Source: Agrococcus baldri (lineage in GTDB: Bacteria; Actinomycetota; Actinomycetes; Actinomycetales; Microbacteriaceae). From it: DNA of 64,000 nt. Under the pieces are notes generated by a model. It ran no database searches. It worked only from the letters and a program-made list of their open reading frames with translations, and was not told the DNA's origin. Positions within the stretch are counted from its first letter, which is position 1. Each line of letters starts with the position of its first letter. Both the position numbers and the translations under genes were made by a program. Below, piece after piece: positions 1-64,000 of this stretch. The DNA lies in NCBI GenBank assembly GCA_007988785.1, contig BJUU01000006.1, positions 1 through 64,000 on the forward strand, given 5' to 3'.

Positions 1-31
1 CCGCCTCGCTATCGTCGAGGCGGAGGTGCCG

Positions 32-1063
32 ATGGCGCGAGTGACGCTGCAGACGATCGCCGACGAGGTGGGCGTCAGCCGCATGACGGTCTCGAACGCG
101 TTCTCGCGCCCCGACCAGCTCTCGGCCGAGCTGCGCGAGCGCGTGCTCGCCGCCGCCGCCCGGCTCGGCTACTCGGGTCCCGACCCCGCCGCCCGGGCCC
201 TCGCGCGCGGCCGCACCGGCGTGATCGGCATGCTGCTGACCGAGTCGCCCATGGACGCCTTCCGCGACGACGTCGCCGTCGGCTTCGTGCGCGCCGCCGC
301 CGGTGCGCTGGCCGCCGCCGACTACTCGCTCGTGCTGCTGCACACCGGCGGGGAGGCATCGCCCACCCGTGACCTCGCGATGGACGGCGCGATCGTCTAC
401 GCCTGCACGCCGCAGGATCGCGGGGTCGCCGACCTGCAGGCGCGGCGGCTGCCGATCGTGCGCGTCGAGGGCGCGTCGATGCCGGGCGTGAGCGGCGTCT
501 GGATCGACGACGAGACGGGCGCGGCGGCAGCTGCCCGGCATCTCGTCGAGCTCGGCCACCGCGACGTCGCCCTCGTCGTCACGGGCCTCGACCTCGATGG
601 CGAGCCGGTGACATCCGCTCCCCCGGTCGGGCTCGCGCCGATCGAGCGCCGGCTCGCGGGCTGGCTGCCGCCGCTGCTCGACGCGGGCGCCCGCGTGCGC
701 GTGGTCGGCACGCCCTTCCACCTCACCGACGAGCTGCTGCGCGAGCGCATCGAGCGGCTGCTCGAGGATCCGCCGACGGCGGTGCTCGCGTACTCCGATC
801 TCGCCGCCGTCGAGGTGCTCAACGCCGCCGCGGCGCGCGGCCTGCGCGTGCCGGAGGACCTCTCGGTGGTCGGCTTCGACGACAACCCGATCGCCGAGCG
901 GGTGCGGCCGCGGCTGACGACGGTGCGGCAGGATCTGCAGCGCAAGGGCGAGGCGGCGGTCGCCGCCGTGCTCGAGCAGCTCGACGGCGCCGAGCCCCGC
1001 GACGCGGCGCCCATCGCGACCGAGCTCGTGGTGCGCGAGTCGACGGCGGCGCCGCGCACGTGA
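32..1063 (+). CDS. LacI-family transcriptional regulator
   Basis: A 343-residue repressor-type regulator. The N-terminus carries the LacI helix-turn-helix (TLQTIADEVGVSRMTVSNAF), followed by a periplasmic-binding-protein-like effector domain ending in the usual VVGFDDNPIAERVRPRLTTV block. I place the start at the ATG at 32 because a GGAGG lies five bases upstream; an in-frame GTG at 26 would overlap that site. A short inverted repeat (CCGCCTCG/CGAGGCGG) at 1-23 just upstream could be an operator or the end of an upstream gene's terminator. The target genes are probably upstream of the window, so the ligand cannot be guessed. Confidence 0.9.
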   Translation: MARVTLQTIADEVGVSRMTVSNAFSRPDQLSAELRERVLAAAARLGYSGPDPAARALARGRTGVIGMLLTESPMDAFRDDVAVGFVRAAAGALAAADYSLVLLHTGGEASPTRDLAMDGAIVYACTPQDRGVADLQARRLPIVRVEGASMPGVSGVWIDDETGAAAAARHLVELGHRDVALVVTGLDLDGEPVTSAPPVGLAPIERRLAGWLPPLLDAGARVRVVGTPFHLTDELLRERIERLLEDPPTAVLAYSDLAAVEVLNAAAARGLRVPEDLSVVGFDDNPIAERVRPRLTTVRQDLQRKGEAAVAAVLEQLDGAEPRDAAPIATELVVRESTAAPRT

Positions 1064-1122
1064 CCGCGCGCACGCCGCGACCCGTGCGCGGCCCGACCCG
1101 CGCATCCGGCAGAATCGTCTCC

Positions 1123-1722
1123 ATGCCTGCGCACGACGAGCCCCTCGCGACGGTCGTGCTCATCGGCGGCGCCTCGGGCTCCGGCAAGTCGCGCATCGCC
1201 GAGCTGAGCGGCCTGCCCATCCTGCGGCTCGACGACTACTACCGCGAGGGCGACGACCCGGCGCTGCCCCGCCTCGACTCGGGCGAGGTCGACTGGGATC
1301 ACCCCGGCAGCTGGCACCGCGACCGCGCCATCGCCGCGCTCGAGCAGCTCGCCCGCACCGGCAGCACGACCGCCCCCGTCTACGACATCTCGCGCAGCGC
1401 GACGGTCGGCAGCCACGAGGTGACCCTCGGCGGCGCCACGCGCTTCGTCGCCGAGGGCGTCTTCGTCGGCGAGGTGGTCGCCGAGGCGCAGCGGCGCGGC
1501 ATCCTGCACGACGCGATCGTCGTGCACCGCTCGCGCTGGGTGACCATGGGCCTGCGCTTCGCCCGCGACCTGCGCGAGCACCGCAAGGCGCCGTCGTTCC
1601 TCATCAAGCGCGGCATCATCCTCGCGCGCCGCGAGCCGGCGATCGTGGGTGCGCTGACGGATGCGGGATGCCGCCCCGTGCGCATGCGTGCGGCCACCCG
1701 CATGCTCGCCCACCGCCCGTAG
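1123..1722 (+). CDS. uridine kinase-like P-loop protein
   Basis: A 199-residue P-loop protein with a Walker A motif GGASGSGKSR near residue 16 and the downstream LRLDDYYREGDD segment typical of uridine/phosphoribulokinase-type folds, where the aspartates contact the nucleoside. The family phosphorylates small hydroxylated substrates; the substrate here is not certain. The reading frame extends further upstream (GTG-type starts from 1060), but the ATG at 1123 is preferred because a CAGAAT -10-like hexamer sits seven bases before it, the leaderless pattern of this window. It follows the LacI gene by 59 bases and converges on the ABC permease gene. Confidence 0.72.
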   Translation: MPAHDEPLATVVLIGGASGSGKSRIAELSGLPILRLDDYYREGDDPALPRLDSGEVDWDHPGSWHRDRAIAALEQLARTGSTTAPVYDISRSATVGSHEVTLGGATRFVAEGVFVGEVVAEAQRRGILHDAIVVHRSRWVTMGLRFARDLREHRKAPSFLIKRGIILARREPAIVGALTDAGCRPVRMRAATRMLAHRP

Positions 1723-1728
1723 CCGCGC

Positions 1729-1747
1729 CCGGCGCAGCCCGCGCCGG
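1729..1747. terminator. short GC hairpin between convergent genes
   Basis: CCGGCGC and GCGCCGG form a 7-bp perfect stem around an AGCCC loop between the stop codons of two convergent genes. There is no T-run, as is usual in very GC-rich actinobacteria, so terminator function is inferred from position only. Confidence 0.4.
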
Positions 1748-1752
1748 CCCTG

Positions 1753-3045
1753 CTACTCGTAGCGGAGCGCCTCGATCGGGTGCTGGCGGGCCGCCCGGCG
1801 CGCCGGCAGCGTGCCGGCGAGGAACGCGATCGCCATCACGACGCCCATGATGATCGCCACCGAGAGCGGCTCGAAGCGCACGATCTCGAGCCCGGGCAGC
1901 TCGGCGAACAGGCCCTCGGCGAGCAGCGGCGCGGCGATCAGCCCCGTGGCGATCGCGACCCCGGCCCCGATCGCGCTGCCGAGGAAGCCGATGAACACCG
2001 CCTCCATCGAGAACAGCCCGAACACCTTCCCCGATCGCATGCCCATCGCCTTCATCAGGCCGATCTCGCGGGTGCGCTCCTGCACGCTCATCAGCAGCGT
2101 GTTGACGATGCCGAAGCCGGCCGCCAGCAGCGCGATCACCGCGAAGGCGTTCAGGATGCTCGTCACCACATCGATCACGGTCTTGAACGCTCCGATCTGG
2201 TCGGCGACCGTCATGCCCTGGAAGCCGGCATCGACGAGGTCTGCCTTGATCGCCGCGATCTGCTCCGGCGTCGAGGCGGGGTCGATGGATGCGTCGGCCG
2301 CGAGGTACACGGGCGTCGCCTCGCCGGTCACGCCGGTCCGCTGCGCCGCGAGCAGCGCATCCGCGAGCGCCTGGTTGCCCTCGGGCCCGAGGTTCATCAG
2401 GCCCGGGTTGGTGATGCCGGCGACGACCGCCTCGACCTCGTGGTGGCCGCCCACCGCATCCGTCACACCGAGCGTGACCGGCTGCCCGATGGCGGCCTGC
2501 GCGTCGGCGAAGCCGAGCGCCTCGACGTAGTCGGCGGGCAGCTGCAGCTGCCGCTCGTCGACGTCGGCGACCGCTGCGCCCGCCGCCAGGTCGGGGATGA
2601 AGAGGCCGGTGGCGAGGTCGAGGGTCAGCTCGTACCGCTGCGAGCCGGCGGTCTCGACGAAGTCGACCGGCAGCGTCACCGCCGGGGTGACGCCCGTGAT
2701 GCCCGGCACCTCGGCGATGCGGTCGAGGTCGGCCTGGTTCATGCCGCCGCCGGCCATGCCGGGAGGGCCGTCGATCGACGCGCCGCCGGTGGCGCGATCG
2801 GGGTCGTAGACGGCCGGCCCGTCATCCGCCGGGGCGTCCTCGGGCACCGGCGTGACGGTGAGCACGCCGGGAGCGCCGATGGCGCCCACCTGGCTGTCGA
2901 TGAAGCTCGAGATGCCGGCGCCGATCGCGCTCGTCAGGGTGAGGGTGAAGGCGCCGATGAAGATGGCGATCACGGTCAGCGAGGTGCGCAGCTTGCTGCG
3001 GAAGGTGTTCTGCACCGCCGAGGCGATGACGTCGCGGGTCTTCAT
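1753..3045 (-). CDS. ABC transporter permease (MacB/FtsX type)
   Basis: A 430-residue membrane protein with one N-terminal transmembrane segment (about residues 18-40), a large extracytoplasmic domain, and three C-terminal segments in an FtsX domain (about 295-425). The conserved patch VQERTREIGLMKAMG marks the MacB/LolC-type exporter family, which moves lipids, peptides or drugs out of the membrane by mechanotransmission rather than through a pore. Its ATG overlaps the TGA of the preceding ATPase gene by four bases (ATGA), so the two are co-translated. The substrate is unknown; the loop contains a Gly/Met-rich stretch (PPGMAGGGMNQ). Confidence 0.9.
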   Translation of the reverse strand: MKTRDVIASAVQNTFRSKLRTSLTVIAIFIGAFTLTLTSAIGAGISSFIDSQVGAIGAPGVLTVTPVPEDAPADDGPAVYDPDRATGGASIDGPPGMAGGGMNQADLDRIAEVPGITGVTPAVTLPVDFVETAGSQRYELTLDLATGLFIPDLAAGAAVADVDERQLQLPADYVEALGFADAQAAIGQPVTLGVTDAVGGHHEVEAVVAGITNPGLMNLGPEGNQALADALLAAQRTGVTGEATPVYLAADASIDPASTPEQIAAIKADLVDAGFQGMTVADQIGAFKTVIDVVTSILNAFAVIALLAAGFGIVNTLLMSVQERTREIGLMKAMGMRSGKVFGLFSMEAVFIGFLGSAIGAGVAIATGLIAAPLLAEGLFAELPGLEIVRFEPLSVAIIMGVVMAIAFLAGTLPARRAARQHPIEALRYE

Positions 3046-3743
3046 GCTGCGGCTCCCGCCAGCTCGGGCGAGACCTCGAGGCCGTCGCGCAGGTGGATCT
3101 GCCGGTCGCAGCGGGCGGCGAGCTCCTCGTCGTGGGTGACGATGACGAGCGTGATGCCCTTGTCGCGGTTCAGGTCGAACAGGATGTCCTCGACGATGCC
3201 GCCCGTGACGGTGTCGAGGTTGCCGGTCGGCTCGTCGGCGAAGATGACGGTGGGCTCGTTCACGAGCGCGCGGGCGATGACGGCGCGCTGCTTCTGGCCG
3301 CCGGAGAGCGCGGTCGCCCTGTTCCTCGCCTTGTCGTCGAGCTCGAGCGCCCGCAGCGCCGCCATGCCGCGCTCGGTGCGCTCGCGCACGCCGACGCCGG
3401 CGATCTTCAGCGGCATGATCACGTTCTCGAGCACCGTGGCGTCGGGCACGAGGAAGAACTGCTGGAAGACGAAGCCGAAGTCGCGGTTGCGCAGCCGGTG
3501 GATGTCTGCGGTGCTCAGGCTCGTCACGTCGTGGCCCGAGATGCGCAGGCTGCCGGCGTCGGGCGCGTCGAGCAGCGCCAGGATGTGCATGAGGGTCGAC
3601 TTGCCGGAGCCGCTCTTGCCGAGGATCGCGAGCGACTCGCCCGCGCGCACCTGCATCGACACCCCCTTGAGCGCGTCGAAGCGGCTCTCGCCGCGGCCGT
3701 AGGACTTGGCGACGTCTGTCGCCTCGAGCACGAGATCGGACAT
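3042..3743 (-). CDS. ABC transporter ATP-binding protein (MacB/LolD type)
   Basis: A 233-residue nucleotide-binding subunit with Walker A GKSGSGKST, a Q-loop (FVFQQF), signature LSGGQKQR, Walker B VIFADEPT and the H-loop (VIVTHD). The domain layout and the downstream FtsX-type permease identify a MacB/LolD-like exporter. The open frame runs far upstream, but the true start is the ATG at 3743 (MSDLVLEATDVAKSYG). An antisense reading of the RibD-like gene explains the longer frame. The next 130 bases upstream hold no gene and presumably the promoter. Confidence 0.92.
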   Translation of the reverse strand: MSDLVLEATDVAKSYGRGESRFDALKGVSMQVRAGESLAILGKSGSGKSTLMHILALLDAPDAGSLRISGHDVTSLSTADIHRLRNRDFGFVFQQFFLVPDATVLENVIMPLKIAGVGVRERTERGMAALRALELDDKARNRATALSGGQKQRAVIARALVNEPTVIFADEPTGNLDTVTGGIVEDILFDLNRDKGITLVIVTHDEELAARCDRQIHLRDGLEVSPELAGAAA

Positions 3744-3874
3744 TGCGGTGGCTCCCGGTGAGGTTCCTGCGCTGCAGGGCGGTCGCCGCGGCAGCACATC
3801 GAGCCTCCCGCTGCGGGGCCGCGCGCGGCAGGGGGCTGACCGGAGGGTTCTCCCCCGGTTGACCGCAGCCGCGC

Positions 3875-4534
3875 CTACGCGCCGCTGCGCTCGTCGACCA
3901 TGCGCTCCTTGCCGTCCACCACCTCGAAGGTGGCGGTGCGGAAGGGGGCGGGCACGAGCGTCATCGCGACGCACCCGTTCGTGGCGACCCGCGCATCCGT
4001 CACCTCGAAGCCGGTCGGCCGCGCCTGCTCGAACAGCCGCTTGCCCTCGCCGATCACCGTCGGCACCACGATGAGCCGCAGCTCGTCGACGAGCCGCTCG
4101 GCGAGCAGCGCCTGCATGAGCTGCCAGGAGCCGTGCACCTGCAGCTCGCCGTCGCCGGTGGCCTTCAGGGTGCGGATGCGCTCGGTCGCGTCGGCGTCGA
4201 TGACGTGCGTCGTCGACGCCCACGGCCCATCGCCGTCGGCGCCGAGCGTGGTGGAGACCACGTGCTTGGGCGCGGCGTTGAGGCGCGCGGCGACGGCGTC
4301 GTCGGGGTCGGTGACCTGCGGCCAGTAGTCGGCCATCATGTCGTAGGTGGTGCGGCCGAACAGCAGCGCCGTGGTGCCGGCGAACCAGCCGTCGACCGTC
4401 TCGGCGACCACCTCGTCGAAGATCGTGGCGCCCCAGCCGCCCCAGCGGAAGCCGCCGGTGGTGTCCTCCTCGGCGCCGCCGGGGCCCTGCACGACCCCGT
4501 CGAGGGTCATGAACTCGTGGGCGGTCAGTCGCAT
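3875..4534 (-). CDS. dihydrofolate reductase-family protein (RibD C-terminal domain)
   Basis: A 219-residue protein with the family opening MRLTAHEFMTLDGVVQGPGG and the middle motif WLMQALLAERLVDELRL-like (HGSWQLMQALLAERLVDELR), characteristic of the stand-alone RibD-C/YwjB group related to NADPH-dependent dihydrofolate and deaminouracil reductases. Physiological substrates of these small actinobacterial proteins are mostly unknown. A GAGGAG ribosome-binding site lies just before the ATG. It stands alone between two gene pairs transcribed in the same direction. Confidence 0.85.
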   Translation of the reverse strand: MRLTAHEFMTLDGVVQGPGGAEEDTTGGFRWGGWGATIFDEVVAETVDGWFAGTTALLFGRTTYDMMADYWPQVTDPDDAVAARLNAAPKHVVSTTLGADGDGPWASTTHVIDADATERIRTLKATGDGELQVHGSWQLMQALLAERLVDELRLIVVPTVIGEGKRLFEQARPTGFEVTDARVATNGCVAMTLVPAPFRTATFEVVDGKERMVDERSGA

Positions 4535-4570
4535 CGTCGCTCCTCGCTCTCGCGACCGAGCGTGCTCCGC

Positions 4571-5170
4571 TCAGCCGGCCGCCGCAAGGGGTCGGCTGGC
4601 GCGGCGAGCCTCGCGGCGGGCGATCGCGAGCCAGGTGCGGGGGCCGGCGAGCCAGCCGATGAGCGCCGAGACGGCGATCGAGAGCAGCACCCAGATCGAG
4701 GCGATGATCCAGAAGCCGAGCACGCCCGTCAGCAGCACGAGCAGGCCCAGCAGCCAGCTCGAGAGGGTCGAGAGCACCGCCTGCAGGCCGGTGCCGATCG
4801 CCGCACCCCGCAGCGTGACGGCGGTCGCGCCGACCACGCCGGCCCGGCGCATCCGCCGCGTGCTGAGCCAGCAGCCGAGCGCGATGGCCCCGACCGCGAG
4901 CAGCACCAGCACGAGCACGAGGGGCACGAGCCAGCCGGGGTCGATCTGCTCGACCCACTCGACCACCGCGCGGCCCCACGCGACGTCGTCGAACAGGTCG
5001 ATGATCACCGCGCGGATGAGCACCAGCACGAGCGCGGCGACGAGCATGCCCCAGACGAGGCTCGCGCCGGCCGCGACGAGCGAGAGCCCGATGCCGCCCG
5101 CCGACTGCACGGCGGCGCGCTGGCGCGGCTCGAGCGGATCGGCGCGCGGCGGGCGCACTCGGCGGCTCAT
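4571..5170 (-). CDS. membrane protein of unknown function
   Basis: A 199-residue protein with a short basic N-terminus and four to five hydrophobic segments (about residues 28-52, 78-100, 118-165 and 168-185). I do not recognise a family. Its ATG overlaps the stop of the upstream membrane protein gene (ATGA), so the two proteins are probably made together and may interact. The longer frame on this strand that reads through the neighbour is rejected because the neighbour's own frame is clearly coding. Confidence 0.6.
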   Translation of the reverse strand: MSRRVRPPRADPLEPRQRAAVQSAGGIGLSLVAAGASLVWGMLVAALVLVLIRAVIIDLFDDVAWGRAVVEWVEQIDPGWLVPLVLVLVLLAVGAIALGCWLSTRRMRRAGVVGATAVTLRGAAIGTGLQAVLSTLSSWLLGLLVLLTGVLGFWIIASIWVLLSIAVSALIGWLAGPRTWLAIARREARRASRPLAAAG

Positions 5171-6411
5171 CGCGCGGTGCCGCTGCCCGGTGCCTCGCCG
5201 CGCAGCCGCACCTCGGCGAGCTCTGCCTCGTCGCGGGCGCGCGCGGCGGCCTCCTCGGCCTCGGCGATCGCCCGGAGGTCGACGCGCGGTCGCGCCTGCG
5301 ACAGGAACAGCCAGCCGAACAGCAGCCCGACGCCGCCGGTGAGCACCACGGCGATGCCGAGCTCCCAGAACAGCACCGACCACATGGTGCCGGTGGTGAG
5401 CGAGGCCTCGTCGGCGAGCAGCACGAGCATGAGCCCCGAGATGAGGGCGAAGGGCCACAGCACCATGCCGATCAGGCCGGTCGTCGCCGTGGTGCACAGC
5501 CACGCGAGCCAGGTCGAGCGGTGCGGCTTCGCGAGGCCCGCGGAGCGGGCCCAGAGCGCGTGCAGCAGCCAGCCCGCGGCGAGCAGCCCGCCGCCCAGCA
5601 GCAGCCCGACGAGCGCGGTCGCCCAGACGCGGTCGGGCATCGACCAGCGCGCCAGCACCGAGGTGAAGGAGTCGGCCTCGAAATCGCCGATCGAGTCGCC
5701 CCCGAGGTGCAGCACGAGCGCGAAGCCGACGACGAGCGTGAAGGCGGTCAGCAGGTGGGTCGCGAGCGCCATGGCCGTCTGCCCGAGCCATGAGCTCAGC
5801 AGCGCCGCGGAGCGCTGCCTGCGCGACCACGCGAGCCGCGGCGGCAGCATCGGCGGCACGGCTGCGTAGGGAGGCGCGTAGGGCGGCGCGTACTGCGGCT
5901 GGCCATACCGCGCCGCACCGTGGGGGGCAACGCCGTAGGGGGCAACGCCGTAGGGGGCAACGCCGTAGGGGGCAACGCCGTAGGGGTCAACGCCGTAGGG
6001 CGCCGCGCCATAGGCCACCGCACCGTAGGGGGCCGCGCCGTAGGGGGCCGCGCCGTACGGCGTCTGCCACCCGACGGGCACGAAGCGCTGCGGCACCGAC
6101 TCGGCCACCGCGGGCACGAGCCCCGGCGGCAGCAGCTGCCCGGGCATGCCGGCGCCGGGGTTCGTCACTGCGGCGGCCGGAGCGCCGAGGCCGAGCCGTG
6201 CCCGCCGCGCCTGCGCCCGATCGTGCGCGCGGCTCTCGATCGCGGTGGCCGGCACGAGCCCGTCGGCGTGGGGCGCCGAGGGCGTCGGAGCCCGCCTGGC
6301 GCGTCCCGCGGCGGCCGCGCGGGCAGCCGCATCCGCGGGCACCGGCGAGTCGGCGCCCGGGGGCGGCGGCGCACCGCTCAGCGCGGCGTCACGAGGCTCA
6401 GGCACGGCCAC
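5167..6411 (-). CDS. membrane protein with Pro/Tyr/Gly pentapeptide repeats
   Basis: A 414-residue protein. Residues 1-190 look disordered (Ala/Pro-rich, then about ten PYGVA/PYGAA pentapeptides, then Tyr/Pro-rich), and residues 195-385 contain about five hydrophobic segments; the tail is charged. Unknown function. The start is a GTG. The pentapeptides are encoded by nearly identical 15-bp units, so copy number can change by slippage without breaking the frame. It forms a two-gene unit with the downstream membrane protein. Similar PYG/GQP tails occur on many actinobacterial membrane proteins, including the DUF805 protein at 61.9 kb. Confidence 0.65.
   Translation of the reverse strand: MAVPEPRDAALSGAPPPPGADSPVPADAAARAAAAGRARRAPTPSAPHADGLVPATAIESRAHDRAQARRARLGLGAPAAAVTNPGAGMPGQLLPPGLVPAVAESVPQRFVPVGWQTPYGAAPYGAAPYGAVAYGAAPYGVDPYGVAPYGVAPYGVAPYGVAPHGAARYGQPQYAPPYAPPYAAVPPMLPPRLAWSRRQRSAALLSSWLGQTAMALATHLLTAFTLVVGFALVLHLGGDSIGDFEADSFTSVLARWSMPDRVWATALVGLLLGGGLLAAGWLLHALWARSAGLAKPHRSTWLAWLCTTATTGLIGMVLWPFALISGLMLVLLADEASLTTGTMWSVLFWELGIAVVLTGGVGLLFGWLFLSQARPRVDLRAIAEAEEAAARARDEAELAEVRLRGEAPGSGTAR
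5922..6060. repeat. 15-bp in-frame minisatellite
   Basis: About nine tandem 15-bp units of the form GGGGCAACGCCGTAG (plus-strand view). Five successive copies between about 5931 and 6005 are almost identical; flanking units have drifted (GCCGCGCCG variants). It encodes the PYGVA/PYGAA pentapeptides of the membrane protein on the minus strand. A length-variable locus is likely among strains. Confidence 0.85.
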
Positions 6412-6440
6412 ATCATGGCACTGCCGGCTGGAGTGCTGGC

Positions 6441-6545
6441 CCCTTCGACTCGCTCAGCGCGCTGCGCGCGCGGAGCGGCTCAGGGAGCAGGCAGCAGCCG
6501 GTCCCTGAGCCGCTGCGCGCCGAAGGCGCTCAGCGTGTCGAAGGG
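6441..6545. repeat. dispersed palindromic repeat, CCCTTCGAC family
   Basis: Outer arms CCCTTCGAC (6441-6449) and GTCGAAGGG (6537-6545) enclose inner arms GCGGCTCAGGGA and TCCCTGAGCCGC. The 175-base gap between hspR and the membrane protein gene holds little else. Partial copies occur at 17525-17595 and 52371-52388. The hairpin could end transcription of the dnaK operon. It resembles REP/BIME-like elements, but its mobility is unknown. Confidence 0.75.
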
Positions 6546-6586
6546 CAGCTCAGCGCGGGCGATGCCGCGGCGCTGAGGGAGCGGGC

Positions 6587-7021
6587 TCAGCCCTGCGGTC
6601 GATCGCGCCACAGCACGATCTGACCGGGCTTCACCGGGCGCGCACCGGCGCGGATCGTGGTGATGCCCGCATGCCCGGCCGCGAACACGCGCCGGCCCTG
6701 CTGCTGCATCACCGCATCCGCCAGTGCACCCTCGAGCTCGCGCACGCGCTCGCGCAGCTCGCGGTTCTCGTCGCTCATGTCGAGGATGCGGCGGATGCCC
6801 TCGAGCGAGACGCCCTCGCTCGAGAGCAGCTGCACCTGCTTGAGCCGGCCGACGTCGCGCATCGAGTAGCGGCGCGTGTTGCCGGCCGTGCGGGCTGGCT
6901 CGACGAGGCCAAGCCGGTCGTACTGGCGCAGCGTCTGCGCATGCAGGCCCGCGAGCTCGGCGGCCGCCGCGATCGAGAAGATCGGCGACGACTCGTCGAG
7001 TCCCGCGGGCACGCGCAGCAT
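6587..7021 (-). CDS. hspR: MerR-family heat-shock repressor HspR
   Basis: A 144-residue MerR-type regulator: winged helix-turn-helix at residues 14-60 (IAAAAELAGLHAQTLRQYDR, then the NTRRYS segment), followed by a coiled-coil (ENRELRERVRELEGALADAV). HspR represses the dnaK operon by binding HAIR sites with DnaK as co-repressor. Its place as the last gene of dnaK-grpE-dnaJ and two HAIR-like sites upstream of dnaK fit this role. The start overlaps the dnaJ stop (TGATG). The C-terminal tail is longer than the core and lacks any further recognised domain. Confidence 0.95.
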   Translation of the reverse strand: MLRVPAGLDESSPIFSIAAAAELAGLHAQTLRQYDRLGLVEPARTAGNTRRYSMRDVGRLKQVQLLSSEGVSLEGIRRILDMSDENRELRERVRELEGALADAVMQQQGRRVFAAGHAGITTIRAGARPVKPGQIVLWRDRPQG

Positions 7022-7962
7022 CAGCTCGCCTTCGCCTTCGTGAGCAGCTCGTCGCGCGGCGACTCGTTCGGCCCCGCCTCGACGAAGGCCTCGAGGTGCG
7101 CGACCTGCTCCTTGGTGAGGTGGCCGGGCACCGCGACCTGGATGGTGGCGAGCAGATCGCCCGTGCCCTTCTTGCCCGCGACGCCGCGGCCCTTGACGCG
7201 CAGCACGCGGCCCGAGGGGGTGCCGGGCGCCACCTTCAGCCGCACGGGGTTGCCGCCGAGCGTCGGCACCTCGATCGTCGCGCCCAGCGTCGCCTCGGCG
7301 AACGTGACGGGCACGTCGACGCGCAGGTTCAGGCCGTCCATCGTGAAGACCGGATGCGACCGCACCTGCACCGTGAGGATGAGGTCGCCGGGCTCGCCGC
7401 CCGTGGTCGAGGGGTCGCCGCGACCGGCCAGCTTGATCTTCTGGCCGTCGTGCACGCCGGCGGGGATCTTCACCGTCATCGTCTTGCCGCCGACGGTGAG
7501 CTTGAGCGTGTCGCCCTGCACCGCAGAGGTGAAGCCGAGGGCGGCGCGCGCCGTGATGTCGCGGCCGCGCGCCGGCCGGCGGGCGCCGAAGCCCCCGCCG
7601 CCGAACATGCCGCCGAGCAGGTCGTCGAAGTCGCCCTGCGAGTACTGCACGCGCGGGCCGCCGCCGAAGCCGCCGAAGACATCCTCGAAGCCGCCCGAGC
7701 CGCCGGGCGCGAAGCGCGGCCGACCGCCGGCCATCGCGCGCACCGCGTCGTACTCCTGCCGCTGCTTGGGGTCGGCGAGCACCGCGTGCGCCTCGGAGAT
7801 CTCCTTGAACTTCGCCTCGGCGGCCGCGTCGCCCGGGTTGGAGTCGGGGTGGTACTGCCGGGCGAGCTTGCGGTACTGCTTCTTCAGGTCGGCGGCCGAG
7901 ACATCCTTGGCGACGCCCAGCACGGCGTAGAAGTCCTTGTCGAACCAGTCATTGCTGGCCAT
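7021..7962 (-). CDS. dnaJ: DnaJ-class co-chaperone lacking zinc fingers
   Basis: A 313-residue J-protein: J domain at residues 8-75 with the HPD motif (RQYHPDSNPG), a Gly/Phe-rich linker (about 85-135), then the two beta-barrel C-terminal substrate-binding domains. No CxxCxGxG zinc-finger repeats are present, so it is a type II (CbpA/DnaJB-like) rather than a type I DnaJ. It stimulates DnaK ATPase and delivers unfolded clients. GGAGGAGG lies before the ATG. The position between grpE and hspR shows that it is the heat-shock operon's co-chaperone. Confidence 0.95.
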   Translation of the reverse strand: MASNDWFDKDFYAVLGVAKDVSAADLKKQYRKLARQYHPDSNPGDAAAEAKFKEISEAHAVLADPKQRQEYDAVRAMAGGRPRFAPGGSGGFEDVFGGFGGGPRVQYSQGDFDDLLGGMFGGGGFGARRPARGRDITARAALGFTSAVQGDTLKLTVGGKTMTVKIPAGVHDGQKIKLAGRGDPSTTGGEPGDLILTVQVRSHPVFTMDGLNLRVDVPVTFAEATLGATIEVPTLGGNPVRLKVAPGTPSGRVLRVKGRGVAGKKGTGDLLATIQVAVPGHLTKEQVAHLEAFVEAGPNESPRDELLTKAKAS

Positions 7963-7995
7963 GCGTCACCTCCTCCCGACCCACGGGCGCCTGCC

Positions 7996-8736
7996 TCACT
8001 CTGCCGGGACGAAGACCGCCACCTTGGCGGCGCGCAGCATGCGCTCGCCCACGCGGTAGCCCGTCTGGATCACGTCGGCGACCACCATCTCGGTCACCTC
8101 CGGGTTCGGCAGCTGGGCGACGGCCTCGTGCTTGTCGATGTCGAACGCCTCGCCGACCTCGCCGAGCTTGACGACGCCGAGCTCGGCGAACGAGGCGCGC
8201 AGCTTCGCGGCCACGATCGCGAGCGGGCCCTCGACGAGGTCGCCGTGCTTGTCGGCAAGGTCGAGGTCGTCGAGCGCCGGCAGCATGGCCTTGATGACGG
8301 ATGCGGTGGTCGCCTCGCGGTCGCCCGCCCGCTCCCGCTCGACGCGGTTGCGGTAGTTGACGTACTCGGCGCGCAGCCGCTGCAGCTCGTCGAGCTGGGC
8401 GGCGCTCTTCGCCTCCAGCTCGGCGCGCTCGGTCTCGATGCTCGCGGCCTCGCCCTCGAGCAGCGCGCGGTCCTCGGCGCTCAGCTCGTCCTCCCCTGAG
8501 CCCGTCGAAGCGTCCGCCTCTGCCGAGTCGGCCGTCTCGGCCGAGCCGGTGGACGCATCCGCCGGCACCGCCTGGCCACCCAGGTCGACGTGGCCGCTCG
8601 GCTCCGCTGCGGGCTGAGCCCCGGAGGCGGCCTCAGCCGACTCGCGGGGCTCTCCCGTCACGGGGTCGATGCGGCGCTTGTCATGGACGCGGGGGGCATC
8701 CTCGTCGCGCTTGTCGTCCTCGTGGTGGTTCGTCAC
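7996..8736 (-). CDS. grpE: nucleotide exchange factor GrpE
   Basis: A 246-residue GrpE. A disordered acidic N-terminus (residues 1-85), a long coiled-coil (ELEAKSAAQLDELQRLRAEYVNYRNRVER) and a C-terminal beta domain ending in GYRVGERMLRAAKVAV are all present. GrpE exchanges ADP for ATP on DnaK and acts as a thermosensor. It begins with GTG two bases after the dnaK stop. The acidic N-terminus contains two STGS-type blocks, one of them encoded by a CCTGAGCCCGTCGAAG segment that resembles the dispersed CCCTTCGAC repeat, a possible in-frame repeat remnant. Confidence 0.96.
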   Translation of the reverse strand: MTNHHEDDKRDEDAPRVHDKRRIDPVTGEPRESAEAASGAQPAAEPSGHVDLGGQAVPADASTGSAETADSAEADASTGSGEDELSAEDRALLEGEAASIETERAELEAKSAAQLDELQRLRAEYVNYRNRVERERAGDREATTASVIKAMLPALDDLDLADKHGDLVEGPLAIVAAKLRASFAELGVVKLGEVGEAFDIDKHEAVAQLPNPEVTEMVVADVIQTGYRVGERMLRAAKVAVFVPAE

Positions 8737-8738
8737 GG

Positions 8739-10613
8739 CTACTTCTTCTCGCTCTCGTCCTCGTCGTCCACGACCTCGGCGTCGACGACGTCGTCGTCGG
8801 CGCCCTGCTCGGCCTGCGGCTCCTCGCCGGCAGCGCCGGGCTCACCGGCGGGCTGCTCGGCCTGCGTCTGCTGGTAGATCGCCTCGCCCAGCTTCGACTG
8901 CGACTGCTGCAGCTTCTCGACCGAGGTCTTCACGGCCTCGTCGTCGTCGCCCGCGAGCGCAGCCTTGACGGCGTCGACGTCGGCCTGCACCTCGTTCTTG
9001 ACGTCCTCGGGCAGCTTGTCGCCGTTGTCGGCCAGCACCTTCTCGACCGAGTACACCAGCTGCTCGCCGGTGTTGCGCAGCTCGGCCGTCTCGCGGCGAG
9101 CGGCGTCGGCTGCCGCGTTCTCCTCGGCGTCCTTCACCATGCGCTCGATGTCCTCCTTCGAGAGGCTCGAGCCGCCCGTGATGGTCATCGACTGCTCGGT
9201 GCCGGTGCCCTTGTCCTTCGCGGAGACGTGCACGATGCCGTTGGCGTCGATGTCGAAGGTCACCTCCACCTGCGGGATGCCGCGCGGCGCCGGCGCGATG
9301 CCGGTGAGCTCGAAGGTGCCGAGCGGCTTGTTGTCGCGCGTGAAGTCGCGCTCGCCCTGGAAGACCTGGATGGCGACCGAGGGCTGGTTGTCCTCCGCCG
9401 TCGTGAAAGTCTCCGAGCGCTTCGTCGGGATGGCCGTGTTGCGGTCGATGAGCTTCGTCATCATGCCGCCCTTGGTCTCGATGCCGAGCGAGAGCGGGGT
9501 GACGTCGATGAGCAGCACGTCCTTGCGCTCACCCTTCAGCACGCCGGCCTGCAGGGCGGCGCCCACGGCGACGACCTCATCGGGGTTGACGCTCTTGTTG
9601 GGCTCCTGGCCGCCGGTCATCTCCTTGACGAGCTCGGTGACCGCGGGCATGCGGGTCGAACCACCGACGAGCACGACGTGCGCGATGTCGGCCACCTTGA
9701 TGCCCGCCTCGCGGATGACGTCCTCGAAGGGCTTCTTGGTGCGGTCGAGCAGATCCTTCGTCATGTTCTCGAACTGCGCGCGCGTGAGCGTCTCCTCGAG
9801 GTTGGCCGGGCCGGCCTCGGTGAGCGAGAAGTAGGGCAGCTGGATGCTCGTGGTCGTCGACGACGAGAGCTCCTTCTTCGCCTGCTCGGCGGCCTCCTTG
9901 AGGCGGCGCATGGCGATCTTGTCGTTCGAGACGTCGACGCCCGACTGCTCCTGGAAGCGCTTCTTCAGCCACTCGACGACGCGGTCGTCCCAGTCGTCGC
10001 CGCCGAGGCGGTTGTCGCCGGCGGTCGAGCGCACCTGAATGGTGGAGAAGTCGTCGTCTTTGCCCACCTCGAGGAGGGACACGTCGAAGGTGCCGCCACC
10101 GAGGTCGAAGACCAGGATGAGCTCATCCTCCTTGCCCTTGTCGAGGCCGTAGGCGAGGGCCGCGGCGGTGGGCTCGTTGATGATGCGCAGCACGTTGAGG
10201 CCGGAGATCTCGCCGGCCTCCTTCGTGGCCTGGCGCTCTGCGTCGTTGAAGTACGCGGGCACGGTGATGACCGCATCCGTCACCTTCTCGCCGAGGTAGG
10301 TCTCGGCGTCGCGCTTGAGCTTGCCGAGGATGCGTGCCGAGATCTCCTGCGGCGTGAGCTGCTTGCCGTCGATCTCCTGCTTCCAGTCGGTGCCCATGTG
10401 GCGCTTGACCGACGAGATGGTGCGGTCGACGTTGGTGACGGCCTGGCGCTTGGCCGGCTCGCCGACGAGGGTCTCGCCCTCCTTGACGAACGCGACGACC
10501 GAGGGGGTCGTGCGGAAGCCCTCGGCGTTCGCGATGACGGTGGGCTCTCCGTTGTCGAGGAACGCGACGACGGAGTTCGTGGTGCCGAGGTCGATGCCGA
10601 CTGCTCGTGCCAT
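8739..10613 (-). CDS. dnaK: molecular chaperone DnaK (Hsp70)
   Basis: A 624-residue Hsp70. The nucleotide-binding domain starts with [13 protein letters not shown] and contains the [13 protein letters not shown] phosphate-binding loop; the substrate-binding domain begins near residue 365 ([17 protein letters not shown]); the acidic tail ends in DDEDESEKK. The start is the ATG at 10613, where AGGAGG lies nine bases upstream; a longer upstream frame has no such site. It is the first gene of the operon and lies about 160 bases downstream of an HspR-type promoter. Confidence 0.98.
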
Positions 10614-10772
10614 AGTCTCTTGCCTCCTAGTTCGCAGCTGCGCTGCGGTCTGCCTGATTCCGGTGGAGGAGTCCACCGGCAGTCCCCCATGCGCCGCAGA
10701 GCAGCGCCTGTCCTGACGGTGGGCTCGTCCCCCGGAACCCGTGCCGCGACCGGCACCCGGACGGATGCACGA

Positions 10773-10822
10773 CTTGAGTCGCGATGGCTCAACTTTCTCA
10801 CCTTGAGTCGAGGGGTGTCAAG
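10773..10822 (-). promoter_or_regulatory. dnaK promoter with two HAIR-type HspR operators
   Basis: Two copies of the HAIR pattern (CTTGAGT-N7-ACTCAAG) are visible: CTTGAGT-N7-GCTCAAC at 10773-10793 and CTTGAGT-N7-TGTCAAG at 10802-10822, each with one perfect and one 5/7 half. A minus-strand -35 TTGACA (10816-10821) is embedded in the distal half-site, and a weak -10 (AGAAAG or GAAAGT) lies 17-18 bases downstream, between the operators, so bound HspR would block RNA polymerase directly. Confidence 0.85.
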
Positions 10823-10869
10823 TTTGCGGGCTGTGGATCGGCTGAGAGTGCGGGCCGTAGCGTGTGGGC

Positions 10870-11559
10870 ATGGCACGAGGCAATCGCAGGCTCCACCGAG
10901 AGCTCGTCCGGCACACGCTCGCATCGGTCATCGCCGGCGTCTTCGCGGGCGCCGCGGTGTTCGCCGGCGTGCTGGTGACCGGCGAGCCGACATCCGTCGA
11001 GCACGCCACCGCGAGCGCCATGACGCTCGTGTTCGGCGCCTACGGGCCGGCGTTCCTCTGGCTCTCGCACCTGGCCTTCCGCGGGCTGACGGGCGACCAG
11101 CTGCGGGCCCGCCTGCGCCGATCGGAGGAGCGGAGCAGGTTCGTGCGCTACCTCTACCTCGGCGGCCCGAAGTCCTGGGCGGCGCTCATCGTCATGATCG
11201 GCGTCATCTCGGTCGTGCTCCTGGCGACCAGGGGCCAGCAGATCGACCTCTGGCTCATCATCACCTGCGTGCTCGGCGTCGCCGGCACCTGGGTGCTCCT
11301 GGTGGCGTTCTTCGCCGTCGAGCACATGCGCGGCTGGGCCGAGCACGAGGGGATGCGGTTCCCGGGCGAGGAGGAGCGCGACTTCAGCGACTTCGTCTAC
11401 CTCTCCATCCAGCTCTCCACCACCTTCTCCTCCGCCGACGTCGCGCTCACGAAGCGGCCGGCGCGCAGCCTCGCGAGCGTGCAGTCGATCGTCGGCTTCG
11501 CCTACAGCGCGGTCGTGATCGCCGTCTTCGCCTCCCTGCTCATCACGCTCACGGTCTGA
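10870..11559 (+). CDS. DUF1345-type membrane protein
   Basis: A 229-residue protein with five hydrophobic segments (about residues 14-38, 42-62, 98-118, 124-146 and 200-225) and the segment SDFVYLSIQLSTTFSSADV followed by RPARSLASVQSIVGFAYSAVVIAVFASL, which resembles a pore loop and last helix of the DUF1345 family. Its transport role is unproven. The start is the ATG at 10870, with a leaderless-type TAGCGT six bases upstream; a GTG at 10864 is possible. It is divergent from dnaK and shares the intergenic region with the HAIR operators. Confidence 0.8.
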   Translation: MARGNRRLHRELVRHTLASVIAGVFAGAAVFAGVLVTGEPTSVEHATASAMTLVFGAYGPAFLWLSHLAFRGLTGDQLRARLRRSEERSRFVRYLYLGGPKSWAALIVMIGVISVVLLATRGQQIDLWLIITCVLGVAGTWVLLVAFFAVEHMRGWAEHEGMRFPGEEERDFSDFVYLSIQLSTTFSSADVALTKRPARSLASVQSIVGFAYSAVVIAVFASLLITLTV

Positions 11560-11625
11560 GAACCGGGGCGGGCTGTCGCGGGCGCGTGACACCTGCCGTT
11601 CGCATTTGCGGCCTACGCTCAAGCC

Positions 11626-13086
11626 ATGAGCGTCCCTCACGAGCCGAACGAGGCATCCGTCACCGCGACGTCGTCGCCCGACGAGCTGGTGCAGCCCGCG
11701 CAGGCGGGCGTCGCACCGGTCACCCGCCGCGAGCTCGGGCGCCGCGCCCGGGCCTGGGCCATGTGGGACTGGGGCTCGGCCTCGTTCAACGCGGTCGTCA
11801 CGACCTTCATCTTCAGCACCTACCTGGCGTCGAGCCTGTTCGTCGACCCCGCGATCGTCGACGCCGCGGGCGAGGGCGGCTCGCCGGAGCTCACGCGCGC
11901 GCTCGCCGACAACGCGGCCATCGTCGCCTGGGCGGTGGCGATCGCGGGCGTGCTCGTCGCGCTCATCGCGCCCATCGTCGGCCAGCGCTCGGACGGCGGC
12001 GGGCGGCGCAAGCTGTGGGTGCTGGTGAACACGGGCGTCACGATCCTCGCCATGGTGGGCATGTTCTTCGTCGCGCCCGTGCCCGCGGGCATCTGGCTGG
12101 GCGCGGGCCTGCTGGCGGCCGGCAACCTCTTCTTCGAGTTCGCGGGCGTCAACTACAACGCGATGCTGCACCAGGTCTCGACGAAGGAGTCGCTCGGCCG
12201 CACCTCGGGCTTCGGCTGGGGCATGGGCTACGTCGGCGGCATCGTGCTGCTGGGGCTGCTGCTCGTGCTGTTCATCTTCCCGATCCTCCCCGGCGCCGAC
12301 GGCAACGGTCTGCTGAACGTGCCGACCGGCCGCGACGGCGGCGGGCTCGACGTGCGCTTCGCCGTGCTCGCGAGCGCCGCGTGGTTCCTGGTGTTCGCCC
12401 TGCCGCTGCTGCTGCGGGTGCCGGAGCTGCCGCCCACCGGCACCGCGCCCAAGCGCGTCGGCATCCTCGAGTCGTACCGCATCCTCTTCCGCACGATCGG
12501 CCGCATCGGCCGCCGGGCGCCGAAGACGCTGCTGTTCCTCATCGCCTCCGCGGTGTTCCGCGACGGCCTCTCGGGCGTGTTCACCTTCGGCGCGATCATC
12601 GCCGCGCAGGTGTTCGACTTCACCCCCACCGAGGTCATCCTGTTCGCCATCGCCGCCAACGTCACCGCCGGCATCGGCACCTTCGTGGGCGGTTGGGCGG
12701 ATGACCGCTTCGGCCCGAAGCTCGTCATCATCGTCTCGCTCGTGGCGCTCGCGCTGTCGGGCTCGGCCGTGATGTTCATCGAGGGCAAGGGCCTGTTCTG
12801 GGTCTTCGGGCTGGCGCTGGCGACCTTCGTCGGACCGGTGCAGTCGGCTTCGCGCTCGTTCATGGCGCGCATCACGCCGGAGGGCCGCGAGGGCGAGATG
12901 TTCGGCCTCTACGCCACCACCGGCCGATCGGTGTCGTTCCTGACCGCGACCCTGTTCGGCGTCTTCGTGAGCCTCACCGGCGACACCCGCTTCGGCATCC
13001 TCGGCATCGTGGTCGTGCTCATCGCGGGCCTGCTGCTCGTGCTGCCGATCAACCCGAAGCCGACCCGGATCGACGATCGCGACTGA
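11626..13086 (+). CDS. MFS transporter, UMF1/Atg22-like
   Basis: A 486-residue transporter with about twelve membrane segments. The N-terminal WDWGSASFNAVVTTFIFSTYL and the later GFGWGMGYVGG motifs are the signature of the UMF1 (Atg22-like) branch of the major facilitator superfamily. The substrate is unknown; members have been linked to amino-acid efflux in fungi. A TACGCT hexamer six bases before the ATG suggests a leaderless transcript. It stands alone, 66 bases after the DUF1345 gene. Confidence 0.9.
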   Translation: MSVPHEPNEASVTATSSPDELVQPAQAGVAPVTRRELGRRARAWAMWDWGSASFNAVVTTFIFSTYLASSLFVDPAIVDAAGEGGSPELTRALADNAAIVAWAVAIAGVLVALIAPIVGQRSDGGGRRKLWVLVNTGVTILAMVGMFFVAPVPAGIWLGAGLLAAGNLFFEFAGVNYNAMLHQVSTKESLGRTSGFGWGMGYVGGIVLLGLLLVLFIFPILPGADGNGLLNVPTGRDGGGLDVRFAVLASAAWFLVFALPLLLRVPELPPTGTAPKRVGILESYRILFRTIGRIGRRAPKTLLFLIASAVFRDGLSGVFTFGAIIAAQVFDFTPTEVILFAIAANVTAGIGTFVGGWADDRFGPKLVIIVSLVALALSGSAVMFIEGKGLFWVFGLALATFVGPVQSASRSFMARITPEGREGEMFGLYATTGRSVSFLTATLFGVFVSLTGDTRFGILGIVVVLIAGLLLVLPINPKPTRIDDRD

Positions 13087-13116
13087 CGCCGCGCCGCAGC
13101 CGCGTAGCCTCGCTGC

Positions 13117-13479
13117 ATGACGGACATCCGGAACCTGGACGAGGCGCTCGCGGGCATCGCGCAGCCGTGGCAGCCGCATCGGCTCGCGAGCATCAACGAC
13201 TACGACCTGAAGGTCGTGAAGCTCGAGGGCGAGTTCGTCTGGCACAGCCACCCCGAGACCGACGAGCTCTTCCTCGTGCTCAGCGGCGAGCTGACGATCC
13301 AGCTGCGCGATCGCGACGTGGTGCTCGGCCCGAACGACGTGTTCGTCGTGCCGCGCGGCGTCGAGCACTGCCCGCGCGCAGACGGCGAGGTGCGCGCGCT
13401 GCTCATCGAGCCGCAGGGCACCGTGAACACCGGCGACGCCGGCGGCGAGCGCACCTCGCCGCTGCGCGAGCTGCCCTAG
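13117..13479 (+). CDS. cupin-domain protein
   Basis: A 120-residue single-domain cupin. Metal-binding motif 1 is WHSHPETDELFLVLSGEL (His-His-Glu ligands), and motif 2 is PRGVEHCPRA with the fourth histidine, so a metal site is intact. Small cupins of this type include isomerases and dioxygenase-like enzymes; no specific reaction can be assigned. TAGCCT lies six bases before the ATG, a leaderless pattern. It converges on the deaminase gene with ten bases between stop codons. Confidence 0.88.
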   Translation: MTDIRNLDEALAGIAQPWQPHRLASINDYDLKVVKLEGEFVWHSHPETDELFLVLSGELTIQLRDRDVVLGPNDVFVVPRGVEHCPRADGEVRALLIEPQGTVNTGDAGGERTSPLRELP

Positions 13480-13489
13480 CGGGTACGCC

Positions 13490-13966
13490 TCAGTAGTCGG
13501 TGCGCGCGGCGTTCGACAGCCACGCCTCGAACGGCGCCGAGCGCGCGTCGATCGGCTGCTGGGCGACGGGCATGAGGCTGCGGTCGGCCGACTCGAAGTA
13601 GTCGTAGAAGGCGGCGTCGTCGAAGCCCGCGACGGCCGCGTCGTGGCGGTCGGCGGCGAAGACGACGCGCTCGACGCGCGCCCAGAGCGCGGCGCCGAGG
13701 CACATCGGGCACGGTTCGCAGCTCGTGTAGAGCACCGCGCCGCGCAGCTCGAAGGTGGCGAGGGCCGCCCCCGCAGCGCGGATCGCGACCACCTCCGCGT
13801 GCGCGGTCGGATCGTTCGCGGCGGTGACGCGGTTCGTGCCCTCGAAGACGCTGCCGTCGGCGGCCACGACGACCGCCCCGAACGGCCCGCCGCCGTTCGC
13901 GGCGCTGGCGGTCGCGAGCTCGATCGCCCGCGCCAGGTGCTGCCTGCCCTCTGCTTGCTCAGCCAT
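13490..13966 (-). CDS. nucleoside deaminase (CMP/guanine deaminase type)
   Basis: A 158-residue zinc hydrolase. The catalytic HAE motif (DPTAHAEVVAI) and PCxxC motif (SCEPCPMCLGA) are both present, followed by the C-terminal AAFYDYF segment seen in guanine deaminase/tRNA-deaminase relatives. It probably deaminates guanine or a related base. The frame is open further upstream to 14053, but I choose the ATG at 13966, which has GAGGAG eight bases before it. Confidence 0.87.
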   Translation of the reverse strand: MAEQAEGRQHLARAIELATASAANGGGPFGAVVVAADGSVFEGTNRVTAANDPTAHAEVVAIRAAGAALATFELRGAVLYTSCEPCPMCLGAALWARVERVVFAADRHDAAVAGFDDAAFYDYFESADRSLMPVAQQPIDARSAPFEAWLSNAARTDY

Positions 13967-14049
13967 CTGCTCGACTCCTCGGATTGCGCTGAGGTGCCAG
14001 CCAACCATCGTTCGCCGAGCGCGTGAACCCGCAGCCTGCGCCACGCGGC

Positions 14050-14655
14050 TCACGCGGGCCAGGCATCGGCGAGCTTCGCCAGCAGCCGGGCGAGCTCGGC
14101 GCGCTCGGCGCCGGTCAGCGACGCGGCAGCGGCGCCGACCTCTGCGGCGCGGGCCTCGGCGTGCGCCTCGAAGCGCGCGCGGCCGGCCTTCGTCGCCTCG
14201 ATCACGACGCGACGACCGTCGTTCGGGTCGGGGATGCGCCGCACGAGCCCGGCGTCGGCGAGCGTCTGCACGAGGCGCGAGGCGCGCGGCTGGTCGACGC
14301 CGATCGCGTGCCCCAGCTCGGTGATCGACTGCGGATGCTCGGCATGCACGATCGCGTGCAGCATGCGCCTGGCGCCCATCGCGCTGCGCCGGCCCGGCCC
14401 GCCGCCGAATCCGCCGCCCGGTCCGCCGCCATGCGGTCCGAAGCCGTGCGGTCCGAAGCCATGCGGTCCGAAGCCGCGCGGTCCGCCGTGGGCGACGCGC
14501 GGGCCTCCATGGCCGAAGCCGTGCTGACCGCGCGGGCCGGATGCCTCACCCGGCCGGCCGGGACCACGGGCGGGTGCGCGGCGCATGCCGATGCGGTCGA
14601 GGGCGGCGGCGATCTGGGCGATCTCGGGATCCGGCACTTGACGGGAGTCGGTCAT
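14050..14655 (-). CDS. MarR-family regulator with Gly/His-rich linker
   Basis: A 201-residue MarR-type winged-helix protein. The DNA-binding part (about residues 105-170) contains ITELGHAIGVDQPRASRLVQTL and the wing DPNDGRRVVIEAT. It is preceded by an unusual 70-residue Gly/Pro/His stretch with three GFGPHG repeats, a plausible metal-binding or flexible segment. I prefer the ATG at 14655 (TAGGAT seven bases upstream) over the ATG at 14664, which overlaps that -10-like hexamer. It is divergent from a His-rich protein gene, with operator-like palindromes between them. Confidence 0.85.
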   Translation of the reverse strand: MTDSRQVPDPEIAQIAAALDRIGMRRAPARGPGRPGEASGPRGQHGFGHGGPRVAHGGPRGFGPHGFGPHGFGPHGGGPGGGFGGGPGRRSAMGARRMLHAIVHAEHPQSITELGHAIGVDQPRASRLVQTLADAGLVRRIPDPNDGRRVVIEATKAGRARFEAHAEARAAEVGAAAASLTGAERAELARLLAKLADAWPA

Positions 14656-14657
14656 GC

Positions 14658-14708
14658 ATGTCATCCTACATGTACATGCTCATTGACATGGATATGTCGA
14701 GTGACATG
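14658..14708. promoter_or_regulatory. operator cluster between MarR and His-rich genes
   Basis: The divergent gap contains the perfect palindrome CATGTACATG (14669-14678), the inverted repeat GACAT-N4-ATGTC (14685-14698), a further ATGTC at 14658-14662 and GACATG at 14703-14708. This density of GACAT/ATGTC arms is typical of an autoregulated MarR operator. The leftward -10-like TAGGAT lies inside the cluster. Binding is inferred. Confidence 0.6.
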
Positions 14709-14775
14709 GATCCGCCGGCCACCGGGCCGCGCGGACCGCAGCGCACCTGCTGCCCACACACGAGAGGACCATCGC

Positions 14776-15249
14776 ATGCGATACCCCAACCGCTTCCACG
14801 AGAACACCGACCACCCGCAGCCCGAGGGCGAGCGGCCCGAGGGCGGCCACAGCCAGCGCGCCGAGCACGAGCGCTGGCACGGCCGGCACCCGCACGGGCA
14901 CGGCCGCTTCCACCGCGGCGGCCACGGCGCGGGCCACGAGCACGAGGGCCGCGGCGCCAGGTGCCACGAGCGCGAGCGACTCGGCACGGCTCACGATCAC
15001 GAGCGCCACGGGCACGAGGAGCACGGCCGACCCGGTCGGCACCCGCGCGGCGGCGCCCGCCGTCGACCCACCCTCGAGCGCAGCATCGTGAAGTCGGCCC
15101 GACGCATCCGTCGTGCTGACCTCACGCCCGAGCAGCTGCACCGCCGCATCGCGGCAACGGTCAGCCACGCCGACTACGTGACGACGCTCCGCACCCTGCG
15201 GCGCATCGGCATGGAGCTGCGTGGCGCTTCGGAGACCTCCGGCCGCTGA
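14776..15249 (+). CDS. His-rich small protein with MarR-like C-terminal helix
   Basis: A 157-residue protein with no recognised full domain. Residues 1-100 are dominated by His, Gly, Arg and Glu (for example HGRHPHGHGRFHRGGHG), suggesting metal or nucleic-acid binding. Residues 108-150 form a helical segment (LTPEQLHRRIAATVSHADYV, then TLRTLRRIGMEL) that resembles the C-terminal dimerization helix of MarR regulators. A GAGAGG lies before the ATG. It is divergently transcribed from the Gly/His-rich MarR protein and is probably under its control. It shares the helical segment with the protein at 17104. Confidence 0.6.
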   Translation: MRYPNRFHENTDHPQPEGERPEGGHSQRAEHERWHGRHPHGHGRFHRGGHGAGHEHEGRGARCHERERLGTAHDHERHGHEEHGRPGRHPRGGARRRPTLERSIVKSARRIRRADLTPEQLHRRIAATVSHADYVTTLRTLRRIGMELRGASETSGR

Positions 15250-15262
15250 GCCGCGGCTGCAC

Positions 15263-15294
15263 GGAGCGCGCCCTGCATCAGCGGGGCGCGCTCC
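15263..15294 (+). terminator. hairpin terminator after the His-rich gene
   Basis: GGAGCGCGCCC (15263-15273) pairs perfectly with GGGCGCGCTCC (15284-15294) around a 10-base loop, 14 bases after the stop codon; only two T residues follow. The rest of the 126-base gap to the convergent gene holds nothing I recognise. Confidence 0.65.
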
Positions 15295-15375
15295 TTCGCG
15301 TGTGCAGGCGCGCTCTTCGCGTGCGCAGCGAGATGTCGAAGTGCTGGCATAGGCCGCGCTTGCGAGCACGTCGCC

Positions 15376-16377
15376 CTATCGCTGTGCCGCGCTGTCCACG
15401 AGGGTGTCGGTGGGGCGGATGCGCTCGGTCTCGAGCGCGGGATCGGCCAGCAGGCGGTCGATCAGTCGGGCACTGCCGCCGACGAGCGTGCAGTCCAGAT
15501 CGAGCTCCGTCGCCACGAACCAGGCGGGCGCAGCGGCGGGCTCGACGGGCCACATCGCGTTGGGCGTGCGGCCCCGCTCGTCGGGGTGCTCCGGCTGCCC
15601 GCCGCGGATCCAGCCGAGGCCCGCCGACTCCACCCAGCGCGGGTCGCGGAAGGTCGCCAGGCGCGCGCGCAGCAGCACGTGCCCCCGGCCCTGCCCCTCA
15701 CGCGGCAGCCCCAGCACCTCGCTCGCGCGCATCGCCGCGGTCACCTCGGGGTCGATGGATGCGAGCCGTGCAGCGTGCAGCTCGGCCTGCAGGCGCTTCG
15801 CCTCGCGCCGCTGCTCGCGCTCGGACATGCCCTCGTCGAAGAGGAAGAACGCGCTCGTGCCCGACGGGTCGAGCCCGCTGCCCTCCCACGCGGCCGTCAG
15901 CACCTCCGCGTCGCCGTGCTCGTCGACGAGCAGCTCGGCGAGCGCGGCCAGCAGCGGCAGCGGTACGTCGCTGCCCTCGGGATCCTGGATGCGGCTGCCA
16001 GCAGGCACACGCACCCCACTCGGCAGCACCGTATCCTCCGGCACCACGTGCCCGTCGACCATGCGCCCGTGCTCAGGCGAGTCGTACCCGACCTCGCCGA
16101 AGCGGCTGAGCCACAGCGTCCAGGGCTGCCGCTCCCCCAGCCGGTCGCCGATGAGCGATGCGGCCTCATCCCACGTGATCTCGCGAGATGCGTACTGGGG
16201 CGCGCCCCACGCATCCGTCTCGCCCGTGGGCATGTCGAGCGTCGCCGGGTGCAGGATGCGCGCGTAGGCCTCGAAGATCGGCGGCACAACGACCGCGATG
16301 GTGCCGTCGTCGGCGAGCGCGTCGGGCAGCCAGCGCGCGAGACCGACATCGTGCTCGACGCGCAGCGGGCCCGCCAT
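15376..16377 (-). CDS. hypothetical protein downstream of dcd
   Basis: A 333-residue soluble protein with no family I recognise. It is rich in Trp, Asp and Glu, has a helical charged stretch (SEREQRREAKRLQAELHAARL, about residues 178-198), and no signal peptide or membrane segment. Its ATG overlaps the dcd stop (TGATG), so it is co-translated with dCTP deaminase. The frame extends across dcd in another phase, but dcd is clearly real, which fixes this start at 16377. It converges on the His-rich protein gene. Confidence 0.6.
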   Translation of the reverse strand: MAGPLRVEHDVGLARWLPDALADDGTIAVVVPPIFEAYARILHPATLDMPTGETDAWGAPQYASREITWDEAASLIGDRLGERQPWTLWLSRFGEVGYDSPEHGRMVDGHVVPEDTVLPSGVRVPAGSRIQDPEGSDVPLPLLAALAELLVDEHGDAEVLTAAWEGSGLDPSGTSAFFLFDEGMSEREQRREAKRLQAELHAARLASIDPEVTAAMRASEVLGLPREGQGRGHVLLRARLATFRDPRWVESAGLGWIRGGQPEHPDERGRTPNAMWPVEPAAAPAWFVATELDLDCTLVGGSARLIDRLLADPALETERIRPTDTLVDSAAQR

Positions 16378-16955
16378 CACTCGATCCGCGTGCGGTGGAA
16401 CGACTGGAACGAGCGCGAGGCGGTCGGCCCGCGCTGCCCCTGGTAGCGGTTGAGGTTGGGGCCCTGGCCGTACGGGTGCTCGGACGGCGAGGAGAGCTGG
16501 AAGTAGCAGACCTGCCCGATCTTCATGCCCGGCCACAGCTTGATCGGCAGCGTCGAGACGTTCGAGAGCTCGAGGGTCACGTGGCCCGAGAAGCCCGGGT
16601 CGATGAAACCGGCGGTCGAGTGCGTCAGCAGGCCGAGCCGGCCGAGCGAGGACTTGCCCTCGAGGCGCGCGGCGACGTCGTCGGGCAGCGTGATGCGCTC
16701 GTAGGTGGCGCCCAGCACGAACTCGCCCGGGTGCAGGATGAACGCCTCGTCGGGCCCCACCTCGACGAGCCGCGTGAGCTCGGGCTGATCCTCCGCCGGG
16801 TCGATGAACGGGTACTTGTGGTTGTCGAACAGCCGGAAGCCGCGGTCGAGCCGCACGTCGACGCTGGAGGGCTGCAGCATCGCCGGGTCGAGCGGGTCGA
16901 GGCCGAGGTCGCCCGAGTCGAGACGGGCACGGATGTCGCGATCGCTGAGCAGCAC
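16377..16955 (-). CDS. dcd: dCTP deaminase
   Basis: A 192-residue enzyme of nucleotide metabolism, converting dCTP to dUTP, or directly to dUMP in bifunctional actinobacterial forms. The conserved opening [14 protein letters not shown], the substrate motif [27 protein letters not shown] block and the C-terminal [16 protein letters not shown] are all present. The start is a GTG at 16955 with TACGCT seven bases upstream, again leaderless in style. The length matches the family. Confidence 0.96.
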
Positions 16956-17103
16956 GAGTGCGAGCGTATCGCCCGGCGCCCCTCCCGCTGCGGGTTGCCC
17001 GACACAGCGGATGCGCTGGCTCGGTTCACAGGCGGAGGGAGGACGATGGGTGCAGACAGATCTGGGCGCCGGGCCGTGGTCTGAGGTCGCAGGGGAGGTG
17101 GCC

Positions 17104-17523
17104 GTGGACGGGAAGCGCGATCGCCGGCTCGAGGACTGGGTCGAGCTCGCCGCGGCCGCCGTCGAGCGCGCGCGCCGATCGATCGGCGACGAGGAGGTGG
17201 CGCGGAGGGTCGCCGCAAGTGTCTCCGACGACGAGTACGAGGTGGTGGTGCGCGTGCTGCGCACCATGGGCCGCGACCTGCAGTCGAGCGGCACGGACCT
17301 CTCGGCGCTCGACGCTCGCCTGCGCGCCGGGCACGTCGAGCAGCACCCGCACGTGCCGCAGACACCCGAGGATGCGACGCAGCCTCCGGCGAATCCCGAG
17401 GCGACGCTCGACGAGCTGCCGGCGCAGGAGCGCGCGAACCTCACCCCGGCCGAGCTGGCGCGCAAGCTGGCACGGCTGCGCAATCCGATCCTGCCGCACC
17501 CGCGGCGCGGGCGCGGGGTCTAG
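17104..17523 (+). CDS. small protein with MarR-like C-terminal helix motif
   Basis: A 139-residue acidic protein without recognised domain. I place the start at GTG 17104 because AGGGGAGG ends five bases before it. Residues 20-50 ([20 protein letters not shown], then [19 protein letters not shown]) resemble the C-terminal segment of the His-rich protein at 14776; 13 of about 32 aligned positions are identical by eye. The rest is Pro/Glu-rich with a second helical stretch ([16 protein letters not shown]). Function unknown. Confidence 0.5.
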
Positions 17524-17524
17524 G

Positions 17525-17595
17525 CCCTTCGACAGGCTCAGGGCACGCCCTTCGACACGCTCAGCGCGCTGCGCGCGCGGAGCGGCTCAGGACGA
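17525..17595. repeat. partial copies of the CCCTTCGAC repeat
   Basis: Two adjacent partial copies: CCCTTCGACAGGCTCAGG at 17525-17542, then CCCTTCGACACGCTCAGCG from 17548 running into the same GCGCGCTGCGCGCGCGGAGC-type core as the element at 6441-6545. They fill the gap between convergent genes. Confidence 0.75.
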
Positions 17596-17597
17596 GC

Positions 17598-18443
17598 TCA
17601 GCGCGGCCAGGCGCTGCGCGCGAAGCAGTAGAGGCCGTAGAGCAGCAGTCCGACGGCGATCGCGATGAGCGCGAACACGCCGCCCGGCACGGTCGTGAGC
17701 GACTGCAGCGCGCCGTCCAGGCCGCCCGCCTGCTCCGCGTCGTGCGTGAACGCCGCGGTGACGAACAGGCCGCCGACCACCACGACGGCGAGGCCCTTCA
17801 TGACGTAGCCGGCCGTGCCGGCCAGGTCGACGAGCCGGCGGAACCTGCGCGGCGGCGCGACATCCTCGCGGAACCCCCGCCGCGCTCCCTTCACGACGAA
17901 CGAGATGCCGACCGCGGCGATGACGAGGCCGATCAGGCCCACGAGCCACAGCCCCCACGGGCTGGCCATCAGCTCGCCGGAGAGCGACTCGGTCGACTCC
18001 TCGCCGTCGGAGGAGCCGCCGACCGCGTAGACGAGCGCCGTCGAGCCGACCACGGCGTAGGCGATGCCGCGGCCCGCGGCCTTCAGCGCCTCCTTCGCGT
18101 CGCGGCGCGACACCGCGACCGCGGTGACGGCCGCGTGCAGGGCGAGCGCGATCAGCGCGATGCCCACCGCCCACAGCGCGATGCCGCCGAGCGGCGTCTG
18201 CTGGATGGCGCGCATCGCGCCCGACTGATCGGCGGAGCCGCCGGCGCCGAACGCCACCCCGAACGCGAGCATCCCGATGATGAGGTGCACGACGCCGTTG
18301 GCGACCTGGCCGACGCGCTCGACCCATGTCGCTGCGCGACTGCGCTCGGCCTTGACCGCCGCGTCCTGGGCCGTGTCCTTCGCGCGACCGGCCGCATCCG
18401 CCGCCTCCGACGCGGCGCCGCGGGCTCGCCCTGTGCTTGCCAT
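17598..18443 (-). CDS. DUF1206 membrane protein
   Basis: A 281-residue protein with six hydrophobic segments arranged as three similar pairs (about residues 45-70, 85-110, 130-150, 165-190, 215-240 and 250-275), each pair containing a VxxGVVHLIIG-like or YxMKGLAVVVVG-like motif, the DUF1206 pattern. An Ala/Lys-rich N-terminal tail precedes them. Function unknown. The start is the ATG at 18443 with TACGGT six bases upstream. Confidence 0.85.
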   Translation of the reverse strand: MASTGRARGAASEAADAAGRAKDTAQDAAVKAERSRAATWVERVGQVANGVVHLIIGMLAFGVAFGAGGSADQSGAMRAIQQTPLGGIALWAVGIALIALALHAAVTAVAVSRRDAKEALKAAGRGIAYAVVGSTALVYAVGGSSDGEESTESLSGELMASPWGLWLVGLIGLVIAAVGISFVVKGARRGFREDVAPPRRFRRLVDLAGTAGYVMKGLAVVVVGGLFVTAAFTHDAEQAGGLDGALQSLTTVPGGVFALIAIAVGLLLYGLYCFARSAWPR

Positions 18444-18493
18444 GCCCTCACCGTACGCCGTCGGCGACGCCGCGCGCGGGCGCATCCGCGAAG

Positions 18494-18523
18494 AATAATG
18501 GCGTTACAGGCCCCGCAGGGGCC
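18494..18523 (+). promoter_or_regulatory. -10 element and 5' hairpin of the STAND ATPase gene
   Basis: AATAAT (18494-18499) matches TATAAT at five of six positions in an otherwise GC-rich gap. About ten bases on, GGCCCC-GCA-GGGGCC (18509-18523) would form a very stable hairpin at the extreme 5' end of the transcript. No clear ribosome-binding site precedes the ATG at 18535, so the hairpin may affect stability or translation. Confidence 0.5.
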
Positions 18524-18534
18524 AAGATGTCGCC

Positions 18535-21156
18535 ATGACCGGGCGACCCCATCCCGTGATCCGCACGCCCGACCAGCGGATCCGGGTGTTCGTGAGCTCG
18601 ACGCTGCGCGAGCTCGCCGAGGAGCGCCGTGCGGTGCGCGCCGCGATCGAGCGGATGCGGCTGGCGCCGGTGATGTTCGAGCTCGGGGCGCGGCCGCACC
18701 CGCCGCGCGCGCTGTACCGCTCGTACCTCGCGCAGAGCGACGTGTTCATCGGCATCTACGGCGACAGCTACGGCTGGGTCGCGCCCGACGAGGAGCTCTC
18801 GGGGCTCGAGGACGAGTACCGGCTCGCGCCGCCCGGGATGCCGAAGCTCATCTACGTGCGCGCATCGCGACAGCGCGAGCCGCGGCTGCAGGAGCTGATC
18901 GCGAGGATCCAGGCGGACGACACCGCCGCCTACCTGCCGTTCGAGAGCGCCGGCGAGCTCGAGGAGCAGGTCTCGAACGATCTCGCGACGCTGCTGGCCG
19001 AGCGCTTCGACGAGTCGCGCACGCCCGAGGGCGGGGCGGACGAGATCCCGCCGACGCCCGACTCCCGGCTGCCCGTGCCGTACACCTCCACGATCGGCCG
19101 CGAGCGCGAGCTCGCGGAGGTGCGGGCGCTGCTCGAGCGGGGCGACGACCGGGTGGTCAGCCTCATCGGGCCGGGCGGCATCGGCAAGAGCCGGCTCGCG
19201 GTCGAGATCGCCCGCGCCGTCGAGGATCTCTTCCCCGACGGCCGCTACTTCCTGCCCCTCGAGGGGGTGTTCGAGCCGGGCCTGCTGCTGCCCACCATCG
19301 CCTACGTGCTCGGCATCCGAGACAACGGCGAAGCAGCGCTCGAGGAGCGCATCGCCCGCGCGCTCGCGGGCAGGCGGGTGCTGCTCGTGCTCGACAACTT
19401 CGAGCAGATCATCGATGCCGCGCCGCTACTCGTGCGGCTCTACTCGGCGTCGCCCACGGCGGGGTTCCTCGTCACCAGCCGCACGCTGCTGCGGATCCGC
19501 GGCGAGCGCGTCTACGAGGTGCGAGCGCTCGAGGTGCCCGGCACTGCGCTGCACAGCGCCGAGCGGGTGCGGGCCTCGGCCGCCGGCCGGCTCTTCCTCG
19601 ACCGCGCGCAGGCGGTGCAGCCCGACTTCGCCATCAGCGACGACAACGCGGCCGCCGTCGCCGAGATCTGCCTGCGACTGGACGGCATGCCGCTCGCGAT
19701 CGAGCTGGCGGCCGCCAAGGCGCGGCTGCTGACGCCGCAGAGCATCGCGGAGCGGCTCGAGCAGAGCCTGCCGATGCTCACCGCCGCCGCGCGGGATGTG
19801 CCCGACCGGCACCGCACGATGCGCGCGACGATCGACTGGAGCGTGGGCCTGCTCGAGCCGGAGCACCGCGCGCTGCTGGAGGACCTGGGCGTGTTCGCGC
19901 GCCGCTTCACGCTCGAGGCGGTGGAGGCGCTGGGCGCCGGCCGAGCCTGGGACGGGCAGGCGCTCGACGGCATCGCGGCGCTGGTCGACGCATCGCTCGT
20001 GAAGCGGGCGACGATCGACGGGCGCTCGGTGCTCTCGCTGCTGGCAGTGGTGCGCGAGTACGCGCTCGGGCAGCTGAAGGAGCACGGGCAGGCCGGCACG
20101 ATGCGGGCGGCGCACGCCGACCACTACAGCGGGCTCGTCGCCCGCGTCGCACCCGGGCTGCGCGGAGCCGGCCAGCGCGACTCGGTGCTGCAGCTCGGTC
20201 TCGAGCTGCCGAACCTGCGCGCCGCCGTGCGCCACCTCGTGCACACCGAGCGGCTCGACGACGCGGGCGACTTCGCGTGGCGGCTGCTCGTCTACTGGTG
20301 GATCGCCGGCTTCTTCGGGGAGGTGCGGGTGTGGATGCTCGAGCTGCTCGAGAAGGACCGCCCCGTCACGCCGCACACGCGCGCGGTCGCGCGGTTCTTC
20401 GTGCTCTGGAGCGAGATGTGGCAGCGACCGACCGAGCAGGTCGTCGCCGGGCTCGCGGAGTGCGTGCGGCTGTTCGCCGACAGCGGCGACGACGACGCGG
20501 CGGCGATGAGCCTCGCGGCACGCGCGACCGCGCGGCTGCAGCTGCCGAGGCCCGAGCTCGACACCGCCGAGCGCGAGCTCGGTGAGGCGGTCGAGCGGCT
20601 GCGCGCGATCGGCAACCCGTGGGCGGAGGCGATCACCGAGGTCTCGCGCGGGCGGCTCGCGTGGCTGCGCGGGCTCACCGACGACGCGCAGGCGCGCTTC
20701 GACCGCGCCACCGAGGTCGCCGAGGCGAGCGGCGACCTGTTCACGCTCTCGGTCGCCGGCAACCATCAGGCGCGGCTGCAGCTCGTGCGCGGCGAGATCG
20801 ACGCCGCCGAGTCGGGCTGCGTGCGCACGCTGCTGGTCTCGGTGCGGCTGCACTTCGAGGAGGGCGTCGCCTACGGGCTCGAGGGGCTGTGCGCCGTGGC
20901 CGCGGCGCGCGGCGACGGCGAGCGGGCCGGCACGCTCTCGGCCGCCGCGGTCGCGATCCGCCACCGCATCGGCGTGTTCGACGCCGAGGCCTTCACCGTG
21001 CACACCCCGCAGCTCGACGCCATGCGCGCCGCCGACCCCGCTGCCGTCGCCGCCGGCGAGCGGCGCGGGGCCGAGCTGACGGTCGCCGAGGCGATCGCGC
21101 TCGCGCTGCCCGACGGCGAGCGCGAGTCGCTCGCGGCTGCGCTCTCGCAGTGGTGA
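18535..21156 (+). CDS. DUF4062-STAND ATPase with TPR-like C-terminus
   Basis: An 873-residue multidomain protein. Residues 15-155 are a DUF4062 domain (RIRVFVSSTLRELAEERRAV, then SDVFIGIYGDSYGW), a TIR/nucleoside-hydrolase-like fold. A STAND (NB-ARC/AAA) ATPase follows: Walker A GPGGIGKSR near residue 212, Walker B RVLLVLDNFEQ near 282, sensor LVTSRT near 313, winged helix around 390-470. Residues 520-873 look like helical TPR repeats, the usual ligand sensor. Such proteins act as switches in signalling or antiviral defence. There is no DNA-binding domain. It stands alone, so its partner or trigger is unknown. Confidence 0.82.
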   Translation: MTGRPHPVIRTPDQRIRVFVSSTLRELAEERRAVRAAIERMRLAPVMFELGARPHPPRALYRSYLAQSDVFIGIYGDSYGWVAPDEELSGLEDEYRLAPPGMPKLIYVRASRQREPRLQELIARIQADDTAAYLPFESAGELEEQVSNDLATLLAERFDESRTPEGGADEIPPTPDSRLPVPYTSTIGRERELAEVRALLERGDDRVVSLIGPGGIGKSRLAVEIARAVEDLFPDGRYFLPLEGVFEPGLLLPTIAYVLGIRDNGEAALEERIARALAGRRVLLVLDNFEQIIDAAPLLVRLYSASPTAGFLVTSRTLLRIRGERVYEVRALEVPGTALHSAERVRASAAGRLFLDRAQAVQPDFAISDDNAAAVAEICLRLDGMPLAIELAAAKARLLTPQSIAERLEQSLPMLTAAARDVPDRHRTMRATIDWSVGLLEPEHRALLEDLGVFARRFTLEAVEALGAGRAWDGQALDGIAALVDASLVKRATIDGRSVLSLLAVVREYALGQLKEHGQAGTMRAAHADHYSGLVARVAPGLRGAGQRDSVLQLGLELPNLRAAVRHLVHTERLDDAGDFAWRLLVYWWIAGFFGEVRVWMLELLEKDRPVTPHTRAVARFFVLWSEMWQRPTEQVVAGLAECVRLFADSGDDDAAAMSLAARATARLQLPRPELDTAERELGEAVERLRAIGNPWAEAITEVSRGRLAWLRGLTDDAQARFDRATEVAEASGDLFTLSVAGNHQARLQLVRGEIDAAESGCVRTLLVSVRLHFEEGVAYGLEGLCAVAAARGDGERAGTLSAAAVAIRHRIGVFDAEAFTVHTPQLDAMRAADPAAVAAGERRGAELTVAEAIALALPDGERESLAAALSQW

Positions 21157-21209
21157 GCAGCGCGGCGGCATGAGCGGCGGCGCGCGCCCGCGCGATGCCC
21201 GCGGCGCGG

Positions 21210-22319
21210 CTACGCGCTGAAGCTCTCCCGCAGCATGCGGCCGAGCGCGGCCTCGCCGCCGGCGAGGGCCGCGCGCTGCCGGGTCGCGCCGTTGCCCTCG
21301 GCGCGGGTGCGCGCGAGGAACGCGTCGACCCGCTGCTCGTCGCCCGCCGCCTGCAGCGCGGGTCGGGCGGCCTCGACCATGCGGTCGATCACCTCCCACG
21401 CGGGCGCGAGCTCGGCCGTGGCCGGGTCGACGAGCCCGTCGTCGAGACCGTGCCGGGCCGCATGCCAGATGGCCGCGTCGACCAGCTCGTGCTGGGCGGC
21501 GGCCTCCGCGTGCGGCAGCTCGCCCGCCGCGGCGACCTCGACGAGCGCCCGCGCCAGCAGCGCCGTCGCGACCGTCTCGCCCGCCGAGAGCTGCGCGTCG
21601 AACAGCCGCAGCTCGACCGTCGGCCAGCGCTCGGCGAGCCGCATCATCCACGCGAGGGATGCGGTGTCGAACGTCGTGCCGAGGCCCACGAGCGCCCGCG
21701 TGCGGCGCTCGTAGTCGTCGGCGTCCGCGAAGACCGGCGGTGCCGACGCGGTCGTGAAGCGGCGCCCGATCATGGTGCGCCAGCTCGCGAAGCCGGTGTC
21801 GGCGCCGGCGAAGCTCGGCGAGTTGGCGGTGAGCGCGAGCAGCGGCGCGAGCCACGGGCGCAGCGCCCGCATGATCTCGACCCCCTCGCCCCGCGAGGCG
21901 ATCGCGACGTGCACGTGCAGGCCCTGGATCTGGTGGTCGGGGCGGATGGCGCCCAGCTCGGTGTCGAAGCGCAGGTAGCGGTCGCCCTCGGCGGTGCTCG
22001 AGGCGCCGCGGCCGTGGGCGGTGCCGACGCTCGCCGGGATGAGGCTGCGCCGCGCCGCCGCCTGGCTCAGCGCATCGCGGAACGCGCGCACGACCCGCTC
22101 GGCGGCGTCGCCGTCGGCGAGCACCGGCGACGAGAACTCCAGCTGGGCGCGCAGGTACTCGTGCGTGATCCAGCTCGCGCTCGCGTCCAGGTCGACGAGC
22201 TCGCCGATCACCTCGTCGGCGACGTCGATCGGCGAGAGCGTGTCGGGCTCGAGCAGGATGACCTCCTCCTCGACGCCGATCGTGCGGGGGCTTGGCCTGC
22301 TCGGCCGCGGATCGGACAT
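21210..22319 (-). CDS. glutamate--cysteine ligase type 2 (carboxylate-amine ligase)
   Basis: A 369-residue member of the GCS2/YbdK family, with IGVEEEVILLE near the start, the LQGLHVHV-type segment (HQIQGLHVHVAI) and WRTMIGRRF. The family joins glutamate to an amine using ATP; actinobacterial members are poorly defined, and this organism probably makes mycothiol rather than glutathione. The start is the ATG at 22319; GACAAT lies seven bases upstream. It is divergent from ku. The very long reading frame covering ku on this strand is a shadow. Confidence 0.85.
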   Translation of the reverse strand: MSDPRPSRPSPRTIGVEEEVILLEPDTLSPIDVADEVIGELVDLDASASWITHEYLRAQLEFSSPVLADGDAAERVVRAFRDALSQAAARRSLIPASVGTAHGRGASSTAEGDRYLRFDTELGAIRPDHQIQGLHVHVAIASRGEGVEIMRALRPWLAPLLALTANSPSFAGADTGFASWRTMIGRRFTTASAPPVFADADDYERRTRALVGLGTTFDTASLAWMMRLAERWPTVELRLFDAQLSAGETVATALLARALVEVAAAGELPHAEAAAQHELVDAAIWHAARHGLDDGLVDPATAELAPAWEVIDRMVEAARPALQAAGDEQRVDAFLARTRAEGNGATRQRAALAGGEAALGRMLRESFSA

Positions 22320-22403
22320 GCTCCGGATTGTCCCCGACGCGGCGATGCCGATGCTGTGAATCCGCCCCTGGCGCTCGCTGCTCGCGTGGGGAACAGTGGG
22401 CGC

Positions 22404-23336
22404 ATGCGAGCGATCTGGAAGGGCTCGATCACCTTCGGGCTGGTCAACGTGCCCGTGAAGCTGTACTCCGCCACCGAGGAGCACGACCTCGAGCTGCACC
22501 AGGTGCACGACGCCGACGGCGGGCGCATCCGCTACCAGCGGCGCTGCGAGGTGTGCGGCAAGAAGGTCGAGTACGCCCACATCGACAAGGCCTACGACGA
22601 CGGCGAGCAGACGGTCGTGCTGACCGAGGAGGACATGGATTCGCTGCCGGCGGAGAAGAGCCGCGAGATCGAGGTGCTCGAGTTCGTGCCGAACGAGCAG
22701 ATCGACCCGATCCTGTTCGAGCGCAGCTACTACCTCGAGCCCGACTCGAAGAGCCCGAAGGCGTACATGCTGCTGCGGCGCGTGCTCGAGGAGACCGAGC
22801 GCACGGCGGTCGTGAAGCTCTCGCTGCGGCAGCGCACGCGGCTCGCGTCGATGCGCGTGCGCGACGGCGTGCTGACGGTGCAGACGATGCGCTGGTCGGA
22901 CGAGGTGCGGGCGGCCGAGTTCGAGAGCCTCGACAGCGATGTCACGGTCGGCAAGCGCGAGATGGAGCTGGCCCGCTCGATCGTGCGCGAGCTCGAGGCC
23001 GACTTCGAGCCGGAGCAGTACGTCGACGAGTACCAGGAGCAGCTGCACAAGCTCGTGGAGGCGAAGCTCGAGCAGGGCGAGTCGCTCGACACCGCCGCCA
23101 CCTTCGGCGAGGCCGAGGAGGGCGAGGGGGCCGAGGTGATCGACCTGCTCGAGGCCCTGCAGCGCTCGGTCGAGAAGAAGAAGGGCGCGGATGGGTCGGG
23201 CTCGGCGGCGAAGGGCGAGAGCGGGTCGTCGACGGCGAAGAAGGCGGCGAAGGAGGAGCCTGCCGCGAAGAAGTCGACGACGCAGAAGAAGCCCGCCGCG
23301 AAGAAGAAGCCGGCCGCCAAGAAGAAGTCCGCCTGA
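22404..23336 (+). CDS. ku: DNA end-binding protein Ku
   Basis: A 310-residue prokaryotic Ku: MRAIWKGSITFGLVNVPVKLYSAT opens the core, RYQRRCEVCGKKVEY follows, and the core ends near residue 250. The tail (about 258-310) is a Lys/Ala/Pro-rich extension with PAAKKKPAAKKK repeats, known in several bacterial Ku proteins to aid DNA binding and LigD recruitment. Ku holds broken DNA ends for non-homologous end joining. AACAGT lies six bases before the ATG. It is followed by ligD after a single base. Confidence 0.97.
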   Translation: MRAIWKGSITFGLVNVPVKLYSATEEHDLELHQVHDADGGRIRYQRRCEVCGKKVEYAHIDKAYDDGEQTVVLTEEDMDSLPAEKSREIEVLEFVPNEQIDPILFERSYYLEPDSKSPKAYMLLRRVLEETERTAVVKLSLRQRTRLASMRVRDGVLTVQTMRWSDEVRAAEFESLDSDVTVGKREMELARSIVRELEADFEPEQYVDEYQEQLHKLVEAKLEQGESLDTAATFGEAEEGEGAEVIDLLEALQRSVEKKKGADGSGSAAKGESGSSTAKKAAKEEPAAKKSTTQKKPAAKKKPAAKKKSA

Positions 23337-23337
23337 C

Positions 23338-25803
23338 GTGGCGGCGCCGGAGCGGATCACGGTCGGCGGCCGCAGCCTGAGGTTCTCGAACGGCGACAAG
23401 GTGCTGTACCCGTCGACGAAGACGACCAAGCGCGACGTGCTCGAGTACGTGCTGCGCGCATCCGACGCCCTCATCGCCCACGCCGCCGGCCGCCCCGTGA
23501 CGCGCAAGCGCTGGCCCGACGGGGTCGGCACGGCCCGCAAGCCCGGCAGCCTCTTCTTCCAGAAGACGCTCGAGCGGGGAGCGCCCGAGTGGATCCAGAC
23601 GCTCGAGCAGCGGCACTCGACCGGGCCCAAGCAGTACCCGCTGCTGACCGAGCCGGCGGTGCTCGCGTGGATGGCGCAGATGGGGGCGCTCGAGCTGCAC
23701 GTGCCGCAGTGGCGCGCGCTCGACGGCGAGCGGTCGAACCCGGACCGGCTGGTGCTCGACCTCGACCCGGGCGAGGGCGCCGATCTCGACGACTGCGCGC
23801 GCGTCGCGATGTGGGTGCGGGAGCTGCTGGTCGACATCGGGCTCGAGCCGGTGCCGCTCACGAGCGGGTCGAAGGGCATCCACCTGTACGCGCGGCTCGA
23901 CGGCACGGTGACGAGCGAGCAGGCGAGCGAGGTGGCGCACCAGCTCGCGCGCTCGCTCGAGCAGATGCATCCCGATCTCGTCGTCAGCGACATGAAGAAG
24001 GCGAAGCGGCGCGGCAGGGTGCTCATCGACTGGAGCCAGAACTCGGCCTCGAAGACGACCGTCGCGCCCTACTCGCTGCGCGGGCGGCTGCGGCCGACGG
24101 TGGCGGCGCCGCGCAGCTGGGAGGAGATCGAGGCCGGCGGGCTGTCGCAGCTGGAGTACCCGGAGGTGCTCGAGCGGCTGGAGCGCGACGGCGACATCAT
24201 CGCCGCGCTCGACCCGCCGCCCGACCGGCTCGCGAAGTACCGCGGCATGCGCTCGGCCGCCCGCACGCCCGAGCCGGTGCCGGCGGAGCCCGCGGTGGCG
24301 GGCGAGGGAACCTCGTGGGTGGTGCAGAAGCATCAGGCGCGGGCGCTGCACTACGACTTCCGGCTCGAGCAGGAGGGCGTGCTGGTGTCGTGGGCGGTGC
24401 CGAAGGGGCTGCCGGCGACCGCGAAGCAGAACCGGCTCGCGGTGCAGACCGAGGATCACCCGCTCGAGTACGGCTCCTTCTCGGGCACCATCCCGAAGTG
24501 CGAGTACGGCGCCGGCAAGGTGGAGATCTGGGATGCGGGCGAGTACGAGCTCGAGAAGTGGCGCGACGACGAGGTGATCGGCACGCTGCACGGGCGACCC
24601 GACGGCGGGCTCGGCGGCGAGCCGTACCGGTTCGCGCTCATCCGCACGGATGCCGGGAAGCGGCAGTGGCTCGTGCACCGCATGAAGGAGCAGGACGCCG
24701 AGCGGGATGCGCGGCTGAAGGGGCATGCGCCGCCGGCTGCGGGCGGCGCGGCGGGCTCGAAGGCGCGCGGCGCGAAGACCGGCGGCGCGGGCGGCAGGGC
24801 CGCGGGAGCGAAGGCTGCCGGGCGCAGGGGCGACCGCCTCACCGACCTGCGGCCGATGCTCGCGACGCTCGGCGACGCATCCGACATCGACGACGAGCGC
24901 GAGTGGTCGTTCGAGGTGAAGTGGGACGGCTGGCGGGCGATCGTGCAGAAGCGGGGCGAGAGCGTGCGGCTCGCGACCCGCAACGGGCGCGACCTCTCGG
25001 AGGCATTCCCCGAGCTGGTCGAGGCGCTCGCGAGCGGCATCCGCACGGGCGACGCGGTGCTCGACGGCGAGATCGTGGTGCTGCACCGCACGGGCGCGGC
25101 GAAGGGCGCCGCGAGCTTCGAGGCGCTGCAGGATCGGGCCGGGCTCTCGGGGCGCGCCGCGGCGAAGGCCGCGAAGGCCTCGCCGGCGACGATCATGCTG
25201 TTCGACCTGCTCGAGTCAGGCGACGAGCGCCTGACGGGCCAGCGGCTCGACGAACGGCAGTCGCACCTCGACGACCTCGTGCACGAGAACGCGCGCGTGA
25301 AGATCTCGAAGCCGCTGCGGGGCAAGCTCGAGCGGATCCTCGAGGTGACGGGCGAGCGCGGCATCGAGGGCGTGATCGCCAAGCGGCACGACGGCCGCTA
25401 CCGCCCGGGCGTGCGGTCGACTGACTGGCTGAAGATCAAGCACGTGCTGGCGCGCGAGGTCGTCGTGATCGGCTGGCTCGAGGGCAAGGGCTCGCTCGCC
25501 GGCACGGTCGGCTCGCTCGTGCTCGCGCTGCCGGGAGAGGGCGGCCGGATGCGGTACGCGGGCCGCGTCGGCACGGGCTTCTCGGGCAAGCAGCGCGACC
25601 GGCTGCGGGATGAGCTGCGGCCGCGGAGGACAGCGCCGAGGGTCGACGAGCTGCCGGCCGACGTCGCCCGCAGGGCGCGCTGGGTGCGGGCGACCGTCGG
25701 CGAGGTGGAGCACACCGAGCAGACCGCGTCGGGCGCGCTGCGGCACCCCGTGTGGCGGGGCCTGCGCCCCGACAAGTCGCTCGACGACCTGCAGACCCCG
25801 TAG
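23338..25803 (+). CDS. ligD: multifunctional DNA ligase D (POL-PE-LIG)
   Basis: An 821-residue NHEJ enzyme. The polymerase/primase domain comes first (residues 1-290, catalytic LDLDPGEG near 140), then the 3'-phosphoesterase (about 325-460, HYDFRLE and KCEYGAGKVEIWD), an Ala/Gly/Lys linker, then the ATP-dependent ligase (about 500-821, catalytic lysine in EVKWDGWRAI near 528). This order matches mycobacterial LigD and differs from Pseudomonas. The start is the GTG at 23338, one base after the ku stop. The stop codon lies within the first bases of a palindromic repeat. Confidence 0.96.
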   Translation: MAAPERITVGGRSLRFSNGDKVLYPSTKTTKRDVLEYVLRASDALIAHAAGRPVTRKRWPDGVGTARKPGSLFFQKTLERGAPEWIQTLEQRHSTGPKQYPLLTEPAVLAWMAQMGALELHVPQWRALDGERSNPDRLVLDLDPGEGADLDDCARVAMWVRELLVDIGLEPVPLTSGSKGIHLYARLDGTVTSEQASEVAHQLARSLEQMHPDLVVSDMKKAKRRGRVLIDWSQNSASKTTVAPYSLRGRLRPTVAAPRSWEEIEAGGLSQLEYPEVLERLERDGDIIAALDPPPDRLAKYRGMRSAARTPEPVPAEPAVAGEGTSWVVQKHQARALHYDFRLEQEGVLVSWAVPKGLPATAKQNRLAVQTEDHPLEYGSFSGTIPKCEYGAGKVEIWDAGEYELEKWRDDEVIGTLHGRPDGGLGGEPYRFALIRTDAGKRQWLVHRMKEQDAERDARLKGHAPPAAGGAAGSKARGAKTGGAGGRAAGAKAAGRRGDRLTDLRPMLATLGDASDIDDEREWSFEVKWDGWRAIVQKRGESVRLATRNGRDLSEAFPELVEALASGIRTGDAVLDGEIVVLHRTGAAKGAASFEALQDRAGLSGRAAAKAAKASPATIMLFDLLESGDERLTGQRLDERQSHLDDLVHENARVKISKPLRGKLERILEVTGERGIEGVIAKRHDGRYRPGVRSTDWLKIKHVLAREVVVIGWLEGKGSLAGTVGSLVLALPGEGGRMRYAGRVGTGFSGKQRDRLRDELRPRRTAPRVDELPADVARRARWVRATVGEVEHTEQTASGALRHPVWRGLRPDKSLDDLQTP

Positions 25804-25946
25804 GTCGAGGAGCGCGCGTGCACAGCACGCACGCGTCACGAGACCGAAGCGGCGGGAGGTCGGCCCTGCGGTCTCGTGACGGCAGCGGGCTCCGCCCGCG
25901 GCCTCCTCGACCTACGGGGCTCCGCCCGCGGCCTCCTCGACCTACG
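25799..25946. repeat. dispersed palindromic repeat, GTAGGTCGAGGAG family, with 30-bp duplication
   Basis: Left half: GTAGGTCGAGGAGCGCGCG, then ACGCGTCACGAGACCG. Right half: GGTCTCGTGAC, then GGCCTCCTCGACCTACGG. The last 30 bases of the right half (25887-25916) are repeated exactly at 25917-25946. The ligD stop codon TAG (25801-25803) is part of the element. Related copies lie at 36228-36425, 54032-54190 and 58343-58455. It sits between convergent genes and may act as a terminator. Confidence 0.85.
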
Positions 25947-25960
25947 GGCCCGGCAGCGCG

Positions 25961-27082
25961 CTACGAGTCCAGCGGCACGTGCAGGCGGGCGCGCGGACGC
26001 TCGAGCGGCGAGCCCTCGATGATCGTCAGGCCCTCCGCGTCGATCGCGACCGTCGCGAGGGTCTGCCAGGCGCGGCCGAGCGGCTGCTCGGGGCGCGCGA
26101 CGCAGCAGATGTCGCCGAGCTCGGCTCCGGGCGCGGTGCGCAGCATCGGCACGAGGTCGAGCGCGCCGCGCACCGGCTCGACACCCGCGCGGGCGGCGAT
26201 GCGGGCGCGCAGCAGCCGCAGCCGGTCGTCGCTGTCAGGGTCGCCGCGGAACGTGCGGGAGCCCGCCGCGAGCCGGCGCGAGAGGAAGTGGTTCGTGCGC
26301 GGCAGCCAGTGCTGCCCGAGCGCGTCGGGCTCCGGCTCGATGCGCTCGCTGCCCGCCGGGCTCAGCTCGATCGCGGCGGTCATGCGGCCACGGTCGGCGG
26401 TCGGCCCGACGAGCGTCAGGACGCTCGACGACGTCACGCGCGCCGAGGCGGCGATCGCGAGCGCCGCCTCCACCGTCTCTGCCTCGGCGAGGATGCGGTG
26501 CAGTACCGAGTGGATCGGCACCCCGCCGACTCGATCCTCGGCGTGCGAGAGGATCGCGAGCAGCACGCCCACGCCCACTTCGTTCATGCCGACCTTGGCG
26601 CAGATGCCGTGCTCAGTGATGCCCGCGAAGGCGAGCGGCCCGCCCCGCACCTGCTGCGCGTGCCAGGCGCCGGCGAGCTCGCGGTGCCAGTCCCAGACCT
26701 GCGTCGCCGCGGCGGGCGCGAGCGTCGCGAGGATCGTGCACTCGCGGCCGGGGTGCCCGGCACCCGTCGCCCCGGCGTGCGCATCCGGCCCGCCCTTCGC
26801 CACCAGCAGCTCGGTGCGGGCGCCGAGCGCCGCCGCCACCCACGGCTCGAGTCCCGCGCCCTCGGCGACGCCCGCGATCTCGTCGCGGCCGTCCGGCCAC
26901 CAGTCCCCGAGCGCGTCGATCGAGGCGAGCGCGTGCTCGCGCACCTCGGCCTCGCTCCAGCCTGCGAGCGCGAACAGCTGCAGGTGCACCGGCCAGTGCG
27001 CGCGCACGACGCTCGCGACCTGCCGGCCGCGATCGACGCCGCGCTCGCGGGGCGAGGCGCCGGCGATCTCGAGCACGCGCAC
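25961..27082 (-). CDS. C45-family acyltransferase/amidohydrolase (second paralogue)
   Basis: A 373-residue Ntn hydrolase of the peptidase C45 (isopenicillin N acyltransferase, AAT-like) family. The probable autocatalytic nucleophile is Cys115 in the GRECTILATL segment, followed by QVWDWHREL, the GITEHGICAKVGMN block and PRTNHFLS near the C-terminus. Members cleave or form amide bonds. It is the last gene of the nine-gene ABC operon and follows its paralogue by eight bases. I choose GTG 27082, with GAGG six bases upstream. The family is clear; the substrate is unknown. Confidence 0.8.
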   Translation of the reverse strand: MRVLEIAGASPRERGVDRGRQVASVVRAHWPVHLQLFALAGWSEAEVREHALASIDALGDWWPDGRDEIAGVAEGAGLEPWVAAALGARTELLVAKGGPDAHAGATGAGHPGRECTILATLAPAAATQVWDWHRELAGAWHAQQVRGGPLAFAGITEHGICAKVGMNEVGVGVLLAILSHAEDRVGGVPIHSVLHRILAEAETVEAALAIAASARVTSSSVLTLVGPTADRGRMTAAIELSPAGSERIEPEPDALGQHWLPRTNHFLSRRLAAGSRTFRGDPDSDDRLRLLRARIAARAGVEPVRGALDLVPMLRTAPGAELGDICCVARPEQPLGRAWQTLATVAIDAEGLTIIEGSPLERPRARLHVPLDS

Positions 27083-27090
27083 GCGGGACC

Positions 27091-28200
27091 TCAGCCGAAC
27101 CGGCGCACGGTGCCGGCGTCGAGCCCGCTCGGCGGGCCCGCGAACCAGTCGATCGCGCCGGCGACGACGTCGAGCGAGGCGGTGAGCAGCGTCTCCCAGC
27201 GGTCCGAGAGCGAGGCCGCGGGCTTGACGCGCACGCACACCGGCGCATCCGCCCCCGCCGCCCCGCACATCGCGGCCGCCATCGACACGGCGTCGTCGGC
27301 CGCGCCGATCGCCGCGCGCTGCGCGACCGTGTGGTCGTAGCGCGGGCCGGTCGTCGAGGTGTCGGACGTCGCCTCGCCGGCGGCGAGCTGCGGGTCGAGG
27401 AAGTGGTTCGTGTGCGCGAGGAAGCCCTCCTGCGCCTCGACGACCGCCACGCCCTCGGGGGCGAGCTCGAGGCTCGCCGCGCGCGCGGGCGCCGACGCGC
27501 TCGCGCCCTGCACGACGGTCAGCACCGTCGAGGCGCCGACCGTCGCCGAGCGCGCGAGCGCCACCGCGTCGTCGACGCTCGAGGCCTCATCGAGGATGCG
27601 CCGCATCACGACGTGCACGGGCACGCCGATCGCCGCCCGATCGGAGGCGTGGTGGAGGATGTTGAAGTGCACGCCCAGCCCGCCGTGCCCGCCGGCCGGC
27701 GCCGTGACGCCGATCTTGCCGACCATGCCGGTCTCGCTGAAGGTGCGCACGACGCGGGCGGGCGCATCCGACCCGCCCGGCAGGTGCAGCTCGAGCATCA
27801 CCCCGGTCGGCACGAGCTCGCCGTGCCAGTCCCAGGTCTGCATCGTCATCGGCCGGCGGTCGTCGTGCAGCGCGACGACCGTCGAGCACTCGAGCACGCC
27901 GACGGGCGCGTGCGCGAGGATCTCGGTGCGGGCGGTGAGCAGCATCAGGTCGTGCATGCTCGCCCCGGCGCTCGAGGCGAGGCCCGTCAGCTCCTCCCAC
28001 TGCGTCGGCGCCCAATCGCGCACGGCCTCGAGCGAGCCCGCCACCACCTCGTCGACCACGCCCGCTGGCACGCCCATCACCTCGTACGCCTGCCGGTAGA
28101 GCTCGATCGTGCGGCGCACCTCGCCGCCCATCTCGGCACCGTAGGCGATCCCGCGGGCGTGGGCCGAGGCATCCGTCAATCGCAGCTCGGTGACTCTCAT
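27091..28200 (-). CDS. C45-family acyltransferase/amidohydrolase (first paralogue)
   Basis: A 369-residue homologue of the following gene product, with the same landmarks: LECSTVVAL with candidate nucleophile Cys105, QTWDWHGEL, GMVGKIGVT and LAHTNHFLDP. Isopenicillin N acyltransferase uses a cysteine at about this position after self-cleavage. Two tandem, clearly diverged copies suggest two related amide substrates or a hetero-oligomer. The ATG overlaps the stop of the PaiB-like gene (ATGA). No signal peptide is visible, so it acts in the cytoplasm on imported material. Confidence 0.82.
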   Translation of the reverse strand: MRVTELRLTDASAHARGIAYGAEMGGEVRRTIELYRQAYEVMGVPAGVVDEVVAGSLEAVRDWAPTQWEELTGLASSAGASMHDLMLLTARTEILAHAPVGVLECSTVVALHDDRRPMTMQTWDWHGELVPTGVMLELHLPGGSDAPARVVRTFSETGMVGKIGVTAPAGGHGGLGVHFNILHHASDRAAIGVPVHVVMRRILDEASSVDDAVALARSATVGASTVLTVVQGASASAPARAASLELAPEGVAVVEAQEGFLAHTNHFLDPQLAAGEATSDTSTTGPRYDHTVAQRAAIGAADDAVSMAAAMCGAAGADAPVCVRVKPAASLSDRWETLLTASLDVVAGAIDWFAGPPSGLDAGTVRRFG

Positions 28201-28880
28201 GCATCCTCCAGCGGTGGGTAGTGGCCGCGCCGCACGTGCTCGGCGGGCAGCGCATCCATCATCCCGGCGAGATCGGCGTGCGGGCAGACGGCGGCGCCCG
28301 CGAACTCGTCGCGCACCCGCGCGCGCACGTCGGCGGGCTTGTCCTGGCTCAGCTTGAAGACGGCCTGCTCGGCGGTGATGTCGATCGTGAAGGCCTTGAC
28401 GCCGCCGATGATCGCGCGGAAGACGTCGAGCGATGCCGTCATGTCCCACTGCTTCTCGCGCGTGCCCTCGAGCTGCCGCACGGTCTGCTCGACCACCGCG
28501 AGCGCCTCGTCGTCGGTGTGCAGCAGCCGCACCGTGCCCGTCAGGTGCACGGCCGTGTAGTCGACGGTCGGCACCGATGGGTCCTTCTCGTACAGCGTCG
28601 GCGACACGTACCCGTGCGACGAGCTGTGGATGAGCAGCACCTCGGGCCGGTCCTCCATCAGCCGCCAGTGGCGGTTGGCGTGCCCCATGTGCGACCAGAG
28701 CGTCGTGCCGACGAGGGTGTCGGCGGATGCGACGTCGAGCCCGGGCGGCACCACCACCGGCACGTGCGTGGCGATCGGGGCGCCCGCCTGCGAGGTCACC
28801 GCGAGCGCGAACGGCGTGCGGGCGACGAAGTCGACGATCGCCCGCCCGTCGGGCGCGTGGTAGCTCGGGTAGGTGTGCAC
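28197..28880 (-). CDS. PaiB-like FMN-binding protein
   Basis: A 227-residue split-barrel protein of the PaiB/FMN-binding negative-regulator family: FALAVTSQAGAPIATHVPVV, the SHMGHANRHWR segment, then HSSSHGYVSPTLYEKDPSVPT and the tail containing FTIDITAEQAVFKLSQ. Family members bind FMN or heme; a regulatory role is recorded only for Bacillus PaiB. The start is the GTG at 28880, one base after the stop of the amidase gene. Inside a catabolic operon an oxidoreductase role is as likely as regulation. Confidence 0.82.
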   Translation of the reverse strand: MHTYPSYHAPDGRAIVDFVARTPFALAVTSQAGAPIATHVPVVVPPGLDVASADTLVGTTLWSHMGHANRHWRLMEDRPEVLLIHSSSHGYVSPTLYEKDPSVPTVDYTAVHLTGTVRLLHTDDEALAVVEQTVRQLEGTREKQWDMTASLDVFRAIIGGVKAFTIDITAEQAVFKLSQDKPADVRARVRDEFAGAAVCPHADLAGMMDALPAEHVRRGHYPPLEDA

Positions 28881-28881
28881 G

Positions 28882-29949
28882 TCAGCGCACGCTCTCGATG
28901 ACCGCATCCCACATGGTCTCGGAGGCGATGGCGCCGAACGACGCGATGCTCGGACCGAGGCCCTGGCGCGGGTCGTAGACGGGCAGGTCGACCTCATCGG
29001 TCGTGAGCAGGAAGAGCGTGTCGCCGTCGAGCGAGGTGTGGAAGGGCTGGATGGCACGGTGCATCGACGAGTGGATCTGCGTGGCCATCTGCTGCAGGTC
29101 TGTCTCTGCCAGCTTGGCGTTCGTGACGACGACCGAGAGGGTCGTGTTGCCGGGCGTGAGCGCCGCCTCGCTCGGCACGCCGCCGGCGGCGAAGGCCTCG
29201 TGGCCGTCGACGACCGGATGCCTGCGGGTGCCGTCGGCCTGCACGTTGCCGCGCAGCACGGTGCCGTCGCGGTCGAAGACGGCGCCGACCGCGTTCACGA
29301 CGACGAGCGCGAGCACCTTCAGCTCGCCCACCTGCCGGAAGGCGACGCCCTGCCCCGCCCACTCGGTCGCCTCGGGGCGCGTCTTGCCGCAGCTGCCGCC
29401 GGCGCCCGCGCCCACCCGGCCGACGGGCGCGCTGCCGGAGACCGCCGCGTCGAGGGCGGCACGGCCGAGCGCGTTGTCGGGCGCGATCGCGTTGTCGCGC
29501 ACGGCGAAGTCGTAGATGCAGGCGCCGGAGACGACCTGCAGGTCGGCGAAGCCGGTCCTGCGCCCTGCGCGCTCCATGAGCGCATCCGTCACCCCGCTCG
29601 CGGCGGCGAGGCCGTGCACCGAGCCGCCCGCGAGCGCGATCGCGTGGTTGAAGGGGTAGCGGCCGACGATGCCGACGGCGCCGCCCCGGTCGTCGATGGC
29701 CGTGCGGGCGCCGCCGTCGACCTCGACGACCGTCACGCCGGTGGGCCCCTCGGCGTACTCGGCCGTGCCGATGCGCACGCCGGGGAAGTCGAACTCGACC
29801 TGCGCGCGAGCGGTGCCGGGCACGGGCGTCAGCGGTGCATCGCCGTTGACGGCGAGGCCCGCGAAGCTCGAGCGGGGCGTGCGGCGGGGCTCGGCGTCCC
29901 ACTCCTGCTGCGGGGCGAACGTGGTGCTCTGCGGTGCGAAGGCGGTCAT
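28882..29949 (-). CDS. P1-family aminopeptidase/amidase (DmpA/NylC-like)
   Basis: A 355-residue Ntn hydrolase. The family is self-cleaving; the expected junction is in PGNTTLSVVVTNAKL, where the new N-terminal Thr (or Ser in DmpA) becomes the nucleophile, as in the nylon oligomer hydrolase NylC (Asn/Thr cleavage). GGSVHGLAAASGV and GAGAGGSCGK are the other conserved blocks. Known members cleave D- or beta-amino-acid peptides and 6-aminohexanoate oligomers. The ATG overlaps the preceding ATPase stop (ATGA). Being in the importer operon suggests it attacks the transported compound. Confidence 0.88.
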   Translation of the reverse strand: MTAFAPQSTTFAPQQEWDAEPRRTPRSSFAGLAVNGDAPLTPVPGTARAQVEFDFPGVRIGTAEYAEGPTGVTVVEVDGGARTAIDDRGGAVGIVGRYPFNHAIALAGGSVHGLAAASGVTDALMERAGRRTGFADLQVVSGACIYDFAVRDNAIAPDNALGRAALDAAVSGSAPVGRVGAGAGGSCGKTRPEATEWAGQGVAFRQVGELKVLALVVVNAVGAVFDRDGTVLRGNVQADGTRRHPVVDGHEAFAAGGVPSEAALTPGNTTLSVVVTNAKLAETDLQQMATQIHSSMHRAIQPFHTSLDGDTLFLLTTDEVDLPVYDPRQGLGPSIASFGAIASETMWDAVIESVR

Positions 29950-30677
29950 AGCTCCTCCAGGAGGGATCGGGAGTACGGATGCGTCGGGCCGGCCACGAAG
30001 GCCTCGGTCGGAGCGTCCTCCACCACCTCGCCCGCGCGCATCACGCAGATGCGGTCGGCGAGGTAGCGGACGACGGCGAGGTCGTGCGAGATGAACAGCG
30101 CGCCGAAGCCGTGCTCGGCCTGCAGCCGGCGCACGAGCTGCAGCACCTGCGCCTGCACCGACACGTCGAGGGCGCTGACGGCCTCGTCGAAGACGATGAA
30201 GCGCGGCCGGGTGATGAGCGCGCGGGCGATGGCGACGCGCTGCCGCTGCCCGCCGGAGAGCTCGTGCGGCCGCCGCTCGGCGATCGCGGGCTCGAGCGAG
30301 ACCTGCTCGAGCAGCTCGGCGACCCGCGCGCGCACCTCGGCGCGGTCGCGGGTGCGCACGCTGAGCGGCTCGGCGATCGAGGCGGCGACGGTCATGCGCG
30401 GGTTGAGCGCCCACATGGGGTGCTGCAGCACGGCCTGCATCTCGCCGGCGGTGCGGCGGCGGCGCAGAGGCCTGCCGTCGAAGCGCACCTCGCCGGCGTC
30501 GGGCGCGCGCAGGCCGAGCGCCACCGAGGCGGCGGTCGACTTGCCGGAGCCCGACTCGCCCACCAGGCCGAGCGTCTGCCCCTCCTCGACGGCGAGGCTC
30601 ACCTCGCGCAGCGCGTGCACGGTGCGGGCGCCGTGGCCGAAGCGCACGGTGACGGTGTCGAGCTCGAGCAGGCTCAT
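29946..30677 (-). CDS. peptide-type ABC transporter ATPase (DppF/OppF-like)
   Basis: A 243-residue ATPase: Walker A GESGSGKST, Q-loop AVLQHPMWALNPRMTV, signature LSGGQRQR, Walker B FIVFDEAVSALD, H-loop ISHDLAVV. The C-terminal THPYSRSLLEEL is the oligopeptide-importer tail. It lacks the extended C-terminal cysteine cluster of some OppF proteins. It pairs with the DppD-like ATPase encoded immediately upstream (four-base overlap) to drive the importer. Confidence 0.93.
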   Translation of the reverse strand: MSLLELDTVTVRFGHGARTVHALREVSLAVEEGQTLGLVGESGSGKSTAASVALGLRAPDAGEVRFDGRPLRRRRTAGEMQAVLQHPMWALNPRMTVAASIAEPLSVRTRDRAEVRARVAELLEQVSLEPAIAERRPHELSGGQRQRVAIARALITRPRFIVFDEAVSALDVSVQAQVLQLVRRLQAEHGFGALFISHDLAVVRYLADRICVMRAGEVVEDAPTEAFVAGPTHPYSRSLLEEL

Positions 30678-31531
30678 GCGCCCACCTCCGCGTCGTCGGG
30701 CTCGCCGGCCTGGCTGGCGAGCATCTCGGTGTAGGTGCGCACCTCGACGCCGCGCCGCAGCCGCGACGGCATGGCGGCGAGCAGCGACTGCGTGTACGGA
30801 TGCTCGGGCGCCTCGAGCACGGAGGCCGTCGGTCCGTCCTCCACGATCCTGCCCCGGTACATGACCGCCACCCGCCGGCACCACTTGGCCACCGCATCCA
30901 GGTCGTGGCTGAGCCACACGACGGTGGCGCCGGTCTGCTCCGCGGCCTCGAAGACGAGCTTCAGCACCTCGCGGCGCACGTTGGCGTCGAGCGCCGCGGT
31001 GGGCTCGTCGGCGATCAGGATGCGCGGGCGGCGCGCCATCGCGATGGCGATCGCGACGCGCTGCGCCATGCCGCCGGAGAGCTGGTGCGGGAAGCGTCGC
31101 AGCACGTCGGCGGGATCGGCGATCTGCACCTCCTCGAGCAGCTGCGCGAGCGCCGCCCTCGAGGCGTCGCCGCCGAGGTCGCGCACGACGAGCGCGAGCT
31201 GCCCGCCGACCCGCATCGTGGGGTTGAGCGTGGCGATCGGATCCTGCGGGATGAAGCCGAGCGTCTCGCGGCGCAGCCGACGGAGGCCGGGCCGGTCGAG
31301 CGTGCCGACGTCGACGCCGTCGACGCGCACCGTGCCGCCCGCGAAGCCGCCGTTGGCCGGCAGCAGGGCGCCGATGGCGGTGCCGATGGTCGACTTGCCG
31401 CTGCCCGACTCGCCGACGATCGCGATGCGCTCGCCCGCCGAGGCGTGCAGGGTGGCGCCGGCGAGGGCGCGCACGGTGCCGCGCGGGGTGCGGAACTCGA
31501 CGACCAGGTCGTCGATCTCGATGAGGCTCAT
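30674..31531 (-). CDS. peptide-type ABC transporter ATPase (DppD/OppD-like)
   Basis: A 285-residue ATPase with Walker A GESGSGKST, IPQDPIATLNPTMRV, the slightly altered signature LSGGMAQRVAIA, Walker B ILIADEPTAALD and the tail PEHPYTQSLLAAMPSRLRRGV. It is the first of the two ATPases of the importer, linked by ATGA overlaps to the permease gene before and the ATPase gene after. Confidence 0.93.
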   Translation of the reverse strand: MSLIEIDDLVVEFRTPRGTVRALAGATLHASAGERIAIVGESGSGKSTIGTAIGALLPANGGFAGGTVRVDGVDVGTLDRPGLRRLRRETLGFIPQDPIATLNPTMRVGGQLALVVRDLGGDASRAALAQLLEEVQIADPADVLRRFPHQLSGGMAQRVAIAIAMARRPRILIADEPTAALDANVRREVLKLVFEAAEQTGATVVWLSHDLDAVAKWCRRVAVMYRGRIVEDGPTASVLEAPEHPYTQSLLAAMPSRLRRGVEVRTYTEMLASQAGEPDDAEVGA

Positions 31532-32400
31532 GTGAGGTCCACCGCCTCTCGCGGCTCGAGCCGGTCGCGCAGGGCGTCGCCGACCAGGGTGACGGCGAGG
31601 ATCGCGAGCACCATGGTGGTGCCCGCGGCGATGAGGATCCACGGCGCGGTGAGCAGGTAGACGTTGCCCTCGCTCACGAGCAGGCCGAGCGATGCGGCCG
31701 GCAGCTGCACGCCGTAGCCGAGGAAGGAGAGGCCGCCCTCGACGAGGATCGCGACCGACAGCGCGTAGGTGCCCTGCACGACGACGGTGCCGCTGACGCA
31801 GGTGAGCAGGTGCCGCACCATGATGACCGGTGCGGCGACGCCCGAGATCCTGGCGCTGGTGACGAAGTCGCGCCGGGCGACGTCGGTGGCCGCCGCGCAC
31901 ACCATGCGGGTCATGAGCGGCACGGTCACGAGCACGATGCTCGCGAGCGCCGCGGTCGAGCCCGGCCCGATCGCGGCGGCGACGAGGAGCGCCAGCAGGA
32001 TCGCCGGGAAGGCGTAGAGCACGTCGCCGATGCGCATCACGAGCTCGCGCACCCAGCCGCCGGCGTAGGCGGCGACGATGCCGAGCGCGGTCGCGATGAC
32101 CGCGGTGCAGAGCACGGCGAGCGCCGAGAGCAGGAAGGTGGTGCCGATGCCCTCGAGCAGTCGCGCGACGAGGCTGCGGCCGAGGCTGTCGGTGCCGAGC
32201 GGATGCGCGAGGCTCGGTGCCTCGAAGCGCCCGCCCACGGTCGTGGTGCCGTCGTTCAGGCCGGGGATGAGGCGCCCGGCGAGGCTGGCCGCCACGAGCA
32301 GGCCGAGGATGACGACCGCGATCGTCAGCACCGGGTCGCTCGTGCGCAGGCTGCGGAGCCTGCCGGGCGTGCGGGCGAGGGCTGCGGCGGCGCCGGTCAT
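31528..32400 (-). CDS. peptide-type ABC permease (DppC-like)
   Basis: A 290-residue permease with six membrane segments and an N-terminal region typical of DppC, including HPLGTDSLGRSLVARLL. The coupling-helix (EAA-like) region DFVTSARISGVAAPVIMVRHLL contacts the ATPases, and the family block GLSFLGYGVQLPAASLGLLV follows. It is part of the nine-gene operon, with four-base overlaps at both ends. Confidence 0.93.
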   Translation of the reverse strand: MTGAAAALARTPGRLRSLRTSDPVLTIAVVILGLLVAASLAGRLIPGLNDGTTTVGGRFEAPSLAHPLGTDSLGRSLVARLLEGIGTTFLLSALAVLCTAVIATALGIVAAYAGGWVRELVMRIGDVLYAFPAILLALLVAAAIGPGSTAALASIVLVTVPLMTRMVCAAATDVARRDFVTSARISGVAAPVIMVRHLLTCVSGTVVVQGTYALSVAILVEGGLSFLGYGVQLPAASLGLLVSEGNVYLLTAPWILIAAGTTMVLAILAVTLVGDALRDRLEPREAVDLT

Positions 32401-33362
32401 GTCGTCGCTCCCATCGTCGAGACCCGCGGGTCGATGAGGTTGGAGGCGAGCTCGACGAGCACGCTCATCACCACGAACACCACGGCCGCGAGCATGACGG
32501 CCGCCTGGATGACGGCGTAGTCGCGCCGGTCCATCGCCAGCAGCATGTAGGAGCCGACGCCCGGCACGTTGAACAGGCCCTCGACGATGACGGCGCCGCC
32601 GAGCAGGTAGGCGAGCAGCGTGGCCGCGAGCGTGAGGATGGGGATGGATGCGTTGCGCAGCACGTGGTGCCGCACGATCGCCCATGGCCGCTCGCCGCGG
32701 CCGACGGCGGCCTGGATCCACGGCTCGACGAGCACCCCGAGCACCGCGTCGCGCGTGGTGCGGGCGGTGGCGGCGGCGCAGAAGACCGACAGCACGAGCG
32801 CCGGCAGCAGGCTCGAGACGAGGCCCAGCCAGAGGTCGTCGCTGATGGCGGTGAAGGCGCCGATGGTGATGCCGAGCGGCACGGTCGAGAACAGCAGCAC
32901 CACGAGGGCGCCGAGCACGAACTCGGGCACCGAGATGCCGAGCCCGCTGATCACCCGCGAGCCGACCGCGCCGCCGCGCCGGCGTGCCCGCAGCGCCTGC
33001 AGCACGCCGAGGGGCACGCCGACGAGCAGCGCGATGCCGAGCGCCATGAGGGCGAGCGTCGCCGTCACCGGCAGGCGCAGCGCGATCTCGTCGAGCACCG
33101 GCTGGCCCGAGATGATCGAGTCGCCGAAGTCGCCGGTGACGACCTTCCCGATCCAGATCCCGAACTGCGTGAACAGGTCGCGATCGAGGCCCAGCTCTGC
33201 GGTGAGCGCATCGCGCTGCTCCTGCGTCGCGAGCGGTCCCAGCAGCACCGAGGCGGCCTGCCCCGGCACCAGCCGCGCCGCGAAGAACACGAGCAGCGCG
33301 ATGCCGAGCAGCGTCACCAGCCCCATCAGGAGCCGGCGGCCCACCCACCGCAGCGTCTGCAT
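32397..33362 (-). CDS. peptide-type ABC permease (DppB-like)
   Basis: A 321-residue permease, six membrane segments, beginning WVGRRLLMGLVTLLGIALLVFF and ending with ELASNLIDPR, the DppB pattern. The ATPase-contacting loop is RHHVLRNASIPILTL. The extracytoplasmic loop LGPLATQEQRDALTAELGLD matches the family. Its ATG shares a base with the stop of the binding-protein gene (TGATG). Confidence 0.93.
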   Translation of the reverse strand: MQTLRWVGRRLLMGLVTLLGIALLVFFAARLVPGQAASVLLGPLATQEQRDALTAELGLDRDLFTQFGIWIGKVVTGDFGDSIISGQPVLDEIALRLPVTATLALMALGIALLVGVPLGVLQALRARRRGGAVGSRVISGLGISVPEFVLGALVVLLFSTVPLGITIGAFTAISDDLWLGLVSSLLPALVLSVFCAAATARTTRDAVLGVLVEPWIQAAVGRGERPWAIVRHHVLRNASIPILTLAATLLAYLLGGAVIVEGLFNVPGVGSYMLLAMDRRDYAVIQAAVMLAAVVFVVMSVLVELASNLIDPRVSTMGATT

Positions 33363-34987
33363 CAGCCCTCGATCGTCTTGAACTCGGCGATCAGCCGCAG
33401 GAAGTCGCCGTAGCCCTCGTCGGAGAGCACCGACGCCGACAGCTGGTCGCTGCGGATGCCGACCACCTGCGGGCGGGTGGCGAGCGGCACCATCTCGGCG
33501 TGGGTGTCGGCGAGGTCGCAGACCGACTGCAGCGCCTCGGCGCGCTCGGTGCCGGCGGGCAGCGCCTGCGCCTCGGCGATCGCGGCCGAGAGGTCGTCGT
33601 GCGGCTGCGCGAAGCCGGCGTTGAAGACGGCCGTCTCGGGGTTCCACCAGTTGGTCACCATCGAGGCGTCGCCGTAGCCGGCGAACCAGCCGAGCGCCAT
33701 CTGGAAGTCGCCCGGCTGGGCGACGTAGACCCGCTCGGAGTAGGTGCCGTAGTCGACGCTGTCGAGCGTGACCTCAGCGCCGGCGCCCTGCAGCTGCTGC
33801 TGCACCACCTGCGCGAGCGCGGTGAGCGAGGGGTCGTCGTTGTAGATCAGCAGCGAGATGCTCTCGCCCGCGAGGGCGTCGGCGGCGGGCTCTGCGGATG
33901 CGGAGGGCACGGAGTCGGCCGCGCACGCGTCGGGCAGGTTGGCGGGCGTGACCGCCGTCGGCACCGCCGCGCCCGCGAGGGCGAGGTCGACGATGCCCTG
34001 CCGGTCGAGCACGGCGTTGACGGTCTGCCGCAGCTGCTGGTCGACGAACGGCGAGTCGGGGTTGACCGAGTTCAGCATCGCGTAGAAGAAGTCGCTCTGC
34101 GTCTGGCTCACGGCGGTGACGCCCTGCGCGCCCGCCAGCAGCGAGAGCGCGTCGGGGTTGGAGAAGTTCGCCAGCTGCGTCGAGCCGTCGCGCAGCCCGG
34201 CGAGACGGGTCTGGTCGTCGGCGGCGATCGTCAGCTCGAGCGCGTCGATGCCCAGCTGCTCGGCGTTCCACCACTCGGCGTTCGCCTCGAACGACCACGA
34301 CTCGTCCTGCCGGTGCTCGGCGACCGTGAAGGCGCCGGAGCCGAGCATCTCGGCGGTCGGGTCGAGCTCGCCCGCCTCGATCTCCTGCATCGGCAGGATG
34401 GCGGCGGGCGTGTTGGCGAGCGCGGCGAGCAGCGGCGTGAAGGGCGTCTCGAGCGTGATCGTCACCTGCTGCGCGTCGCCCGAGGAGGTGTCGGCGATCT
34501 CGGCGATGGGGCCGAGCTGGCCCGACCAGACCGAGCCCGACTCGCGCAGGCGGTTCAGCGAGCCGACCACGTCGGCGGCGCTCACGGCGCGGCCGTTCGA
34601 GAAGGTGGCGCCGGGCTGCAGGTCGAACACGTAGGTGGTGTCGTCGGGCTGCTCCCACGACGCGGCGAGCTCCGGCTGGATCTCGAAGCCGGGGCCGACG
34701 GTCACGAGCGACTCGTACACGAGGCCCATGATCGACCACGATCGCGCGATCTCGGCGAAGGCGGGGTCGAGGCCCTGCGCCTCGGCGGTGTCGTAGTCGA
34801 CCTGCACGTGCAGCGGGCCGCCGGCGCTCTCGATCGACTCGTCGGCGACCGACGCGTAGCCGGCCGGCAGGTTCGGGTCGGCGGGCTGCTCGCTGCCGCC
34901 GGGCGTGGCGCCGCCGCCGGTGCAGGCGGTGAGAGCGAGCGCCGCGATCGCGGCCGCCGCGACGGTGATCTTGGAGGTGGTGCGCAC
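33362..34987 (-). CDS. extracellular solute-binding lipoprotein, family 5
   Basis: A 541-residue lipoprotein. The signal peptide ends in the lipobox LTAC (residues 19-22), so Cys22 is lipidated and the protein is anchored outside the membrane. The body is a family 5 (DppA/OppA) binding protein: QPELAASWEQPDDTTYVFDLQPGATFSNG-type block near residue 110, and GWFAGYGDASMVTNWWNP near 445. The family binds peptides, nickel, sugars and other polar ligands. First gene of the nine-gene operon; GTG start with GGAGG seven bases upstream. Confidence 0.93.
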   Translation of the reverse strand: MRTTSKITVAAAAIAALALTACTGGGATPGGSEQPADPNLPAGYASVADESIESAGGPLHVQVDYDTAEAQGLDPAFAEIARSWSIMGLVYESLVTVGPGFEIQPELAASWEQPDDTTYVFDLQPGATFSNGRAVSAADVVGSLNRLRESGSVWSGQLGPIAEIADTSSGDAQQVTITLETPFTPLLAALANTPAAILPMQEIEAGELDPTAEMLGSGAFTVAEHRQDESWSFEANAEWWNAEQLGIDALELTIAADDQTRLAGLRDGSTQLANFSNPDALSLLAGAQGVTAVSQTQSDFFYAMLNSVNPDSPFVDQQLRQTVNAVLDRQGIVDLALAGAAVPTAVTPANLPDACAADSVPSASAEPAADALAGESISLLIYNDDPSLTALAQVVQQQLQGAGAEVTLDSVDYGTYSERVYVAQPGDFQMALGWFAGYGDASMVTNWWNPETAVFNAGFAQPHDDLSAAIAEAQALPAGTERAEALQSVCDLADTHAEMVPLATRPQVVGIRSDQLSASVLSDEGYGDFLRLIAEFKTIEG

Positions 34988-35045
34988 GGGGGTGCCTCCG
35001 TGGTCAGAGATCCATGCCTGTCGAACGCCATCGATCGACCGGCGG

Positions 35046-35100
35046 TGCCGGATCGTTCCGGCATGCCGGGAAATCTACGCGGGGCGAGCATCCGGGTCAA
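35046..35100 (-). promoter_or_regulatory. promoter and LacI operator of the ABC/amidase operon
   Basis: On the minus strand, -35 TTGACC (35095-35100) and -10 TAGATT (35072-35077) are separated by exactly 17 bases. Immediately downstream, over the predicted start point, lies the 18-bp palindrome TGCCGGATCGTTCCGGCA (35046-35063; arms TGCCGGA/TCCGGCA). An overlapping perfect palindrome CCGGCATGCCGG occupies 35058-35069. Near-identical 18-mers at 35161 and 37871 make the first the likelier operator. A repressor there would block transcription initiation. Confidence 0.85.
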
Positions 35101-35160
35101 GCCCGCGCCACCGCATCCGCCCGAAGTTCACACAATCGTGACATTCCGCTCGGCCATTGG

Positions 35161-35178
35161 TGCCGGATCGATCCGCCT
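35161..35178. promoter_or_regulatory. second copy of the LacI operator, upstream of lacI
   Basis: TGCCGGATCGATCCGCCT matches the operator at 35046 at 15 of 18 positions and contains the perfect 12-bp palindrome CGGATCGATCCG (35164-35175). It lies 41 bases before the lacI start codon, so autoregulation is likely; looping with the copy 115 bases away is possible. Confidence 0.75.
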
Positions 35179-35218
35179 CGCTCGCCTCGCGAGCGCCGGG
35201 CCGTGGTAGACAACTGGC

Positions 35219-36211
35219 ATGAGCAGGAGAGCCGCGACCATCGTCGACGTCGCCAAGCGCGCGGGCGTCTCGCGCACGACGGCGTCGGATGCGCTGCGCG
35301 GGCACGGGCGCGTCTCGGAGGGCACGCGCGTGGCCGTCGAGCAGGCGGCGGCCGAGCTCGGCTACCGGCCCAACACGGCGGCGCGCTCGCTGCGGGCCGC
35401 GACGACCGGCACGATCGGCATCCACCTGCCCGAGGCGATGACGCGCATCGACTACTACCTGCAGACCGTCTACGGCGCGCTCGAGCAGGCGGGCGCCGAC
35501 GAGGTCGACGTCACCGTCATCACCTCCCGCCGGCTCGCGGGCGAGCAGCCGCCGCCGAGCGTCGACGGCATCATCCTGCTCGACCCGCTCGCCGACGACC
35601 CGGTGGCCGAGCGGCTGCTCGCCCTCGACCTGCCGATCGTCACGCTCGAGCGAGCGTTCGGCGAGGTCGCGACCGGGGTGGTCTCCGCCGACCACGAAGG
35701 AGCGATCCGCGAGCTGCTCGACCACCTCGCCTCCCGCGGCAGCGCGGCGCCCGCCTTCCTCGCCTCCCCCGCCGTCACCGACTGGGGCACCCGCGCGCAG
35801 GTCGTCTACAGCGCGTGGTGCCGCGAGCAGCGCATCCAGCCCACGATCGTCGAGCGCCCCTTCGGATCGGACTCGGCGGCGTACGCCGAGGCGACGCGCG
35901 AGGTGCTCGCCGCTCGGCCGCAGACGGATGCGTTCCTGTGCGGGCCGGACGGCTCGGCGATCGTGGTGGCCGACGTGCTGCAGGACGCCGGGCGCGTCGT
36001 CGGCGAGGACGTGCTGGTCGCGGCGATGGTCGACAGCCCGGCGCTCGCCTACACGGATCCGCCCGTGACGGCCGTCGACCTCGCGCCGCGGGCCGCCGGG
36101 GCGCTGTGCGTCGAGCTGCTCGTGCGGATCATCCGCGGCGAGGCCCGGCCCGACGCATCCGTGCCGCTGCCCATCGAGGTGCGCTACCGCGCCTCGACGC
36201 TGGGTCGCTAG
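35219..36211 (+). CDS. LacI-family regulator of the amide-catabolism regulon
   Basis: A 330-residue LacI-type repressor: N-terminal helix-turn-helix TIVDVAKRAGVSRTTASDAL, hinge TAARSLRAATTGTIGI, then a ligand-binding domain. It is divergent from the ABC/amidase operon. Three copies of one 18-bp palindrome, in front of this gene, in the operon promoter and between the dehydrogenase and CoA-transferase genes, are its probable binding sites. The inducer is presumably the imported substrate or a breakdown product. Confidence 0.92.
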   Translation: MSRRAATIVDVAKRAGVSRTTASDALRGHGRVSEGTRVAVEQAAAELGYRPNTAARSLRAATTGTIGIHLPEAMTRIDYYLQTVYGALEQAGADEVDVTVITSRRLAGEQPPPSVDGIILLDPLADDPVAERLLALDLPIVTLERAFGEVATGVVSADHEGAIRELLDHLASRGSAAPAFLASPAVTDWGTRAQVVYSAWCREQRIQPTIVERPFGSDSAAYAEATREVLAARPQTDAFLCGPDGSAIVVADVLQDAGRVVGEDVLVAAMVDSPALAYTDPPVTAVDLAPRAAGALCVELLVRIIRGEARPDASVPLPIEVRYRASTLGR

Positions 36212-36227
36212 CTCCCGCCGTACGCGC

Positions 36228-36425
36228 CGTAGGTTGAGGAGGCCGCGGGCGCAGCCCGCTGCCGTCACGAAACCGCAGGCGCCCGCCCGCCGTAGGTCGA
36301 GGAGCGCGCGTGCGCAGCACGCACGCGTCACGAGACCGCAGGCGGTAGCGATTCGCCCCTCCGATCTCGTGACGCGAGCGGCTGCGCCGCGCGCTCCGGC
36401 TGCTGAGCCCGCCGAAGGGCGATCT
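36228..36425. repeat. palindromic repeats of the GTAGGTCGAGGAG family, two joined copies
   Basis: A left-half copy (GTAGGTTGAGGAGGCCGCGG then CGTCACGAAACCG) is followed at about 36292 by a second element (CGTAGGTCGAGGAGCGCGCG, ACGCGTCACGAGACCG, then ATCTCGTGACGCGAG), ending in a CTGAGCCCGCCGAAGGG segment that resembles the CCCTTCGAC family. The 233-base gap between the convergent lacI and dehydrogenase genes consists almost entirely of this. Confidence 0.8.
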
Positions 36426-36444
36426 ACGGGGCGGGGCGGGCGAT

Positions 36445-37809
36445 CTACGCGGCCGGCTGCGTCACGAGCCGCCGGTTCGCGAACTCGAGCACCGCATCCG
36501 GGCCGAGCTCCCGGCCGAAGCCCGAGCGCTTCACGCCGCCGAAGGGCAGCTCGGGCCGCGAGATGCCGAACGCGCCGATCGAGACCATGCCGGCCTCGAG
36601 CCGCTCGGCGATCCAGGCGGCCCGCTCGGCGTCGGCGTCGAAGACGTTGGCGCCCAGCCCGAAGGGCGAGTCGTTCGCGGCCTCGACGGCCTCGGCCGCG
36701 TCGCGCACCGGCACGACGATCGCGACGGGTCCGAACAGCTCCTGGTGCCACACGGCCATGTCGCGGGTGACGCCCGTGAGCACGCCGGGCTCGACCCACG
36801 CGCCCGGCCGGTCGATGCGCCTGCCGCCCGCGAGCGTCGCGCCCTCGGCGACCGCGGCCTCCACCTGCCCGACGAGCTCTGCCGCCGCGGCCTCGCTCGA
36901 CATCGGGCCCACCTCGACGCCCTCCTCGAGCGGCGAGCCGATGCGCAGCGCCGCCATGCCGGCGACGAGCCGCTCGACGAACGCGTCGTAGAGCGATTCG
37001 TGCACGATGAAGCGCTTCGCCGAGGTGCACGCCTGCCCGCAGTTGCGGGTGCGGGCGGCGATGGCGGTCGCGACGTCGCGCTCGAGGTCGTCGGTCGACA
37101 TCAGGATGAACGGGTCGGAGCCGCCCAGCTCGAGCACGCAGCGCGTCAGCGCCCGGCCGGCCGTCTCGGCCACGGCCGCGCCGGCCCGCTCGCTGCCGGT
37201 GAGCGAGACGCCCTGCACCCGCGGGTCCTCGATCATGCGCGCGATCTGCCCGTTGGTGGCCAGCACCGTCTGGTAGAGCCCCGGGGCCAGGCCCGAGGCA
37301 TCCGCCATCTCCTGCATGAGCAGCGCCGCACCGGTGCAGCTGCCGGCGTGCTTGATGATCACCGGGTTGCCGAGCAGCAGGTTGGGGGCGGCGAAGCGGG
37401 CGACCTGGTAGTAGGGGAAGTTCCAGGGCATGACGCCCACGAGCGGCCCGGTCGGCCGCAGCTCGACGCGCGCGCTGCGGCCGCGCCAACCGGTCTCCAT
37501 CTCGCGGCTCGCGAGCAGCTCCGGCCGGTCGGCGTACCAGTCCCAGATGTCGGCGACGAGCCGCGCCTCGCCCGCCGCCTGCGGCAGCGGCTTGCCCATC
37601 TCGCGCGCGATCGTCTCGGCCAGCTCGGCCTCGCGCTCGCGGAAGCCGGCCGCGATGGCGCGCATCGCCGCGATGCGCTCCTCGAGGCTCGGCAGGGCAG
37701 CGGATGCGTCGGCCGCGGCCTGCAGGACGCGCTCGATCTCGGCGTCGGTGGCGTCGGCGTGCTCGGCGATGAGCTCGCCCGTCGCGGGGTCGACGGAGCG
37801 GTAGGCCAT
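36445..37809 (-). CDS. NAD(P)-dependent aldehyde dehydrogenase, succinate-semialdehyde type
   Basis: A 454-residue dehydrogenase most like the Sad/YneI and GabD group: MAYRSVDPATGEL at the start, MPWNFPYYQVARFAAPNLL, ELGGSDPFIL containing the catalytic glutamate, NCGQACTSAKRF with the catalytic cysteine, and ELPFGGVKRSGFGREL near the end. This group oxidises succinate or glutarate semialdehyde. The start is the ATG at 37809 with GGAGG just upstream. It is divergent from the CoA-transferase gene and shares a LacI-type operator with it. Confidence 0.88.
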   Translation of the reverse strand: MAYRSVDPATGELIAEHADATDAEIERVLQAAADASAALPSLEERIAAMRAIAAGFREREAELAETIAREMGKPLPQAAGEARLVADIWDWYADRPELLASREMETGWRGRSARVELRPTGPLVGVMPWNFPYYQVARFAAPNLLLGNPVIIKHAGSCTGAALLMQEMADASGLAPGLYQTVLATNGQIARMIEDPRVQGVSLTGSERAGAAVAETAGRALTRCVLELGGSDPFILMSTDDLERDVATAIAARTRNCGQACTSAKRFIVHESLYDAFVERLVAGMAALRIGSPLEEGVEVGPMSSEAAAAELVGQVEAAVAEGATLAGGRRIDRPGAWVEPGVLTGVTRDMAVWHQELFGPVAIVVPVRDAAEAVEAANDSPFGLGANVFDADAERAAWIAERLEAGMVSIGAFGISRPELPFGGVKRSGFGRELGPDAVLEFANRRLVTQPAA

Positions 37810-37849
37810 GGGTCCTCCAGGGGGTTCGCGAGGGTGTTCGACGATGGGC

Positions 37850-37892
37850 ACGATACGCGGGATTGCCTGATGACGGAACGATCCGGCATGCT
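37850..37892. promoter_or_regulatory. divergent promoters sharing the third LacI operator
   Basis: Operator TGACGGAACGATCCGGCA (37871-37888) is the reverse complement of the 35046 site with one mismatch. Rightward: -35 TTGCCT (37863-37868) and -10 CATGCT (37887-37892), 18 bases apart, with the operator in the spacer and a GTG start six bases after the -10. Leftward: -35 TTCCGT (37873-37878) and -10 TATCGT (37850-37855), 17 bases apart. One bound repressor would cover both promoters. Confidence 0.8.
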
Positions 37893-37898
37893 GGGTGC

Positions 37899-39101
37899 GT
37901 GACCGCTGCCCCACACCCCGACGACGCGCCCTTCGCCGGGCTGCTGGTCGCCGACCTCTCGCGCGTGCTGGCCGGGCCGCTCGTCGGCGCGACGCTCGCC
38001 GACCTCGGAGCGCGCGTGATCAAGGTCGAGCAGCCGGGCACGGGCGACGGCACCCGCGCCTGGTCGCCGCCGGCCTCGGCGACGGGCTCGACCTACTTCG
38101 ACAGCGCCAACCGCGGCAAGGAGTCGGTCGCGCTCGACCTGGGCGCGCCCGCCGACCTCGCGCTCGCCCGCGAGCTCATCGCGCGCGCCGACGTCGTGAT
38201 CGAGAACTTCCGACCCGGCGGCGCCACGCGGCTGGGCCTCGACCGCGACGCGCTGCTCGCCGAGCACCCGGGGCTCGTGTGGTGCTCGATCACCGGCTAC
38301 GGCGCCCAGCCCGGCGGCGCCGGCCGCGCCGGCTACGACTTCGTGCTGCAGGCCGCGAGCGGGCTCATGCACATCACCGGCGATACCGAAGGGCCGCCGA
38401 CCAAGGCGGGCGTGGCGCTCGTCGACGTGCTCACCGCGAAGGATGCGCTCGCCGGCATCCTCGCGGCGCTGCTGCGCCGGGGCCGCACGGGCCGCGGCGG
38501 GCTCGTCGAGGTGGCACTGCTCTCGAGCATCCAGGCGGCGCTCGTCAACCAGCTGCAGGCGGTGCTGGGGCCGATCGGCGCCGAGGCTGTCCCCGCGGGC
38601 GTCGCCGCAGAACCCCGCCGGGCCGGCAGCGCGCATCCCTCGATCGTGCCCTACCAGCTGCTCGAGACCGGCGACGGGCCGCTCGCGGTCGCCGTCGGCA
38701 CCGACGGGCAGTTCCGCGCCTTCGCGGCGCTGCTGGGCGCGCCCGAGCTCGCCGGCGACCCGCGCTTCGCCACCAACCCCCAGCGCGTCGCCCACCGCGA
38801 GGCGCTCGTGCCGCTGCTCGAGGCCGCGCTCGCCGCCGGCACCGCCGCAGTCTGGGAGCAGCGCATGCTCGCCGCCGGCCTCGTCGCCAGCCGCGTGCGC
38901 ACGATCGGCGAGGGCCTCGCGCTCGCCGCCGAGGTGGGGCTCGACCCGGTGCGCGAGGTGCGCGGCGCCGCCGGCGTGGGCCGTCAGCTCGCCTCGCCCA
39001 TCCGCATCGACGGCGTCGCGCGCACGTCGACGACCGCGCCTCCGCTGCTCGGCGAGCACGACGCATCCGTGCGAGCCTGGCTCTCGCAGCCCGCACCCTG
39101 A
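37899..39101 (+). CDS. CaiB/BaiF-family CoA-transferase
   Basis: A 400-residue class III CoA-transferase: LVADLSRVLAGPLVGATLADLGARVIKVE at the start, ENFRPGG, the GYDFVLQAASGLMHITGD region and LVDVLTAKDALAGI, where the catalytic aspartate is expected. Next to a glutaryl-CoA-dehydrogenase-like gene, the best-fitting role is transfer of CoA to a dicarboxylate such as glutarate, as in SUGCT. The start is the GTG at 37899, six bases after a -10 hexamer overlapped by the LacI operator, hence probably leaderless and repressible. Confidence 0.87.
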   Translation: MTAAPHPDDAPFAGLLVADLSRVLAGPLVGATLADLGARVIKVEQPGTGDGTRAWSPPASATGSTYFDSANRGKESVALDLGAPADLALARELIARADVVIENFRPGGATRLGLDRDALLAEHPGLVWCSITGYGAQPGGAGRAGYDFVLQAASGLMHITGDTEGPPTKAGVALVDVLTAKDALAGILAALLRRGRTGRGGLVEVALLSSIQAALVNQLQAVLGPIGAEAVPAGVAAEPRRAGSAHPSIVPYQLLETGDGPLAVAVGTDGQFRAFAALLGAPELAGDPRFATNPQRVAHREALVPLLEAALAAGTAAVWEQRMLAAGLVASRVRTIGEGLALAAEVGLDPVREVRGAAGVGRQLASPIRIDGVARTSTTAPPLLGEHDASVRAWLSQPAP

Positions 39102-39166
39102 CCGCGACACGCGCGCCAACGCATCCGCCTGACGCCATCGACCGACGCCATCGACCGAGGAGCCCC

Positions 39167-40324
39167 ATGACCACCGACCTGCTCGATCTCGAATCGCTGC
39201 TCACCGACGAGGAGCGCGCCGTGCGGGCGCGGGTGCGGGCGCTCGTCGACCGCGAGATCAGGCCGCACATCGCCGACTGGTTCGAGCGCGCGCACTTCCC
39301 GCGCGAGCTCGTGCCGAAGCTCGCGGCCGAGGGGCTGCTGGGCATGCACATCACGGGCTACGGATGCGCGGGGCGCTCGTCGGTGGAGTACGGCATCGCG
39401 ATGCAGGAGCTCGAGGCGGGCGACAGCGGCATCCGCACCTTCGTGTCGGTGCAGGGCTCGCTCGCGATGAGCGCGGTCGCGAAGCACGGCTCGGAGGAGC
39501 AGAAGCAGGCGTGGCTGCCGCGCATGGCGGCGGGTGAGGCGATCGGCTGCTTCGGGCTCACGGAGCCGAACGCGGGCAGCGATCCCGGCGCGATGCAGAC
39601 CTTCGCGCGGCGCGACGGCGACGACTGGGTGATCGACGGCGCGAAGCGCTGGATCGGGCTCGCCTCGATCGCCGACGTCGCCGTCATCTGGGCGCAGACC
39701 GAGGAGGGCGTGCGCGGCTTCCTGGTGGAGACGTCGACGCCGGGCTTCACGGCGACGCCGATCGAGCCGAAGCTGTCGATGCGGGCGTCGATCCAGTGCG
39801 ACATCGCGCTCGAGGGCGTGCGGGTGCCGGAGTCGGCGCGGCTGCCGGAGGCGCGGGGACTGCGGGCGCCCTTCGAGTGCCTGAACGAGGCGCGGTTCGG
39901 CATCGCCTGGGGTGCGCTCGGCGCCGGCCGCGACGCGCTCGAGACGGCGCTCGCCTACGCGGGCGAGCGGGAGGTCTTCGGCCGGCCGCTCGCCGGCATG
40001 CAGCTGACGCAGGCGCGGCTGGCCGAGATGGCGCTGTCGCTGCAGCAGGCGCAGCTGCTGGCGTTGCACCTCGGGCGTCGCAAGGACGCCGGTGGCTTGC
40101 GCCCGCACGAGATCTCGATGGGCAAGCTCGCCTCGTGCCGTACGGCGATCGACATCTGCCGCGAGGCGCGCGCCATCCTGGGCGGCAACGGCGTCTCGCT
40201 CGAGCACTCCCCCATGCGGCACGCCGCGAACCTCGAGAGCGTGCGCACCTACGAGGGCACCGACGAAGTGCACACCCTCGTGATCGGGCAGGCGCTGACG
40301 GGGTTGGCGGCATTCCGGGGGTGA
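39167..40324 (+). CDS. acyl-CoA dehydrogenase, glutaryl-CoA dehydrogenase-like
   Basis: A 385-residue flavoenzyme strongly reminiscent of glutaryl-CoA dehydrogenase: ITGYGCAGRSSVEYGIAMQELE, CFGLTEPNAGSDPGAMQT, the active-site base region RTYEGTDEVHTLVIGQALTG, and NEARFGIAWGALGAG. GCDH oxidises and decarboxylates glutaryl-CoA to crotonyl-CoA. GAGGAG lies five bases before the ATG. It follows the CoA-transferase by 65 bases in the same operon. Identity as a true GCDH rather than a relative for another short dicarboxylyl-CoA is inferred. Confidence 0.88.
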   Translation: MTTDLLDLESLLTDEERAVRARVRALVDREIRPHIADWFERAHFPRELVPKLAAEGLLGMHITGYGCAGRSSVEYGIAMQELEAGDSGIRTFVSVQGSLAMSAVAKHGSEEQKQAWLPRMAAGEAIGCFGLTEPNAGSDPGAMQTFARRDGDDWVIDGAKRWIGLASIADVAVIWAQTEEGVRGFLVETSTPGFTATPIEPKLSMRASIQCDIALEGVRVPESARLPEARGLRAPFECLNEARFGIAWGALGAGRDALETALAYAGEREVFGRPLAGMQLTQARLAEMALSLQQAQLLALHLGRRKDAGGLRPHEISMGKLASCRTAIDICREARAILGGNGVSLEHSPMRHAANLESVRTYEGTDEVHTLVIGQALTGLAAFRG

Positions 40325-40325
40325 C

Positions 40326-40496
40326 GGTCCCGGCCGCTCGCGCAAGCGCCCGGCTCACAGCTATCTCCGCGAGCTCATCCACGACGACGCGTCTCGCCCC
40401 CTGATGGCAGACGTCATGGCGCGCATCGCTTCGCGCGACAGCATCGAGGCCAGCGCCACGGACATCCAGTCGTTCATCGACGCCGATTGGCGGTGA
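40326..40496 (+). pseudogene. truncated VapB-like antitoxin remnant
   Basis: Starting directly after the acyl-CoA dehydrogenase stop, this frame encodes about 56 residues without a start codon: HSYLRELIHDDASRPLMADV, then MARIASRDSIEASATDIQSF and DADWR. The pattern matches the C-terminal part of actinobacterial antitoxins paired with PIN toxins. The N-terminal DNA-binding half is missing. An internal ATG could still make about 30 residues. This and the following remnant account for the only gap over 300 bases in the window (40325-40722). Confidence 0.6.
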
Positions 40497-40514
40497 GATG
40501 ACCGACGCTACCCG

Positions 40515-40679
40515 ATGCAACCATTCCAGCGGCGAGTCTTGGCGCTGCGATACAGCTTCACCGCCTACGACGCGTTGCACGTCGCCCTCGCAGAGTCGCT
40601 CGGGATGCCGCTGCTCATGGATGACCGGAAGTTCCGCGGTGGCCCGGAACAGGCGGCCGTCATAGAGACCTGGCCGTGA
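40515..40679 (+). pseudogene. truncated VapC/PIN-domain toxin remnant
   Basis: A 54-residue frame with SFTAYDALHVALAESLGMPL followed by MDDRKF, the typical third and fourth conserved blocks of PIN-domain ribonucleases (TAYDAxYVALAE, then an aspartate pair). The N-terminal half with the first catalytic aspartate and the glutamate is absent, and an ATG directly after the antitoxin stop (40498) is in a different frame, so a deletion is indicated. Non-functional as a nuclease. Confidence 0.65.
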
Positions 40680-40722
40680 GCGGCCGCAGCAGGGTGAGGC
40701 GGGGCAGCCGACCGATCCCGCC

Positions 40723-41574
40723 TCAGACCAGCAGCCGCTCCAGCACTTGCACCACGCCGTGCTCGACGTTGCTCGGGGCGCGGTAGCGGGCCGTCGCGAG
40801 CACGTCGGGATGGGCGTTCGCCATCGCGAAGGTCCAGTCGGCGTCGGCGAGCATGCCGAGATCGTTGAGATAGTCGCCGAAGACCACTGTCTGCGCCGGG
40901 GTCACGCCCAGCTCGCGCTGCAGCGCCTCGACGCCGAGCCGCTTGTCGACGCTGTCGTGGATGACGTCGGCCCAGTTCGGCGAGCCGATCATGACGCGGT
41001 GCCCCGCGGGCCCGGGCGTGAGCCACCGCTCGGCGGCGGCCGCAGAGCCGCTCGCCGCATACACCGCGAGCTTCAGCACGTCGTCGGTGCGGTCGAGCAG
41101 ATCCTCAACCACCTCGAACGCCACGTGATACTGCTGCGCCTCCGCGACGAAGACGGGGTCGGTCGACTCGATCGAGGCGATCTCGCGGCGGCTCGCGACG
41201 AGGTCCAGCTCACCATCCGACTCCCGCACCGTGTGCACGATCTGCCGCACCGCATCCGGGTCGACCGTCGTGGTGCCGATGACTTCGCCGTCGTGGGTGG
41301 CGATGGCGCCGTTCTCAGCGATGCACGAGAATGTGCCGGCTCGCGCGAAGAGGTGCTCGAGGGTGGCCAGCTGGCGGCCGCTCGCGGGCGCGAAGGCGAT
41401 GCCGGCTGCCTGCATGCGCGTCAGCAACGGCCAGAACGCGTCGGGCACGCGGCCGTCGGCGTCGAGCAGCGTGCCGTCCATGTCGCACACCACGAGACGG
41501 ATGTCGAGATCAGCGGGAACGTCGAACGGCGGCACGTCGGCAGCGAGGTCGGGTGCAGTCTTCACAGCACCCAT
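40723..41574 (-). CDS. HAD-superfamily hydrolase, Cof type
   Basis: A 283-residue phosphatase-like protein: motif I RLVVCDMDGTLLDADG (nucleophile Asp), motif II in APASGRQ, the lysine region KLAVYAASG, and motif III/IV TVVFGDYLNDLGMLADADWTFAMANA. Cof-type enzymes dephosphorylate sugar phosphates, flavin or pyridoxal phosphate. The ATG at 41574 fits best; the frame runs on over the lacI promoter. It is divergent from the lacI gene, with a palindrome between them, so both may respond to the same regulator. Confidence 0.9.
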   Translation of the reverse strand: MGAVKTAPDLAADVPPFDVPADLDIRLVVCDMDGTLLDADGRVPDAFWPLLTRMQAAGIAFAPASGRQLATLEHLFARAGTFSCIAENGAIATHDGEVIGTTTVDPDAVRQIVHTVRESDGELDLVASRREIASIESTDPVFVAEAQQYHVAFEVVEDLLDRTDDVLKLAVYAASGSAAAAERWLTPGPAGHRVMIGSPNWADVIHDSVDKRLGVEALQRELGVTPAQTVVFGDYLNDLGMLADADWTFAMANAHPDVLATARYRAPSNVEHGVVQVLERLLV

Positions 41575-41602
41575 CGTCGCAGAGCGTGACGACTTCTGCG
41601 CT

Positions 41603-41629
41603 GCATGCGCATGCGAAGCGCGAGACGCT
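41603..41629. promoter_or_regulatory. lacI promoter with palindromic operator
   Basis: The perfect 12-bp palindrome GCATGCGCATGC (41603-41614) lies 21 bases before the lacI start. A -10-like GACGCT (41624-41629) ends six bases before the ATG. A related palindrome, CATACGTATG, precedes the transporter gene at 42654; the shared form is CATRC-GYATG, a typical LacI-type symmetry. Confidence 0.6.
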
Positions 41630-41635
41630 AGAGGC

Positions 41636-42649
41636 ATGACCCGCCGAGTCACCAGCTTCGACGTCGCCCGCCTGGCCGGCGTCTCGCAGTCCACCGTCTC
41701 CCGCGCGCTCCGCAACCTGCCCAACATCACGCCCGCCACGCGAGCGAAGGTCGCGCGGGCCGCGACAGAGCTGCGCTATGTGCCGCTGCAGTCTGGTCGC
41801 TCGCTCTCCACGCGGATCACCGGCCGCATCGCGGTCGTCTCGGAGGCGCTCACGAATCCGTTCTACCCGCAGCTGCTGGAGCCACTTCGCCAACGTCTTG
41901 CCGATCAGGGCTACCAGACGGTGCTCATCGGCGATCACGAGGACGACGCGCTGACCGTCGCGGCGCTCTCCGATGGCTCGTACGACGGCGTCATCGACAC
42001 GACCGCGAGCCGCACATCTCGACTGCCTCGCGCCATGGCCGAAGCGGGCCTGCCGTGCGTGCTCGTCAATCGCATGACCGACGACCCCGATGAGCTGTCA
42101 TGCACCTTCGACGACGAGGCCGGCGCCGCACGACTGGCCGGCTTGCTCATCGAGCTCGGCCACACCGACTTCGCCCTCATCGCCGGCCCTGAGCAGTACT
42201 CCACGAGCGCGCGTCGCGAACGCGGGCTGCGAACGGCGCTCGACGAGGCCGGGCTGTGGATCCCAGACCGCCGCACGAAGCACGTCGAGTTCGGCGCCGA
42301 CAGCGGACACCGTGCAGCGCTCGAGCTGTTGGCGCAGCCACAGCGCGCCAGCGTGCTCTTCTGCCTCAACGATGTGCTCGCGCTCGGTGCCTTGAACGCT
42401 GCCACATCGCTCGAGCTGGACGTCCCGGGCGACGTGTCGGTCGTCGGATTCGACGACATCGCGATCGCGGGCTGGGATCGCTTCGCGCTCACCACGGTGC
42501 GATGCGATCTCGAGGCGCTCGCCGCAGAGGCCGTCGACATGCTCACACGCCTCGTTCGAGGGCTCACCGTCGATGGGTCGCGCACGATCGAGGTCGAGGT
42601 CGTCGCCCGTCAGACGCACGCTGCAGCGAAGGCAGCCGTCGTGCGTTGA
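41636..42649 (+). CDS. LacI-family regulator of the MHS-transporter operon
   Basis: A 337-residue repressor: helix-turn-helix SFDVARLAGVSQSTVSRALR, hinge PLQSGRSLSTRITGRIAVV, a sugar-binding-like effector domain, and VVGFDDIAIAGWDRFALTTVRCD near the end. It precedes the transporter gene by 52 bases in the same direction and is likely to control it through the CATACGTATG palindrome. ATG at 41636 is chosen because of the leaderless-type hexamer. Codon choice looks slightly less G+C-extreme than in neighbours. Confidence 0.92.
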   Translation: MTRRVTSFDVARLAGVSQSTVSRALRNLPNITPATRAKVARAATELRYVPLQSGRSLSTRITGRIAVVSEALTNPFYPQLLEPLRQRLADQGYQTVLIGDHEDDALTVAALSDGSYDGVIDTTASRTSRLPRAMAEAGLPCVLVNRMTDDPDELSCTFDDEAGAARLAGLLIELGHTDFALIAGPEQYSTSARRERGLRTALDEAGLWIPDRRTKHVEFGADSGHRAALELLAQPQRASVLFCLNDVLALGALNAATSLELDVPGDVSVVGFDDIAIAGWDRFALTTVRCDLEALAAEAVDMLTRLVRGLTVDGSRTIEVEVVARQTHAAAKAAVVR

Positions 42650-42653
42650 GTTT

Positions 42654-42663
42654 CATACGTATG
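42654..42663 (+). promoter_or_regulatory. operator upstream of the MHS transporter
   Basis: CATACGTATG is a perfect palindrome between the lacI stop and the transporter, 38 bases before its ATG. TTGAGT just upstream (42645-42650) could be a -35, placing the palindrome in the promoter spacer. It pairs with the palindrome at 41603. Confidence 0.6.
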
Positions 42664-42701
42664 CACAGCAGGCTCTCCTTGTCTGTCAAAGGAGACATCT
42701 C

Positions 42702-44066
42702 ATGAGCAACGACACTGCATCAGCCCGCCGCAAGAGCGCCCGGCTCTCACTCCAGTCCGGCACCATCGGCGCCATCGTCGAGTGGTACGAGTACACGATC
42801 TACGGCCTGGCCTCAGCCCTCGTGTTCGGCCACGTCTTCTTTCCGGATCTCGAACCCGCGATCGGTCAGATCGTCTCGCTCGCGACGTTCGGCGTCGGCT
42901 TCCTCGCCCGCCCGATCGGCGCCTTCGTCGCCGGTCACCTCGGTGACGTGATCGGTCGCAAGTCGACGCTGATCCTGACGTTCTCGATCATGACGGTCTC
43001 GACCGCAGCGATCGGCCTGTTGCCCGGGCACGCGCAGATCGGCATCGCTGCACCCCTGCTGCTGTGCGTGCTGCGCCTCGCGCAGGGGTTCGCGGTCGGC
43101 GGAGAGTGGGGCGGCGCAGCGATCATCGCGGTCGAGAACGCCCCGCGCGAACGCCGCGGCTTCTTCGGCTCCTGGCCGCAGATCGGCGTCTCCGCCGGGC
43201 TGCTGCTCGGCACGGCCGTGGTGAGCCTCGTCGCCTGGGTCTCCGGCGATGCCTTCGCCGAGTGGGGATGGCGCGTGCCGTTCCTGCTCAGCATCCTCCT
43301 CGCCGCGGTCGGCTTCTACATTCGCCTGCGGGCGACCGAGAGCCCCGCGTTCCTCGAGGAGAAGGCGCGCATGGAGGCCGAGCAGGAGGAGCAGAAGGCG
43401 CCGCTGCCCGTGCTCTTCAAGCACCACCGTCGCTCGCTGCTGATCGCGATCTTCGGTCGCTTCGCCGAGGCGGGCAACTACTACCTCTTCACGACCTTCG
43501 TGCTCAGCTACGTCGCGGTGAACCTCGGCGTCGACAGCTGGGTCGGTCTGACCGCCTCCATGGTGGGCGCGGCCGCCAACATCGTGATGATCCCGATCTA
43601 CGGCGCACTCTCTGATCGCATCGGCCGGCGGCGCACCTTCTTGATCGGTGCCGCGCTCATCATCGCGGTGTCGGCACCGACGTTCCTGCTCGTGCAGAGC
43701 GGGGAGGCCTGGGCGATCATCCTCGGCGTGCTGCTGTTCCTCGGGCTCGGCCACGGCATGGTCTACGCCCCGATGCCTGCGCTGTACTGCGAGCTGTTCC
43801 CCACGAAGGTCCGCTACTCCGGCATCTCCGTCGGCTACCAGATGGCCTCGATCCTGCTCGCGAGCTTCACCCCCGCGCTCGCCAGCGCGATGGTGCTGTG
43901 GAGCGGCGGTTCGATCTGGCCGGTGATCGCGTTCGCGATCGTCTGCACCCTGATCGCCGCGGTCGCCGTCTGGTTCGCACCGGACAACCGTCACCTCGAG
44001 CTGAACGAGATCGGTCAGCTGCCCGCCGACCGGGCGGACGCCGGGCGCGTGCCCGCCGCAGTCTGA
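42702..44066 (+). CDS. MFS transporter, metabolite:H+ symporter (MHS) family
   Basis: A 454-residue transporter with about twelve membrane segments. GAIVEWYEYTIYGLASAL at the start, RPIGAFVAGHLGDVIGRK, and GFAVGGEWGGAA are the MHS family hallmarks (KgtP, ShiA, ProP relatives), which bring in organic acids and osmolytes with protons. A charged loop (EEKARMEAEQEEQKAPLPVLFKH) divides the two halves. AAAGGAG precedes the ATG. It is first in an operon with a histidinol-dehydrogenase homologue and an SDR, so the imported compound is probably a hydroxy acid or polyol acid. Confidence 0.92.
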   Translation: MSNDTASARRKSARLSLQSGTIGAIVEWYEYTIYGLASALVFGHVFFPDLEPAIGQIVSLATFGVGFLARPIGAFVAGHLGDVIGRKSTLILTFSIMTVSTAAIGLLPGHAQIGIAAPLLLCVLRLAQGFAVGGEWGGAAIIAVENAPRERRGFFGSWPQIGVSAGLLLGTAVVSLVAWVSGDAFAEWGWRVPFLLSILLAAVGFYIRLRATESPAFLEEKARMEAEQEEQKAPLPVLFKHHRRSLLIAIFGRFAEAGNYYLFTTFVLSYVAVNLGVDSWVGLTASMVGAAANIVMIPIYGALSDRIGRRRTFLIGAALIIAVSAPTFLLVQSGEAWAIILGVLLFLGLGHGMVYAPMPALYCELFPTKVRYSGISVGYQMASILLASFTPALASAMVLWSGGSIWPVIAFAIVCTLIAAVAVWFAPDNRHLELNEIGQLPADRADAGRVPAAV

Positions 44067-44093
44067 ACCCACCAACCGCGAAGGAGAACCATC

Positions 44094-45434
44094 ATGACCA
44101 TCGTGACCGACCAGCCGATCTCGACGATCGACCTCAAGCTGCCCTCGGGCGACGCCGCAGAGCGCGGCAGCACCGCCGACGTCCGTCAGATCGTGGAGGG
44201 CGTCATCTCCGACATCCGCGAGCGGGGCGACGAAGCCGTGCGCGAGTACTCGAAGAAGTTCGACGACTACGCGCCCGACTCCTTCCTGCTCTCGGAGGAG
44301 CAGCTCGACGAGATCGTCGCGCGAGTTCCCGAGCAGGTGCTCGAGGACATCCGCTTCGTGCAGGAGCAGGTGCGCCACATGGCGCAGAAGCAGCTCGAGT
44401 CGCTGAGCGACTTCGAGATCGAGACCCTGCCAGGGGTGCTGCTGGGGCAGAAGCACGTGCCGATCCAGGCCGCAGGCGCCTACATCCCCGGCGGCAAGTA
44501 CCCGTTGCTCGCCAGCGCCCACATGACGATCGTCACCGCCAAGGTCGCCGGCGTCGAGCGCGTCGCGGCCTGCACGCCGCTGATCAAGGGCGAGGTGCCC
44601 GACGCGACCGTCGCCGCCATGCGTTTGGCAGGTGCAGACGAGATCTACCTGCTCGGCGGCATCCAGGCTGTCGCCGCCATGGCCGTCGGCACCGAGACCA
44701 TCGCTCCCGTGAACATGCTGGCCGGCCCCGGCAACGCCTTCGTGGCCGAGGCGAAGCGGCAGCTCTTCGGCGAGGTCGGCATCGACCTGTTCGCGGGCCC
44801 CACCGAAGTGCTCATCGTCGCCGATGAGCACGCCGACCCGTTCGTCGTCGCGGTCGATCTGCTCTCGCAGGCCGAGCACGGGCCCGACTCGCCCGCGATC
44901 CTCATCACGACCAGCGAGGACCTCGGCCGCACGGTCATCGAGCACATCGATGCGCTCCTGCCGGGCATGTCGACGCGCGACTTCGCCGAGGCCGCGTGGC
45001 GCGACTGGGGCGCCGTGCATGTCGTGACGACGCTCGACGACGCCTACGCGCTCGCCGACCGCTACGCATCCGAGCACGTCCAGATCCTCACGCAGCAGCC
45101 GCGCGAGGCGCTCGAGAAGATGCACGACTACGGCGCGCTCTTCCTCGGCGAGGGCACCTGCGTCTCGTACGGCGACAAGGTCATCGGCACCAACCACGTG
45201 CTCCCCACCCGCGGCGCCGCTCGCTACACGGGTGGCTTGTGGGTCGGCAAGTATCTGCGCACCGTCACGTACCAGGAGGTCGTCAACGAGGAGTCGAGCG
45301 CGTTCCTGGGCGAGCTGTGCGGTCGCGCGGCACGCGTCGAGCGCTTCGAGGGTCACGCCCGTTCAGGCGACATCCGCGCTGCGAAGTACGGCGGTGCCGA
45401 GCTGCCCTGGACCGAGCACACGTTCCAGCGGTGA
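44094..45434 (+). CDS. histidinol dehydrogenase homologue (HpsN-like)
   Basis: A 446-residue zinc-dependent, NAD-linked dehydrogenase of the HisD fold: HVPIQAAGAYIPGGKYPLLASAHMT-type block, LAGPGNAFVAEAKRQLFG, LFAGPTEVLIVADE, LLSQAEHGPDSPA with the metal/catalytic His, and SYGDKVIGTNHVLPT. It is not in a his operon. Instead it lies between an MHS transporter and an SDR, as in catabolic HisD paralogues such as sulfopropanediol dehydrogenase HpsN, which oxidise a terminal alcohol to an acid. The substrate is inferred, not shown. Confidence 0.87.
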   Translation: MTIVTDQPISTIDLKLPSGDAAERGSTADVRQIVEGVISDIRERGDEAVREYSKKFDDYAPDSFLLSEEQLDEIVARVPEQVLEDIRFVQEQVRHMAQKQLESLSDFEIETLPGVLLGQKHVPIQAAGAYIPGGKYPLLASAHMTIVTAKVAGVERVAACTPLIKGEVPDATVAAMRLAGADEIYLLGGIQAVAAMAVGTETIAPVNMLAGPGNAFVAEAKRQLFGEVGIDLFAGPTEVLIVADEHADPFVVAVDLLSQAEHGPDSPAILITTSEDLGRTVIEHIDALLPGMSTRDFAEAAWRDWGAVHVVTTLDDAYALADRYASEHVQILTQQPREALEKMHDYGALFLGEGTCVSYGDKVIGTNHVLPTRGAARYTGGLWVGKYLRTVTYQEVVNEESSAFLGELCGRAARVERFEGHARSGDIRAAKYGGAELPWTEHTFQR

Positions 45435-45490
45435 GTGGCTGCAGCGGCCGGCCCTCGGGTCGGCCGCTGCCAGAGCGAGAGGCACGCATC

Positions 45491-46246
45491 ATGCAGACGG
45501 ATGCTTCGGGTCGCTTCCAGGGGCGTGTTGCGTTGGTCACAGGCGCCGGCAGGGGCCTTGGCGCAGCGATCGCCGATCGGCTCGCAGCCGGTGGCGCGAC
45601 GGTGCTCGGCACCAGCCGCTCAACAGAGGAGGCGCAGCGCATCGGCGACCGCTACGGCACCCGCCCCTGTGTGCTCGACCTCACGGAGATCGCGTCGATC
45701 GAGCCAGCGATCCAGCACGCGACCGACGCTGCGGGCGGCATCGATCTGCTCGTCAACAACGCCGGCGTCAACGTGCCCGTCCCCGCGCTGCAGCTGCGAG
45801 AGGACGACTGGGATGCGGTGCACGACGTCAACGTGAAGGGCACCTTCTTCGTCACGCAGGCGCTCGCGCGCCACTGGGTCTCGCGTGGCGCGCCAGGCGC
45901 GGTGGTGACGATCGGATCGCAGGCGGGGATCGTCGCGATCGAGGATCGCGCCGCATATGGTTCCAGCAAGGCGGCGATCGCTCAGCTCACGCGCCAGCTC
46001 GCCTTCGAATGGGGGCAGCACGGCATTCGCGTGAACGCCGTGGCACCGACCTTCGTGCCGACGGAGCTGACCGCATCGACGCTCTCCGAACCGGTGGTCG
46101 CCGAGCGCCTGCTCGCCCGCATACCGCTGGGCCGATTCGGCACGGCTGACGAGGTCGCCGATGCGGTCGCCTTCTTGCTCAGCGACGCCGCCTCCCTCAT
46201 CACCGGTCACACGCTCGTCGCCGACGGCGGCTATACCGTCCACTGA
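45491..46246 (+). CDS. short-chain dehydrogenase/reductase
   Basis: A 251-residue classical SDR: cofactor motif TGAGRGLG (residues about 17-24), NNAG near 92, catalytic Ser in TIGSQAGIV, YxxxK as YGSSKAA, and the C-terminal GHTLVADGGY. It is the last gene of the lacI-MHS-HisD operon and probably oxidises or epimerises a secondary alcohol of the imported compound, supplying the substrate of the HisD homologue. ATG at 45491, with a weak AGAGG upstream. Confidence 0.9.
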   Translation: MQTDASGRFQGRVALVTGAGRGLGAAIADRLAAGGATVLGTSRSTEEAQRIGDRYGTRPCVLDLTEIASIEPAIQHATDAAGGIDLLVNNAGVNVPVPALQLREDDWDAVHDVNVKGTFFVTQALARHWVSRGAPGAVVTIGSQAGIVAIEDRAAYGSSKAAIAQLTRQLAFEWGQHGIRVNAVAPTFVPTELTASTLSEPVVAERLLARIPLGRFGTADEVADAVAFLLSDAASLITGHTLVADGGYTVH

Positions 46247-46261
46247 CCGGCGGACGCCGGA

Positions 46262-46783
46262 TCAGGCCCGAGTCACGTCGACCGCGTGGTGCTCGAGGTC
46301 GTGCAGCGCGTAGACGAGCAGCGTCTCGACGGTGAAGACCGAGCCGTTGGAGCGCCTGCCGGGCCGCTCCCACGCGTCTGACGGCACCCCATCCGCCGCG
46401 CCTGCGAGCGACGCGGCAGCCAGGTCGAGCTCGGCGGCCACGTGCTCGGGCTCGAGACTCGCGTAGTCGCCGTCGATCGCCGCCTGATCCTGATCCCAGT
46501 TGGCGAACTCGGGGTCGGGCTCTCCCAGCAGCTGCTCGAGGCGTGTCTGCATGACGCCGCAGACGTCGCGCACGTGCGCCGCGTACTCCAGCGGCGACCA
46601 GGTCGCGTCGTCGGGGCGCTCGCTCACCGCATCGCCGTGGAGCCGCTGGTGCATCGCGGCGGCGGCATGGCGGATGCGTCGGCCGAGGTCGTCGCGGTCG
46701 ACCGCCAGCGGGTCGAACCCGCACTCGGCGCAGCGCTCGTGGAGGACCCAGGTCCAGTCCTTGGTGTCGGGCTCGATCGGCAT
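46262..46783 (-). CDS. DinB-like protein
   Basis: A 173-residue protein with a DinB/MDMPI-like four-helix-bundle pattern: WSPLEYAAHVRDVCGVMQTRL, and near the C-terminus YALHDLEHHAVDV, supplying histidines that would bind a metal. The N-terminus contains CAEC (residues 18-21). The family holds thiol-dependent transferases using mycothiol or bacillithiol. CATGCT lies six bases before the ATG, a leaderless pattern. It converges on the SDR gene. Confidence 0.83.
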   Translation of the reverse strand: MPIEPDTKDWTWVLHERCAECGFDPLAVDRDDLGRRIRHAAAAMHQRLHGDAVSERPDDATWSPLEYAAHVRDVCGVMQTRLEQLLGEPDPEFANWDQDQAAIDGDYASLEPEHVAAELDLAAASLAGAADGVPSDAWERPGRRSNGSVFTVETLLVYALHDLEHHAVDVTRA

Positions 46784-46900
46784 GCAGCCAGCATGCCATC
46801 GCCAGACATCATCCCGGAGGATGAGGCCGCCGAGACCCAGGAGGGACGCGGCACGGCACTCCTTCTTCCTACCGTCGAAGCAGACGAAAGGAACCGCATC

Positions 46901-47041
46901 ATGGAGATGTTCTCACTGCTCTTCACCGCCGCCGAGGCCGCGCTCGTGGCGCTCGGCATCGCCACCATCACGGTGGTCGCCATCGGCGGCCTCATCGTCG
47001 GCACCGCGTCGTTCGCGGGCAACCGCCGCCGCGCGCGCTGA
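46901..47041 (+). CDS. small membrane protein
   Basis: A 46-residue peptide with one long hydrophobic segment (about residues 6-36, LLFTAAEAALVALGIATITV continuing to GTASF) and a basic C-terminus NRRRAR, so it should span the membrane with its C-terminus inside. GAAAGGA lies before the ATG. No family recognised. It sits alone upstream of the paa thiolase promoter. Confidence 0.6.
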   Translation: MEMFSLLFTAAEAALVALGIATITVVAIGGLIVGTASFAGNRRRAR

Positions 47042-47061
47042 CGCAGACCGTGGGCCCGCGC

Positions 47062-47111
47062 TTGCGAGCGCATCCGGCGGGGCATACTGTATTCCTGAAC
47101 GATCGGTCACT
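47062..47111 (+). promoter_or_regulatory. paa thiolase operon promoter with TetR-type operator
   Basis: -35 TTGCGA (47062-47067) and -10 TACTGT (47085-47090) are 17 bases apart. CCTGAACGATCGGTCACT (47094-47111) follows; its core TGAnCG-N2-CGnTCA is a TetR-type palindrome. The same element, differing at two positions, lies before paaA at 56030, and both are followed by AATTC. This marks the two rightward paa transcripts as co-regulated. Confidence 0.8.
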
Positions 47112-47171
47112 AATTCGTGGAGCGGTGCGCATCGCCCGCTCGGTGATCACGACGATGGAGTCAGGAGTCCC

Positions 47172-48356
<1,185 letters not shown>

Positions 48357-48386
48357 CCATGCGCACCGACACGACGGCCTGGTCCG

Positions 48387-48447
48387 TCAACCGGTGCAGA
48401 TCGGCGACGACGGGATTATCGCGTCGTCGCCGATCTGCACCGGTTGA
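48387..48447. repeat. perfect 26-bp inverted repeat with 9-base loop
   Basis: 48387-48412 and 48422-48447 are exact reverse complements (left arm begins TCAACCGGTGCAGATCGG, right arm ends GATCTGCACCGGTTGA), separated by GGATTATCG. The stem fills most of the 130-base gap between the thiolase and the PaaF-like gene. It may attenuate or process the transcript. There is no T-run. The arm sequence does not recur elsewhere that I could see. Confidence 0.85.
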
Positions 48448-48486
48448 GTGGCCGGCCTTGCCGGGACAGTCGACCGAGGGCGCCGC

Positions 48487-49260
48487 ATGAGCACCAGCCT
48501 CCGCATCGAGGATCGCGGCAGCCACCTGCTCGCCACCCTCGACCGACCCGAGAAGCGCAACGCCATCGACCAGGAGCTCGTCGACGCGCTGCACGCGCTC
48601 TGCGCCCGGCTCGAGGTCGAGCGGCGCACGCTCGTGCTCGCAGGCAGCGGCGGTGACTTCGCGGCCGGCGCCGACATCGCGCAGCTGCGCGAGCGCCGCG
48701 CCCCCGACGCGCTCGCGGGCATCAACACCCGCTGCTTCCAGCGCATCCGCGCCCTGCCGATGCCGGTGATCGCCGTGCTCGAGGGCTACGCGCTCGGCGG
48801 CGGCGCAGAACTCGCCTACGCCGCCGACATCCGCATCGGCACGCCGAGCCTCACGATCGGCAACCCCGAGACCGGCCTCGGCATCATCGCCGCGGCCGGC
48901 GCCACCTGGCGGCTGCCGCAGATCGTCGGCGACGCGCTCGCGGCCGAGATGCTGCTCACCGGCCGCCTCCTCGACGCCGCCGAGGCGCTCGCCGCCGGCC
49001 TCGTGAGCGCTGTGCTCGAACCCGAGGCCGCGCTCGCCCGCGCCACCGAGATCGCCGAGCGCATCGCGAAGCTCGACCCCGCCGCTACGCAGGCGACGAA
49101 GCGCACGCTGCTCGCCCCCGCGAGCGCGCATCCCGCCATCGAGCTGCAGGAGCAGGCCGTGCTGTTCGAGAGCGACGAGAAGCAGCGCCGCATGACGGCG
49201 TTCCTCGAGCGGCGCAGCCGATCGACCGGGGCCGCCACCGAGGGGAAGGCGCGGCGATGA
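48487..49260 (+). CDS. enoyl-CoA hydratase (PaaF-like)
   Basis: A 257-residue crotonase-fold protein: oxyanion segment GDFAAGADIAQLR, then the first catalytic glutamate in GYALGGGAELAYAADI and the second in NPETGLGIIAAAGATWRL. This fits the PaaF role, hydrating 2,3-dehydroadipyl-CoA. It starts with ATG at 48487 and its stop overlaps the next gene's ATG (ATGA), so the hydratase and dehydrogenase are coupled. Confidence 0.88.
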   Translation: MSTSLRIEDRGSHLLATLDRPEKRNAIDQELVDALHALCARLEVERRTLVLAGSGGDFAAGADIAQLRERRAPDALAGINTRCFQRIRALPMPVIAVLEGYALGGGAELAYAADIRIGTPSLTIGNPETGLGIIAAAGATWRLPQIVGDALAAEMLLTGRLLDAAEALAAGLVSAVLEPEAALARATEIAERIAKLDPAATQATKRTLLAPASAHPAIELQEQAVLFESDEKQRRMTAFLERRSRSTGAATEGKARR

Positions 49261-50144
49261 CCGAGCAGCAGATCGACGACACGGATGCCGTGGTCGGCGC
49301 AGGCGCGCCCGAGCGCGTCGGGGTGCTCGGCGGCGGCCGCATGGGTGCCGGCATCGCGCACGCCTTCGTGCTGGCCGGCAGCCAGGTGATCATCGTCGAG
49401 CGCGACGCCGCCGCGGCCGACGCCGCCCGCGGCCGCGTGACCGAGAGCCTGCGCGCGAGCGTCGAGCGCGGCTGGTCAGAGCCGCTGGTCGAGCTCGAGG
49501 GCCGCATCACGGTCGCCCTCGACGTCGACGCCTTCACCGACAGCGGCCTCGTGATCGAGGCCGTGCCCGAGGATGAGGGGCTGAAGGCGGACGCGCTGGC
49601 GCGCGTCGAGGCGGTCCTGACCGACCGCGCGGCGTTGGCGAGCAACACCTCCTCCGTCTCCATCGATCGGCTGGCGGCGGGGCTGACCCGCCCCGAGCGC
49701 TTCCTGGGCCTGCACTTCTTCAACCCGGTGCCCGCATCCGCGCTGGTGGAGATCGTGCTGGGCGACGCCACCGCCCCGGCGCTCGCGAACGACGCGCGCG
49801 CCTGGGTGGAGGCGCTCGGCAAGACGCCCGTGACCGTGCACGATGCGCCGGGCTTCGCGAGCTCGAGGCTCGGTGTCGCGCTGGGCCTGGAGGCGATCCG
49901 CATGGTCGAGGAGGGCGTCGCGAGCCCCGGCGACATCGACGCCGCCATGGAGCTCGGCTACAAGCACCCGGCCGGGCCGCTGCGCACCACCGACATCGTG
50001 GGCCTCGACGTGCGGCTCGGCATCGCCGAGCAGCTGCACCGCGATCTGGGCGAGCGCTTCGCACCCCCGCAGCTGCTGCGCGACATGGTCGCCGAGGGAC
50101 GCCTCGGCAAGAAGGCCGGCCGCGGCTTCTACGACTGGACCTGA
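49257..50144 (+). CDS. 3-hydroxyacyl-CoA dehydrogenase (PaaH-like)
   Basis: A 295-residue NAD-dependent dehydrogenase: Rossmann motif GVLGGGRMGAGIAHAF (about residues 21-36), catalytic histidine in GLHFFNPVP, and the C-terminal helical domain with MELGYKHPAGPL and GKKAGRGFYDW. It has a single pair of domains, as expected for PaaH, oxidising 3-hydroxyadipyl-CoA to the 3-oxo compound for the thiolase. It is the middle gene of the upstream paa operon. Confidence 0.9.
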   Translation: MTEQQIDDTDAVVGAGAPERVGVLGGGRMGAGIAHAFVLAGSQVIIVERDAAAADAARGRVTESLRASVERGWSEPLVELEGRITVALDVDAFTDSGLVIEAVPEDEGLKADALARVEAVLTDRAALASNTSSVSIDRLAAGLTRPERFLGLHFFNPVPASALVEIVLGDATAPALANDARAWVEALGKTPVTVHDAPGFASSRLGVALGLEAIRMVEEGVASPGDIDAAMELGYKHPAGPLRTTDIVGLDVRLGIAEQLHRDLGERFAPPQLLRDMVAEGRLGKKAGRGFYDWT

Positions 50145-50168
50145 CCGCCCATGCCCCAGACCCCCGTC

Positions 50169-50258
50169 CACAACGCAAGCCCGATCGGCACGCTCCGCGC
50201 CGGAGCAGCGCGATCCGCCGGATCCGCCGCTGGATCGGCATCCCGGGCTTGCGTTGTG
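50169..50258. repeat. 15-bp inverted repeat around a 60-base loop
   Basis: CACAACGCAAGCCCG (50169-50183) and CGGGCTTGCGTTGTG (50244-50258) are exact complements. The loop has its own small stem (CTCCG/CGGAG) and a direct repeat GATCGGCA. It lies between the PaaH-like and paaZ genes, in a position comparable to the 26-bp hairpin one gene earlier but with unrelated sequence. Confidence 0.75.
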
Positions 50259-50287
50259 CACCGGCACCGACCGAGAGTGAGCGCCCG

Positions 50288-52366
50288 ATGAGCACCACCC
50301 GCATCTTGCCCAGCTACATCCAGGACTCCTGGTGGGAGCCCGCCGACGCGACCGATGCGACCGTCGTGCGCGACGCGAGCACCGGCGAGGAGGTCGTGCG
50401 CGTCAGCGCGGCAGGCCTCGACACCGCCGCGGCGCTCGAGCACGCCCGCTCGATCGGCCAGCACAGCCTCGCCCCGCTCACCTTCCACCAGCGGGCGATC
50501 CTGCTGAAGCAGTTCGCCCTCGCGCTCACCGAGCGCAAGCAGGAGCTCTACGACCTCAGCTTCCAGGCCGGTGCCACCAAGAACGACGCCTGGGTCGACA
50601 TCGACGGCGGCATCGGGGTGCTCTTCACCTACTCGTCGAAGGGCCGGCGCGAGATGCCGCAGTCGACGATCTACCTCGACGGCGCGGTCGAGCCGCTCTC
50701 GAAGGACGGCTCCTTCCTGGCTCGCCACATCTGCACGACCCTGCCGGGCGTCGCGGTGCAGATCAACGCCTTCAACTTCCCCGTCTGGGGCTCGCTCGAG
50801 AAGCTCGCACCGGCGTTCCTGGCAGGCATGCCCACGCTCATCAAGCCTGCGACCCCCACCGGCTTCGTCGCCGAGCACATGGTGCGCATCCTCGCCGAGT
50901 CGGGCCTGCTGCCGGCCGGTGCGATCCAGATCGTCAACGGCTCCGCCCGCGACCTGATGGATCACCTCCGGCTCGGCGACACGGTCGGCTTCACCGGCAG
51001 CGCCTCCACCGCCGACTCGCTGCGCCGGCACGACGCCGTGCAGGCCCGCGGCGTGCGCTTCACCGCCGAGACCGACTCGATCAACGCATCCGTGCTCGGC
51101 CCCGATGCCACCTCGGGCACCCCCGAGTTCGATGCCTTCGTGCGCGGCCTCGTCGCCGAGATGACCTCGAAGGCCGGCCAGAAGTGCACGGCGATCCGGC
51201 GCGCGATCGTGCCGACGGGCATGACGGATGCGGTGGCCGCGGCCGTGCGCGAGCGCATCGCCGCGAAGGTGGTCGTCGGCGACCCGCGCGGCGAGGGCGT
51301 CACGATGGGCCCGCTCGCCTCCACCGAGCAGCGCGACGAGGTGCTGCAGCAGCTGATGAAGCTGCGCGAGGGCGGCGGGCAGATCGTGGTCGGCGGCGAC
51401 GCGGGGCACGTGACCCTCGCCGACGGCACGCTCACCGACGCACCGGAAGGCAGTGCCTTCGTCGCCCCGACGCTGCTGGCGTTCAAGGACGCAGAGGCGG
51501 ATGCGCTGCACACGGTCGAGGCCTTCGGCCCCGTCGCGTCGCTGGTCGAGTACGGCTCGCCGGAGCAGGCCGCCGAGCTGGTGGCGCGCGGCGGCGGATC
51601 GCTCGTCACCTCGGTCGCATCGCACGACCCCGCGTTCGTCAGCGAGCTCACCTGCCGCATCGCCCCGCACAACGGCCGCATCCTGCTGCTCGACCGCGAC
51701 GACGCGCGCGCCTCGACCGGGCACGGCTCGCCGCTGCCGATGCTCGTGCACGGCGGCCCGGGTCGCGCCGGCGGCGGCGAGGAGCTGGGCGGCATCCGCT
51801 CGGTGCTGCACCACATGCAGCGCACGGCGATCCAGGGCTCGCCCGCCATGCTGACGGCGGTGACGGGGGTGTGGCACGCCGGGGCTCCGGCGTCGACCGA
51901 GCCCCCGCATCCGTTCCGGAAGTCGCTCGCGGAGCTCGCCATCGGCGATCGGGTGGTGAGCGAGCGGCGCGAGATCTCGCTCGAGGACATCGAGCACTTC
52001 GCCGAGTTCACGGGCGACACCTTCTACGCCCACATGGATCAGGCGGCGGCCGAGGCGAACCCCTTCTTCCCCGGCCGCGTCGCGCACGGCTACCTGCTGC
52101 TGTCGTTCGCGGCGGGGCTGTTCGTCGAGCCCGCGCCGGGCCCGGTGCTGGCGAACACGGGCCTCGACAACCTGCGCTTCATGACGCCCGTCTCCCCCGG
52201 CGACAGCCTGCAGGTGACGCTCACGGCCAAGCAGATCACGCCGCGCGAGACCGAGGACTACGGCGAGGTGCGGTGGGATGCGGTGCTGACGAACCAGCAC
52301 GACGAGACGGTCGCGCAGTACGACCTGCTGACCTACGTCGCGAAGACGCAGCAGCCGACCGCGTAG
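50288..52366 (+). CDS. paaZ: bifunctional oxepin-CoA hydrolase / aldehyde dehydrogenase PaaZ
   Basis: A 692-residue fusion. Residues 1-520 are an aldehyde dehydrogenase with catalytic cysteine in KAGQKCTAIRR and glutamate in AETDSIN; residues 545-692 are a MaoC-like hotdog hydratase with FTGDTFYAHMDQAAAE and GRVAHGYLLLSF. PaaZ opens the oxepin-CoA ring and oxidises the resulting aldehyde. Both active sites look intact. The start is the ATG at 50288. Confidence 0.95.
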   Translation: MSTTRILPSYIQDSWWEPADATDATVVRDASTGEEVVRVSAAGLDTAAALEHARSIGQHSLAPLTFHQRAILLKQFALALTERKQELYDLSFQAGATKNDAWVDIDGGIGVLFTYSSKGRREMPQSTIYLDGAVEPLSKDGSFLARHICTTLPGVAVQINAFNFPVWGSLEKLAPAFLAGMPTLIKPATPTGFVAEHMVRILAESGLLPAGAIQIVNGSARDLMDHLRLGDTVGFTGSASTADSLRRHDAVQARGVRFTAETDSINASVLGPDATSGTPEFDAFVRGLVAEMTSKAGQKCTAIRRAIVPTGMTDAVAAAVRERIAAKVVVGDPRGEGVTMGPLASTEQRDEVLQQLMKLREGGGQIVVGGDAGHVTLADGTLTDAPEGSAFVAPTLLAFKDAEADALHTVEAFGPVASLVEYGSPEQAAELVARGGGSLVTSVASHDPAFVSELTCRIAPHNGRILLLDRDDARASTGHGSPLPMLVHGGPGRAGGGEELGGIRSVLHHMQRTAIQGSPAMLTAVTGVWHAGAPASTEPPHPFRKSLAELAIGDRVVSERREISLEDIEHFAEFTGDTFYAHMDQAAAEANPFFPGRVAHGYLLLSFAAGLFVEPAPGPVLANTGLDNLRFMTPVSPGDSLQVTLTAKQITPRETEDYGEVRWDAVLTNQHDETVAQYDLLTYVAKTQQPTA

Positions 52367-52370
52367 GCCG

Positions 52371-52388
52371 CCCTTCGACAGGCTCAGG
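52371..52388. repeat. fragment of the CCCTTCGAC repeat
   Basis: CCCTTCGACAGGCTCAGG matches the left end of the element at 17525. It follows the paaZ stop by four bases. No matching right end is present. Confidence 0.6.
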
Positions 52389-52453
52389 ACCCGGAGCGCA
52401 CGCCGGAGGCGGACGCGTCACGGCGCCGGAGCCGCTGCGAGCCGCGGACATGC

Positions 52454-52503
52454 GTGTGCGGCTGCTGCTGCAGAACCGCGTTCTGGCAGCAGCAGCCGCA
52501 CAC
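52454..52503. terminator. long near-perfect hairpin between paaZ and rpf
   Basis: A 23-base left arm (52454-52476, beginning GTGTGCGGCTGCTGCTGC) pairs with a 24-base right arm (52480-52503) with one bulged base and a three-base loop, CGC. It lies between the convergent paaZ and rpf genes and would terminate in either direction. The minus-strand rpf stop codon is ten bases beyond it. Confidence 0.7.
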
Positions 52504-52513
52504 CGGCCGCCGA

Positions 52514-53233
<720 letters not shown>

Positions 53234-53352
53234 TCAGCACGCACTGCGCGCATCCGCCCGCCCGACCGGAACTGTTGATTCGATGGCACGAAGGACTCTA
53301 GGGGCGGATGCGACGGCCGTCCTTCGCGGTTCAAGCCGACGACACTACCAAA

Positions 53353-53369
53353 GATAACGTTTTGATAAC
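53353..53369 (-). promoter_or_regulatory. direct repeat upstream of rpf (MtrA-like site?)
   Basis: On the minus strand GTTATC-N5-GTTATC, an exact 6-bp direct repeat with 11-bp period, lies about 140 bases before the rpf start in a conspicuously AT-rich patch. OmpR-type response regulators bind such tandem sites; MtrA controls rpf genes in other actinobacteria. A TTGTTA and a TAGTGT 18 bases apart could be the promoter. Confidence 0.45.
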
Positions 53370-53389
53370 AACCCGCGTGTCCGCAGGCG

Positions 53390-54010
53390 CTACAGCGAGG
53401 CTGGCTCCCGCAGCCCCGTGCGCACGAGCTGCAGCACCGAGTCGGCGAGCTGCTCGGGCGTGATCGGCCCGCCCGGCCGCCACCACTCGACGATCGAGTT
53501 GACCATGCCGAACACCAGCCGCTCCGCCACCCGCGGCTCGATGTCGGGCCGCAGCGTGCCCTCGTCCCGCGAGGCCTCGAACAGGGTGCGCAGCTTGCGG
53601 TCGATCGCGCGCCGCCGCCGCATCGCCTCGAGCTCGATCGGGGTGTTGCCGCGCAGCCGCAGCAGCAGCGTCACGTAGGGCCGCCGCTCGCACAGCACGA
53701 GCACCGCGCCGCGGACGACGTGGCGGATGCGGCTGACGACCGGCCCCGTCGTCGCCCCGGGCTCGTCGAAGACGGCCTCGAGCGCGTCGAGCGCCTTCGC
53801 GAGCGCCACCTCGAGCATCTGCTCCTTCGAGTCGAAGTGGTGGTAGATCGCCGACTTCGACAGGCCCAGCCGCTCGGCGAGCACCCCGAGCGAGGTGGCG
53901 TCGTAGCCGCGCTCGTTGAACGCCTCGACGACCACCTCGAGCATCGAGTCGCGGTCGTAGCCGGGGCGGCCGCGGCGGGTGGCGGCCTCGGCGGGCTCGG
54001 CGGTGGTCAT
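53390..54010 (-). CDS. TetR-family regulator, probable PaaR
   Basis: A 206-residue TetR protein: DNA-binding helices AFNERGYDATSLGVLAERLGL and SKSAIYHHFDSKEQML (residues about 29-66), then a helical effector domain. It lies beside paaK and inside the paa cluster, and two TetR-type palindromes sit at the promoters of the thiolase operon and paaA. In Corynebacterium a TetR protein, PaaR, represses the cluster and is released by phenylacetyl-CoA; this is the natural counterpart. No operator is evident at its own start. Confidence 0.85.
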   Translation of the reverse strand: MTTAEPAEAATRRGRPGYDRDSMLEVVVEAFNERGYDATSLGVLAERLGLSKSAIYHHFDSKEQMLEVALAKALDALEAVFDEPGATTGPVVSRIRHVVRGAVLVLCERRPYVTLLLRLRGNTPIELEAMRRRRAIDRKLRTLFEASRDEGTLRPDIEPRVAERLVFGMVNSIVEWWRPGGPITPEQLADSVLQLVRTGLREPASL

Positions 54011-54031
54011 CGGGACATCATCTCGCGAGCC

Positions 54032-54190
54032 CGCAGGTCGAGGAGGCCGCGGCCCGCAGGGTCGCTGCCGTCACGAGACCGAAGGATGCAGCGAACCGGT
54101 CTCGTGACGCGGGCGGCCTCCGGCCGCGCGCTCCTCGACCTACGAAGGCTGACGCGAGCGGCCTCCGGCCGCGCGCTCCTCGACCTACGG
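54032..54190. repeat. palindromic repeat, GTAGGTCGAGGAG family, with 31-bp duplication
   Basis: Left half CAGGTCGAGGAGGCCGCGG then CCGTCACGAGACCGAAGG; right half GGTCTCGTGACGCGGGCGG then GCGCTCCTCGACCTACG. A 31-base piece of the right half (54114-54144) recurs exactly at 54159-54189. It occupies nearly the whole gap between paaR and the paaK stop codon. Confidence 0.85.
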
Positions 54191-54198
54191 CTGCGCGG

Positions 54199-55509
54199 TC
54201 AGCGCAGATCGTAGACACGCTTGTACTTGCCCTCGCTGCGCGGCAGCGAGCCAGAGGGCACGATCTCGACATCCACCGTCGTGCCGATGCGCTCCTTCAC
54301 GCGCAGCTTCAGGATCTCGGCGGCCGCCGTCGACACCACCGGCTTCACGCCCGGCTCGCACTCGATCTTCACGACCAGCCCGTCCATCCGCCCGCGCCTG
54401 ACGAGCTCGAGCACGAAGTGCGGGGTGAGGTGCTCGATCGCCAGCGCGATCTCCTCGATCTGCGTGGGGAACAGGTTCACGCCGCGCAGGATGATCATGT
54501 CGTCGTTGCGCCCGGTGATCTTCTCGATGCGCCGCATGTTCGGCTGCGCCGTGCCCGGCAGCAGCCGCGTGAGATCCCGCGTGCGGTAGCGCAGCACTGG
54601 GAAGGCCGTCTTCGTCAGCGAGGTGAAGACCAGCTCGCCCATCTCGCCGTCGGGCAGCACCTCGCCGGTGTCACCGTCGATCACCTCCGGCAGGAAGTGG
54701 TCCTCCCAGATGTGCGGGCCGTCCTTCGTGATCGCCGACTCGCTGCCGACCCCCGGCCCCATGACCTCGGACAGGCCGTAGATGTCGACCGCGTCGATGC
54801 CCATCCGCTGCTCGAGCTCGAGCCGCATCTCGTTCGTCCACGGCTCTGCCCCGCAGATCGCCACCTTCAGCGAGGTCTCGCGCGGGTCGAGACCGGCCTC
54901 CTCGAACGCGTCGGCGATCGTCAGCAGGTACGACGGCGTGCACATGATCGCGTCCGGCTCGAAGTCGCGGATGAGCTGCACCTGCCGCGTCGTCTGGCCG
55001 CCGGAGACGGGGATGACGGTCGCGCCCAGCCGCTCGATGCCCGAGTGCGCGCCGAGGCCGCCGGTGAACAGGCCGTAGCCGTAGGCGTTGTGCACCTTCA
55101 TGCCCGGGCGCACGCCCGCGGCCCGCAGCGAGCGGGCCACCACCTCCGCCCAGTTGTCGAGGTCGCCCTGCGTGTAGCCGACGACCGTCGGCCTGCCGGT
55201 CGTGCCGGAGGAGGCGTGCACGCGCACGACCTGCTCCATCGGCACCGCGAACATGCCGAAGGGGTACGACCGACGCAGATCCTCCTTGGTCGTGAACGGC
55301 AGCCGCGCGAGGTCGTCGAGCGAGCGGATGTCGTCGGGGTGCACGCCCGCCTCGTCGAGCTTGGCCGTGTAGGTCGGCACGTTGGCGTAGGCGTGCCGCA
55401 CCGTCTGCTGCAGCCGCTCCAGCTGCAGCGCGCGCAGCTCGTCGAGCGAGAGGCGCTCGCCGCTGTCGCGCAGATCGGCGTCCATGAGGTGGTCGGATGC
55501 GGTGCTCAC
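54199..55509 (-). CDS. paaK: phenylacetate-CoA ligase
   Basis: A 436-residue adenylate-forming enzyme that activates phenylacetate to phenylacetyl-CoA, the entry step of the pathway. The P-loop is HASSGTTGRPTVVGYT, followed by YGLSEVMGPGV, the RYRTRDLTRLL motif and the C-terminal GKYKRVYDLR. The start is a GTG at 55509, overlapping the paaI stop (GTGA), with GGAGGG upstream. It is transcribed leftward with paaI from the divergent paa promoter region. Confidence 0.96.
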   Translation of the reverse strand: MSTASDHLMDADLRDSGERLSLDELRALQLERLQQTVRHAYANVPTYTAKLDEAGVHPDDIRSLDDLARLPFTTKEDLRRSYPFGMFAVPMEQVVRVHASSGTTGRPTVVGYTQGDLDNWAEVVARSLRAAGVRPGMKVHNAYGYGLFTGGLGAHSGIERLGATVIPVSGGQTTRQVQLIRDFEPDAIMCTPSYLLTIADAFEEAGLDPRETSLKVAICGAEPWTNEMRLELEQRMGIDAVDIYGLSEVMGPGVGSESAITKDGPHIWEDHFLPEVIDGDTGEVLPDGEMGELVFTSLTKTAFPVLRYRTRDLTRLLPGTAQPNMRRIEKITGRNDDMIILRGVNLFPTQIEEIALAIEHLTPHFVLELVRRGRMDGLVVKIECEPGVKPVVSTAAAEILKLRVKERIGTTVDVEIVPSGSLPRSEGKYKRVYDLR

Positions 55510-55952
55510 GCGGGCCCTCCAGGTCCGGTCGGTGCGGTGCGGTTGGTGGTGAAGGAGCGGCCGCGGAACTCGGCGACCGTCTCTCCCGTCTCGTCGACGA
55601 TCGACACGTCGTAGATGCCGTTGCGGCCGCTCTTCCAGCGGCGCTCGGCGGTGGCGGTGAGCGTCTGGCCGGCGTGCGTGGCCTTCGCGAAGGTGATGTC
55701 GGCGCCCGAGGCGACCGTGACGTGCTCGTCCTCGTTGCAGGCGTAGGCGAAGGCGGTGTCGGCGAGCGTGAACACGAGGCCGCCGTGCGTCATGCCGAAG
55801 CCGTTCACCATCGAGTCGGCGATCGCCATGGTGAGCACGGCCCTGCCGCGCTCGAGCTCGGCGATCTCGATGCCGAAGGCCTCCTTGGCCCGGTCGGTGT
55901 CGGCCATGATCGTGGCCAGCCAGGTCGTGTCCCTGCGCGTCTCGAGTGACAT
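55506..55952 (-). CDS. paaI: hydroxyphenylacetyl-CoA thioesterase PaaI
   Basis: A 148-residue hotdog-fold thioesterase: active-site segment NGFGMTHGGLVFTLADTAFAYACN, then ADITFAKATHAGQTLTATAE. PaaI releases CoA trapped in dead-end pathway intermediates. Head gene of a two-gene leftward operon with paaK, with GGAG five bases before the ATG. It shares its 127-base upstream gap with the rightward paaA promoter. Confidence 0.93.
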   Translation of the reverse strand: MSLETRRDTTWLATIMADTDRAKEAFGIEIAELERGRAVLTMAIADSMVNGFGMTHGGLVFTLADTAFAYACNEDEHVTVASGADITFAKATHAGQTLTATAERRWKSGRNGIYDVSIVDETGETVAEFRGRSFTTNRTAPTGPGGPA

Positions 55953-55998
55953 CTACGCTCCGTTGCGTCGGCGGTGAGTGGGCCGTGTCGCGGGCCCG

Positions 55999-56047
55999 TT
56001 GCAGGGCCGCTCGCGACGAGTCTATACTTACTGAACGTTCGGTCACT
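55999..56047 (+). promoter_or_regulatory. paaA promoter with TetR/PaaR-type operator
   Basis: -35 TTGCAG (55999-56004) and a strong -10 TATACT (56023-56028) are 18 bases apart. ACTGAACGTTCGGTCACT (56030-56047), core TGAACG-TT-CGGTCA, covers the expected start point. It matches the site at 47094 except at two positions. A repressor here could also affect paaI on the other strand. Confidence 0.85.
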
Positions 56048-56079
56048 AATTCCGAGCAGAACCGCAGGAGGAGTCGACG

Positions 56080-57063
56080 ATGACGCTCACCGCACCCGAC
56101 GCATCCGCCATGTCTGCCGCGGATGAGGCAGAGGCCCAGGCGCACTTCGATGCCATCATCGAGGCCGATCAGCGCATCGAGCCGCGCGACTGGATGCCCG
56201 AGGCGTACCGCAAGACGCTCATCCGGCAGATCTCGCAGCACGCGCACTCCGAGATCATCGGCATGCAGCCGGAGGGCAACTGGATCTCGCGCGCGCCGAG
56301 CCTCAAGCGCAAGGCGATCCTGATGGCGAAGGTGCAGGACGAGGCCGGCCACGGGCTCTACCTCTACTCGGCCGCGCAGACGCTCGGCATCTCGCGCGAC
56401 GAGATGACCGAGCAGCTGATCACCTCGCGCGCCCGCTACTCGTCGATCTTCAACTACCCCACGCCCACCTGGGCAGACATGGGCGCGATCGGCTGGCTGG
56501 TTGACGGCGCCGCGATCTGCAACCAGGTGCCGCTGTGCCGCGCCTCGTACGGCCCCTACGGCCGCGCGATGGTGCGCATCTGCAAGGAGGAGTCGTTCCA
56601 CCAGCGGCAGGGCTTCGAGATCCTGCTCGAGCTGAGCCAGGGCACGGATGCGCAGCACGCGATGGCGCAGGAGGCCGTCGACCGCTGGTACTGGCCCTCG
56701 CTGATGATGTTCGGCCCGCCGGACGACGAGTCGCCGAACTCGGCGCAGTCGATGGCGTGGAAGATCAAGCGCTTCTCGAACGACGAGCTGCGACAGCGCT
56801 TCGTCGGCATGCTCGTGCCGCAGGCCGAGGTGCTGGGGCTGACGCTGCCCGACCCGAACCTGTGCTGGAACGAGTCGACGCAGAGCTGGGACATGTCGGA
56901 GATCGACTGGACCGAGTTCAACGAGGTGCTCGCCGGCCGCGGCCCCGCGAACGCACAGCGCATCCAGCACCGCCGCGACGCGCACGAGAACGGCGCGTGG
57001 GTGCGCGAGGCGGCAGCCGCGTATGCCCAGAAGCAGGCGGCTCGCGAACGGAAGGCCGCCTGA
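56080..57063 (+). CDS. paaA: phenylacetyl-CoA epoxidase, catalytic subunit PaaA
   Basis: A 327-residue diiron oxygenase subunit that epoxidises the ring of phenylacetyl-CoA. Iron-ligand motifs [13 protein letters not shown] and [13 protein letters not shown] are present, with [18 protein letters not shown] and [15 protein letters not shown] near the C-terminus. GGAGGAG precedes the ATG. First gene of paaABCDE, with the next ATG overlapping its stop (TGATG). Its short N-terminal extension (about 12 residues) is unremarkable. Confidence 0.97.
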
Positions 57064-57368
57064 TGGCCACCCCGGGCGACGTGACCGGCGAGGGCTGGCC
57101 GCTCTACGAGGTGTTCGTGCGCGCGAACCGCGGGCTGAGCCACGTGCACGTCGGCTCGCTGCACGCCCCCGACGACGACATGGCGCTGCGCAACGCGCGC
57201 GACCTCTACACCCGCCGCAACGAGGGCGTCTCGGTGTGGGTGGTGCGCTCGACCGCGATCACCACGAGCGACCCCGACCAGAAGGGCGCCTTCTTCGAGA
57301 GCCCGGCAGGCAAGAACTACCGGCACGCGAAGTACTACGAGAAGAGCGCGGAGGTGCCGCACCTGTGA
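57063..57368 (+). CDS. paaB: phenylacetyl-CoA epoxidase subunit PaaB
   Basis: A 101-residue subunit: WPLYEVFVRANRGLSHVHVGSLHAPDDDMALRNARDLYTRR-type body and SVWVVRSTAI. PaaB helps assemble the A-C heterotetramers and has no catalytic site. Overlaps paaA at the start and paaC at the end (GTGA). Confidence 0.96.
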   Translation: MATPGDVTGEGWPLYEVFVRANRGLSHVHVGSLHAPDDDMALRNARDLYTRRNEGVSVWVVRSTAITTSDPDQKGAFFESPAGKNYRHAKYYEKSAEVPHL

Positions 57369-58333
57369 ACGCGCAGCTGAACGACGCCGAGCTCACCGCC
57401 GACCCGCAGCCCGTCGAGCCGAGCCGAGCCGCGCAGCCCACCCAGCGCGACGCGGCCGCCGTCAACGCCGAGTACGAGGCCGAGGCGGCCGAGGTGCACG
57501 GCGACGACCAGCACGGCGAGGTCACCGTCGACGAGCTCGACCTGGCCGCCGAGCTCTCGGGCGTCCCCTCCGCCAAGGCGAGCGACGACGTCGCCGAGTA
57601 CGCCCTGCGGCTCGGCGACGATGCGCTCATCCTCTCGCAGCGGCTCGGCTGGTGGATCTCCCGCGCACCCGAGCTCGAGGAGGACATGGCGCTCGGCAAC
57701 ATCGCCCTCGACCTGCTCGGCCACGCCCGCAGCCTGCTGCACTACGCCGGCACCGCATCCGATCGCTCCGAGGACGACCTCGCCTACTGGCGCGACGAGC
57801 ACGAGTTCCGCTGCGCGTGGCTCTTCGAGCAGCCGAACGGCGACTTCGCGCACACGATCGTGCGCGGCCTGATCGCGGCGACCTGGATGCAGGAGCTCTA
57901 CACGGCGCTGTCGCAGTCGACGGATGCGTCGCTCGCGGCCATCGCGGCCAAGTCGGTCAAGGAGGTGGCCTACCACCGCGACCACGCCGTCCAGTGGACG
58001 CTGCGACTGGCGGGCGGCACCGAGGAGTCGCGCGCGCGGCTGCTCGTCGCGCTCACCGACACCTGGGTCTACATCGACGAGCTGTTCCGCGACGACGAGC
58101 TGCACGAGCGGCTGGAGGGCGCGGCGCCGCGGCCGTCGAGCCTGCGCGCCGGCTTCGACGAGGTGTGGGATGCGGTGCTCGCCGAGGCGGAGATCACGCC
58201 GGCCGACTTCGTCGACAAGAAGGTCGGCTCGTCGTCAGGCGGCGGCCGCTTCGGCAACCACTCGACGCACCTGGGCCCGCTGCTGGCCGAGATGCAGGTG
58301 CTCGCGCGCCGGCACCCGGGGGCGTCGTGGTGA
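57365..58333 (+). CDS. paaC: phenylacetyl-CoA epoxidase structural subunit PaaC
   Basis: A 322-residue helical protein of the PaaA/PaaC ferritin-like fold: YALRLGDDALILSQRLGWWISRAPELEEDMALGNIALDLLGHARSL-type core, then KEVAYHRDHAVQWTLRL. It lacks PaaA's catalytic chemistry and scaffolds the complex. The first 60 or so residues are an acidic, Ala/Glu-rich extension not found in the core family (core begins near DDVAEYALRL). GTG start overlapping paaB's stop; no alternative start near the core has a better site. Confidence 0.95.
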   Translation: MNAQLNDAELTADPQPVEPSRAAQPTQRDAAAVNAEYEAEAAEVHGDDQHGEVTVDELDLAAELSGVPSAKASDDVAEYALRLGDDALILSQRLGWWISRAPELEEDMALGNIALDLLGHARSLLHYAGTASDRSEDDLAYWRDEHEFRCAWLFEQPNGDFAHTIVRGLIAATWMQELYTALSQSTDASLAAIAAKSVKEVAYHRDHAVQWTLRLAGGTEESRARLLVALTDTWVYIDELFRDDELHERLEGAAPRPSSLRAGFDEVWDAVLAEAEITPADFVDKKVGSSSGGGRFGNHSTHLGPLLAEMQVLARRHPGASW

Positions 58334-58941
58334 GCCGCACCCCGCAGGTCGAGGAGCGCGCGACCGCAGGTCGCACGCGTCACGAGACCGAAGGCGGCGA
58401 GGGGTTCCGGTCTCGTGACGCGTCGTCGCTGCGCGACGGCGCTCCTCGACCTACGAGGGAGGAGGAGCGAGACGCCTGGCGCATCGCCGCCACGGTCGCC
58501 GACCCCGAGGTGCCCGTCCTGACCATCGAGGATCTCGGGGTGCTGCGCGCGGTCGAGGTCGACGCATCCGGTGTGCGCGTCACCCTCACGCCCACCTACT
58601 CCGGCTGCCCCGCGATCGACCAGATGCGGGACGACGTGCTGCTGGCGCTCACCGCCGAGGGCTTCCGCGACGTGACCGTCGACTTCACCCTCAGCCCCGC
58701 CTGGACGACCGACTGGATGACCGACGAGGGCAAGGCGAAGCTCGAGCAGTACGGCATCGCCCCGCCCACGCATCGTGCGGGCGAGCGCAGCGGCCCGATC
58801 CCGGTGATGCTGGGCGTGAAGTGCCCGCGCTGCCAGAGCCTGCGCACCCGGGAGGTGTCGCGCTTCGGCTCCACCGCGTGCAAGAGCCACTTCGAGTGCC
58901 TCGCGTGCCTCGAGCCCTTCGACCACTTCAAGGTGCACTGA
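58330..58941 (+). CDS. paaD: PaaD iron-sulfur assembly-type protein with repeat-encoded N-terminus
   Basis: A 203-residue MIP18/PaaD protein: DAWRIAATVADPEVPVLTIEDLGVLR starts the core near residue 48, TPTYSGCPAID carries the conserved cysteine, and the C-terminal zinc-ribbon cysteines are CPRCQS and CLACLEPF. PaaD is needed for cofactor maturation of the epoxidase. GTG start overlapping the paaC stop. Residues 5-42 (for example RTRHETEGGEGFRSRD) are translated from a palindromic repeat lying at 58343-58455, in frame and without a stop. Confidence 0.95.
   Translation: MSRTPQVEERATAGRTRHETEGGEGFRSRDASSLRDGAPRPTREEERDAWRIAATVADPEVPVLTIEDLGVLRAVEVDASGVRVTLTPTYSGCPAIDQMRDDVLLALTAEGFRDVTVDFTLSPAWTTDWMTDEGKAKLEQYGIAPPTHRAGERSGPIPVMLGVKCPRCQSLRTREVSRFGSTACKSHFECLACLEPFDHFKVH
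58343..58455. repeat. palindromic repeat inside the paaD coding region
   Basis: Left arm CAGGTCGAGGAGCGCGCG, then ACGCGTCACGAGACCG; right arm GGTCTCGTGACGCGTCG, then GGCGCTCCTCGACCTACG. It is the same family as 25799-25946, 36228-36425 and 54032-54190, but here it is within a gene, after the fourth codon, and keeps the frame. The mRNA would fold into a long hairpin at the start of paaD. Confidence 0.88.
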
Positions 58942-58942
58942 C

Positions 58943-60088
58943 ATGGCCGCCATCAACCTCGGGGCGACCGGCGGTGCTCCCGGTGCCACCGCATCCGCCC
59001 GCCGTCGTGGGCAGTTCCACTCGCTCGAGGTCGCCGAGGTGCGGCCGCTCACGGCCGAGTCGGTCGAGGTGACCTTCGCGGTGCCCGACGAGCTGCAGGA
59101 TGCGTTCGGCTACGTCGCCGGCCAGCACCTCGCGCTGCGGACGACGATCGACGGGCACGAGATGCGCCGCTCGTACTCGATCTGCCGGCCGCCGAGCCCC
59201 GGCGCCATCTCGGTCGCGATCAAGCGCGACCTGGGCGGTCGCTTCTCGAGCTGGGCGAACGCCGAGCTGCGCCCCGGCGACCGCATCGATGTGATGAGCC
59301 CGCAGGGCACCTTCACCTCGGCGCTCGAGCGGGTCGACGGCGTGCACGTCGTCGGCGTCGCGGCGGGCAGCGGCATCACGCCCATGATGGCGCTCGCGCA
59401 CGAGGTGCTCTCGCGCTCGGCCACCTCGACCTTCTCGCTGCTGTTCTCGAACCGCTCGACGCTCGACGTGATGTTCATCGAGGAGCTCGCCGACCTCAAG
59501 GATCGCTACCCGGCCCGACTGGCCCTGCACCACGTGCTCTCGCGCGAGCAGCGGGCCGCGCCGCTCATGTCGGGCCGCATCGATCAGGATCGGCTCGAGC
59601 GCATCCTGGCAGAGCTCATCCGGCCCGAGAGCGTCGACGAGTGGTTCCTGTGCGGGCCGTTCGAGCTCGTGCAGCTGTGCCGCGACGTGCTCGCCGAGCA
59701 GGGCGTCGACCCCGCCCACGTGCGCTACGAGCTGTTCACCACCGGCCGCCCCGTCGACGCCGGCGGCGACCGCGGCCGGCCCGTGCAGGTGGCCGCGGGC
59801 GAGGATGTCTGGACGCTCGACTTCACCCTCGACGGGCAGTCCTCGCAGGTCGAGAGCCCGGTCGCGGCGCGCGAGTCGATCCTGAACGCCGCGCTGCGGG
59901 TGCGCGCCGACGTGCCCTTCGCGTGCGCGGGCGGCGTATGCGGCACCTGCCGCGCCAAGGTCGTCTCCGGGAGCGTGAGCATGACCGAGAACTACGCGCT
60001 CGAGCCGGACGAGCTCGAGCGCGGCTACGTGCTCACCTGCCAGTCCCATCCGAAGACCGAGAAGGTCGTCGTCGACTACGACGTGTAG
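58943..60088 (+). CDS. paaE: phenylacetyl-CoA epoxidase reductase PaaE
   Basis: A 381-residue electron-transfer subunit. FAD domain with RRSYSICRPP (about residues 74-83), NAD(P) domain with GVAAGSGITPMMALAHE, and a C-terminal plant-type [2Fe-2S] domain with CAGGVCGTCRAKV plus LTCQSHP. It passes electrons from NADPH to the PaaA diiron centre. It follows paaD by one base and ends the epoxidase operon before a palindromic repeat. Confidence 0.96.
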   Translation: MAAINLGATGGAPGATASARRRGQFHSLEVAEVRPLTAESVEVTFAVPDELQDAFGYVAGQHLALRTTIDGHEMRRSYSICRPPSPGAISVAIKRDLGGRFSSWANAELRPGDRIDVMSPQGTFTSALERVDGVHVVGVAAGSGITPMMALAHEVLSRSATSTFSLLFSNRSTLDVMFIEELADLKDRYPARLALHHVLSREQRAAPLMSGRIDQDRLERILAELIRPESVDEWFLCGPFELVQLCRDVLAEQGVDPAHVRYELFTTGRPVDAGGDRGRPVQVAAGEDVWTLDFTLDGQSSQVESPVAARESILNAALRVRADVPFACAGGVCGTCRAKVVSGSVSMTENYALEPDELERGYVLTCQSHPKTEKVVVDYDV

Positions 60089-60101
60089 CCCCGCCCGCGC
60101 C

Positions 60102-60182
60102 GGTCGAGTAGCGTCCGGAGGACGCGTATCGAGACCCTCCGGTCGTCATCTCGATACGGCCCTGCGGGCCTACTCGATGACC
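60102..60182. repeat. palindromic repeat, GGTCGAGTAG family
   Basis: Outer arms GGTCGAGTAG (60102-60111) and CTACTCGATGACC (60170-60182), inner arms CGTATCGAGA and TCTCGATACG around CCCTCCGGTCGTCA. Only one copy lies in this window. It sits between paaE and the PaaG-like gene and leaves 17 bases for the ribosome-binding site of the latter (GGGAG at 60188-60192). Confidence 0.8.
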
Positions 60183-60199
60183 GAGCTGGGAGACCACAC

Positions 60200-60973
60200 A
60201 TGATCGAGCTGACCATCGCCGACGACATCGCCGAGGTGGTGCTCAACGCACCCGAGAAGCGCAACGCGGTCGACGCATCCGCCCTGCAGGAGCTGGCGGA
60301 TGCGTACACGCAGGCCGAGCGCGCCGGCGTGCGCGCGCTCGTGCTGCGCGGGGAGGGCAAGGGGTTCTGCGCCGGCCGCGACATCGCGCAGGTCGACCCA
60401 GCGACCGACGACGCGATGGGCTTCATGCGCGGCACGCTGCAGCCGCTGCTCGAGCAGATCGCCGCCTTCCCCGCGCCCACCTTCGCGGTCGCGCACGGCG
60501 CGTGCCTGGGCATCGGGCTGGGCCTGCTGGTCGCGACCGACGTGGTCTACGTGGCCGAGTCGGCGAAGCTCGGCAGCCCCTTCGCCGCCCTCGGCGCCAC
60601 CCTCGACTCGGGCGGGCACGCGCTGTTCTTCGAGCGGCTGGGCGCCCACCGCGCCTTCGACCTCATCTACTCGGGCCGGCTCATGTCGGGCGCCGAGGCG
60701 GTCGCCGCGGGCCTCTTCTCGCAGGCCTTCCCGGACGACGAGGTGCTGGCGGCGACCAGGGCGGCGGCAGCACACGCGGCGCAGGGGCCGACGCTCGCGT
60801 TCTGGGCCTCGAAGGAGATCATCCGCGGCCTGCGCGACGAGCGGCAGGGCCTGTGGCGCTCGGTCGACGCCGAGAACGCGGCGCAGGCGGCGCTGAGCCA
60901 GACGGCCGACTTCCGCGAGGGCTTCGCGGCCTTCCAGCAGAAGCGGCAGCCGCGCTTCACCGGCCGCGGCTGA
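60200..60973 (+). CDS. enoyl-CoA hydratase/isomerase (PaaG-like)
   Basis: A 257-residue crotonase-fold enzyme. The oxyanion-hole block GEGKGFCAGRDIAQVDP and the loss of the usual second glutamate region (SPFAALGATLDSGGHALFF) point to an isomerase of the PaaG type, which converts the ring epoxide of phenylacetyl-CoA to oxepin-CoA. No other candidate for that step is in the window, and its place after paaE supports the role. Confidence 0.82.
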   Translation: MIELTIADDIAEVVLNAPEKRNAVDASALQELADAYTQAERAGVRALVLRGEGKGFCAGRDIAQVDPATDDAMGFMRGTLQPLLEQIAAFPAPTFAVAHGACLGIGLGLLVATDVVYVAESAKLGSPFAALGATLDSGGHALFFERLGAHRAFDLIYSGRLMSGAEAVAAGLFSQAFPDDEVLAATRAAAAHAAQGPTLAFWASKEIIRGLRDERQGLWRSVDAENAAQAALSQTADFREGFAAFQQKRQPRFTGRG

Positions 60974-61005
60974 GCGCTCGCGCCGCGGCGGCGTAGCCTG
61001 CCGCC

Positions 61006-61743
61006 ATGGATCACCTGCGCACCCTCGCCGAGCTGCAGGAGCGCTTCCTCGAGACGACGCGCCGCGGCGACCCGGCCACGCCCATCCTCTGGCTCGGCCG
61101 CTGGAGGGTCGAGCAGCTCGTCGTGCACCTCGCGCGCATCCACCACTGGGCCGCCGGTCAGGCGCGACGCGAGCAGGAGACGCCGCTCGGCCGCGGCCCC
61201 TTCGACGACCTGCCGGCGCTCTACGAGGTCTGCGCCGCCGAGCTGCGCGCGACGCTCGCCGAGCTCGACCCCGACGCCCGCGCCTGGGCGCTCGTCGACG
61301 ACGGCGTGCCGCGCGCCCAGCAGCGCGGCACCGTGCGCTTCTGGTACCGCCGGCAGCTGCACGAGACGCTCGTGCACCTGTGGGATCTGCGCACCGCCAT
61401 CGGCGAGGGCGTCGACGACCTCGGCATCGGCGACGAGGTCTGGCTCGACTGCCTCGACGAGGTCGTGGGCGTGATGCACCCGCGACAGCTGCGGCTCGAG
61501 CGCGTCGCCCCGCCCGCCGCGCGCATCGTCTTCGCACCCACGGGGGCGGATGCGTCGTGGACGCTGGCGGGTGCGCCCGACGACGCGCCCGTGGTCACCG
61601 TCGCCGGGCCCGCGAGCGCGCTCGCGCTGCTCGCGTGGGGCCGCGGCGTGCCCGACGACGACCGCCTCGCGGGCGCCGGCGTCGAGGTGAAGGGCGAGCG
61701 CTCGCTCGCGGACGCCGTGCTGCGGGCCGGCATCACGCCCTGA
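61006..61743 (+). CDS. maleylpyruvate isomerase-family (mycothiol-dependent) protein
   Basis: A 245-residue protein with the TIGR03083/MDMPI layout: N-terminal metal-binding helical bundle (WRVEQLVVHLARIHHWA near residue 33 and the HETLVHLWDLRTAIG motif near 119, giving metal-binding histidines) and a small C-terminal alpha-beta domain. Relatives use mycothiol as cofactor. The substrate is unknown; nothing links it to the paa pathway except position. TAGCCT six bases before the ATG indicates a leaderless start. Confidence 0.85.
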   Translation: MDHLRTLAELQERFLETTRRGDPATPILWLGRWRVEQLVVHLARIHHWAAGQARREQETPLGRGPFDDLPALYEVCAAELRATLAELDPDARAWALVDDGVPRAQQRGTVRFWYRRQLHETLVHLWDLRTAIGEGVDDLGIGDEVWLDCLDEVVGVMHPRQLRLERVAPPAARIVFAPTGADASWTLAGAPDDAPVVTVAGPASALALLAWGRGVPDDDRLAGAGVEVKGERSLADAVLRAGITP

Positions 61744-61861
61744 GCGCCGCGGCCCTGGGCGGCCGGCACTGAGCGGCCGGCCCTGAGCGCCCCGGCTCCG
61801 AGGGGCAGTTCTGCCCACGCGACGGGCGCCGCGCGCTGCAGCCGTGGGGGACAATGGACGC

Positions 61862-62503
61862 ATGAGCATCCCGAGCGCGCCGCCCGTCGGCCAGCCGCTG
61901 CCCGGCGCCTCGTTCGGACTCGCGGTCAAGCGCTTCTTCCAGGGCTACGTCGCCTTCTCGGGCCGCGCGAGCCGCAGCGAGTTCTGGTGGGCCTACCTCT
62001 TCCTCTCGCTGGTCACGCTCGTCCCGGTCGCACTCATGATGCTCGCGATGTTCGGCATGTTCGCCGGCATGATCGCCGCGGCCGCGGCTGCCGACGAGGC
62101 GGCGCTGCTCGCGGCCGTCACCGCCGGCACGGGCGGCGTGATGCTGCTGTCCGGCCTCGTGCTGGTCGTGGCGCTGCCGCTGCTGCTGCCGACCTACGCG
62201 GTCATGTGGCGCCGCCTGCAGGATGGCGGCTTCCACGGCGCGTGGGCGCTGCTCTCGCTCGCGGGCCTGGCGATCGTGCCGACCATCATGTGCATCCTCC
62301 CGGCCCGTCCGGAGGGCATCCGCTTCGACCCCGCCTACCGGGCGCAGCTCGCGGCGCAGCACTGGTACAGCCAGCCGGGCTACGGCCAGCAGGGATACGG
62401 GCAGCCCACGTACGGGCAACCCGCCTACGCGTCGCCCGCACAGGGCCCGTACGGTCAGCCCGGCGCTCAACCCGCCGCTCAGCCCGGCGTCCCGGGCGCC
62501 TGA
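61862..62503 (+). CDS. DUF805 membrane protein with Tyr/Gly/Gln-rich tail
   Basis: A 213-residue protein: RFFQGYVAFSGRASRSEFWWAYLF is the DUF805 signature, with four membrane segments (about residues 40-65, 70-90, 92-118 and 130-152) and the PTYAVMWRRLQDGGFHGAWA motif. The C-terminal 50 residues are GYGQ/PTYGQP repeats, probably disordered. GACAAT lies six bases before the ATG. Its 3' end overlaps the convergent kinase-like gene by 25 bases. Confidence 0.86.
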   Translation: MSIPSAPPVGQPLPGASFGLAVKRFFQGYVAFSGRASRSEFWWAYLFLSLVTLVPVALMMLAMFGMFAGMIAAAAAADEAALLAAVTAGTGGVMLLSGLVLVVALPLLLPTYAVMWRRLQDGGFHGAWALLSLAGLAIVPTIMCILPARPEGIRFDPAYRAQLAAQHWYSQPGYGQQGYGQPTYGQPAYASPAQGPYGQPGAQPAAQPGVPGA

Positions 62504-63072
62504 GGCGCGAAGCGCGCCTCCGCGGCGTCCCGCGGCCGGTAGCGCTCGTCGAAGCCCCGCTCGTTCGGCGCCCACACCTCGCGCCAGAGCGCGTCGTGGT
62601 CGTCGCCCGCCAGCCGGTCGCGACGCATCCCCCGCCGCATCGCCTCCTCGAGCGGCACGTCGACCCAGACCGTGAGGTCGAGCAGCGGCAGCAGCGCCGG
62701 GTGCAGCAGGCCGACGGCGTCGACGAGCACCACGGCCGCCGGAGCGATGGTGCGCTCGGCCTGGCGGCCGCCCGTGCTCCAGTCGACCGGCCGGAACCTC
62801 GCCGGCCGCCCCGCGCGCAGCGCACCGAGCACCGCCGCGAGCTCGTCGCGGTGCAGCGCGGCCCAGTCGTCGCTGCGCTCGCGGCTGCCGAGCGGGTCGA
62901 GGAGGTCGTCGCCGCGCAGCCGCATCGCGCCCGGCAGCCGGGCCAGCAGCGCCCGCGCGAGCGTCGACTTGCCCGAGCCGCCGTAGCCGGCGATGCCCAC
63001 CACGAGCGCGTCGCGCCGCGATGAGCGGCGTCGGATGCGCTCGGCCAGCTCGTCCACGTCGGTCACGGTCAC
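62479..63072 (-). CDS. uridine kinase-like P-loop protein
   Basis: A 197-residue protein with Walker A VGIAGYGGSGKSTLAR (about residues 21-36), the LRGDDLLDP acceptor-site region, VDAVGLLHP as Walker B-like segment, and the RRGMRRDRLAG lid. It belongs to the uridine kinase/panthothenate-kinase-like group; substrate unknown. GTG at 63072 overlaps the stop of the upstream oxidase gene (GTGA). The last eight codons overlap the DUF805 gene on the other strand. Confidence 0.82.
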   Translation of the reverse strand: MTVTDVDELAERIRRRSSRRDALVVGIAGYGGSGKSTLARALLARLPGAMRLRGDDLLDPLGSRERSDDWAALHRDELAAVLGALRAGRPARFRPVDWSTGGRQAERTIAPAAVVLVDAVGLLHPALLPLLDLTVWVDVPLEEAMRRGMRRDRLAGDDHDALWREVWAPNERGFDERYRPRDAAEARFAPQAPGTPG

Positions 63073-64000
63073 GAGGCGACCAGCGCGCGCACCGCCTCGG
63101 CGGTGCCCCACGAGAGCGTCATGCCCGAGCCGCCGTGGCCGTAGGCGGCGATGACCCGCAGGGCGCGGCCGGGCACCTCCTCGATGCGCAGCCGATCGCG
63201 GGCGGGGCGCAGGCCGACGGCGCGCGAGAGGATCTGGGCGCCCGCCACCTGCGGCACGAGCGCCGCGGCGCGCGCCAGGATGCCGGCCTCGATCTCGGGA
63301 TCCGGCTCCAGCGAGATCTCGCCCACCTCGTGCGTGCCGCCCAGCACCAGGCAGTCGCGGCGCGGCAGCACGTAGGTGAGCGCCGTGGCGTCGCCGTCGT
63401 CGATGCGGAACTCCCAGAAGCCCGGGTTCGCGACCCGCACCACCTGGCCGCGGATCGGCACCATCGTGTCGTCGTCGCCCAGCAGCGCGCCCGAGCGCAC
63501 CCCGGCGGCGACGACCGCGACGTCGAAGTCGCGCGCCAGCGCATCCGCGTCGTCGACCTCCCGCTGCACGAAGCGCACGCCGAGCGCGCGGCACTGCGCC
63601 TGCAGCCACGGCAGGTACTCCGTCTGCGTCGCCAGCGGCACCCGCGTGCGCATGCCGGTGGTGCCGGGCGGCAGCTCGGCGGCATCGGCCGGCCGCGCCT
63701 CGACCCACTGCGTCCAGGAGCGGTCGGGCTCCGGCGTGCGCTCGATGATGAGCCCCGAGCGCAGGTCGACGCCCGCCTCGGCGTCGCCGGCGATCGCGGT
63801 GAAGCGGCGCAGCGAGGCCTCGAGCATGCGATCGACGGCCGGTGAGCGCTCCGCCGCGTAGGGGAACCAGATGGCGCCGGCCGCGGCAGAGGTGGTGGCG
63901 AGCGGGTCGAGGTCGCTCAGCACCGTGACCTCGCGGCCGTGCGCCGCGTCGCCCGAGAGGGCGAGCTCGTGCGCGATCGACAGCCCGATCACGCCGGCGC
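63069..64000 (-). CDS. D-amino-acid oxidase-type FAD oxidoreductase (5' end outside window)
   Basis: At least 310 residues of a FAD-dependent amine oxidase. The dinucleotide-binding GxGVIGLSIAHELA is cut by the window end, so the N-terminus is missing. AAGAIWFPYAAE, the NPGFWEF segment, and the C-terminal VGLRPARDRLRIE plus AYGHGGSGMTLSWGTA match D-amino-acid/D-aspartate oxidases. It would oxidise D-amino acids to keto acids with hydrogen peroxide. Coupled to the kinase-like gene downstream. Confidence 0.88.
   Translation of the reverse strand, partial: AGVIGLSIAHELALSGDAAHGREVTVLSDLDPLATTSAAAGAIWFPYAAERSPAVDRMLEASLRRFTAIAGDAEAGVDLRSGLIIERTPEPDRSWTQWVEARPADAAELPPGTTGMRTRVPLATQTEYLPWLQAQCRALGVRFVQREVDDADALARDFDVAVVAAGVRSGALLGDDDTMVPIRGQVVRVANPGFWEFRIDDGDATALTYVLPRRDCLVLGGTHEVGEISLEPDPEIEAGILARAAALVPQVAGAQILSRAVGLRPARDRLRIEEVPGRALRVIAAYGHGGSGMTLSWGTAEAVRALVAS

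What the first reader, a model, noticed from the sequence alone, without database searches (positions are those of the whole stretch)
35046..37888. Three near-identical 18-bp palindromes define a LacI regulon spanning an ABC importer, amidases and an acyl-CoA branch
Seen: TGCCGGATCGTTCCGGCA at 35046-35063, TGCCGGATCGATCCGCCT at 35161-35178, and TGACGGAACGATCCGGCA at 37871-37888 (reverse complement of the first with one mismatch). The first covers the start point of a promoter with TTGACC-17-TAGATT; the third lies between -35 and -10 of one promoter and over the -35 of the divergent one. A lacI gene lies between them. Inference: one repressor controls at least 13 genes (25961-40324), joining import, amide cleavage, aldehyde oxidation and CoA-ester steps.
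Basis: partly seen in the sequence, partly recalled or inferred. Interest (0 to 1): 0.85.

Follow-up and report, generated by a model that had tools for sequence, protein, structure and literature searches.

The report
Repressor-controlled home of nylon-cutting enzymes
In a group of actinobacteria, near-identical 18-base DNA palindromes sit in front of genes for an importer, a relative of the nylon-cutting enzyme NylC and C5-acid-degrading enzymes, with a LacI-type repressor gene among them, so the repressor likely controls them as one unit that is predicted to digest natural nylon-like amides, possibly iron-binding desferrioxamines, which would explain where nylon-degrading enzymes come from.

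Summary
The three palindromes are real and are the three best matches in the 3.16-Mb Agrococcus-type genome. The same palindrome recurs beside lacI orthologues and before the same genes elsewhere. In an unbiased exact-pattern scan of another family 21 of 297 genomes had it, and in 19 of the 21 it fronts this operon. Where the aldehyde-dehydrogenase/CoA-transferase pair has moved 5.5-7 kb from lacI it keeps its site; where the pair is split by 11 kb each gene has one. Most LacI relatives with another recognition helix lack it. Distant clusters add copper amine oxidase and GABA-type aminotransferase. Best reading: a LacI regulon for importing and degrading amides of C5 diamines; desferrioxamine is the boldest candidate, untested. 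LacI binding, inducer and substrate are not shown. Catalogued LacI regulons are almost all for sugars.

The parts
35046..35063 (.). Operator 1 (palindrome), at the predicted start point of the dppA promoter
   Evidence: the equivalent site is 0 mm in G004, G009, G021, G023 and 0 mm in most distant clusters
35161..35178 (.). Operator 2, upstream of lacI; 115 bp from operator 1 (11.0 helical turns)
   Evidence: a second site is kept at 104-115 bp in 6 other genomes of the genus
37871..37888 (.). Operator 3, between divergent ALDH and CoA-transferase genes
   Evidence: kept when the gene pair lies 5.5-7.0 kb from lacI (G009, G021, G023); one copy each when the pair is split by 11 kb (G004)
35072..35100 (-). 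predicted promoter of the dpp-nylC operon (TTGACC-17-TAGATT)
   Evidence: sequence consensus only
35219..36211 (+). lacI-type repressor gene, helix AGVSRTTASDAL
   Evidence: Pfam PF00356, PF13377; helix comparison
33362..34987 (-). DppA-like solute-binding protein (SBP family 5)
   Evidence: PF00496
32397..33362 (-). DppB-like permease
   Evidence: PF00528; start set
31528..32400 (-). DppC-like permease
   Evidence: PF00528
30674..31531 (-). DppD-like ATPase
   Evidence: PF00005
29946..30677 (-). DppF-like ATPase
   Evidence: PF00005
28882..29949 (-). NylC-type Ntn hydrolase (peptidase S58/P1 family), 355 aa
   Evidence: PDB NylC entries E 2e-108 to 3e-106; K189, N219, N266, T267, D306, D308 kept
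28197..28880 (-). NohD/piperazate-synthase-like protein (Pfam FMN_bind_2)
   Evidence: PDB NohD E 1e-46, piperazate synthase 4e-41, PaiB only 3e-14
27091..28200 (-). C45 autoproteolytic acyltransferase/hydrolase 1
   Evidence: NF040521 above cut-off
25961..27082 (-). C45 autoproteolytic acyltransferase/hydrolase 2
   Evidence: NF040521 above cut-off
36445..37809 (-). aldehyde dehydrogenase, nearest to Sad-type succinate-semialdehyde dehydrogenases
   Evidence: best NCBIfam model 435 of 730 bits (below cut-off); PDB 3efv 4e-108
37899..39101 (+). class III CoA-transferase, nearest model succinate--glutarate CoA-transferase (below its cut-off)
   Evidence: (NF052585, 294 of 750 bits)
39167..40324 (+). 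glutaryl-CoA-dehydrogenase-type acyl-CoA dehydrogenase
   Evidence: PDB 3swo 4e-153, 3sf6 8e-152; NCBIfam models all below cut-off

Best explanation
A lacI-type gene and three copies of one conserved 18-bp palindrome frame an operon cluster that the LacI protein likely represses as one regulon: a Dpp-type importer, a NylC-type amidase, a NohD-like protein, two C45-family hydrolases and a glutaryl-CoA-type branch, together predicted to import and degrade amides or hydroxamates of C5 diamines. Predicted steps: (1) the repressor sits on operators 1+2 (possibly looped) and 3; an inducer derived from the substrate releases it. (2) The importer brings in oligo-amides. (3) The NylC-type enzyme and the C45 enzymes cut the acyl-N bonds. 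(4) The NohD-like protein (where present), and in relatives a copper amine oxidase or GABA-type aminotransferase, turn the C5 amine end into an aldehyde. (5) The aldehyde dehydrogenase gives glutarate. (6) The CoA-transferase and glutaryl-CoA dehydrogenase give crotonyl-CoA. Shown: gene families, and operator sequence and conservation. Inferred: binding, induction, substrate, order of steps. The regulon part alone I hold at about 0.95; the C5-amide substrate class at about 0.6.
For: Three best sites in the genome. Conserved sites before orthologous dppA, lacI, ALDH and CoA-transferase, following the genes when they move. Exact site in 7 of 394 class genomes, 9 sites, all in a cluster with a LacI of this subfamily. 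Exact site in 21 of 297 genomes of another family, in 19 of which it fronts the dpp-nylC cluster (with 36 for G187 and G252). 8 of 9 LacI relatives with a TTASDAL or STASDAL helix have the site in full, the ninth has half of it before a run of N. Gene identities: NylC, NohD-like, C45 (19), glutaryl-CoA dehydrogenase type (20, 76), glutarate-type CoA-transferase, Sad-type ALDH. Copper amine oxidase and GABA-type aminotransferase in distant clusters.
Against: No binding or expression data. ALDH, CoA-transferase and acyl-CoA dehydrogenase are all below the curated cut-offs of their nearest NCBIfam models; for the dehydrogenase two other models (FadE 245.5, acryloyl-CoA reductase 225.9 bits) outrank the glutaryl-CoA one (174.5 of 470). 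In G002 the CoA-transferase/dehydrogenase pair (87%/94%) exists without nylC and without a site, so the pair also serves elsewhere. G456, G765 and G252 show dpp, two nylC copies, C45 and lacI but no hit to the C5-branch genes in the stretches read. The window genome has no copper amine oxidase, and its nearest GABA-type aminotransferase (48%) is unlinked, with no site. G058 has a LacI with helix VSTTTVSDAL, the same as the site-bearing paralogues of G003, G013 and G016, but no site in the 4 kb read. G781 has a 2-mm site beside a LacI with another helix. 2 of 21 exact-site genomes have no such cluster.
Confidence: 0.72

Rival explanations
1. The regulon is real, but its substrate is a C6 nylon-type oligomer (6-aminohexanoate), that is, a xenobiotic or adipate pathway.
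For: NylC-type enzyme with the compared residues kept; the chromosomal NylC of G668, in the same dpp-nylC-C45 gene order, is 84% identical to the authentic NylC.
Against: The acid branch is nearest to solved glutaryl-CoA (C5) dehydrogenases and keeps their motif residues, next to a CoA-transferase nearest to succinate--glutarate CoA-transferase; cluster plus site were seen in 12 genera, unlikely for a recent man-made compound.
Confidence: 0.1
2. The importer and amidases handle ordinary or beta-/D-peptides (DmpA/BapA-like role); the C5 branch is coincidental or serves lysine catabolism.
For: Dpp/Opp-type importer; Pfam calls the enzyme Peptidase_S58; G456, G765 and G252 clusters show no C5 branch in the stretches read.
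Against: The enzyme is far nearer to NylC (2e-108) than to the solved L-aminopeptidase/D-esterase (1.5e-21) or ThnT (9e-12); one operator type covers both halves and follows them when separated; copper amine oxidase is in 17 of the 19 clusters found through.
Confidence: 0.17
3. An ordinary sugar-type LacI that merely sits beside unrelated genes; the palindromes serve lacI autoregulation only.
For: LacI family members usually regulate sugar genes (176 of 182 groups with an assigned pathway, PMC4052901 passage).
Against: Sites precede the operons even when lacI is kilobases away; no sugar gene is among the 13.
Confidence: 0.03

Closest known systems
NylC, 6-aminohexanoate-oligomer endohydrolase of plasmid pOAD2, Agromyces and Kocuria (PDB 5xyg, 3axg)
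   Same: Same family, 355 aa, six of six compared residues kept including the Asn266/Thr267 autocleavage site; 57% identity over 317 aligned residues.
   Different: Here the gene is chromosomal, inside an operon with its own importer and beside a LacI repressor; the natural substrate is predicted to be C5, not C6.
LacI-family regulons catalogued by comparative genomics (PMC4052901; passages seen)
   Same: Palindromic operators, local repressor, transporter-enzyme regulon.
   Different: 176 of 182 groups with a pathway are carbohydrate; the exceptions named in the passages seen are nucleosides, purines and neotrehalosadiamine. None named there is amide, diamine or hydroxamate catabolism.
UriR / CcpA / LacI repressors
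   Same: HTH plus periplasmic-binding-like domain; UriR is the best NCBIfam model (97 bits of a 550 cut-off).
   Different: Far below any equivalog cut-off listed; recognition helix S-R-T-T-A-S-D-A-L, and GPDGSA in a stretch where sugar-type LacI proteins usually have NDxxA (the usual motif is recalled).
NohD N-hydroxylamine dehydratase and piperazate synthases (PDB 9or1, 9ebk)
   Same: Closest solved relatives of the FMN_bind_2 protein.
   Different: Piperazate synthases are biosynthetic (PMC13274692 passages); a catabolic role is inferred here.
Bacterial glutarate branch (glutarate CoA-transferase plus glutaryl-CoA dehydrogenase)
   Same: Nearest enzyme families.
   Different: Here under a LacI operator and tied to an amide-cleaving operon.

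Membership tests
LacI-family transcription factor | LacI HTH plus periplasmic-binding-protein-like domain | tested here: met
   PF00356 60 bits, PF13377 80 bits, both above cut-off
LacI-family transcription factor | binds a conserved palindromic operator with central CG near its target genes | tested here: inconclusive
   Palindrome conserved with the gene and its helix; binding itself not testable here
known LacI equivalogs (UriR, CcpA, GntR, RbsR etc.) | score above NCBIfam cut-off | tested here: not met
   best UriR 97.1 bits against 550
NylC-type nylon hydrolase | Asn266-Thr267 autocleavage pair, presumed catalytic Lys189 and Asn219 | tested here: met
   all kept in the window protein; kept in 129 or 130 of 130 aligned sequences; residue roles from PMC6021441 passages
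NylC-type nylon hydrolase | hydrolyses 6-aminohexanoate oligomers | not testable with these tools
   no assay
C45 acyltransferase/hydrolase (penicillin AT family) | NCBIfam NF040521 above cut-off | tested here: met
   165.5 and 193.9 bits against 85
glutaryl-CoA dehydrogenase | closest to solved glutaryl-CoA dehydrogenases, with the TYEGT glutamate and the DSGxR arginine | tested here: met
   (residue roles, human Glu370/Arg94 numbering and 1siq as the human enzyme are recalled)
glutaryl-CoA dehydrogenase | NCBIfam NF045552 above cut-off | tested here: not met
   174.5 bits against 470, third of 21 models; that model is of the Desulfo-type enzyme, judging by its name only
succinate--glutarate CoA-transferase (NF052585) | curated cut-off 750 bits | tested here: not met
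   294 bits, best of 7 models; filed as class III CoA-transferase only
NohD / piperazate synthase | sequence closer to these than to PaiB; heme-ligand His and K-x3-D-K pattern | tested here: met
   E 1e-46 and 4e-41 against 3e-14; SHMGHAN and KLSQDK in the sequence, matched by eye to residues named in PMC13274692 passages
NohD / piperazate synthase | heme binding and action on an N-hydroxyamine | not testable with these tools
   needs protein
desferrioxamine catabolic system | degrades desferrioxamine | not testable with these tools
   no assay; gene content is compatible only

The most novel reading that the evidence does not exclude
This is the missing genetic system for using hydroxamate siderophores of the desferrioxamine type as food, under a LacI repressor that senses a diamine-type product, and nylon hydrolase NylC is a borrowed desferrioxamine amidase (a natural cadaverine-succinate "nylon" cutter). 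Every gene gets a step: Dpp import; NylC on the succinyl-cadaverine amides; C45 on the hydroxamate bond; the NohD-like protein on N-hydroxycadaverine; amine oxidase or aminotransferase and aldehyde dehydrogenase to glutarate; CoA-transferase and glutaryl-CoA dehydrogenase to crotonyl-CoA.
Probability: 0.3. Interest if true: 0.92.

Novelty: new variant of a known kind. Interest (0 to 1): 0.8.

Why it matters
Nylon hydrolases are studied for plastic recycling, and what they do in nature seems open: in PMC10858056 only passages were searched, and they name no natural substrate for NylC. This locus gives NylC a chromosomal home with an importer, a repressor, an operator and a downstream pathway, so the natural substrate becomes a short list that can be tested in one assay. 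It also takes the LacI family out of sugar and nucleoside control, with an operator sequence sharp enough to find the regulon in other actinobacterial genomes. If the desferrioxamine reading holds, it offers genes for siderophore degradation, a phenotype reported for desferrioxamine B by amide hydrolysis (PMC12364333 passage).

Tried and rejected
Rejected: chance palindromes; C6/adipate route as the first choice; sugar regulon (no sugar genes among the 13). Poly-epsilon-lysine as substrate was considered: the backbone fits NylC (recalled chemistry), but I saw no lysine-degrading entry step in the clusters and a free-glutarate branch suggests cadaverine or 5-aminovalerate; not excluded. Sites at 47092 and 56028 (3 mm) were set aside as a different palindrome family (TGACCGAACG..) in front of what look like thiolase and phenylacetate genes.

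Led nowhere or little: the genome-contig scan for LacI returned 80 loci of distant relatives (25-30% identity); they served only as a control: 0 of 80 hold a site with up to 1 mismatch anywhere in the stretch held. My helix pattern in that script recognised only 1 of the 80, so the 'upstream of LacI' part of that test is void. pOAD2 did not turn up in the plasmid collection, and the 1995 pOAD2 paper is not held, so the recalled presence of opp and penDE genes beside pOAD2 nylC could not be checked. Paper searches for NylC with natural substrate, glutaryl-CoA or LacI, or with siderophore, gave nothing relevant. No structure prediction or fold search was run.
Full report
WHAT WAS CHECKED. The three palindromes are at the stated places. 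With up to 3 mismatches the window holds only these three; 0 of 100 shuffles reach three. In the draft genome (3,158,485 bases, 48 contigs) they are the three best matches, the remaining 4 places having 3 mismatches, and the reversed-pattern control gives 0. The organism is an Agrococcus relative: genus mate G004 has a contig of exactly the length (2,705,439) of the longest contig of a protein named from Agrococcus sp. ARC_14.

GENES. Pfam and NCBIfam give, on the minus strand from 34987 down: DppA, DppB, DppC, DppD, DppF, a Peptidase_S58 protein, an FMN_bind_2 protein and two C45 hydrolases; then lacI (35219-36211, plus), aldehyde dehydrogenase (minus), and, divergent from it, a class III CoA-transferase and an acyl-CoA dehydrogenase (plus). 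Starts were set by hand and with a simple codon-score caller of my own.

THE PEPTIDASE IS NYLC-TYPE. Against all solved structures the S58 protein matches NylC (11 distinct NylC sequences, E 2e-108 to 3e-106, 355 aa like the query); next come Nyl12 (2e-49), a poly(hexamethylene adipamide) hydrolase (9e-31), an L-aminopeptidase/D-esterase (1.5e-21) and ThnT (9e-12). NylC residues Lys189, Asn219, Asn266 and Thr267 (roles from passages of PMC6021441), plus Asp306 and Asp308, are kept in the window protein. Among 130 aligned sequences (NylC, the 120 listed of 1168 database hits, and 9 locus proteins) Lys189, Thr267, Asp306 and Asp308 are invariant and Asn219 and Asn266 are kept in 129. The window protein is 57% identical to NylC over 317 aligned residues; the chromosomal copy of G668, in a dpp-nylC-C45 operon, is 84% identical. 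The authentic nylon hydrolase thus belongs to this family of operon-borne enzymes.

THE OTHER ENZYMES. The acyl-CoA dehydrogenase is nearest to glutaryl-CoA dehydrogenases among solved structures (3swo 4e-153; 1siq 7e-103; the TYEGT glutamate and DSGxR arginine kept). In NCBIfam all models are below cut-off and the glutaryl-CoA one (174.5 of 470 bits) ranks third, after FadE (245.5 of 600) and acryloyl-CoA reductase (225.9 of 640). The CoA-transferase is nearest to succinate--glutarate CoA-transferase but below its cut-off (294 of 750 bits). The aldehyde dehydrogenase is nearest to Sad-type succinate-semialdehyde dehydrogenases (435 of 730 bits, below cut-off; PDB). The FMN_bind_2 protein is nearest to NohD 'N-hydroxylamine dehydratase' (1e-46) and piperazate synthase (4e-41), PaiB being much further (3e-14). 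It contains SHMGHAN and KLSQDK, which by eye match the heme-ligand histidine, an asparagine and the Lys-173/Asp-177/Lys-178 residues named in passages of PMC13274692; the name NohD comes only from the PDB listing and no NohD paper was read.

CONSERVATION IN THE GENUS. Of 24 genus genomes 15 have some site with up to 2 mismatches to TGMCGGAWCGWTCCGKCA, so 2-mm sites are partly background; perfect matches occur only in G000, G004, G009, G021 and G023, which are also those with a LacI orthologue of at least 77%. In these four relatives two sites lie between dppA and lacI as in the window, and a further site precedes ALDH and CoA-transferase. In G009, G021 and G023 the ALDH/CoA-transferase pair is 5.5-7.0 kb from lacI with unrelated genes between, and keeps the shared site. 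In G004 ALDH and CoA-transferase are about 11 kb apart and each has one. G003 and G016 (LacI 65%) have two weaker sites (2-3 mm) between dppA and lacI. Control: in G002 the CoA-transferase/dehydrogenase pair is 87%/94% identical but there is no lacI or nylC hit beside it and no site within 2 mm.

CONSERVATION BEYOND THE FAMILY. NylC at E<=1e-40 occurs in 8 of 394 class genomes and at E<=1e-60 in 9 of 398 family genomes, the window's own included; in these searches only the 5 best first-look candidates of a genome were scored, so the counts are lower bounds. Reading around these and a Nonomuraea gerenzanensis record (Streptosporangiales), the dpp-nylC-C45 operon recurs with a LacI of 42-65% identity, and the palindrome at 0 mm in G525, G670, G456, G765, G252, G187, G238, G255 and Nonomuraea, and at 2 mm in G190. 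In G264 the first 11 bases of the operator are followed by a run of N. Genome-wide, G255 has one further 1-mm site, not looked at; the other five of these six genomes have no other site at up to 1 mm. G781 and G668 have dpp-nylC-C45 with a LacI of only 33% and another helix (VSITAVSHAL) and no site at the operon. G151 has nylC beside a 37% LacI with helix VGKSTVSNVL and no site. Cluster plus site was seen in 12 genera (genus codes as given by the genome search).

UNBIASED TESTS. (a) Exact TGCCGGAWCGWTCCGGCA in 394 class genomes: 7 genomes, 9 sites, reversed control 0. Five genomes are this cluster (G000, G187, G238, G252, G255); the other two (G096, G390) hold two sites each beside a LacI with helix VSKSTASDAL; in G096 the divergent gene is of the nitrilase family, nearest to N-carbamoylputrescine amidase (218 of 410 bits). 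(b) LacI relatives at E<=1e-45 in the same 394 (5 best candidates per genome scored): 12. Of the 9 with a TTASDAL or STASDAL helix 8 have a site at up to 2 mm (for G252 at the start of the operon, 8.7 kb from its lacI) and G264 has the half site before N; of the 3 others (G058 VSTTTVSDAL, G151, G267) none has one. G390, with sites in (a), is not among the 12; its LacI runs off a contig end. (c) Exact pattern in 297 genomes of G187's family: 21 genomes, 22 sites, reversed control 0; 19 of the 21 have the site at the dpp-nylC cluster (17 of 19 newly fetched, plus G187 and G252), 2 (G852, G924) do not and look like chance. Samples (a) and (c) share some genomes. (d) Over 448,625 bases of held loci, 32 sites at up to 2 mm lie at the places already found, 1 elsewhere (beside another LacI, helix ISKTAVSAAL, in G781), and the reversed control is 0; the 32 are not independent of the calls above. 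Helix and site: of eight LacI proteins without an SDAL helix that were looked at (G001, two in G781, G668, G151, G267 and two in the window), one, the G781 case, has a site at up to 2 mm nearby.

WHAT ELSE TRAVELS WITH IT. A copper amine oxidase gene lies with the dpp operon in 17 of the 19 clusters of test (c), and the NohD-like gene in 17 of 19 (both are missing from G252 and from G1041, of which only 6,000 bases of a 9,544-base contig were read). Copper amine oxidase was confirmed by Pfam in G187, G190 and G255. A GABA-type aminotransferase and another aldehyde dehydrogenase precede the CoA-transferase in G238, G255 and G264. In the genus, copper amine oxidase occurs in 4 of 9 genomes searched, not in G000. 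G456, G765 and G252 have two tandem nylC copies and no hit to the C5-branch genes in the stretches read. In G349 the LacI sites (1 and 2 mm) front a sodium-solute symporter and a histone-deacetylase-family gene, and 1.1 kb beyond lacI, after one kinase-like gene, lies a hydroxamate-siderophore-type biosynthesis set: IucA/IucC, acetyltransferase, lysine/ornithine-type N-monooxygenase and PLP decarboxylase, then a periplasmic binding protein (PF01497). One case; proximity only. In G003, G016 and G013 a second LacI (41-46%, helix VSTTTVSDAL) goes with sites at 1 mm before a GABA-aminotransferase-like gene and an aldehyde dehydrogenase gene elsewhere in the genome; in G003 and G016 the two LacI proteins cannot be told apart as binders. 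Against this link, G058 has the same helix and no site in the 4 kb read.

MECHANISM. Operator 1 sits at the predicted start point of the dppA promoter, operator 2 near lacI, operator 3 between divergent genes. Operator 1-2 distances of 104, 112, 113, 115, 138, 169 and 171 bp are within 0.33 of a whole number of turns at 10.5 bp, which permits looping but is a weak argument; the close pairs of G096, G390 and G190 (35-37 bp) are not in phase. The inducer is predicted to be a diamine or omega-amino-acid product, because the targets found for this subfamily (NylC/C45/NohD-like, aminotransferase and aldehyde dehydrogenase, carbamoylputrescine-amidase-like, deacetylase-family) act or could act on such compounds; inferred.

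SUBSTRATE. The chain-length evidence is the glutaryl-CoA-type dehydrogenase and the glutarate-type CoA-transferase: a C5 dicarboxylate. The amine oxidase or aminotransferase of distant clusters implies a C5 amine. The NohD-like protein suggests an N-hydroxylated amine. Desferrioxamines are cadaverine/N-hydroxycadaverine-succinate oligo-amides (recalled chemistry), and bacterial use of desferrioxamine B as a carbon substrate through amide hydrolysis is reported (PMC12364333 passage). This fits every gene but is untested. Against it: the NohD-like gene is missing from several clusters, and an oligopeptide-type importer is not a classical siderophore importer.

NOVELTY. In the catalogue of LacI regulons 176 of 182 groups with an assigned pathway are carbohydrate, and the non-sugar ones named in the passages seen are nucleoside, purine and neotrehalosadiamine (PMC4052901, passages only). 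Searches for NylC with natural substrate, glutaryl-CoA and LacI, with siderophore, N-hydroxycadaverine and catabolism and with siderophore alone listed no paper on this regulon by title or abstract; they cover open-licence papers only.

Noticed in passing
47092-47109 and 56028-56045: Another palindrome family (TTCCTGAACGATCGGTCA, TTACTGAACGTTCGGTCA) before a thiolase-like gene (47199) and before a gene at 56080 that looks by eye like the start of a phenylacetate cluster; a similar site precedes the thiolase-like gene in G001 and G002. Possibly a PaaR-type operator (name recalled).
   Followed up: partly
41636-45434: Second LacI (helix VSQSTVSRAL) beside an MFS transporter and what looks by eye like a histidinol-dehydrogenase-like gene: perhaps a separate small regulon, possibly for a sulfonate (recalled resemblance).
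   Followed up: no
L231 6225-17821 (G349): LacI of the same subfamily with two operators, a deacetylase-family gene and a hydroxamate-siderophore-type biosynthesis set next door.
   Followed up: partly
L132, L203, L204: Tandem nylC duplication with C45 and lacI at the end of the operon (G252, G456, G765).
   Followed up: partly
L136 7683-17499 (Variovorax boronicumulans plasmid): Dpp-type importer with two P1 peptidases, an M81 peptidase and a MurR/RpiR regulator instead of LacI: the importer-NylC-like link also exists in a proteobacterium.
   Followed up: no
L116, L117, L118, L113, L114, L115: In three genomes of the genus the same operator type (1 mm) fronts a GABA-aminotransferase-like gene and an aldehyde dehydrogenase gene, with a second LacI paralogue elsewhere in the genome.
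   Followed up: partly
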